Positions 1-32,134 of a stretch of 32,134 bases of DNA are shown here, piece after piece. The stretch is from Georgenia thermotolerans. Its GTDB lineage: Bacteria > Actinomycetota > Actinomycetes > Actinomycetales > Actinomycetaceae. Position 1 is the stretch's first letter, and the number at the start of each line of letters is the position of its first letter. The translations under genes were made by a program, and so were the position numbers. The notes under the pieces are model-generated. The model worked only from the letters and a program-made list of their open reading frames with translations, was not told the DNA's origin and ran no database searches. The stretch is taken from assembly GCF_009193185.1 (NCBI RefSeq), contig NZ_VUKF01000049.1:1-32134 (forward strand), written 5' to 3'.

Positions 1-291
1 GCCCCGGCGCCCGCGCCGGCCCCCGCCGCGGCCGCGCCCGCCGCCGTGGGGGGTGGCGTCTGGGCCCGCCTGGCCCAGTGCGAGTCCGGCGGCAACCCCC
101 GGGCCGTGAGCCCCAACGGCCTGTACCACGGCCTGTACCAGTTCTCGGTGCAGACCTGGCGGGCCATGGGCGGCTCGGGCCTGCCCTCGCAGGCCTCGCC
201 CGCCGAGCAGACCCAGCGCGCCCAGGCGCTGCAGGCCCGCTCCGGCTGGGGCCAGTGGCCGGCCTGCTCCGCCAAGCTCGGCCTCCGCTGA
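1..291 (+). CDS. Resuscitation-promoting factor, C-terminal part (5' end outside window)
   Basis: This is the end of a secreted cell-wall hydrolase of the Rpf family, which cleaves peptidoglycan and helps dormant actinobacteria resume growth. The frame is open from base 1. It begins with an Ala-Pro linker (APAPAPAPAAAA), then an Rpf transglycosylase-like domain of about 75 residues. The domain starts at VWARLAQCESGGNP, and its Glu (codon 82-84) matches the catalytic Glu of the family. GLYHGLYQFSVQTWRAMGG follows, and the paired cysteines are CESGG and PACSAK. The domain sits at the very C-terminus, and ksgA and ispE lie just downstream. That is the RpfB position in many actinobacteria, so RpfB is likely, but the DUF348/G5 part that would prove it is not in the window. 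A strong hairpin follows the stop codon. Confidence 0.9.
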   Translation, partial: APAPAPAPAAAAPAAVGGGVWARLAQCESGGNPRAVSPNGLYHGLYQFSVQTWRAMGGSGLPSQASPAEQTQRAQALQARSGWGQWPACSAKLGLR

Positions 292-310
292 GACCGACCA
301 GCACTACTAC

Positions 311-347
311 CCGCGCGCGGGGCCTCGTCGTGAGGCCCCGCGCGCGG
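311..347 (+). terminator. Rho-independent-type hairpin after rpf
   Basis: A perfect 16-bp stem (311-326 with 332-347) closes a 5-nt loop, gtcgt. It starts 20 nt after the rpf stop. There is no T-tract, as is common in high-GC actinobacteria. It lies between convergent genes and may serve rpf and mug both. The rest of the gap, 348-451, shows nothing clear. Confidence 0.85.
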
Positions 348-451
348 CGGTGTGTGAGGGCACGGGGCGCAGGGGAGGTCTGGCCTTCGTCCCCGAGGCC
401 GGCGAGGTCCAGCCCCGGTCCCAGGGTGCCTCGGCCGACGGTTCGGCCGTG

Positions 452-1012
452 TCAGTCCAGCGCCGCGGCGCGCAGCTCACCGAACTTCGCCGCGAGCTCG
501 GGCAGCTGGTAGTGCGCGTTCAGCCCGCTCGGATTGGGCAGCACCCACACCCGCGCCGGCCCGAACCGCCCCTCCTGCGGGCCGAGGGTGGCCTTCGGAT
601 CGCCGACCGCCGCCCGGTACGCCGTGACGCCGAGGACGGCCAGCCACGCCGGCGAGTACCGCCGCACCTCCTCGCGGAGCCGCTCGCCACCCTGACGCAG
701 CTCGGTCCGGCCCAGCTCCGCGGCCGTCGCCGTGGCGCGGTCGACCACGTTGGTGATGCCCAGGCCCAGGCCGAGCAGCTCGTCCTGCTCGCAGGGCGCC
801 AGGAGCCGCGGCGTCATCCCGGAGCGGTGCAGCGCCGCCCAGAACCGGTTCCCGGGCCGGGCGAAGTGATGCCCGGTCCACGCCGAGTACAGGCCCGGGT
901 TGATGCCGCACAGGAGGACCCTGAGTCCCGGGGCGATCACCGGGGGAATGCTGCGGCCGGCGCAGGCCGCCAGCTCCTCCCGGCTCGGACGGGGCCGGCG
1001 CGTCGCGTTCAC
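452..1012 (-). CDS. mug: G/U mismatch-specific DNA glycosylase (Mug/UDG family 2)
   Basis: A DNA repair glycosylase that removes uracil or thymine mispaired with guanine. The 186-residue product has the family-2 active-site segment [20 protein letters not shown] followed by NRFW, and near the C-terminus the second motif [12 protein letters not shown], which inserts into DNA. The length fits the family. The reading frame stays open upstream into the antisense of ksgA, but similarity begins at about the GTG at 1012 ([14 protein letters not shown]). A -10-like CACACT lies 7 nt before this GTG (1020-1025), so a leaderless mRNA is possible. The gene is divergent from ksgA and convergent with rpf. 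Having mug wedged between rpf and ksgA is a local variation on the usual order. The function is sure from the motifs; the exact start is less so. Confidence 0.88.
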
Positions 1013-1072
1013 GTCCCCGAGTGTGCCCCGGCCGTCTCCGGGAGCGTGCGAGGGCCGCGGCGCCGCGCGGGT

Positions 1073-1078
1073 TAGGCT
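1073..1078 (+). promoter_or_regulatory. Putative leaderless -10 (TAGGCT) of ksgA
   Basis: TAGGCT fits the TANNNT consensus and ends 7 nt before the GTG at 1086. The transcript would therefore begin at or next to the start codon, and no Shine-Dalgarno sequence is present. Confidence 0.5.
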
Positions 1079-1085
1079 CGGCGCC

Positions 1086-2024
1086 GTGACTGCAGACGCC
1101 GCCCCGCCCGCCACCGGCCTGCTCGGGGCGGCGGACGTGCGCCGCCTCGCCGACGCCCTCGGCGTGCGGCCCACCAAGACCCTCGGGCAGAACTTCGTCC
1201 ACGACGCCGGCACGGTGCGCCGGATCGTGCGCACCGCCGGGGTCGAGCCCGGCGACGTCGTCCTCGAGGTCGGCCCGGGCCTGGGCTCGCTCACCCTGGC
1301 CCTGCTCGAGGCCGGGGCGAGCGTCGTCGCCGTCGAGATCGACCCGCCGCTGGCCCGGGCACTGCCGGCCACCGTCGCCGCGCGCATGCCCACGGCCGCC
1401 GACCGGCTGGCCGTGCTGCCGGCCGACGCCCTGACCGTGACCGGGCCGCAGATCCTGCCCGCCCCGCCGGCCCTGACCGGCGCGCCGGTGGTGCCGACCC
1501 GGCTCGTGGCCAACCTGCCCTACAACGTGGCCGTCCCCGTGCTGCTCACGCTGCTCGAGCGGCTGCCCAGCCTGGAGTCCGTGCTCGTCATGGTCCAGGC
1601 CGAGGTGGCCGACCGCATCGCCGCCCCGCCCGGCTCGCGCACCTACGGCGTGCCGTCGGTCAAGGCCGCCTGGTACGCCGAGGCCTCCCGCGCCGGGACC
1701 GTGTCCCGGTCGGTGTTCTGGCCGGTGCCCAACGTCGACTCCGCGCTCGTGCGCCTGACCCGCCGCGAACCTCCCGCCACCACGGCCACCCGCGAGGAGG
1801 TCTTCGCGGTCGTCGACGCCGCCTTCGCCCAGCGCCGCAAGACCCTGCGGGCCGCGCTGGCCGGCTGGGCCGGCTCGGCCGCCGCGGCCGAGGCCGCGCT
1901 CGTGGCCGCCGGCGTCGACCCCACCGTGCGGGGCGAGCGGCTCGCCGTCGCCGACTTCGCGCGCATCGCCGAGCACCGCCCGGCGGGCGCACCTGCCGCC
2001 CCCTCTGGCACGCTGGGCCGGTGA
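1086..2024 (+). CDS. rsmA: 16S rRNA (adenine(1518)-N6/adenine(1519)-N6)-dimethyltransferase
   Basis: KsgA/RsmA dimethylates two adjacent adenines in helix 45 of 16S rRNA using SAM, late in 30S assembly. The 312-residue product shows [11 protein letters not shown] at the N-terminus, SAM motif [20 protein letters not shown] (about residues 57-75), the acidic motif [10 protein letters not shown], and the adenine-binding NLPYN (about 143-147). The C-terminal helical part carries [12 protein letters not shown]. The GTG at 1086 was chosen because a -10-like TAGGCT sits 7 nt before it and the family N-terminus follows shortly. The stop overlaps the ispE start as GTGA (2021-2024), implying translational coupling. 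The rpf-ksgA-ispE neighbourhood is standard in actinobacteria. Confidence 0.96.
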
Positions 2025-3025
2025 CGCCCAAGGTCCAGGTCCGCGCGCCGGGGAAGATCAACCTCGCCCTGCACGTGGGCCCGCCGCGCCCGGACGGCTA
2101 CCACCCGCTGGCGACCCTCTTCCAGGCCGTGTCCCTCTACGAGGAGGTCCTGGCCGAGGCGGCCGACGACGTCACCCTCACCATCCACGGCCGCGGCGCC
2201 GACCTGCCCACCGACGCGACCAACCTCGCCGTGCGCGCCGCGCAGCTCCTGCGCGAGACCAGCGGGGTCGAGCGGGGCGTTTCGCTGACGCTGACCAAGG
2301 AGGTCCCCGTGGCCGGCGGCATGGCCGGCGGGTCGGCCGACGCCGCCGCCACGCTGCTGGCCTGCGACCAGCTGTGGGGTACCGGGCTGGGCCGGGAGGA
2401 GCTGGCCGAGCTGGCCGGCGAGCTCGGCGCCGACGTGCCCTTCGCGCTCACGGGCCTGTCCGCCATGGGCACCGGCCGCGGGGACCTGCTCACCCCGGTC
2501 ATGAGCCGCGGCACCTACCACTGGGTGCTGGCCGTCCAGGCCGAGGGGCTGTCCACCCCCGCGGTCTTCCGCGAGTTCGACGCTCTGCGCGGCTTCTCGC
2601 CCGACGGCGCCGCTCGCGGCGGCGGCGTTCCCGGTGCGCACAGCGGCGGCGGCGCGGACGTCGCCGGTGCCGACAGCGCCGGAGGTGCGGGGGAGGCGCC
2701 CCGGGTGGACCCGGCGCTGCTGTCGGCGCTGCTCTCCGCCGACCCGCTCGTCCTCGCCCGGCACCTCAGCAACGACCTGCAGGAGCCGGCGCTGGAGCTG
2801 CGCCCGGAGCTCGGCGACGTGCTGGCCGCCGCCGACCGGGCCGGCGCGCTGGCCGCCGTCGTCTCGGGGTCCGGGCCCACCGTCGCCGCGCTGGCGCTGG
2901 ACGCCCCCCACGCCGCCAGCGTCGCCGGGGTGATGCGCGCGGCCGAGGTGGCCGGCGAGATCCTCACCGTCACCGGGCCGGTGCCCGGCGCGCGGGTGCT
3001 CGAGCACGTCCACGGCCGGCGGTAG
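2021..3025 (+). CDS. ispE: 4-diphosphocytidyl-2-C-methyl-D-erythritol kinase
   Basis: IspE phosphorylates CDP-methylerythritol with ATP in the MEP pathway of isoprenoid synthesis. The 334-residue GHMP kinase has the N-terminal [14 protein letters not shown], the ATP-binding loop [14 protein letters not shown] (about residues 96-109) and the C-terminal glycine motif [11 protein letters not shown]. The GTG start overlaps the ksgA stop by 4 nt, so the two genes form an operon. Residues of about 195-228 form a Gly/Ala-rich, low-complexity insert ([20 protein letters not shown]) that is not part of the conserved fold, probably a surface loop. A short hairpin follows the stop at once. Confidence 0.95.
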
Positions 3026-3027
3026 GG

Positions 3028-3049
3028 GCACGGCCGCTCGAGGCCGTGC
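3028..3049 (+). terminator. Short hairpin after ispE
   Basis: An 8-bp perfect stem, GCACGGCC with GGCCGTGC, around a 6-nt loop begins 2 nt after the ispE stop. There is no T-run. It is a plausible end of the ksgA-ispE transcript. Confidence 0.5.
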
Positions 3050-3118
3050 GCGCGCCGGTGTGCCCGGAACCGCACGCGCGGCGCCGCCCCCGATTCCGCG
3101 CCCACCGGGCCCGCCTGC

Positions 3119-3124
3119 GACACT
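3119..3124 (+). promoter_or_regulatory. Possible -10 (GACACT) before the ABC-F leader ORF
   Basis: GACACT ends 7 nt before the GTG at 3132, the same spacing seen before ksgA. It lacks the initial T of the consensus, so it is weak evidence for a leaderless start. Confidence 0.3.
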
Positions 3125-3131
3125 GGAACCC

Positions 3132-3169
3132 GTGACGACTCTCAGCCAGCCCGCCGGCGGTGGGCGCTA

Positions 3170-3170
<1 letters not shown>
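3132..3170 (+). CDS. Possible 12-residue leader peptide upstream of the ABC-F gene
   Basis: A short ORF, VTTLSQPAGGGR, starts at a GTG placed 7 nt after a -10-like hexamer. It ends in a TAG that overlaps the ABC-F GTG by one base (TAGTG). If translated, ribosomes ending here could restart on the ABC-F gene. Leader peptides are known regulators of some ABC-F resistance genes, but nothing here resembles an attenuator hairpin, so the role would be coupling only. It is too short to judge by codon use and may be chance. Confidence 0.3.
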
Positions 3171-5068
<1,898 letters not shown>

Positions 5069-5071
5069 GGG

Positions 5072-5629
5072 TCAGACCGCCTCGAAGGGCAGCAGCAGGC
5101 GGCGCAGCAGGTCGCGCAGCTGGGTCCGCTCGCCCGGGGTGAGCGCGGCGAGCAGGTCGCGCTCGGAGTCCAGCAGGGTCGACATCGCCGCGTCCACGCG
5201 GGCCTTGCCCTCGGCGGTCAGGCGGACCTTGACCACCCGGCGGTCGGTGGTGTCGGCCGAGCGCACCACGAGGCCGTGGCCGACCATCCGGTCGATCCGG
5301 TTGGTCATGGTGCCGGAGGAGACGAGGGTCTCGGCGATGAGCCGCCCGGGGGTCAGCTCGTAGGGCTCGCCGGCGCGGCGCAGCGCGGAGAGGACGTCGA
5401 ACTCCCAGGCCTCCACGCCGTGCTCGGTGAAGGCGTGCCGGCGGGCCAGGTCGAGGTGGCGCGCCAGCCGCGAGACGCGCGAGAAGACGTGCAGCGGCAT
5501 CGGGTGCAGGTCGGGGCGCTCGCGCTGCCAGGCGCTGACGATCCGGTCGACCTCGTCCTGGGTGGCGCGCACGCCGGCAGCCGCGCCAGGGGATGCCCCG
5601 GCCCGGTCTCCCGGCTGCGCTGCGCTCAT
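5072..5629 (-). CDS. MarR-family transcriptional regulator
   Basis: A 185-residue winged-helix repressor or activator, acting as a dimer on DNA. The core is LARRHAFTEHGVEAWEFDVLSALRR, then the recognition region LTPGRLIAETLVSSGTMTNRIDRM and the wing VVRSADTTDRRVVKVRLTAEG, followed by a C-terminal dimer helix. The N-terminal 25 residues are Ala/Gly-rich and variable. The ATG at 5629 is preceded on its strand by a good -10 (TAATCT, 6 nt away), so the mRNA is probably leaderless. A 12-bp palindrome lies just upstream of that -10 and is probably its own operator. The gene follows the ABC exporter genes on the same strand after 62 nt, so it may regulate that exporter. The ligand is unknown. Confidence 0.9.
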   Translation of the reverse strand: MSAAQPGDRAGASPGAAAGVRATQDEVDRIVSAWQRERPDLHPMPLHVFSRVSRLARHLDLARRHAFTEHGVEAWEFDVLSALRRAGEPYELTPGRLIAETLVSSGTMTNRIDRMVGHGLVVRSADTTDRRVVKVRLTAEGKARVDAAMSTLLDSERDLLAALTPGERTQLRDLLRRLLLPFEAV

Positions 5630-5635
5630 CCCCCG

Positions 5636-5653
5636 AGATTACTCGACGTCGAG
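5636..5653 (-). promoter_or_regulatory. marR promoter with overlapping palindromic operator
   Basis: On the minus strand, TAATCT (5641-5636) is a -10 element 6 nt before the ATG. Adjoining it, 5642-5653 is the perfect 12-bp palindrome CTCGACGTCGAG, in the spacer between -10 and -35. The position and symmetry suit a MarR dimer site for autorepression; this is inference. Confidence 0.55.
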
Positions 5654-5691
5654 ATACTTTCGTCGGACCCGCACCACGGGGGGAGGGCTGC

Positions 5692-6900
5692 TCAGCCGCG
5701 CAGGGCGTCGGCGAGCTTCATCCGTCCGCCGGTGTGCAGCACCCCGCGCCGGTACACCCGCGCCGCGACCCACACCAGCAGCGGGATGGTGGCCAAGGCG
5801 ATCACGGCGGCCAGCGCCAGCTCCCAGCCGGCGAGCGCGCCGAAGGCCTCGCGCACCGGCATCATGAACGGCGCGAAGAACGGCACCTGGGAGAGGATCC
5901 GCACGGCCGTGCCGTCGGGGTCGTTGGGCACCAGGAACATCGTCACGTAGTAGGGGATGAAGAGCATGAACATCAGCGGGGTGGTCACCGTGCCGATGTC
6001 CTCCTGGCGTGAGACGAGCGCCGCGAAGCCGCCGAAGAGCAGCGCGAAGATCGCGTAGCCGAGCAGGAACCAGACGACCATCATCGCCAGGGACGCGCCG
6101 AGGTCGATCTCCAGGCCGTCCATCAGGCCGACGGCGCTGGCCGCGATCGCCATCGCCCCGCCGAGCACCACGACCTGGAACAGGCCGTAGAGGCCGATCC
6201 CGAGGATCTTCCCGGCCAGCAGGTGGGTGGGCCGGATCGTCGCGAGGAGGATCTCCACCACGCGGGAGGTCTTCTCCTCCACCACGCCCATGGCGATGAG
6301 GGTGCCGGAGCCGATGAGGGCGAAGAGGAGCACCGAGATCATCGCCATGGCGATGCCGTAGGTCGGCCCGTCGAAGCCGGGGTTGCCGTCGTCCTCGGCC
6401 AGGGACTCCACGGTCGGGGTCGCGCCGGCCATCGCCTCGCTGAACGCGGCCGGGTCGCCGCCGAGGTCGCTGACCTGCTGGGCGAGGACGAAGGACTGCG
6501 TGGCGGTGGTGACCAGGGCGAGCAGCTCGGGGTCGGCGGTGTCGGCGACGAGCACGGTCGGTGCCGCGGGGTCGCCGTCGAGGAAGGCGTCGAGCTTGTC
6601 GTCGGTGTCGCCCGCCAGGGCCGCCTCGGCGGCGTCGCGGGTCATGGTGATGACCTCGACCTCGGTCTGCTGGCCGGCTGCTCCCGCCCGCAGCCCCTCG
6701 CCCAGCGCCGCGGTGGAGTCGGACACGGCGACCGTGAGCGCGGGGGCGTCGTCGTCGCGGTTGAGGAAGTACCCGCCGACCACGGCGGCGACGACGATGA
6801 CGACCAGCATGACGGCCATCGAGATGATGTTCGCCTTGGTCATCATGCGGGTCTTGACCTCGCGGCCGGCGACCATCCAGACGGTGCTCAGGGCGCTCAC
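5692..6900 (-). CDS. ABC-2 type exporter permease, NatB-like
   Basis: A 402-residue membrane subunit of an ABC exporter, similar in architecture to NatB of Na+ export systems. One N-terminal membrane helix (about residues 25-46, ISMAVMLVVIVVAAVVGGYF) is followed by an extracytoplasmic domain of about 150 residues. Five or so helices then run from about residue 198, including GSGTLIAMGVVEEKTSRVVEI, the EEKTSR motif of this permease class. The GTG start at 6900 overlaps the stop of the ATPase gene as GTGA, so the two genes are translationally coupled. The reading frame continues upstream, but only as antisense-like Arg-rich sequence inside the ATPase gene. The substrate (Na+, drug or peptide) cannot be decided. 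Confidence 0.9.
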   Translation of the reverse strand: MSALSTVWMVAGREVKTRMMTKANIISMAVMLVVIVVAAVVGGYFLNRDDDAPALTVAVSDSTAALGEGLRAGAAGQQTEVEVITMTRDAAEAALAGDTDDKLDAFLDGDPAAPTVLVADTADPELLALVTTATQSFVLAQQVSDLGGDPAAFSEAMAGATPTVESLAEDDGNPGFDGPTYGIAMAMISVLLFALIGSGTLIAMGVVEEKTSRVVEILLATIRPTHLLAGKILGIGLYGLFQVVVLGGAMAIAASAVGLMDGLEIDLGASLAMMVVWFLLGYAIFALLFGGFAALVSRQEDIGTVTTPLMFMLFIPYYVTMFLVPNDPDGTAVRILSQVPFFAPFMMPVREAFGALAGWELALAAVIALATIPLLVWVAARVYRRGVLHTGGRMKLADALRG

Positions 6901-7877
6901 GCGGCCACCTCCGCCCGGGCGCGGCGGGAGCGGGGATCGTCGTCCGGCGGTGGCGCCTCGCCGTCGCCGGCGGAGACGACGTGCCGGAACAGGTCCGTCA
7001 GCGTCGGGCGCACGGGGGCGAACTCGCGCACCGCGCCGAGCTCGAGGGCGCCGGCGAGCAGCCGCTGCTCGGTGCCCGCGGCGTCGTCGAGCTCCACGAC
7101 GACGGCGCCGGGCCGCTCGGGCACCGCGGAGGCGGTCACCCCGGGGAGGGCGTCGGCCCACGCCCGCACGACGGCGGGATCGGCGGCGACGTCAAGCAGC
7201 CAGCGCGGGCGGTCGGTCGTGCGCAGCTCCTCGATGGTGCCCAGGGCCTCCATCTGGCCGGCGCGGACGATGCCGACGCGGTCGCACAGCCGCTCGACGA
7301 GGTCGAGCTGGTGGGAGGAGAAGATCACCGGCACGCCGGCGTCGGCGCGCTCGCGCAGCACGGCGGACATGACGTCCACGGCCACGGGGTCCAGGCCGGA
7401 GAAGGGCTCGTCGAGGACGAGGATGTCGGGGGAGTGCACGAGGGCGGCGGCGAGCTGGACGCGCTGCTGGTTGCCCAACGAAAGCTTCTCGACGTTGTCC
7501 CCGCGGCGGGCGCCGACGCCCAGGCGGTCGGTCCAGTACTCGGTGGCGGCGGCGGCCTCGCCCGGGCTCATGCCGTGCAGGCGGGCAAGGTACGTCAGCT
7601 GCTCGCCCACCTTCATCTTCGGGTACAGGCCGCGCTCCTCGGGCATGTACCCCACGTGGCGGCGCGCCTCGAGGTCGAGCTCGACGCCGTTCCAGCGCAC
7701 CTGGCCGGAGTCGGCCGCGAGCACGCCGAGCATGATGCGCATGGTGGTCGTCTTGCCCGCCCCGTTGGAGCCGACGAAGCCGAAGATCTCCCCGGCGCGC
7801 ACGTCGAAGGTCATGTCGCGCAGCGCGCGGAGGCTGCCGTAGCTCTTGTTGAGGTGGTCGATCTCGAGCGTGCTCAT
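6897..7877 (-). CDS. ABC exporter ATP-binding protein, NatA-like
   Basis: A 326-residue ATPase that powers the adjacent permease. It has Walker A GSNGAGKTTTMRIML, a Q-loop region YMPEERGLYP, an LSLGNQQRVQLAAAL signature (the LSxGxQQ variant common in this exporter class), Walker B ILVLDEPFSGLDP and the H-loop SSHQLD. After about residue 220 there is a C-terminal extension like DUF4162. I chose the ATG at 7877 (MSTLEIDHLNKSYG) because GGCGGA lies 9 nt upstream and the family begins there; an in-frame ATG at 7886 touches the same GGCGGA. It overlaps the permease start by 4 nt. The upstream 136-bp gap holds a small inverted repeat. Confidence 0.92.
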   Translation of the reverse strand: MSTLEIDHLNKSYGSLRALRDMTFDVRAGEIFGFVGSNGAGKTTTMRIMLGVLAADSGQVRWNGVELDLEARRHVGYMPEERGLYPKMKVGEQLTYLARLHGMSPGEAAAATEYWTDRLGVGARRGDNVEKLSLGNQQRVQLAAALVHSPDILVLDEPFSGLDPVAVDVMSAVLRERADAGVPVIFSSHQLDLVERLCDRVGIVRAGQMEALGTIEELRTTDRPRWLLDVAADPAVVRAWADALPGVTASAVPERPGAVVVELDDAAGTEQRLLAGALELGAVREFAPVRPTLTDLFRHVVSAGDGEAPPPDDDPRSRRARAEVAA

Positions 7878-7936
7878 CGGGTCCATTCCGCCGGGCAGGC
7901 CCGGCACTCGGCCGTCCCGGGCCCCCGCACCAGAAA

Positions 7937-7953
7937 CGGACTGATTCTGTCCG
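7937..7953. promoter_or_regulatory. Inverted repeat upstream of the ABC exporter operon
   Basis: CGGAC-N7-GTCCG lies about 60 nt before the ATPase start. On the minus strand, TTGCCT lies just upstream as a possible -35. It could be an operator. It does not match the palindrome before the MarR gene. Confidence 0.25.
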
Positions 7954-8013
7954 AGGCAAGGTACCAGCGTCGGTCAGGCTCTCGGCGTCCCCGTGCACGG
8001 AGTCGGGACCGGG

Positions 8014-9324
8014 TCAGGGGCGCGGCCCAGGCTCCGCGCGTGCCTGCCGCTCGGCGGCTTTGAGGTTGAGCTCGAGACCCAGCGTGATGGTGACCAGCGA
8101 GTCCGCGTGGGGGCCGTAGCCAGCGAGCGCGGAACGCAGCGCCGTCTCGTCGACCAGGTCGCGCCCGGCTAGGTCGGTGAGGTTGGCGCGCACGAGGTCC
8201 TGGATGGGGCCCGGGCGCCGGTAGGCGGACCGGATGCGTGCGTTCGCGTCCGGCCGGGCCGCGCCGGTCGGTAGGCGCAGCCGGTCGGCCGTCTTCCGCA
8301 CACGCGCCCGTGCCCCGCGGGCGAGCCGCGATGCGCCGGACTCGACGAGCGGGCCGCCGTGGAGCGTGGTGGGCAGGGAGAAGAGGCGCGGAAAGGCAGC
8401 CTTGAGGACCTCCTTGTAGAGGTGCTGGTCGTAGCGATAGCGCGGTGGGGCAGACAGCATGAAGTCCAGCCAGGCCCCGGTGAGGAACGGGGTGTTGATG
8501 CGGTAGTCGCGCAGCCGCCGGGTGCCGGTGTAGCAGCGCTGGCGGACCCCGTGGTCAAGCTGCTCGGGAAAGGTCAGGAGCTCGGCCGGGTGGAACGGCT
8601 CCGTGGGGATGTCAGCGGCCGGGTCGAATGTGTCCGGCAGCAGCGGAGCCGTCCCCGGGAGGAGGTGCACCTTCAGGAAGTCCTCGACGGCGGACGGCCA
8701 GTCCCAGACCTCGTCCTCCGCCGGCGCCCAGTCGCCGCTGACGGCGTCGCCGCACAGCCCGTCCCAGAAGGTGTTCTCCCGCCCCAGGCGAGTGTGGAGG
8801 AGGTAGCTGAGGTAGCGCTGGCCGAACGGGAAGGGCAGTGGGAGGTGACGGGCGAGGACGGAGCCGACCAGGCCCTCGGTCGTCCACTCGACGGAGGCGG
8901 TCTCGAGCCGTTCGTGGCGCACCCCGGCGGCCGCGGCCACGGCCGCGGCGAAGTCGTAGTCCCGCTCGCCCGGCATGCCGAAGGTGGCAGCCACGACCTC
9001 GGAGCGGTCGAAGTGCTCGAGCAGGCCGCCTAGGATCGCGCGGGAGTCCAAGCCGCCGCTGAGCAGCACCACCTGCTGACCGGTGCCCGGGCCGCGCTCC
9101 GCGCACTGCTCGATCGCGGAGTGCAGCGCGGTGACGCCGGCGCGCACCAGGTCACCCACGTCGACCTCGTCGGCCCGGAGCTTCGGTCGGCGCGACCAAT
9201 CGGCGAGCAGGGTGAGCGGCTCGTCCGGGTATGTGGGGACGAACCCGAATGCCAGGTATTTCTGGATGCGCTCGGCGTCCAGCAAGAACGCGGCGCTCTG
9301 CTCGGTCGCGACGTCGTCGGTCAT
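8014..9324 (-). CDS. Asparagine-synthase-like protein lacking the glutaminase domain
   Basis: A 436-residue protein with the C-terminal AMP-forming domain of asparagine synthetase. The PPi loop is VLLSGGLDSRAILGG (about residues 86-100), followed by DYDFAAAVAAAAG, a typical second helix, and GLCGDAVSGDW, the equivalent of the GxGxDE-type loop but without the Glu. The N-terminal Ntn-glutaminase domain is absent. Only the stretch YLAFGFVPTYPDEPLTLL recalls the end of that domain. Such proteins make amides or beta-lactams, or modify peptides or sugars, using ammonia or another amine. The ATG at 9324 has GGGGGT about 4 nt upstream, and a -10-like TACCGT (9364-9369) would give a leader of about 30 nt; an in-frame ATG at 9354 is the alternative. 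It stands alone between an exporter and a tetR gene. The substrate is unknown. Confidence 0.8.
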   Translation of the reverse strand: MTDDVATEQSAAFLLDAERIQKYLAFGFVPTYPDEPLTLLADWSRRPKLRADEVDVGDLVRAGVTALHSAIEQCAERGPGTGQQVVLLSGGLDSRAILGGLLEHFDRSEVVAATFGMPGERDYDFAAAVAAAAGVRHERLETASVEWTTEGLVGSVLARHLPLPFPFGQRYLSYLLHTRLGRENTFWDGLCGDAVSGDWAPAEDEVWDWPSAVEDFLKVHLLPGTAPLLPDTFDPAADIPTEPFHPAELLTFPEQLDHGVRQRCYTGTRRLRDYRINTPFLTGAWLDFMLSAPPRYRYDQHLYKEVLKAAFPRLFSLPTTLHGGPLVESGASRLARGARARVRKTADRLRLPTGAARPDANARIRSAYRRPGPIQDLVRANLTDLAGRDLVDETALRSALAGYGPHADSLVTITLGLELNLKAAERQARAEPGPRP

Positions 9325-9363
9325 AGGACCCCCGGTCGGTGCTTCGCTGCACATGTCGCCGGA

Positions 9364-9369
9364 ACGGTA
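9364..9369 (-). promoter_or_regulatory. Possible -10 (TACCGT) of the asparagine-synthase-like gene
   Basis: On the minus strand TACCGT sits 9 nt before ATG 9354 and 39 nt before the preferred ATG 9324. The same hexamer precedes the gene at 21915. Confidence 0.35.
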
Positions 9370-9410
9370 TCCCAGGACCGGTCAGCAGGTGACCGGTTTA
9401 CGCTTCGGCG

Positions 9411-10052
9411 TCAGCTCAGGGCAAGGGAGCTGAGCTGCGGCTCGCGCTCGAGGCCCTTGAGCCCGTTCCACGCCAGGTTGACCATGTGCGCGGCGACGAC
9501 GGTCTTGTCCGGGTGGCGCGCCTCGAGCCACCACTGGCCGGTCAGCGCGATGAGCCCGACGAGCATCTGGGCGTACATCGGCGCGGCGGCCGGGTCGAGG
9601 TGGCGGGCCCGGAACTGCTCGGCCAGCAGGTGCTCCACCTGGCTGGCGACGTCGCCGATGAGCGAGGAGAACGTGCCGGTGGCCTGGGCGACGGGGGAGT
9701 CGCGCACCAGGATGCGGAAGCCGTCGGTGTTGGCCTCGATGTAGTCCAGCAGCGCCAGGGCGGCCTTCTCCACGATCACCTTGGGGTGCCCGCCGGCGCC
9801 GAGCTGGTCGGTGAGCATCCCCAGCAGGCGCTGCACCTCGCGGTCGACGACGACGGCGTAGATGCCCTCCTTGCCGCCAAAATGCTCGTAGACCACCGGC
9901 TTGGAGACCTTCGCACGGGCGGCGACCTCCTCCACGCTGGTGCCCTCGAAGCCCTTCTCGGCGAAGAGCGCGCGGCTGACGGTGATGAGCTGCTCGCGGC
10001 GCTCGCTGCCGGTCATGCGCACCCGGGGGGCGCGCCTGCTGTCGGAGGACAC
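9411..10052 (-). CDS. TetR-family transcriptional regulator
   Basis: A 213-residue regulator with an N-terminal TetR helix-turn-helix: LITVSRALFAEKGFEGTSVE, then VAARAKVSKPVVYEHFGGKEGIY (about residues 23-66). The ligand-binding helices follow, ending WWLEARHPDKTVVAAHMVNLAWNGL in part. Position next to glmU, in the opposite direction, recalls the tetR-type gene near glmU in mycobacteria, so it may be part of the ancestral neighbourhood. The GTG at 10052 has a -10-like CATGAT 6 nt upstream (10059-10064) and would be leaderless; the in-frame ATG at 10016 (MTGSERREQL) is an alternative start. No operator palindrome is clear in 10053-10193. Its ligand is unknown. Confidence 0.9.
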   Translation of the reverse strand: MSSDSRRAPRVRMTGSERREQLITVSRALFAEKGFEGTSVEEVAARAKVSKPVVYEHFGGKEGIYAVVVDREVQRLLGMLTDQLGAGGHPKVIVEKAALALLDYIEANTDGFRILVRDSPVAQATGTFSSLIGDVASQVEHLLAEQFRARHLDPAAAPMYAQMLVGLIALTGQWWLEARHPDKTVVAAHMVNLAWNGLKGLEREPQLSSLALS

Positions 10053-10193
10053 GCCCCCATCATGCCGTGCCGCAGATCACGCGGCGGGTTCGCGCCGGGT
10101 CCGGTGCCCGCTTCGGGTGTGCGGCCGCGCCCGCCGGCCGGTTCGGGATGCGGGCCCCGTGCCTGGCACACTGGGAGCCGCGCTCGCGCGCGG

Positions 10194-10265
10194 TCCGCCC
10201 TGGTGTAACGGCAGCACGCAGGCCTTTGGTGCCTTGCGGTCCGGGTTCGAATCCTGGGGGCGGAG
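10194..10265 (+). tRNA. tRNA-Gln (anticodon TTG)
   Basis: Folding by eye gives a perfect 7-bp acceptor stem (TCCGCCC with GGGCGGA), a 4-bp D stem with GTAA-type loop, a T stem of five pairs with one G-U and the loop TTCGAAT, and a 5-nt variable loop. The anticodon TTG is at 10226-10228 and reads CAA, so Gln. The discriminator is G, and CCA is not encoded. The top pair of the anticodon stem (27-43) is a C/T mismatch. A CACACT hexamer at 10167-10172 may be its -10. Confidence 0.93.
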
Positions 10266-10335
10266 CCGGAGTCGTGTCGACGGGACGACCTTCCGCAGCG
10301 GCGCGGCGTGCGGCACGCGACCGCCCCGACGGCTG

Positions 10336-10357
10336 GCGCGCGCGGCCCCGCGCGCGC
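10336..10357 (+). terminator. GC hairpin downstream of tRNA-Gln
   Basis: GCGCGCGCGG and CCGCGCGCGC form an inverted repeat (practical stem 9 bp, 4-nt loop) about 70 nt after the tRNA. It may end the tRNA transcript before the glmU promoter. There is no T-run. Confidence 0.45.
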
Positions 10358-10370
10358 TCCACGGGCTGGT

Positions 10371-10406
10371 CCTCCGGACGGAGGTGCTCCGCCACGGCGC
10401 TAGAGT
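10371..10406 (+). promoter_or_regulatory. Putative glmU promoter with inverted repeat at -35
   Basis: TAGAGT (10401-10406) is a good -10. The -35 position (about 10378-10383) lies inside the inverted repeat CCTCCG-GA-CGGAGG (10371-10384), which could be an operator. The leader would be about 54 nt and carries AAGGGAG at 10455-10461. Confidence 0.45.
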
Positions 10407-10466
10407 GTTCGCTGCAAAGCACGCCCGGGGCGCGGCCGGGCGGTCATCCATCCCAAGGGAGCTGGC

Positions 10467-11969
10467 GTGAGCCTGACCCAACCTGCTGCTGTCGTCGTTC
10501 TCGCCGCGGGTGAGGGCACCCGCATGAAGTCCCGCATCCCCAAGGTGCTCCATGAGATCGGTGGTCGCAGCCTGCTGGGGCACGCGCTCACCGCGGCCCG
10601 GGCGCTGGACCCGGCCCGCCTCGCCGTCGTCGTCCGGCACCAGCGCGACGCCGTCGCCGCCCACGCCTCCGGGCTCGACGCCGGCGTGACGATCGTCGAC
10701 CAGGACGAGGTCCCGGGCACCGGCCGGGCCGTGCAGTGCGCGCTGGGCGCCCTCGACGCCGCCGCCGCCCTCGAGGGCCCCGTCGTCGTCATGGCCGGGG
10801 ACACCCCGCTGCTCGACGCCGGCACCCTCACCGAGCTGCTCGCCGCCCACGGCGCCGACGCCAACGCCGTCACCGTCCTGACCACCACCGTCGAGGACCC
10901 CCACGGCTACGGGCGCATCCTGCGCGAGGACGGCGCCGTCGTCGGCGTCGTCGAGGAGCGCGACGCCACCGCGGAGCAGCGGCAGATCCGGGAGATCAAC
11001 ACCTCCACCTACGTCTTCGACGCCGCCGTGCTGCGCGAGGCGCTCGGCGGGGTCGGCCAGGACAACGACCAGGGCGAGGTCTACCTCACCGACGTCGTCG
11101 CCCTCGCGCACCGCCGCGGCCTGCCCGTGCGGGCGATCTCCGTGGAGGACTCCTGGCTGGTCGAGGGCGTCAACGACCGCGTCCAGCTCGCCGCGCTCGG
11201 TGCCGAGCTCAACCGCCGCACCCTGGAGCGGTGGATGCGCGAAGGCGTCACCGTCGTCGACCCCGGCACCACCTGGGTCGACGTCGACGTCGAGCTGGCC
11301 CGCGACGTCACCCTGCTGCCCGGCACCCAGCTGCACGGGCGCACCCGGGTGGACGAGGGCGCCACCATCGGCCCGGACACCACCCTGCGCGACGTCGTCG
11401 TCGGGGCGGGTGCCACCGTCGTGCGGACCCACGGCTCCGACGCCGAGCTCGGCGCCGGGTCCACCACCGGGCCCTTCGCCTACCTGCGTCCCGGCGCCCA
11501 GCTCGGCGAGCGGGGCAAGATCGGCACGTTCGTCGAGGTCAAGAACGCCTCCATCGGCCCCGCGGCGAAGGTGCCGCACCTGACCTACGTCGGCGACGCG
11601 GAGATCGGGGAGGGCACGAACATCGGCGCCTCCTCGGTGTTCGTCAACTACGACGGCGTCGCCAAGCACCGCACCCGCATCGGCGCGCACGCGCGCACCG
11701 GCTCTGACAACATGTTCGTCGCGCCCGTCACGGTCGGTGACGGGGCGTACACCGGCGCCGGCACCACCGTCCGCGAGGACGTCCCGCCCGGCGCGCTGGC
11801 CGTCAGCGGCGGCCCGCAGCGCAACATCGAGGGCTGGGTGCTGCGCAGCCGGCCCGAGACGGACTCCGCCCGGGCCGCCGCGCGGGCGCTGGGCCACGGG
11901 CCCGAGACCACGACCCCCCGCGACCAGCAGGTCCCGGGTGCCACCGCAGAAGGGGACAACAACCGATGA
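10467..11969 (+). CDS. glmU: Bifunctional GlcN-1-P N-acetyltransferase / GlcNAc-1-P uridyltransferase
   Basis: GlmU makes UDP-GlcNAc from glucosamine-1-phosphate in two steps; the product feeds peptidoglycan and surface glycans. The 500-residue protein has an N-terminal pyrophosphorylase domain ([20 protein letters not shown], then [17 protein letters not shown] and the UDP-GlcNAc-binding INTSTYVFD). From about residue 255 it is a left-handed beta-helix of hexapeptide repeats. The acetyltransferase site carries [20 protein letters not shown], with its catalytic His. A Thr-rich tail of about 40 residues is usual for actinobacteria. The GTG has AAGGGAG 5 nt upstream. The stop overlaps the prs ATG as ATGA, so the two are coupled. 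Nearby surface-glycan genes would draw on its product. Confidence 0.97.
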
Positions 11970-12946
11970 CCGGGATCATCACCAGCGGTGAGAAGCGGCT
12001 CGTGGTCGTGAGCGGGCGCGCTCACCCCGAGCTCGCTGCCGACGTCGCGCGCGAGCTCGACATCGAGCTGCTGCCGACGACGGCGTACGACTTCGCCAAC
12101 GGTGAGATCTACGTCCGGTTCAACGAGTCGGTGCGCGGGTCGGACGTGTTCGTGCTGCAGTCGCACACCGTGCCGATCAACCAGTGGCTCATGGAGCAGC
12201 TGATCATGGTCGACGCGCTCAAGCGCGGCTCGGCCAAGCGGATCACCGTGGTGGCCCCGTTCTACCCCTACGCCCGGCAGGACAAGAAGCACCGCGGCCG
12301 CGAGCCGATCTCTGCCCGCCTGGTCGCGGACCTGTTCAAGACGGCCGGCGCGGACCGGCTGCTCAGCGTGGACATGCACGCCGCCCAGTCCCAGGGCTTC
12401 TTCGACGGACCGGTGGACCACCTGTGGGCCATGCCGATCCTCAGCGACTACGTGCGCACCCGGATCGACACCAAGAACGCCGCGATGGTCTCCCCGGACG
12501 CCGGGCGCATCCGGGTGGCCGAGCAGTGGGCCGCCAAGCTCGGCGGCGTGCCGCTGGCGTTCGTGCACAAGACCCGCGACATCCGCCAGCCGAACCAGGC
12601 CGTGGCCAACCGCGTCGTCGGTGACGTCAAGGGCAAGACGGCGGTGCTCGTCGACGACATGATCGACACCGGCGGCACGATCGCCGAGGCGGTCAAGGTG
12701 GTGCTCGCGGCGGGGGCGACCGACGTCATCGTCGCCGCGACCCACGGGGTGCTCTCCGACCCGGCGGCGCAGCGGCTCTCGGAGTCCGGCGCCCGCGAGG
12801 TCGTCGTCACCGACACCCTGCCCATCCCGCCGGAGAAGCGCTTCCCGCAGCTGACGGTGCTGCCCATCGCGCCGCTGCTGGGCCGGGCCATCCGCGAGGT
12901 GTTCGACGACGGATCGGTCACGTCGCTGTTCGACGGCAACGCCTGA
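11966..12946 (+). CDS. prs: Ribose-phosphate pyrophosphokinase
   Basis: Prs transfers pyrophosphate from ATP to ribose-5-phosphate, making PRPP for nucleotides, His and Trp. The 326-residue protein shows the class I pattern: [33 protein letters not shown] (in part), the ATP/Mg loop [34 protein letters not shown], and the PRPP loop [13 protein letters not shown]. The ATG overlaps the glmU stop by 4 nt, with AGGGGA about 11 nt upstream. glmU-prs is a conserved pair; in many actinobacteria rplY comes next, but here about 14.5 kb intervene. A strong hairpin follows. Confidence 0.97.
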
Positions 12947-12966
12947 GCGGCGGACCGAAGGTGTGA

Positions 12967-12997
12967 GGCGGGTGGCGGGCATGGCCTGCCACCCGCC
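12967..12997 (+). terminator. Terminator hairpin after prs
   Basis: A 14-bp stem (12967-12980 with 12984-12997) with one G-U pair closes a 3-nt loop, atg, 20 nt after the prs stop. It would isolate glmU-prs from the polysaccharide locus. Confidence 0.75.
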
Positions 12998-13049
12998 GTC
13001 GGCACGGCGGGTTCGCCCCGAACCCCGGACGGAGGGCGTCGTCCGGCGG

Positions 13050-13055
13050 TACGGT
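13050..13055 (+). promoter_or_regulatory. Putative leaderless -10 (TACGGT) of first glycosyltransferase gene
   Basis: TACGGT ends 7 nt before the GTG at 13063. The identical hexamer stands 6 nt before the GTG of the GT gene at 18842 on the other strand. Confidence 0.5.
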
Positions 13056-13062
13056 GCCGCGC

Positions 13063-13986
13063 GTGGACCCAGCCGAGGAGCGCGTGGCGGTCGTCGTCGT
13101 CACCTTCAATAGCGAGCCGCTGCTGCCCGACCTCCTCGCCTCTCTCCCGGCGGGACTCGCCGGCCTCGACTGGCACCTGGTCGTGGCGGACAACGCGTCG
13201 TCGGACCGCAGCGTCGAACGGGTGCGGCACCTCGCCCCCGACGCCACCGTCGTCGAGCTCGGGCGCAACGCGGGCTACGCGGCGGGCATCAACGCGGCCG
13301 TCGCTGCCGCCGGCGCGCACACGGCGGTGCTCGTGCTCAACCCCGACGTCCGGCTCGACCCCGGCTGTGCCGCCGAACTGCTCCGGGCGCTGCGCACGCC
13401 CGGCACGGGGATCGCCGTGCCGCGACTGCGGGACGCGCACGGGGAACTCATCCGCTCCATGCGCCGGGAGCCCACCGTGCTGCGGGCGCTCGGGGACGCG
13501 GTGCTGGGCACGGAGCGCGCCGGACAGCAGGACAGCCTCGGGGAGATGGTCACCCGTCTGGAGAGCTACCGTGGCGAGCAGCTCGCCGACTGGGCGGAAG
13601 GCTCCACCCAGCTCATCAGCGCCGAGTGCTGGCGCCGGTGTGGGCCCTGGGACGAGTCGTTCTTCCTGTACTCCGAGGAGGTCGACTTCGGACTGCGCGC
13701 CCGTGACGCCGGCTTCGCCACCCGGTACGTCCCGGCCGCGGGCGCAGTCCATCTCGAAGGCGGGTCGGGCAGCTCCCCCCGGCTGTGGGCCCTGCTCGTG
13801 ACCAACAAGGTGCGCCTCTTCCGGCGCCGACGGGGCGTGCTCCCGGCCCTGCCCTTCTGGGTGGTGATGCTGCTCCGCGAGGCCAGCCGGGCGGCCCTGG
13901 GACGGCCGCACAGCCGGGCCGCGGCAGCGGCCTTGCTCAATCCGCGGCACCTGCGCGAGCTGCCCGGGCCCGACCGCTTGGCGTAG
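13063..13986 (+). CDS. Family 2 glycosyltransferase, rhamnosyltransferase-like
   Basis: A 307-residue cytosolic GT-A enzyme that adds a sugar from a nucleotide donor to a growing glycan. The motifs are VAVVVVTFNSEPLLPDLLAS, VVADNASSDRS, LGRNAGYAAGINAAV and VLNPDVRLDPG (donor/metal site NPD), then GSTQLISAECWRRCGPWDES and FLYSEEVDFGLRARDAG, the acceptor side of WbbL/rhamnosyltransferase-like members. The C-terminal part (LWALLVTNKVRLFRRRRG) may touch the membrane. GTG 13063 was preferred to GTG 13054 because TACGGT lies 7 nt ahead, suggesting a leaderless mRNA. It converges with the deacetylase gene, 6 nt apart. The sugar cannot be determined. Confidence 0.88.
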   Translation: MDPAEERVAVVVVTFNSEPLLPDLLASLPAGLAGLDWHLVVADNASSDRSVERVRHLAPDATVVELGRNAGYAAGINAAVAAAGAHTAVLVLNPDVRLDPGCAAELLRALRTPGTGIAVPRLRDAHGELIRSMRREPTVLRALGDAVLGTERAGQQDSLGEMVTRLESYRGEQLADWAEGSTQLISAECWRRCGPWDESFFLYSEEVDFGLRARDAGFATRYVPAAGAVHLEGGSGSSPRLWALLVTNKVRLFRRRRGVLPALPFWVVMLLREASRAALGRPHSRAAAAALLNPRHLRELPGPDRLA

Positions 13987-13992
13987 TCGGGC

Positions 13993-14658
13993 TCACCGCC
14001 AGCGCTTCACCAGGCCCTTCGCCCACGAGGCGGCCCACGCCGCGCGCGAGGCGTGAAGTACCTCGGCGCGAAGCGACGCCGCCGTGTCGACGGTGCGTAC
14101 GCTGAAGCGCGGCTGGAGCCAGGCGCCGGTGCGCCCGGACCGCCGGTCGCTGGTGTGCACCGCGGCATACCCGAGCGAGCGGAGGCGTCGCAGCACGTGG
14201 CGGTCGTACTCGCCGCGGGGGAGCGCAGCCTCCTCCACGGAGGCGCCAATGAGCTCTGCGAGCCGCGCCCGAGCGTCCACGAGCTCGACACGCGCGGTGC
14301 GCGGATCCATCCCGCGCCAGCTGCGGTGGTCCATGCCGTGCGTGCCGAGGGTCATGCCGCGACGCCGCAGTTCGAGCACGTCGTCCGGGGAGAGGCTGCC
14401 TGCGGTGCCCAGGCGTCCGGCCAGGACGAAGAACGTGGCGTGCAGGCCCCGCTCCTCCAGCGCATCCACGCCGAGGGCGAGGTCGGACGCGTTGCCGTCG
14501 TCGAAGCTCAGGCGCACACCGGGCCAGGTCATCACCTCGTCGAGGATGCGGAGGTAGGCCTCGGCGGAGATCCAGTACGCGCTTTCGCCAGGCTCGAGCG
14601 GGCGGCGGGGGGTGCCGATGCCGTGGAAGCAGATGTTCAGCACCCGTGTGCCGGTCAT
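13993..14658 (-). CDS. Polysaccharide deacetylase (NodB domain), no signal peptide
   Basis: A 221-residue carbohydrate esterase 4-like protein, expected to remove N- or O-acetyl groups from a sugar. Motif 1 SFDDG (residues 51-55) supplies the catalytic and metal Asp; motif 2 THGMDH (106-111) supplies the two metal His; LPRGEYD (146-152) is a changed motif 3. FHGIGTP near the N-terminus is common in this group. No signal peptide or membrane helix is seen, so it should act in the cytosol, on a lipid-linked or nucleotide-bound sugar. The ATG overlaps the upstream GT stop as ATGA. It is last in the leftward wzz-wzy-GT unit. The substrate is unknown. Confidence 0.85.
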   Translation of the reverse strand: MTGTRVLNICFHGIGTPRRPLEPGESAYWISAEAYLRILDEVMTWPGVRLSFDDGNASDLALGVDALEERGLHATFFVLAGRLGTAGSLSPDDVLELRRRGMTLGTHGMDHRSWRGMDPRTARVELVDARARLAELIGASVEEAALPRGEYDRHVLRRLRSLGYAAVHTSDRRSGRTGAWLQPRFSVRTVDTAASLRAEVLHASRAAWAASWAKGLVKRWR

Positions 14659-15524
14659 CGGCTCTCCGCCTCGGCCTGGCGGGTGGAGTCATCCCTCTCC
14701 CAGCTCTGCGGGCTGCCGCGGCGTGCCAGGGCCGCGGCCACCAGCGTGACCGTGACGTAGACGACCGCCGCCGGCGCCAGCCAGGGCGCGGGCACGACGA
14801 CGTCTCGCAGCCATGACCAGCGATCGGAGGACCGTACGCTCCCGGTGACCTCCCCGCGCGCGGCTGAGGCCCGAAGCGCCCCCCCGCCGCGGCGGACGCG
14901 GACCAGGCGCCGGACAAGGTCGCGGGTGCGGAGCGGTGCTGGGACCCGCATGACGACGTCGTCCACCTGCAGCTTTTCCGCCGCGGTGAACTGGGCATCG
15001 ACGAAGAGATCGTCGGCCACCACCTCGGGGAAGACGCCGAACCTCGCCCGTCCCTCGGCGGACAGCACAAACATCCCCCGCCCGAAGAGGCTGCCGCGGT
15101 AGGCGGGCAGGCGTGAGTTGATCGCGAAGTAGGCCCGGACCACCCGCGGACGACCGGCGGCGTCGACGACGCGGCGTGGGGCGACGGCCAGCGGCCGCGG
15201 GCCGCCCGAGCCGGGATCCTCCAGCGCCGCGCAGAGCCTCTGGACCATCTCGGTGGTCGCCTCGAGGTCCGCGTCGAGGTAGACGCGCGGAAAGCCGGTC
15301 GCTTCGCGGTCGCCGGCGTTGAGCGCCCGGGACTTGCCCGCCTCGGGGACCTTCAGCACGCGCACGCCGGAGCGGGCAGCGGCCACCTGCGCCGTGCGGT
15401 CGGTGCAGCCGTTGGCGACGACGATCACGTCCAGCTCGCCGGGACGGGCGCCCGCAAGCAGAGCGTCCAGGCACTTGCCGATGACCCGCTCCTCGTTGTG
15501 CGCGGCGATGACGATACTGGTCAT
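14655..15524 (-). CDS. Family 2 glycosyltransferase with C-terminal membrane helix
   Basis: A 289-residue GT-A glycosyltransferase. SIVIAAHNEERVIGKCLDAL begins at residue 3; VVANGCTDRT, VPEAGKSRALNAG and the donor-binding VYLDADLEATTEMV follow. VVADDLFVDAQF holds the likely base-side acidic pair. Near the end is a hydrophobic helix (about residues 248-268, APWLAPAAVVYVTVTLVAAAL) and then SWERDDSTR. The ATG overlaps the stop of the Wzy-like gene (ATGA, 15521-15524) and the stop overlaps the deacetylase ATG, so it is in the middle of a tightly coupled unit. The open frame upstream of 15524 is only antisense-like sequence inside the Wzy-like gene. The sugar is unknown. Confidence 0.87.
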   Translation of the reverse strand: MTSIVIAAHNEERVIGKCLDALLAGARPGELDVIVVANGCTDRTAQVAAARSGVRVLKVPEAGKSRALNAGDREATGFPRVYLDADLEATTEMVQRLCAALEDPGSGGPRPLAVAPRRVVDAAGRPRVVRAYFAINSRLPAYRGSLFGRGMFVLSAEGRARFGVFPEVVADDLFVDAQFTAAEKLQVDDVVMRVPAPLRTRDLVRRLVRVRRGGGALRASAARGEVTGSVRSSDRWSWLRDVVVPAPWLAPAAVVYVTVTLVAAALARRGSPQSWERDDSTRQAEAESR

Positions 15525-16927
15525 GGGACCCCTCCCGGAGAAGCAGCGAGCGCCCCGACGGGTGCGCTCGGAGGTGCCGGCGGAGCGGGGTCCGCGGTCC
15601 CGGTACGCCGCAGCCCGGTCCGCTCCAGCGGTGAGGGCAACGGCCTGCCGTGTAACACGCCGTCGTGCCAGAGCGCACCAGCGACGCCCACGAGGACGAA
15701 GAGCATGATGGTCGCCTGGCCAAAGCTGAACAGGTCGAAGAACGCGCCCGAGACGCCGATCGCGAGCGTGGCCCCGAGAACCGCCTGGGCGCGGGACGCC
15801 GCGACGGCGTCGCGGGCCCGGCGGGCCGCCCCCCGGGCGCTGGCCAGCCCGAGGAGGAGCCAGACGATGACGCACCCCACGAGGACGATGCCTCCTTCGA
15901 CCAGGGACATGAGGTACTGGTTGTCGAGGTAGATGTACAGCTCGGGCCGGAACGTGCCCAGGCCGTATCCGAGCACGGGCGAGGACTCTACGAGGTCGTA
16001 GACCGCGGCGTAGGCCCGGGTGCGCGAGGCGATGCTGGTGTCCTCGGAGCTGTTGCGAAATGCTCCGAGGACGGTGCCGAGCAGGCCGGGCACCGTGGCC
16101 CGGAACATCACCAGCCCTGCCAGCCCGAGCACGAGCGCGACCAGCCGCTGCTGGCCGGTGAGCACCACCGCGTACGTGGCAAGCGCGAGCAGCAGCACGA
16201 GGATGCCCGAGCGGGAGACGGACATCGGTATCGCGGCGATGCACACGAACGTCCCGATCGCGGCCAGCTGGCGACCGAGGCGGGTCGGCCCGAAGCGGGC
16301 GAAGTGCAGCCCGATCGGTGTCACGGCGCCGGCGAGGACACCGAACTCGATGGGATGGTCGCTCGCGCCGCGCACGCGCAGGAACTCGTCCCGCATCATC
16401 TGCGCGGTGCCGTGCGCGTCCAGGCCCGGGATCTGAAACAGGTCGCTCCACTCGAACGGGACGACGAACTGCGCGACGGCCACGAACGAGCTGAGCGCCG
16501 CGCCGATCAGGAGCGCGAGGAGGAGCCGGTCGCACAGGCGAGGGGTGGCCGTGGCGGCAATGCCAAGAGCGACGACGGGCAGCGGGAACATCACCAGCGC
16601 GTAGCGGATTGCCCCGGCGGCCTCGACCGGGTCGAGCGCGCGCAGCCAGGAGGCGGCCAGGGAGCAGGCCAGTCCGAGCAGCAGGAGCCAGCAGCCGTAC
16701 TCCACCGGTGAGCTCCGGCGCGGCCGCTTCTGCTGCACCCACCCCAGGGCGACCGCCGCGGCGATCCAAAACACCATCAGCCGGGCCGGCCACCCGTTGG
16801 ACTTCAGAGGACCGGCGAGGACCACACTGGCCGGGATGGTGAGGGCGACGATCGGGAGCAGCTGGAGGGCGACCCACGGACCCCGTGGTCGCGACGGGGG
16901 CAGGAGTGCCCGGACGACGGTGCTCAC
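15521..16927 (-). CDS. O-antigen ligase/polymerase-like (Wzy-type) membrane protein
   Basis: A 468-residue multi-spanning protein, about 10-12 helices by eye. Proteins of this PF04932-like type either polymerise undecaprenyl-linked repeat units (Wzy) or ligate glycans to an acceptor. Typical motifs are VRGASDHPIEFGVLAG, MSVSRSGILVLLL, a periplasmic-side stretch with SSPVLGYGLGTF, and LDNQYLMSLVEGG. The last 45 residues are a Pro-rich cytoplasmic tail. The GTG start overlaps the Wzz stop (GTGA, 16924-16927) and the stop overlaps the next GT start. Beside a Wzz-like protein, polymerase is more likely than ligase. The wzy name is not assigned since the activity cannot be told from sequence. Confidence 0.85.
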   Translation of the reverse strand: MSTVVRALLPPSRPRGPWVALQLLPIVALTIPASVVLAGPLKSNGWPARLMVFWIAAAVALGWVQQKRPRRSSPVEYGCWLLLLGLACSLAASWLRALDPVEAAGAIRYALVMFPLPVVALGIAATATPRLCDRLLLALLIGAALSSFVAVAQFVVPFEWSDLFQIPGLDAHGTAQMMRDEFLRVRGASDHPIEFGVLAGAVTPIGLHFARFGPTRLGRQLAAIGTFVCIAAIPMSVSRSGILVLLLALATYAVVLTGQQRLVALVLGLAGLVMFRATVPGLLGTVLGAFRNSSEDTSIASRTRAYAAVYDLVESSPVLGYGLGTFRPELYIYLDNQYLMSLVEGGIVLVGCVIVWLLLGLASARGAARRARDAVAASRAQAVLGATLAIGVSGAFFDLFSFGQATIMLFVLVGVAGALWHDGVLHGRPLPSPLERTGLRRTGTADPAPPAPPSAPVGALAASPGGVP

Positions 16928-17778
16928 GGCCGTCGGACGGTGGCCGCCCCTGGCCGAACGAGCCGCCGGCCCGCTCCCGCCCCGTCGGCTTCGGCGGGGG
17001 GCGCGCCCTTAACGGTGGGCGCCGGGCGGCGGTAGTCCTGCGTGGCAGGCTCTTCCGCCGTGGCAGGCTCCTTCGCGGTGGAAGGCCCGTCGTCACCGGC
17101 CGGTGCTGGTAATCCGGCTGCCGCCGCACCGTGCCGGCCCCGGCGCGCGCGCCGGGGCCGGCGCGCGAGCATCAGGTCGGCGACCGTGGCGGCCGCGGCG
17201 GCGACCCCGCACCCGACGACGGCGATAGCGCCCGCCGCGCGCAACCGGCTCGGCGTGATGTCCTCCACGGCCCCCGCGGGGACCGCCGGCGCCAGGCGGT
17301 AGTGGGTGTTCGGCGGCGCTCCGGCGCTCTCCTGCACCTCGTCGAGGACGACGGCGGCCTCTGCGGCGATCTTGTCGAGGAGGGCGTAGACCGCCTCGGG
17401 GGACGACTGGGTGGCGTCGATGGTGACGATCGGCTGGGACTCGGACTTCTGGGCCTTGACGGACTCGCTCGTCAGGCCCTCGACCCCCAGCCGGTCCCGG
17501 AACACCGAGCTGTTGATGTTGCGCCCGAGCACGGCGGCCGCGAACTGCGCCCCGCCCTGACCGGCGTACGGGTTCTCCGGCTCCGGAGCGGCGTCGGGCT
17601 GGTCGGCGGTGCCGGCGGTCTGCTGGAGACTGGGCAGGACCACCACGGAGGCCGAGGCGGTGTAGACAGGCTCGACGGACTTGTACGACTGCAGCGCAAG
17701 CCACCCCGCGACGGCGACCAGGGGGACCGTCACGTACCAGCGCCGCAGGCACGCGCCGACAATGCTGAACAGGTCCAT
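16924..17778 (-). CDS. Wzz/YveK-like chain-length determinant protein
   Basis: A 284-residue membrane protein with two helices: YVTVPLVAVAGWLALQSYK near residue 14-32 and AAGAIAVVGCGVAAAAATVA near 190-210. The roughly 150-residue extracytoplasmic part between them starts SASVVVLPSLQQ, the usual Wzz entry, and continues with VFRDRLGVEGL. The cytoplasmic tail is Pro/Ala/Glu-rich, contains the repeats AKEPATAEEPATQ, and has no BY-kinase Walker motif, so the kinase would be separate or absent. The ATG at 17778 has GAGGAG 7 nt upstream. It sets the length of polymers with the Wzy-like protein whose gene it overlaps by 4 nt. The frame extends upstream to 18300 but without family sequence. Confidence 0.82.
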   Translation of the reverse strand: MDLFSIVGACLRRWYVTVPLVAVAGWLALQSYKSVEPVYTASASVVVLPSLQQTAGTADQPDAAPEPENPYAGQGGAQFAAAVLGRNINSSVFRDRLGVEGLTSESVKAQKSESQPIVTIDATQSSPEAVYALLDKIAAEAAVVLDEVQESAGAPPNTHYRLAPAVPAGAVEDITPSRLRAAGAIAVVGCGVAAAAATVADLMLARRPRRARRGRHGAAAAGLPAPAGDDGPSTAKEPATAEEPATQDYRRPAPTVKGAPPAEADGAGAGRRLVRPGAATVRRP

Positions 17779-17837
17779 CGACAATCTCCTCGCACCCGAC
17801 GACGGGCCAGCTGACGTGCGCCTTCGCCGGCGCCATT

Positions 17838-17899
17838 CGTTCGATGAACGTACAGCCGCGTCGGCTGCCGCACGGTGGGTATCGGTCGCGCAATTGCGC
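17838..17899 (-). promoter_or_regulatory. Regulatory region before wzz-like gene, with two palindromes
   Basis: In the 197-bp gap before the Wzz-like gene are the perfect palindrome GCGCAATTGCGC (17888-17899) and the inverted repeat CGTTC-GAT-GAACG (17838-17850). The second overlaps a possible minus-strand -10, TACGTT (17852-17847), giving a leader of about 60 nt. The base composition is less GC-rich than the genes. Confidence 0.35.
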
Positions 17900-17975
17900 A
17901 GCCGGTGGGGAGATTCCGTGAAGGGCTGCGGCCGAAGCGTTCGGCGGAACGTGGTGTCGTCGCCGGTGCTGTCCG

Positions 17976-18842
17976 TCAGAGGTACCAGACGCGGTACCGC
18001 AGGCTTCCCACCACCAACCCGGCGCTCGCCGACGCGTTCTCCAGCCACCACCAGCGGGCCCGGGAGGAGAACGGCGTGGCGGCCGTAGCAAGGGCGAGCA
18101 TCACCCAACGGCGGGCGACCCCGACCGGCCGCGGGCGGGGCATGCCGGAGGCGCGGTAGTCGCGGAAGAGCTGCGCCCGGGCACGGCCGAGCAGGTACGC
18201 CTTGCGCAACACCCCGCGAACGGAGTCTCGGTAGCGGTAGTGCACCACCGCCTCGGGGGCGTAGCGCAGCCTGTGCCCGGCGAGCTGGAGGCGCCAGCAC
18301 AGCTCGGTGTCGTCAGAGGCGTAGGTGTAGCGCTCCTCGAAGCCGCCGACGTCCTCGAACGCGGAGCGCCGCACGCCGAGGTTGGCGCTGATGGCCCGCG
18401 GCAGGAACCCCGCGGAGACGGGCAGGTGGTCGGGGTGGCGGGGGAGGTGGCGCGGACGACCCGGGTTGAGGCGTTCGCTCTCGATCGCGCCACCCGCCGC
18501 ATCCGCCGCGTCCAGGGCGCCCACCATGGCGCCGACCCAGTCCGGCGCCACCTCGTCATCGGCATCACAGAAGAGCAGCAGGTCTGCCGCCGCCACCGCC
18601 GCGCCGGCGTTGCGGGCCGCACTGGTCCCGCGCCGATGGCACCGGACGATGCGCAGCGCCGGGAGGCGCGCGCCAAACGAGCGGCACACCTTCACTGTCC
18701 CGTCGGTGGAGCCGTTGTCCACGATGACGACCTCCCACGGGAAGGCCGCATCCTGGGCCGCGAGCGCGCGCAGCTGGGTGCCGATGGTCCCGGCAGCGTT
18801 GAGCGCAGGGATGATGACGCTCGCACGGACGACGTCGTTCAC
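17976..18842 (-). CDS. Family 2 glycosyltransferase
   Basis: A 288-residue GT-A enzyme. RASVIIPALNAAGTIGTQLR starts at residue 6, then VVIVDNGSTDGT, RGTSAARNAGAAVA and LLLFCDADDEVAPDW, whose DAD is the metal/donor site. ISANLGVRRSAFEDVGGFEE and YASDDTELCWRLQLAGHRL are the acceptor-side motifs of the WcaA/mycofactocin-GT-like group. A weakly hydrophobic C-terminal segment (WVMLALATAATPF) may bind the membrane. The GTG at 18842 is 6 nt after TACGGT, so the transcript is likely leaderless and this gene may head the leftward set, 197 bp before wzz. It is divergent from the next GT. The sugar is unknown. Confidence 0.87.
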   Translation of the reverse strand: MNDVVRASVIIPALNAAGTIGTQLRALAAQDAAFPWEVVIVDNGSTDGTVKVCRSFGARLPALRIVRCHRRGTSAARNAGAAVAAADLLLFCDADDEVAPDWVGAMVGALDAADAAGGAIESERLNPGRPRHLPRHPDHLPVSAGFLPRAISANLGVRRSAFEDVGGFEERYTYASDDTELCWRLQLAGHRLRYAPEAVVHYRYRDSVRGVLRKAYLLGRARAQLFRDYRASGMPRPRPVGVARRWVMLALATAATPFSSRARWWWLENASASAGLVVGSLRYRVWYL

Positions 18843-18848
18843 ACCAGC

Positions 18849-18910
18849 ACCGTAACGGCCACGCCGGTATCCGTACGCCTGTTGACGAAACTTCGTCGCG
18901 TCAGTTGGAT
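18849..18910. promoter_or_regulatory. Divergent promoter region between two glycosyltransferase genes
   Basis: Leftward: TACGGT (18854-18849) stands 6 nt before GTG 18842. Rightward: TTGACG (18882-18887), 17 nt, then TTGGAT (18905-18910), the best -35/-10 pair in the window by eye; its leader to ATG 19046 would be about 130 nt, in which I see no clear structure. Confidence 0.45.
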
Positions 18911-19045
18911 GGGCCTCCACCTGGGCGGACGCGGGACTGGTCGCCGAGGCCGACACGCCCGAGTCGCCGACGCCGAAGGAGCGCACGTCATGCTGACAGG
19001 TGGGGGCGGGCCGGCGCCGTGCACCGGACCAGGACTCGGACGACG

Positions 19046-19963
19046 ATGACCCCCGCCGTGTCGGTGGTCATCCCGAGCTACAACCGCTCCGCCACCATCG
19101 TCCCCGCCATCGCCAGTGTCCTGCGACAGACATTCACGGACCTGGAGGTTCTCGTCGTCGACGACGGGTCGACCGACGACACCGTTGCGCAGGCCGAGCG
19201 TCTCCCCGACCCCCGGCTCCGGGTGCTGCGAAGCACGGCCAACGCTGGGGTGAGCGCGGCCCGCAACCGAGGCGTCGAGCACGCCCGGGGTGCCTGGGTC
19301 GCGTTCCAGGACAGCGACGACGAGTGGCTGCCGACGAAGCTGGAGAAGCAGCTGGCGAGGCTGGGGACGGCCGGGCCGGACCACGTCGGCGCGTACTGCG
19401 GGATGCTCGTCGTGGGCGCCCTGGAGGAGCACGGGGGCCGCACCGAGGTGCGCTACGTTCCCGAGCCCGAGACGCGCCTCGTGGAGGGCGACATCCTGCC
19501 CACGCTCTTGCGGACGAGCACGGTGAGCACGCAGACGATGGTCGTCCGCCGCCGTGACCTCCTGCGGGTCGGCGGCTTCGACGAGCAGCTCCGGTCACTC
19601 GTCGACTGGGACCTCGCGCTCCGCCTCTCGCGCGTGGGCCCGTGGGCGTTCGTCGACGAGCCACTGGTCCTGCAGCGCTTCTCGGCGAACAGCCTGACCC
19701 ACGGTGTCGAACGGCGGGTCCGCTCGACGGTGCGGGTGGTGGAGAAGAACCTCGACCTTCTCGAGGAACGGCCGAGGGTGCTCGCCGAGCACTACCGCAC
19801 CATCGCGGGGGCCTACCGCCGGCTGGGACGGTTCGCAGAAGCCCGGGACTACCTGCGGCGGGCACGCGGGCTGCGACGCACCGACGGCCGTCTGTGGGCT
19901 CTCGCCGCCTGCACCGAGGCGGCCGGCCTGGTTCGGTGCGGGCCCGGCCGTGGCCGGCGGTGA
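19046..19963 (+). CDS. Family 2 glycosyltransferase with TPR-like tail
   Basis: A 305-residue protein. The GT-A domain starts VSVVIPSYNRSATIVPAIAS at residue 5, then VVDDGSTDDT, NAGVSAARNRGVEHARG and VAFQDSDDEWLP with the donor-site DSDD. TSTVSTQTMVVRRRDLLRVG and LVDWDLALRLSRVG are the ED-equivalent acceptor motifs. From about residue 245 the tail turns alpha-helical, and IAGAYRRLGRFAEARDYLRR looks like one TPR. The ATG at 19046 was chosen from the domain start; the Shine-Dalgarno is weak. The frame is open back to 18905 but upstream residues are Arg-rich and non-coding in look. Its stop is 3 nt from the stop of the convergent ABC exporter gene. The sugar is unknown. Confidence 0.85.
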   Translation: MTPAVSVVIPSYNRSATIVPAIASVLRQTFTDLEVLVVDDGSTDDTVAQAERLPDPRLRVLRSTANAGVSAARNRGVEHARGAWVAFQDSDDEWLPTKLEKQLARLGTAGPDHVGAYCGMLVVGALEEHGGRTEVRYVPEPETRLVEGDILPTLLRTSTVSTQTMVVRRRDLLRVGGFDEQLRSLVDWDLALRLSRVGPWAFVDEPLVLQRFSANSLTHGVERRVRSTVRVVEKNLDLLEERPRVLAEHYRTIAGAYRRLGRFAEARDYLRRARGLRRTDGRLWALAACTEAAGLVRCGPGRGRR

Positions 19964-19966
19964 CGC

Positions 19967-21784
19967 TCAGGCCCCCTGCTGGTTCTGGGTGATCTCGCTG
20001 AGCTGGTGGTAGAAGGCGTTGGTCTCGAGGAGGCTGGCCGGGGTGTCGAAGGCCTGCAGCCGGCCCTGGTCGACGACGAGGACCCGGTCGCAGAACGACA
20101 GCGCCGAGAGGCGGTGGCTGACGATGAAGAGGGTGATCTTGCCCTTGAGACCCTCGAGCGCCTGGTGCACCAGCGCCTCGGACCGGACATCCAGCGCGCT
20201 CGTGGCTTCGTCGAGGATGAGGATCTCCGGCGTCCCCGCCAGGGCGCGGGCCAGGCAGATGCGCTGGCGCTGCCCTCCCGAGACGGCTGCGACCCGCTGG
20301 CCGACGACCGTCTCGTAGCCGTCCGGCCAGGACATCACGTCGTCATGGATGTTGGCCGCCCGGGCGGCCGCCTCGATGTCCGCGTCGGTGAGATCTGGGC
20401 GGTAGAAGCGGATGTTGTCGGCCACCGTTCCCCAGATGAGCTGCGGGGTCTGCGGTACGTAGGCGACACGCTCCTGCCACTGCCTTCTCCGGAACGCACG
20501 CGCGTCGAGCCCATTGACGAGCAGGGTGCCGCCGGTGGCGTCCCGCAGCCGCAGCAGGATCTGCACCAGCGTGGACTTCCCGGACCCGGACGGCCCTGCG
20601 ATGCCGACCGCCTCCCCCCGGCGGACGCTGAAGGTGATGTCCGTCAGGACCTGACGGCCCGCCGGGTAGGAGAAGTCCACGGACACCGCGCCCAGCTCGC
20701 GGATGGGGGGAAGGTCGGTGTCGCCGTCCTGCTGGGGGTGGGAGACGTACCTCTCGATCGCGTCCGCCAGCCGCTGCATGAACGGGATCTTCTCGTCCAT
20801 GCTCGTCGCCACGCTCTGGACCTGCTGCCCGTAGGTGAGGGCGCGGACGAGGATGAGCACGACGGCGCCCAGCGTGGTGAACTGGCTGGCCTCCACGAGC
20901 GAGACGGCGATGAGGGCCAGGACGAGCAGCAGCAGGGCGACGCTCTGGAACAGGCCGGGAACGAGCTCGGCGAGGAAGCGCGTGCGCAGCGCCGGCAGGC
21001 GGACCTTGTCGATGAGCCCGTAGAAGGCCTCCCGGTAGGTCGGCGAGGCGCCGAAGACCTGCACCTCCTCGGCGATGAGGACCGCCTCGTCGACTCCCTG
21101 GGAGTACTCGATGTTCTCTGCGCTGAAGTCCCGCGCGTACTCGCGCAGGCGGCGGGCCAGGGGCCGGAGCGCGATGAACAGCACCACGGACGTCACCGTG
21201 AGGATGACGGCCGCGGGCAGGTTGAGCACGTAGGCGGAGATGACGAGCGTGAGAAAGGTGACCCCGGCCGACACGCCGTGCCCGAGGGTGATGACTGCCT
21301 GGCTCACCGTGGAGATGTGCATGTTCATCAGGGACTGGAAGACACCGCCGCGCTCGTTGGCCTTGACCGTCCAGGCGGCCCCGACGAACGCGTCGAAGAG
21401 CTCCCGACGGAGGTCGGCCATCGCCTGGGACCCCAGCCGCGCCGGGACATAGGCCAGCATGGCGTTGACGCCGGCACGGCCGAGCGCCAGTACCACCGCG
21501 ACGGCGAAGGCCGCCCGGAGCGGAAGGTCGAGGGCCAACGGACCGAGCTCGGCCTGCACACCCTCCGTGCCGGACGCCAGCGAGGCGGCGATGATGGCGA
21601 TGAGCGCGATGAGGGTCGACTCCACGACGCCCGCGACCAACGAGAGGGCGCCGAGCAGCAGCAGCTGCCGCCGCGAGCGCCGGAAGAAGGGCGACAGCCG
21701 CCGCCAGGCCGCCCACGTCTTACGGGCGACGTCCAAGGGGCTGGGGCGCCGGGGCGCCGCGGTCGGGGACGGTGTCTCGGCCAC
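19967..21784 (-). CDS. ABC exporter, fused membrane and ATPase domains; candidate flippase
   Basis: A 605-residue half-transporter that would work as a dimer. The N-terminal half has about six helices (LLLLGALSLVAGVVESTLIA near residue 41 is the first). The ATPase half has Walker A GPSGSGKSTLVQ (about residue 392), the Q-loop YVPQTPQLIWGTV, signature VSGGQRQRICLARAL, Walker B ILILDEATSALD and H-loop SHRLS. GGAGGG lies 7 nt before the GTG at 21784, fixing the start. In a locus with Wzy- and Wzz-like genes but no Wzx, it may flip lipid-linked glycan as PglK does in Campylobacter; this is inference. A minus-strand TACGCT (21845-21840) may be its -10. Other substrates, such as a lipid or drug, are possible. 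Confidence 0.9.
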   Translation of the reverse strand: MAETPSPTAAPRRPSPLDVARKTWAAWRRLSPFFRRSRRQLLLLGALSLVAGVVESTLIALIAIIAASLASGTEGVQAELGPLALDLPLRAAFAVAVVLALGRAGVNAMLAYVPARLGSQAMADLRRELFDAFVGAAWTVKANERGGVFQSLMNMHISTVSQAVITLGHGVSAGVTFLTLVISAYVLNLPAAVILTVTSVVLFIALRPLARRLREYARDFSAENIEYSQGVDEAVLIAEEVQVFGASPTYREAFYGLIDKVRLPALRTRFLAELVPGLFQSVALLLLVLALIAVSLVEASQFTTLGAVVLILVRALTYGQQVQSVATSMDEKIPFMQRLADAIERYVSHPQQDGDTDLPPIRELGAVSVDFSYPAGRQVLTDITFSVRRGEAVGIAGPSGSGKSTLVQILLRLRDATGGTLLVNGLDARAFRRRQWQERVAYVPQTPQLIWGTVADNIRFYRPDLTDADIEAAARAANIHDDVMSWPDGYETVVGQRVAAVSGGQRQRICLARALAGTPEILILDEATSALDVRSEALVHQALEGLKGKITLFIVSHRLSALSFCDRVLVVDQGRLQAFDTPASLLETNAFYHQLSEITQNQQGA

Positions 21785-21901
21785 AGGGCATCCCTCCAGG
21801 CCGGTGCGGTCGATGCGGAGCGGTGCGTCCGCCCGCAGCAGCGTATGGCCGCTCCCGGACGTGCGTGGCCGAAACCGCGGACAATTCTGGGCGGCCTCTT
21901 C

Positions 21902-21907
21902 TACCGT
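21902..21907 (+). promoter_or_regulatory. Putative leaderless -10 (TACCGT) of the 769-residue protein gene
   Basis: TACCGT ends 7 nt before the ATG at 21915, with CGGACA 18 nt upstream as a -35. This sits in the 130-bp divergent gap opposite the ABC exporter gene. Confidence 0.5.
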
Positions 21908-21914
21908 GCCGGGA

Positions 21915-24224
21915 ATGAGACTGGCATCGGTCCTCCCCGGCGATCTTCGCGTCCTCGAGATCGGGGCGACGGGGCCGTCTGTGGCGCGTGAGCTTGCCGA
22001 GGCCGGCCACGCCCGGTACCTGGGCCTCATCCCGCCGGACGTCCTGGACCTGGTCCGGCTGGGATCGCCCGGCCTCGAGCACCGCCTCCACCCGCTGCAC
22101 GGCACCGACCAGGTCCTGCGCTCCAGCACCGACGTGCTGCTCCTGCGCGCGCCGTACACCCGGCTCGCGTGGGCGCTGCGGGACCTCGAGGTGCGCTACC
22201 TCGCCGTCGAGGTGCAGGGGGCGGCCTCGGTCGGCACGCGCGGCGCCGGACTGGTGGGACGGCTGACGGGCAAGGCCCGCCAGGTGGGTCGCGTGACCTG
22301 CGGCGGCGCGGACTTTGACCTCATCCAGCTTGAGCACCCCGCACCCCCGCTCACCCGGCGCTACCTCTCGGAGGTCATGGGGGTCGAGGGCCTCGTCCGA
22401 CGCCTGGACGAGGTGGGGGCGCGCTACGCCGTCCTCCGCTGGTTCGAGTCGTTGCCCGCGCTGGCCCCGGGTGAGGACCTCGACGTGCTGGTGGCCGACG
22501 AGCACCTGGCGACCGTCGGGGCGGTGCTCGCCGAGGAGCCGGGGACCATCCCCGTGGACCTCTACAGCGAGACCGGCCTGGAAGGCTCGGACTACCAGGG
22601 CATGGCCTACTACCCTCCGGCGCTCGCGGCGGGGCTGCTCGCCCGGGCCGTCCGGCACGCCAGCGGATGTCTCGTGCCCGCGCCGGCGGACCACCTCCAC
22701 TCGCTCGCCTATCACGCGGTCTATCACAAGGGCGCCCGCTCCGGGCTTCCCTCGTCCGTCGTGGCCACCCTTCCCGACCCCGAGCACGACTACGCCGCCG
22801 TCCTGGTGTCCCTCGCCCGCGAACGGGGCGTGGCGCTGGAGGTGTCCCTCGAGGGGGTCGACGCGTACCTCGCGGCCGCGGGCTGGCGTCCGCCCCCGGA
22901 CACGTTGCGCCGGATGGCGGAGACCAACGAGTGGATCGCGCGGCGCCACTGCTCGGTCGAGCCAGGGCCCGCCGACCTCCCCGAGGCGGTCGCCTTCTTC
23001 GTGCGCGAACGCACCCTGTCGGTGCTCAACCTCGACGACGTCCTTGACGTGCTGCGGGCCCTGGAGTTCGAACTCGTGGCGGTGCGCGAGCTCGGGTCAG
23101 AAGCGCGGGCTCGTTGCGCCGCCGACGTTCGTGGCGGGAACTGGGGGAGAGGGCCGTTCCGGGTCAGCGGGGGCGAGCCGGTCGTCGTGGTGGCGGCACT
23201 TCACTACGGGCGTCGGCCCCCGGACGCGGAGGTGCTGGAGAGGTATCCTCGCCTGACCAACTCGGACGTGCTGCTCGCCAAGAACGAGGTGCGTGATCTC
23301 GTGCGCTCCCGGGTGGGGGAGGCTCGGGCGTTCAACCCCGTGCACTCCTCGGACGACGAGCTCGAGGCGTGGGAGTACCTCCGGCTCGCCCTTCCCGACG
23401 GGGTGGACGAGCTGCGGCAGGTGGCCGCGCGGCGGAAGGACGACTTCCGCACGGAGGCGCCGGTGCGGGCGGTCCTGCGGAGCGGGCGCCGAGCGAAGGT
23501 CGAGGTGGTCGACGGGCCCGACGGTCCGGTGGTGCGCAAGACTTTCGGCGCCCACGCGGCGCGGTACCTCGAGCGGGAGGTGCGTGCCATCCAGGACCTT
23601 GCCCCCCACGTGGCCGCCGTCCCCTCCGTCACGGCGGTGGGGCAGAACTGGTTTGCCTTGCCGTACTTCCGCGACGTGCTGCGCGTCCCGGACCGGCCCG
23701 ACGGGTCGCTGGTGCCGCTGCGTCTCGCCCGGGAGATGACCGGTGTGCTCCGCGAGGTCCACGCGCGCGGGCTGGACCTGGTCGACGCCAAGCCTCAGAA
23801 CTTCATGTTCGACCCCCGTTACGGGCTGAAGCTGGTGGACCTGGAGTTCTGCCACCGCTACCCGGGGGAGGTCCCCGACTTCCGCGAGATCTACGCCTTC
23901 GCCGGGCTGCCTGCCGACTTCGACGGCGACCGCCCCTACGGAAAGCTCGGCTACGACACCCTGTGGAGACCGTTCGTCGGGCTCTCCCGTGACGCGTTGC
24001 TGGCGGACCCCGCGTGGCTGCAGCACGCCAAGCGAGCGGCCTTCCGGCTCCGCACAGGCACGACGACCCGGGCACGCGCTGCCGCCCGCCGCGGCAGGGA
24101 CGGTGGCCGACGCCTGCGCTCGCGGATGGCCACGGCCTACTGGGACTGGGCGCGTGCCCGTGCCCTGGAGCCCGTGGTCGTGACGGCACCACGCCTCGAA
24201 CGTCCCGCCATGGCGAACCGGTGA
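21915..24224 (+). CDS. Multidomain protein: NDK-like plus kinase-like C-terminal domain
   Basis: A 769-residue protein that I do not recognise as one known family. Four parts are visible. Residues 10-140 resemble a degraded Rossmann/methyltransferase fold (LRVLEIGATGPSVARELAEAG). About 155-345 looks like a nucleotidyltransferase-type region with DLDVLV (188-193). About 362-495 resembles nucleoside diphosphate kinase: RERTLSVLN, FELVAVREL, then NPVHSSDDELEA, where H477 aligns with the phospho-His of NxxHxSD; the NDK lysine of the KPD motif is missing. About 512-690 resembles small-molecule or lipopolysaccharide kinases: VVRKTFG (K542), E555 in YLEREVRAI, LDLVDAKPQN as catalytic loop and VDLEF as the metal motif. 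No membrane helices or signal peptide. The ATG is fixed by a -10 7 nt upstream. The next gene, a GT, starts 40 nt after the stop. A role in glycan phosphorylation or nucleotide-sugar supply is only inferred. Confidence 0.7.
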   Translation: MRLASVLPGDLRVLEIGATGPSVARELAEAGHARYLGLIPPDVLDLVRLGSPGLEHRLHPLHGTDQVLRSSTDVLLLRAPYTRLAWALRDLEVRYLAVEVQGAASVGTRGAGLVGRLTGKARQVGRVTCGGADFDLIQLEHPAPPLTRRYLSEVMGVEGLVRRLDEVGARYAVLRWFESLPALAPGEDLDVLVADEHLATVGAVLAEEPGTIPVDLYSETGLEGSDYQGMAYYPPALAAGLLARAVRHASGCLVPAPADHLHSLAYHAVYHKGARSGLPSSVVATLPDPEHDYAAVLVSLARERGVALEVSLEGVDAYLAAAGWRPPPDTLRRMAETNEWIARRHCSVEPGPADLPEAVAFFVRERTLSVLNLDDVLDVLRALEFELVAVRELGSEARARCAADVRGGNWGRGPFRVSGGEPVVVVAALHYGRRPPDAEVLERYPRLTNSDVLLAKNEVRDLVRSRVGEARAFNPVHSSDDELEAWEYLRLALPDGVDELRQVAARRKDDFRTEAPVRAVLRSGRRAKVEVVDGPDGPVVRKTFGAHAARYLEREVRAIQDLAPHVAAVPSVTAVGQNWFALPYFRDVLRVPDRPDGSLVPLRLAREMTGVLREVHARGLDLVDAKPQNFMFDPRYGLKLVDLEFCHRYPGEVPDFREIYAFAGLPADFDGDRPYGKLGYDTLWRPFVGLSRDALLADPAWLQHAKRAAFRLRTGTTTRARAAARRGRDGGRRLRSRMATAYWDWARARALEPVVVTAPRLERPAMANR

Positions 24225-24264
24225 CATCCTCCCCGGCGCCCCACCGACCCGATGGAGCAGAGCG

Positions 24265-25182
24265 ATGAGCGACGTGACCGTGCCCCCGGCGCCCGAAGGG
24301 CTGCCGTACGTCTCCGTCGTCGTGCCGGTGCACAACGACACCGCCAGGTTGCGCCTCTGCCTGCAGGCCCTCGCGGCCCAGGACTACCCGGCGGACCGCT
24401 TCGAGGTCTGGGTGGTCGACAACAACTCCGACGACGACCCCCGGCCCGCCCTCCCCGAGGACGAGCGCTTCCAGCTTCTGCGCGAGCGGCGCCGCGGTTC
24501 GTACGCCGCCCGGAACCGGGCCCTGCCCCACGCCCGCGGGGAGGTCTTCGCCTTCACGGACAGCGACTGTCTGCCGCACCCGGACTGGCTGAGCTCCGGG
24601 GTACGGGCGCTGCTGCGGGAGCCTCGGCCGGACGCCGTGGGCGGGGCGATCCGGATCTTCTTCGACCACGGGACGGTGCCGACGTCCGGCCCCGAGCACT
24701 TCGAGGCGATCAACGAGTTCCGGCAGCGTAAGTACGTCGAGGAGTGGTCCTTCGCCGCCACCGCCAACCTCTTCGTCGATGCCCCCGTCCTCTCCCGGCT
24801 GGGAGGCTTCGACGCCACCCTGCAGTCGGGCGGCGACCTCGACTTCGGCACGCGGCTGGGACGGGCGGGAGGCCGGCTGATCTACGACGACGACACGGTG
24901 GTCGACCATCCCGCGCGTAGCACCTGGCGTGAGCTCGGCCGCAAGACCGTCCGGGTGGCCAACGGCATCGCCGACCGCTCGGCGCACCTCGGGCGTAGGG
25001 ACGCGCTGGCCCGGGCGGTGAACGAGGGCAGCGGCGCCGTGACGATCTGGCTCAAGGTGTGGCGACGCAACGAGCCGGCGCCCCGCCGGGCCGTCGAGAA
25101 AGTGCGGTACGCCGCGGCGTTCGCCTACGTCAGGCTGTTGCGCACGGGCGTGCATCTGGGACGATTCACGCGGGGCAGATGA
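24265..25182 (+). CDS. Family 2 glycosyltransferase
   Basis: A 305-residue GT-A enzyme. YVSVVVPVHNDTARLRLCLQ begins at residue 15, then WVVDNNSDDDP, GSYAARNRALPHARG and VFAFTDSDCLPHPDW, whose DSD is the donor/metal site. Acceptor motifs are AATANLFVDAPVLSRLGGF and SGGDLDFGTRLGRAGGRL. The ATG has GGAG 8 nt upstream and lies 40 nt after the stop of the 769-residue protein gene, so the two are likely co-transcribed. It converges on the TupA-like ATP-grasp gene with a 73-bp gap that holds a 15-nt direct repeat (25185-25199 and 25214-25228). The donor sugar is unknown. The function is sure at family level only. Confidence 0.88.
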   Translation: MSDVTVPPAPEGLPYVSVVVPVHNDTARLRLCLQALAAQDYPADRFEVWVVDNNSDDDPRPALPEDERFQLLRERRRGSYAARNRALPHARGEVFAFTDSDCLPHPDWLSSGVRALLREPRPDAVGGAIRIFFDHGTVPTSGPEHFEAINEFRQRKYVEEWSFAATANLFVDAPVLSRLGGFDATLQSGGDLDFGTRLGRAGGRLIYDDDTVVDHPARSTWRELGRKTVRVANGIADRSAHLGRRDALARAVNEGSGAVTIWLKVWRRNEPAPRRAVEKVRYAAAFAYVRLLRTGVHLGRFTRGR

Positions 25183-25184
25183 CC

Positions 25185-25228
25185 CCGGCCGCGGCGCCGG
25201 CGGAGCGGGTGAACCGGCCGCGGCGCCG
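25185..25228. repeat. 15-nt direct repeat between convergent genes
   Basis: CCGGCCGCGGCGCCG occurs at 25185-25199 and again at 25214-25228. Each copy is partly self-complementary, so it may help terminate either gene. Nothing else is visible in the gap. Confidence 0.4.
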
Positions 25229-25255
25229 ACGAGGCGGTGCCCGCTGGTCCGCCCG

Positions 25256-26245
25256 TCACTCGCCGCGGACCAGCGCCTCGTCGAGCGGCCGGTCCGCCGG
25301 TGTGAGGGTGCCGGCCCGGGCCGCGCGGACCTTGAGGCGGGCCTCGGCGTCCTCCCAGTAGCCGCCGAGCAGCCGGTCCAGCGCCGGGGCCAGGAGGACC
25401 TCGCCGCCCGGCTCGGGGGTGATCTCCCCGAGGACCGGGCCGTCGGCGCTGTCGAGCAGGTCGACGCGAAGGAACGAGCGCGGGATGGCCGCGCTGATCG
25501 TCCGCGCGAGCTCGAGCAGCTCGTCGGCGTGCAGTGGCGGGGGGAGGGCGGGGTCGCAGTCGTCGTTGAGGACGTTCCCGAGGTCGTTCCAGTCCGGGTC
25601 GAAGTAGCGCCAGCCCGCGGTCGGTCGCCCGTCGGCGTCGAGGAGGTGGGACTTGGACTCGATGAGGCCCACCCGGCCGAAGAATGTCCAGACCTTGTAG
25701 TCGGGGGGCTGCTCGCCGGGGAACCGCGGGTCCTCCACGAGCTCCTCGAGCAGGAAGGACGCCGAGGCCTCCTTGGCCTCGACGAGGCCGGCGACCTCGC
25801 GCCGGATCTCCTCGGCTGCCAGGGTCCGGCGCGTGAGAAGGTCGCGCCAGCGCTCGCCCTCCCGGTGGAGGAGGTAGACCCCTGTGCTCACCGTGCCGCG
25901 CGTCGGCTTGAGGACGAAGCGATCTGGCAGGTCCGCCCAGTCGAGGGAGCGGACGTCATCGTGCACTGCGAGCAGGTGGGGAGTGCGCACCCCGAGCCGC
26001 CGGGCCCAGGCGTGCATGTCGTCCTTGGCGTCCACGTCGAAGGCCGGGTCCTTGCAGCCGAGCTCGCGCATGATGCGCCGCACTCGCACGGCCTCGAGGT
26101 TCTTGTAGACGAAGGACGGCTCCTGGAGACGCGCGGTGGTCGTACGGCGGTACGTCCGCTCGACCCGCGCCCGGACGCGCTCGGGCAGGCTCGCAGCGGG
26201 AAAGACTCTCGCTCCGGCTGAGGCCGGCACCGCCGGATCCGTCAT
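25256..26245 (-). CDS. TupA-like ATP-grasp ligase
   Basis: A 329-residue ATP-grasp protein of the TupA-like group, named for a protein of teichuronopeptide synthesis; such enzymes ligate an amino or carboxyl group to a surface polymer using ATP. Visible are KDDMHAWARRLGVRTP, the ATP-binding lysine in FVLKPTRGTVSTGV, LEELVEDPRFPGEQPPDYKV and FFGRVGLIE. The C-terminal Mg-site segment is FLRVDLLDSADGPVLGEIT followed by PEPGG. The length suits the family. The ATG at 26245 has AAGGAG 5 nt upstream. TATCGT (26287-26282) is a likely -10 on the minus strand. It lies at the right edge of the glycan locus, 62 bp after the hydrolase gene on the same strand. The substrate cannot be named. Confidence 0.82.
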   Translation of the reverse strand: MTDPAVPASAGARVFPAASLPERVRARVERTYRRTTTARLQEPSFVYKNLEAVRVRRIMRELGCKDPAFDVDAKDDMHAWARRLGVRTPHLLAVHDDVRSLDWADLPDRFVLKPTRGTVSTGVYLLHREGERWRDLLTRRTLAAEEIRREVAGLVEAKEASASFLLEELVEDPRFPGEQPPDYKVWTFFGRVGLIESKSHLLDADGRPTAGWRYFDPDWNDLGNVLNDDCDPALPPPLHADELLELARTISAAIPRSFLRVDLLDSADGPVLGEITPEPGGEVLLAPALDRLLGGYWEDAEARLKVRAARAGTLTPADRPLDEALVRGE

Positions 26246-26281
26246 CGCCACTCCTTCGTCCGCATCTGCCGCGTAGTGGGG

Positions 26282-26287
26282 ACGATA
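26282..26287 (-). promoter_or_regulatory. Possible -10 (TATCGT) of the ATP-grasp gene
   Basis: On the minus strand TATCGT would start a leader of about 30 nt bearing AAGGAG before ATG 26245. No clear -35 is seen. Confidence 0.4.
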
Positions 26288-26307
26288 GGGGGTGCCTCGG
26301 GCTGCCG

Positions 26308-27036
26308 TTACGGGATCGGGCGCCCGACATGCTCTTGGGCGGGGAGGTGCGCATGCAGGAACCTCGTGGTGGCCGACCACGCGTCGTCGGCCGCCTCGGG
26401 ATGGTGGAACATCGGGAGCGGGTTGTCGAAGGCGTGCCCGGCCCCGGGGTAGAGGTGGAACTCCACGTCCGGGCCCGCCACGGCGTCGCGGATGGCCTCC
26501 ACCTGCGGCATGGGGATGTAGGCGTCGTCGGTGCCGAAGTGGTGCAGGCTCGGTGCGCTCACCCGCGGGGCGAGCTCGAGCAGACGCGGCAGCGCCGAAC
26601 CGTAGTAGGAGACGAGGACGTCGGGGTCGGCGGCGGCCGCCACGTGGAAGGCCAGTCCGCCGCCGTAGCAGAAGCCGAGCACGCCAACCCCGCCGACGAC
26701 CTCCGGGCGCTCCCGCAGGGCACGCAGGGCAGCCACGCCGTCGGCCACTGCGTCGTCCCACTCCACATGCTGCATGAGGGCAAGGCCCTGCTCGAGGTAG
26801 TCGGGCCGGCTCTCGTCCAGCTCGGGAGAGCCGATGCGCCAGTAGATCTCCGGCGCGAGCACGACGTAGCCGAGCTCGGCCAGGTCGGCGCACCGGTCCT
26901 GGATGTACCGGCTCACTCCGAAGATCTCCTGCAGGACGACGATGCCGGGCCCGGTGCCCGACGGCGGCAGCCAGAGGTGCGCGGGCATCTCGCCCTTGGC
27001 GGTGGGAACGGTCACGCTGACGGATGCCTCGGCCAT
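26308..27036 (-). CDS. Dienelactone hydrolase family protein
   Basis: A 242-residue alpha/beta hydrolase. In the family prototype a Cys-Asp-His triad opens dienelactones in aromatic degradation, but most members have unknown substrates. The triad here: GFCYGGGL carries the nucleophile Cys, GTDDAYIP the Asp and YPGAGHAFDN the His; IVVLQEIFGVS holds the conserved Glu beside the Cys. No signal peptide. ATG 27036 was chosen over ATG 27057 because AGAGGAAA lies 9 nt upstream of it. No aromatic pathway genes are near, so a general esterase role is more likely. It probably belongs to the old flank rather than to the glycan locus. Confidence 0.88.
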   Translation of the reverse strand: MAEASVSVTVPTAKGEMPAHLWLPPSGTGPGIVVLQEIFGVSRYIQDRCADLAELGYVVLAPEIYWRIGSPELDESRPDYLEQGLALMQHVEWDDAVADGVAALRALRERPEVVGGVGVLGFCYGGGLAFHVAAAADPDVLVSYYGSALPRLLELAPRVSAPSLHHFGTDDAYIPMPQVEAIRDAVAGPDVEFHLYPGAGHAFDNPLPMFHHPEAADDAWSATTRFLHAHLPAQEHVGRPIP

Positions 27037-27230
27037 CGCGGATGTTTCCTCTCTCATGTGGGGCCGCAGCGCTGCGCTGCGCCGCGCCGGTACCAGTGTG
27101 CCCGCCGATCAGGTTGTCGTCGCGTACCCGGGGCTGTTGCCCCGAACGTGGCCAGGCAGTTTCGAGCCACCGGCTGGGCGTCGCGGGCAGGAGGGTCACG
27201 GAGGTCACGGGCCGCGACGGACACCGCGGG

Positions 27231-27260
27231 TTACCGCCCGCCTCTCGATGCCGCTAAGAT
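27231..27260 (+). promoter_or_regulatory. Promoter of rplY
   Basis: TTACCG (27231-27236), an 18-nt spacer, then TAAGAT (27255-27260), a near-ideal -10. Transcription would start near 27267, leaving a leader of about 183 nt. Confidence 0.55.
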
Positions 27261-27317
27261 GTTCCGGTTGCCTCGGCGAGGGACGCCGGACGGGTGGGCT
27301 GCCCGGGTGTGCAGGCA

Positions 27318-27333
27318 CGTGGCCATGGCCACG
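27318..27333. repeat. 16-bp perfect palindrome in the rplY leader
   Basis: CGTGGCCATGGCCACG is fully symmetrical. In RNA it would pair between molecules or form a short hairpin; in DNA it may be a protein site. Its function is unknown. Confidence 0.5.
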
Positions 27334-27449
27334 CGCCGTCCGCACGCCCCCGGATCCGTGATCGACGCGGTGGCGCCTTGTCGCGCCGTCCGTACGACGT
27401 CCCACGCTGAGGCCCACCGCCCATCGAGATCCACCGCTAGGAGAACCCC

Positions 27450-28043
27450 GTGGCTGACAACCTGCACCTCACCGCGACGCCGCGCACCGAGTTCGGCAAG
27501 GGCGCCGCCCGCCGCACCCGCCGCGCCGGCCAGATCCCCGCCGTGCTCTACGGCCACGGCACCGAGCCGCAGCACCTCGCGCTGCCCTCCCACGAGACGT
27601 TCCTCGTGGTCAAGGACCACTCGAACGCCGTCGTCACCCTCGACATCGAGGGCACCGAGCAGCTGGCCCTCGTCAAGGACGTCCAGCGCGACCCGGTGCG
27701 CCGCGACATCGAGCACGTCGACCTCGTCGTCGTCCGTCAGGGCGAGCGGGTCACCGTGGAGGTCCCGGTCCACATCACCGGCGAGTCCTACCCCGGCACC
27801 ATCCACCAGGTCGAGCTGCAGACGCTGACCGTCTCGGTGCCCGCCACCCGCATCCCCGAGGTCGTCTCGGTGAGCATCGAGGGCCTCCAGGACGGCGCCA
27901 TCGTGCGCGCCGGCGACATCCCCCACCCCGAGGACGCCAGCATCGAGGACGACGACGACGCGATCGTCGTCGTCATCTCCGTGCCGCGCGTCTCCGCCGA
28001 GGACCTTGGCGAGACCGAGGAGACCGAGGCCGCCGAGGCCTGA
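27450..28043 (+). CDS. rplY: 50S ribosomal protein L25/general stress protein Ctc
   Basis: A 197-residue L25 protein of the long Ctc type, which binds 5S rRNA in the 50S subunit. The N-terminal L25 domain runs [41 protein letters not shown] and [20 protein letters not shown]; the beta-barrel C-terminal domain follows, with [10 protein letters not shown] and [12 protein letters not shown]. The tail is acidic ([10 protein letters not shown]), as usual. The GTG start has TAGGAG 6 nt upstream. Alone among its usual neighbours it has its own strong promoter, since prs is 14 kb away. A 16-bp hairpin separates it from pth. Confidence 0.96.
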
Positions 28044-28053
28044 GGGCGGTGAC

Positions 28054-28122
28054 GGGCGGGGCACGGCCCCGCCCCAGCAGCTGGTGCGTCGCGCCCAGGC
28101 CTGATCGGCCTGGGCGCGACGC
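28054..28122 (+). terminator. Two hairpins between rplY and pth
   Basis: The first is a 9-bp stem (28054-28062 with 28066-28074, loop ACG). The second is a perfect 16-bp stem (28086-28101 with 28107-28122, loop TGATC), the same build as the rpf terminator. There is no T-run. Confidence 0.8.
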
Positions 28123-28189
28123 CGTGCCGGGCCTCGTGCGCCGGCGCGGTGGTCGGTGGCGCCGCACGCGCCGCTCGGGAGGGAGAAGC

Positions 28190-28780
28190 ATGAGCCCATG
28201 GCTCGTCGTCGGACTGGGGAACCCCGGTCCGCAGTACGCCGGGAACCGGCACAACGTCGGCCAGATGGTCCTCGACGTGCTCGCGCGCCGCATGAACGGC
28301 ACCTTCACCAGCCACAAGGCCCGCGCCCAGGTCCTCGACGGGCGCCTGGGCACCCTGGCCGGCGGCGCCCCGGGCCCCCGGGTCATCCTCGCGAAGCCCG
28401 GCTCCTACATGAACGTCTCCGGCGGCCCGGTGGGCGCCCTGGCGAAGTTCTACGCCGTGGGGCCGGCCCAGCTCCTCGTCGTCCACGACGAGCTCGACCT
28501 GCCCCCCGAAACTTTGCGGCTCAAGCAGGGCGGGGGCGAGGGCGGCCACAACGGGCTGCGGTCCATCTCCGCTGCGCTGGGCACGAAGGACTACGTGCGT
28601 CTACGGGTGGGCGTCGGTCGTCCGCCCGGCCGCATGGACCCCGCCGACTACGTGCTGCGCGACTTCTCCGCCGCCGAGCGCGCCGAGCTCGGGGTGACGC
28701 TCGAGGAGGCCGCAGACGCGGTCGAGGAGGTCGTGACGCTCGGGCTCGACAAGGCGCAGATGCGGCTCCACACCGCCTGA
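28190..28780 (+). CDS. pth: Peptidyl-tRNA hydrolase
   Basis: Pth frees tRNA from peptidyl-tRNA dropped by ribosomes. The 196-residue protein has [21 protein letters not shown], including the catalytic His and nearby Asn, [25 protein letters not shown] with the catalytic-site Asp, and [13 protein letters not shown]. The length is normal. The ATG at 28190 has GGAGGGAG about 7 nt upstream. It follows rplY, as in many actinobacteria. The expected mfd gene is not next; a LamG protein gene takes its place. Confidence 0.97.
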
Positions 28781-29021
28781 GCGGCCGATCACCCCCCCAT
28801 CAGCCTGGGCCACCAGCCCCCGGGGGACCTCATCCGGCGGCTCACCCCTCCCGCTCATCCCGTTCTGCCGGTGAATCATCCGCATGACCCTGCTGTAAAA
28901 CCACCGGTGCGTCGGCAGAATTCTTGCCAGCCGTTCCGCGCGTCGACGGCGAGCAACATGCGGCGCCAGCCGCTTGGAGGACCCCCGGCTGACCGGCGGG
29001 CTGATGGGCAGGAGCGGGGCC
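28781..29021. other. 241-bp gap before the LamG protein gene
   Basis: The composition turns more AT-rich at 28890-28930 (for example CTGTAAAAC and AGAATTCTTGCC), the probable promoter of the gene at 29022, but I cannot fix a -35/-10 pair. No terminator hairpin for pth is obvious. Confidence 0.4.
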
Positions 29022-32000
29022 ATGGGACGTCTTCGCAACCGCCGGGTCCGGACCGCTTCTGGCCGCCGCGCCCTCCTCGTTGCGGTGCTCGGGCTGGCGA
29101 TGATTCTCGGCGCGGCCCCGGCCCGCGCCGCGCAACCGCTCGCACCGCAGCCCCTTGCCGCACCGGCGCAGGCGTCGCCGCTGGTCGCACCGGCGCAGGC
29201 GGCTGTGCAGCCCGCTGCTGTCGCCCCGCAGCCGGACGGGCCTACCGCAGGTCCGCTGAGCGCCGGGGTGCCGGTGTCGGTGAACACCGGCGAGAAGCCG
29301 CAGTCGAAGGTCTGGTTCCACGATGGCTCCTGGTGGGCGGTGATGGCCTCGACATCCGTGTCCCCGTCCGGGACCTGGCTCTGGCGCAGCCACGCCGGCA
29401 GCTGGACCAACATGCTGCGGCTCTCGGGCGACGCCACGCTTCGCGCCGACGCCAAGCAGATGGGTGACGTTGTGCACGTCCTCCTTCACGGCCCCTCGCC
29501 CATGCTCGTCTCCGTCGAGTACGACGCCGCTCGCGGCACGTACCGGCCCTGGTCCCAGCGGCCGGCGGTGACGCCGGTCGATCTGCCAGGCAGCGAGACC
29601 GCCACGATCGACATCGACTCGACCGGTCGGATGTGGCTCGCCTCCGACGCTCCCCCCAATGTGGAGGTGCGCTACGCCGACGCCCCGTACCAGGCGTTCT
29701 CCGGGCCCATCGTGCTGGCCTCGAACATCCTCCTCGACGACATCACCGTGGTGACCGCCCTGCCGAACGGCAGCGTCGGCGTGATGTGGTCGAACCAGAG
29801 CACCGAGCGCTTCGGGTTCCGCACCCACCGGGACGGGACGGCACCGCAGACCTGGACGGCGGACGAGGTCCCCGCCGGCGGGTCGGCGCTCCGGGTCGGT
29901 GACGGCATGGCGGACGACCACCTCAACCTGGCCGTCGCGAGCGACGGGACGCTCTACGCCGCGGTGAAGACCTCCTACGAGAGCGACCGCTATCCGGTGA
30001 TCGCCCTTCTCGTACGTCGCCCGGACGGTTCGTGGGACCCGTTGCGGCAGGTCGACAACATCGGCACGCGCCCGATCGTGCTCCTCGACGAGGAGACCCA
30101 GATGCTCACGGTGCTGTACACCCAGACCACCAACTGGAACAACATCCTGATGAAGAGCACCCCGACGGCGGTCCTCGACTTCAGCCGAGCGCCGGCCACG
30201 GCAATGGCCGGCAGGTTCAACGACGTAACGAGCACCAAGGAGAACTGGTCCAAGCAGGTCCTCGTGCTCGCTTCCACGGTCACCGAGGCGTTCTCCACCG
30301 TCCTGTCCGCGCCCACGGGGCCGTCGCCGGCCGCAGGACCGGTGGTGGCCGCGGGGTCGGTGTCGACGACGGAGGGGCAGTCGGTGAGCGGGGTGCTGAA
30401 GGTGGTGTCGAGCTCGGGTGGGCCGTTGGTGTTCGAGGTCGTGGACCGGCCGGCGCGGGGGTCGGTGGTGCTGACCGATGCGGCGTCGGGGAAGTTCACC
30501 TACACGCCGGCGCCGGGGGTGCTGGGCGCGGATGCGTTCTCCTTCCGGGTGCGTGACGGCGAGCTGTGGTCTGACGCGGCGGTGGTGGACGTGAGCATCG
30601 GCACGGCCACCGGGCTGCGGGGGCAGTGGTCGATGGACGAGGGGCGGGGCTCGGTCGTGGGTGATGGCTCCGGTTGGGGTGGTGCCGGTTCGACGGTGGG
30701 GGCGGTGTCGTGGGGGCCGGGCGTGGCCGGTTCGGCGGTGGTGCTGGACGGCGCGGGCGGGTATGTGTCGGTGCCGCACGCGGCGGGGCTGAACGTGGCC
30801 GGGGCGATGACGGTGGCGGCGTGGGTGCGTCCGGAGAAGGTGGCGACGCAGTACCTGGTGAAGAAGGCGGTGGTGGGCTCGCGGGACGGGTTCGAGCTGG
30901 GGTTGTCCTCGACGGGCAAGGCGTTCTTCCGGCTCAACGAGGCGTCCTCGGCGGATCGGTACCGGGTGAACGCCACGTCGGTGCAGCCGGCCGACGGGCG
31001 CACGTGGGTGCATCTGGCGGGCACGTACGACGGGACGAGGATGCGCATCTTCGTCGACGGTGTCGAGCAGGCGTCGGTGGCGGGGCCGGCGGCGGTGGGG
31101 GTGAACAACCTGGCGCTGGGCCTGGGGGCCGAGCCGGGGGGCCGGGCGCCCTTCCGCGGCGGGCTGGACGAGGTGCGCCTGTACGACCGGGCCCTGGGCG
31201 CTGAGGACATCGCCCGCCTCGCCGCCCGGGGCGGCGGGTCGGTGCCTGCGCCGGTGGTGGCCGCGGGGTCGGTGTCGACGACGGAGGGGCAGTCGGTGAG
31301 CGGGGTGCTGAAGGTGGTGTCGAGCTCGGGTGGGCCGTTGGTGTTCGAGGTCGTGGACCGGCCGGCGCGGGGGTCGGTGGTGCTGACCGATGCGGCGTCG
31401 GGGAAGTTCACCTACACGCCGGCGCCGGGGGTGCTGGGCGCGGATGCGTTCTCCTTCCGGGTGCGTGACGGCGAGCTGTGGTCTGACGCGGCGGTGGTGG
31501 ACGTGAGCATCGGCACGGCCACCGGGCTGCGGGGGCAGTGGTCGATGGACGAGGGGCGGGGCTCGGTCGTGGGTGATGGCTCCGGTTGGGGTGGTGCCGG
31601 TTCGACGGTGGGGGCGGTGTCGTGGGGGCCGGGCGTGGCCGGTTCGGCGGTGGTGCTGGACGGCGCGGGCGGGTATGTGTCGGTGCCGCACGCGGCGGGG
31701 CTGAACGTGGCCGGGGCGATGACGGTGGCGGCGTGGGTGCGTCCGGAGAAGGTGGCGACGCAGTACCTGGTGAAGAAGGCGGTGGTGGGCTCGCGGGACG
31801 GGTTCGAGCTGGGGTTGTCCTCGACGGGCAAGGCGTTCTTCCGGCTCAACGAGGCGTCCTCGGCGGATCGGTACCGGGTGAACGCCACGTCGGTGCAGCC
31901 GGCCGACGGGCGCACGTGGGTGCATCTGGCGGGCACGTACGACGGGACGAGGATGCGCATCTTCGTCGACGGTGTCGAGCAGGCGTCGGTGGCGGGGCCG

Positions 32001-32134
32001 GCGGCGGTGGGGGTGAACAACCTGGCGCTGGGCCTGGGGGCCGAGCCGGGGGGCCGGGCGCCCTTCCGCGGCGGGCTGGACGAGGTGCGCCTGTACGACC
32101 GGGCCCTGGGCGCTGAGGACATCGCCCGCCTCGC
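29022..32134 (+). CDS. Secreted repeat protein with LamG domains (3' end outside window)
   Basis: The frame is open from ATG 29022 to the last base, 1037 codons seen. Residues 1-36 are a signal peptide: Arg-rich start, hydrophobic ALLVAVLGLAMILGA, and ARA-A cleavage site. An Ala-Pro-Gln linker runs to about 75. Residues of about 80-425 look like a beta-propeller, with recurring strands such as KVWFHDGSWWAVMAS and VGVMWSNQSTERFGF. From 440 come repeats of 304 residues: a cadherin-like/Big-type domain (STTEGQSVSGVL to GADAFSFRVRDGE) and a LamG domain (GQWSMDEGRGSV, AMTVAAWVRPEKV, WVHLAGTYDGTRMRIFVDG, GGLDEVRLYDRAL). Such domains bind carbohydrate or matrix. AGGAG lies 7 nt before ATG 29022; an in-frame ATG at 29004 is less likely. 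It follows pth where mfd is usual. The anchor, if any, is beyond the window. Confidence 0.85.
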   Translation, partial: MGRLRNRRVRTASGRRALLVAVLGLAMILGAAPARAAQPLAPQPLAAPAQASPLVAPAQAAVQPAAVAPQPDGPTAGPLSAGVPVSVNTGEKPQSKVWFHDGSWWAVMASTSVSPSGTWLWRSHAGSWTNMLRLSGDATLRADAKQMGDVVHVLLHGPSPMLVSVEYDAARGTYRPWSQRPAVTPVDLPGSETATIDIDSTGRMWLASDAPPNVEVRYADAPYQAFSGPIVLASNILLDDITVVTALPNGSVGVMWSNQSTERFGFRTHRDGTAPQTWTADEVPAGGSALRVGDGMADDHLNLAVASDGTLYAAVKTSYESDRYPVIALLVRRPDGSWDPLRQVDNIGTRPIVLLDEETQMLTVLYTQTTNWNNILMKSTPTAVLDFSRAPATAMAGRFNDVTSTKENWSKQVLVLASTVTEAFSTVLSAPTGPSPAAGPVVAAGSVSTTEGQSVSGVLKVVSSSGGPLVFEVVDRPARGSVVLTDAASGKFTYTPAPGVLGADAFSFRVRDGELWSDAAVVDVSIGTATGLRGQWSMDEGRGSVVGDGSGWGGAGSTVGAVSWGPGVAGSAVVLDGAGGYVSVPHAAGLNVAGAMTVAAWVRPEKVATQYLVKKAVVGSRDGFELGLSSTGKAFFRLNEASSADRYRVNATSVQPADGRTWVHLAGTYDGTRMRIFVDGVEQASVAGPAAVGVNNLALGLGAEPGGRAPFRGGLDEVRLYDRALGAEDIARLAARGGGSVPAPVVAAGSVSTTEGQSVSGVLKVVSSSGGPLVFEVVDRPARGSVVLTDAASGKFTYTPAPGVLGADAFSFRVRDGELWSDAAVVDVSIGTATGLRGQWSMDEGRGSVVGDGSGWGGAGSTVGAVSWGPGVAGSAVVLDGAGGYVSVPHAAGLNVAGAMTVAAWVRPEKVATQYLVKKAVVGSRDGFELGLSSTGKAFFRLNEASSADRYRVNATSVQPADGRTWVHLAGTYDGTRMRIFVDGVEQASVAGPAAVGVNNLALGLGAEPGGRAPFRGGLDEVRLYDRALGAEDIARL
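30339..31250 (+). repeat. 912-bp tandem repeat, copy 1
   Basis: The unit encodes 304 residues, one cadherin-like plus one LamG domain. It ends where copy 2 begins. By direct reading, all bases visible in copy 2 match it. Confidence 0.9.
31251..32134 (+). repeat. 912-bp tandem repeat, copy 2 (cut by window end)
   Basis: The 884 bases seen match copy 1 at an offset of 912, with no difference found by eye. The copy should end at about 32162, and more copies may follow. Confidence 0.9.

Follow-up and report, generated by a model that had tools for sequence, protein, structure and literature searches.

The analysed stretch (the window; 32,134 nt of Georgenia thermotolerans contig NZ_VUKF01000049.1) contains a glycan island at 13054-27057, located between prs and an L25 gene. 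The island, fusion gene included, has the following features:

13054-13986, forward strand: GT2 glycosyltransferase (Pfam)
13993-14658, reverse strand: polysaccharide deacetylase (Pfam)
15521-16927, reverse strand: Wzy_C O-antigen ligase family protein (Pfam)
16924-18300, reverse strand: ORF with a weak Wzz (chain-length determinant) match (E 0.021, 15.6 bits, cut-off 25.5)
17976-18986, reverse strand: GT2 glycosyltransferase (Pfam)
18905-19963, forward strand: GT2 glycosyltransferase (Pfam)
19967-22159, reverse strand: divergent ABC exporter (ABC_membrane and ABC_tran; Pfam); the listed ORF overlaps the fusion gene and its start is not settled
21902-21907, forward strand: TACCGT, a -10-like box, 7 nt before the fusion ATG
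21915-24224, forward strand: fusion gene, 769 aa; open frame, present in 14 genomes
21915-22349, forward strand: residues 1-145, degenerate SAM-methyltransferase-like Rossmann domain (by eye)
22350-22949, forward strand: residues 146-345, nucleotidyltransferase-like domain near NTP_transf_5 (profile, residues)
22977-23429, forward strand: residues 355-505, NDK-like domain (profile, fold model)
23343-23345, forward strand: codon of H477, the NDK phospho-histidine equivalent (14/14 genomes; model strand 476-478)
23430-24089, forward strand: residues 506-725, protein-kinase-like domain (K542, E555, D624, N629 and D642 invariant)
24265-25182, forward strand: GT2 glycosyltransferase, downstream of the fusion (Pfam)
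25256-27208, reverse strand: ORF with a TupA-like ATP-grasp domain (domain about 25358-25990; Pfam)

The original prediction placed the fusion beside glycosyltransferases, an ABC exporter and a TupA-like ligase, and Pfam searches confirmed these neighbours. The predicted 769-residue gene at 21915-24224 is also real, its forward-strand frame being open throughout, and the motifs quoted for it, DLDVLV (residue 188), NPVHSSDD (474, including H477), K542, LVDAKPQN (622) and VDLEF (641), are all where they had been placed. The longest in-frame version of the ORF begins upstream at 21459. As the alignments of the four other Georgenia orthologues with the fusion protein begin at M1, and as TACAGT lies 6-8 nt 5' of the fusion start in all four of these loci (L008, L009, L010 and L011), giving TAC[A/C]GT at this distance in 5/5 Georgenia loci with the window included, the sequences indicate that the gene probably starts at 21915 and is transcribed as a leaderless mRNA.

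The protein very probably comprises four domains. The predicted nucleotidyltransferase-like, NDK-like and kinase-like domains were supported by profile, fold or conservation evidence of varying strength, and the Rossmann part is read by eye only. None of the domains reached a Pfam or NCBIfam cut-off in searches with the window protein; Pfam hits to DUF7696, DUF433 and DUF2007, all of them weak and below cut-off, were set aside. The fold model was made for the NDK-like domain alone; modelling of the whole protein from two sequences gave a pLDDT of 44.

The N-terminal Rossmann part (residues 1-145) retains the E/DxG motif and has lost GxGxG, the place of the second glycine (residue 19) being taken by T, D, D, T and S in the five Georgenia rows and by R and Q in G314 and G191. 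The region has no Pfam match and is missing from the G050 orthologue, and the SAM-binding E/DxGxGxG loop of WbdD-type terminators was not encountered in these seven sequences.

Against NTP_transf_5 (PF14907), the nucleotidyltransferase-like domain of the window scored 12.3 bits and the best orthologue 18.4, below the cut-off of 31.2. A comparison of the domain profile with eight NTP_transf_5 members covered 155 columns (E 0.0056), with 0/200 column shuffles scoring as high; the eight were chosen, from 16 loci tried of 30 fetched, by the acidic-motif pattern they carry, so that the motif contributes to this match by selection. D188, D190 and D215 are invariant in all 13 genomes holding the domain. 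Thus, the domain shares with NTP_transf_5 profile similarity over about 155 columns, an acidic DLD with a third Asp, and a kinase partner, but differs in having LRWF for the LKG motif, in its score below cut-off and in its fusion to NDK-like and kinase domains. PsmN of pseudomycoidin biosynthesis is presumably an NTP_transf_5 member. A HMMER search with the nucleotidyltransferase-like profile against the PDB gave nothing credible.

The third domain is NDK-like rather than a member of the NDK family, because it did not score in any Pfam NDK search: PF00334 was matched neither by any of six fusion members (up to E 1) nor by the NDK-like domain of the window alone (up to E 5). A nine-orthologue profile compared with 18 real NDKs aligned over 132 columns with the histidines in register (E 0.0003; the flag '-glob 0' was set, but its 0 was ignored by the program), and the other three fusion domains gave E 0.76-0.9 against the same NDK profile. 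A plain local comparison gave E 0.0033 over 106 columns, with 2/200 shuffles scoring as high, a weak control. With 12 orthologues, E values were 0.0021 and 0.0013 and 0/300 shuffles scored as high in both directions, the closest shuffle reaching 25.9 vs 26.3 for the real comparison. Aligned columns across the NDK profile runs numbered 104-132, at E 0.0003-0.0033. One decoy, the kinase domain vs NDK, gave E 0.012 over 30 columns. Because the best shuffle came close to the real score and because of this decoy, the assignment from sequence alone is only suggestive. A HMMER search with the NDK-like profile against the PDB likewise gave nothing credible.

The modelled fold is stronger evidence for NDK likeness. 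The model, built from two sequences, has a pLDDT of 80 and a pTM of 0.81 (of the five models, three were near pLDDT 80 and two at 46 and 42), with residues 406-418 poorly modelled. Its strands and helices follow what we take to be the NDK order, and H477 is located on the last strand. The original prediction of a structural match to NDK was borne out by Foldseek, which returned 757 PDB chains up to E 10 and 41 up to 0.001; the best 50 of the 757 comprise 44 chains named NDK and six chains of axoneme or radial-spoke assemblies, which presumably hold NDK domains as structural parts. Among the PDB matches listed, the best E value was 4.8e-5, with probabilities of 0.98-1.00, TM scores of 0.38-0.57 and high rmsd values of 5.2-7.6 Å. 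In BFVD, the first-ranked match to the model is a phage protein named NDK-like domain-containing. The model also matches a Yasminevirus protein named glycosyltransferase (A0A5K0UAL1, 726 residues; E 3.6e-3, probability 0.99), which suggests that NDK-like domains may recur in sugar-transfer proteins.

The predicted loss of the KPD lysine proved correct, the residue at this position being an invariant arginine (R364, 14/14). H477 and K542, the two residues singled out in the original prediction, are conserved in all 14 genomes holding the region, as are R460, N474 and D480, so that N474 and H477 preserve the N-x-x-H motif of NDK. The domain thus shares with NDK (PF00334) the fold, the order of secondary structure, the NxxH(G/S)(S/A)D motif and an Arg before this motif, but lacks a Pfam match, has RE in place of KPD and forms part of a large chain. 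The residue 11 positions after H477, which we take to correspond to Glu129 of NDK, is Tyr in 14/14 genomes. Judged by these replacements of the KPD lysine and of Glu129, classical NDK activity may be lost. The genome of the window also contains an ordinary NDK gene (G000:C22), and the fused domain is therefore not the cell's NDK.

The kinase-like domain contains the lysine, glutamate, catalytic Asp, Asn and Mg-binding Asp of kinases (K542, E555, D624, N629 and D642), all invariant in 14/14 genomes; in two of the 14, K626 in the kinase loop is replaced by Thr or Ser. A nine-orthologue profile matches solved protein kinases (E 1.8e-7) and gave E 2.7e-6 against 8car_A, a chain listed as a Ser/Thr kinase that we take to be a class III lanthionine synthetase. 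The Pfam Pkinase match is below cut-off. DFG of kinases is replaced by DLE or DFE, so that the position reads D(L/F)EF, presumably as in small-molecule kinases, and this feature favours a sugar over a protein as the substrate. Up to E 0.5, NCBIfam gave only two matches, LanL (E 8.3e-7) and LanKC (E 5.7e-4), each over 47 residues, and these are the basis for considering a peptide- or protein-modifying kinase similar to class III/IV lanthionine synthetases. However, their scores of 27.7 and 18.4 bits are below the cut-offs of 650 and 575, the match is limited to the catalytic loop region and the neighbours are glycan genes. On these grounds we rejected the lanthionine synthetase reading as highly improbable.

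The original prediction called for a survey of homologues with the same fusion and the same neighbours, which revealed a small conserved family in 14 genomes with recurring glycan and exporter genes nearby. These 14 include G201, where the gene is cut by a contig end, G761, where it lies on two contigs, and G050, which is without the methyltransferase-like part. The fusion was found in five of nine genomes of the window's genus, its own included, and not found in the other four, and in six of 59 relatives, again including the window's genome. In larger genome samples, which overlap so that match counts are not independent rates, the fusion profile matched 6/297 genomes of the order, one of them with a split form, and 1/246 of the phylum, the window's own. 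With the nucleotidyltransferase-like profile alone, matches were obtained in 1/246 genomes of the phylum and in 3/296 of the class, two of the latter outside the order, and the NDK-like profile matched 6/248 of the order, two weakly. Weak partial matches to the NDK-like profile were those of G222 and G266 (E 7.5e-5 and 2.8e-4). No relatives were confirmed in the viral contigs, phages or plasmids searched.

The split form, present in G301 and 11 other genomes, is roughly 450 residues long and has a different domain order, starting with the NDK-like domain, which is followed by the nucleotidyltransferase-like one. The split-form loci are L022:8614-10863, L079 and L082-L091. Searches with the split protein gave matches in 3/297 genomes of the order and in 15 of 150 genomes of the family of G301, the latter comprising 12 long matches and three full fusions. 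Compared with the fusion domains, the two parts gave E 5e-7 (NDK-like) and 2.2e-11 (nucleotidyltransferase-like). Direct comparisons gave no signal, neither between real NDKs and the NDK-like domain of the split family (E 0.3) nor between NTP_transf_5 and its second domain (E 0.19), and the links of the split family to NDK and NTP_transf_5 therefore run through the fusion's domains. In all 11 loci with flanking sequence, a kinase-like gene adjoins the gene for the split protein; the gene in G301 contains HGDLQPHN and DFE, and the split-form kinase-like gene shows weak similarity to the fused kinase (E 0.015). The three parts hence travel together whether or not they are fused, an argument for a joint function.

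The histidine is present in 12/12 split proteins and the Asn three residues before it in 0/12, and both observations bear on the alternative that the NDK-like and methyltransferase-like domains have been retired for binding or assembly, leaving only the kinase, perhaps with the nucleotidyltransferase, catalytic. The missing Asn would fit such a retirement, as would the loss of the methyltransferase glycine loop, the Arg and Tyr found in 14/14 genomes at the NDK lysine and presumed Glu129 positions, and the axoneme and radial-spoke chains among the best 50 fold matches, where we assume NDK to be structural. However, invariance of H477, N474, R460, D480 and R364 in all fusion genomes and of the histidine in all split proteins is more than expected of a scaffold, and we consider such a retirement somewhat unlikely.

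For the preferred reading, in which the fused domains act on a glycan before its export, the gene neighbourhood is informative. An ABC exporter, Wzm/Wzt or flippase is encoded in 12 of the 14 fusion loci, with glycosyltransferases also among the neighbours. The divergent ABC exporter adjoins the fusion in seven of the 14 (window, L008, L009, L010, L011, L020 and L105; those of L008, L010 and L011 were recognised solely from their similarity to the gene in the window). In three, Wzm/Wzt genes are located 4-8 kb from the fusion and include a Wzt_C match (L021, L096 and L098; Wzt_C is over the Pfam cut-off in L021 only), and a polysaccharide flippase-type gene lies directly downstream in two (L012 and L023). 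In L104, an ABC ATPase and a GT2 gene are about 5 kb away, and the nearer genes encode a carbohydrate-binding protein, a tRNA synthetase and an EF-G-type protein. L097, which is cut at a contig end, contains no exporter among the genes examined. Within Georgenia, the prs and L25 flanks are found at both ends in the window and L009, and at one end in L008, L010 and L011.

A homologue of the GT2 gene at 24265-25182 is directly downstream of the fusion in seven of the 13 loci with flanking sequence, the window counted, and is the second gene in one more. Adjoining GT2 genes would also suit a single chain that makes sugar donors, in which a free sugar or polyol would be phosphorylated by the kinase and converted to its NDP-activated form by the nucleotidyltransferase, and the NDK-like domain would regenerate NTP from the NDP that the glycosyltransferases release, in line with the recycling suggested in the original prediction. 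These three activities would make a logical cycle, for which fusions of fucokinase and GDP-fucose pyrophosphorylase provide a parallel. However, the nucleotidyltransferase-like domain appears to resemble NTP_transf_5 and not the sugar-nucleotide pyrophosphorylase fold, and the genome has its own NDK; donor synthesis by one chain seems unlikely.

Given the neighbourhood, phosphorylation of glycan intermediates or NTP recycling, as originally predicted, is plausible. By analogy with WbdD, we tentatively propose that the fusion could be an enzyme of several domains that adds phosphate to a glycan made at the membrane and modifies it further before it is exported, in a capping role that we regard as possible but short of probable. 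WbdD phosphorylates and then methylates the chain end, which stops growth and licenses export via Wzt (PMC3482155), and in Klebsiella O7 a methyltransferase-kinase of different sequence serves the same end (PMC11231755). Like WbdD of E. coli O9a and ORF6 of Klebsiella O7, the fusion combines an N-terminal methyltransferase-type fold and a kinase in one chain and belongs to polysaccharide clusters with ABC export, the Wzt_C match being near the fusion in 3/14 loci. It differs in the lost methyltransferase loop and in the additional nucleotidyltransferase-like and NDK-like domains. For the combination of kinase and nucleotidyltransferase, the lasso peptide pseudomycoidin offers a precedent, in which the kinase PsmK phosphorylates and PsmN, annotated as a nucleotidyltransferase, leads to hexoses on the phosphate; the review leaves the chemistry of PsmN unsettled (PMC9266682).

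In the proposed capping scheme, the kinase domain would phosphorylate a sugar of a lipid-linked glycan or its building block, and the nucleotidyltransferase-like domain would act on that phosphate by adding a nucleotidyl or sugar group, comparable to PsmN after PsmK. The NDK-like domain would move phosphate via H477, in the simplest case converting the NDP that the adjacent glycosyltransferases leave behind back to NTP, and the methyltransferase-like domain would be a non-catalytic relic or a binding domain. The capped or decorated chain could then be passed to the ABC exporter, Wzm/Wzt or flippase encoded nearby. The Wzy- and weak Wzz-like genes of the window's cluster count against this scheme, as they suggest that the glycan follows a polymerase route and not ABC-dependent capping of the WbdD type. 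In a further variant, which we regard as quite improbable, the NDK-like domain would be a functional phospho-histidine phosphotransferase that acts, instead of on NDP, on the glycan phosphate placed by the kinase, and the resulting glycan diphosphate would then be capped by the nucleotidyltransferase-like domain. If true, NDK chemistry would have been adopted for use at the end of a polymer, and none of the literature searched describes glycan termination of this kind.

No description of the fusion family, a fused, putatively glycan-phosphorylating enzyme with an NDK-like part, was found in the open-licence papers searched. In this unannotated enzyme family, transfer of phosphoryl and nucleotidyl groups seems to be combined in a single chain, next to the step at which Gram-positive surface glycans are exported. 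The concept of chain control by a kinase, known from WbdD, would be extended to actinobacteria through a different domain set, and the NDK fold would gain a function beyond nucleotide housekeeping.

Two further genes were noted in these regions. In G572, the second ORF downstream of the fusion (L097:5715-7700) encodes 662 residues with an APH-type kinase domain (PF01636, E 4.3e-7). In the window, the gene at 8017-9354 encodes 446 residues that give a partial match of the asparagine synthase/QueC type; a TetR regulator and an ABC-2 transporter are encoded close by.
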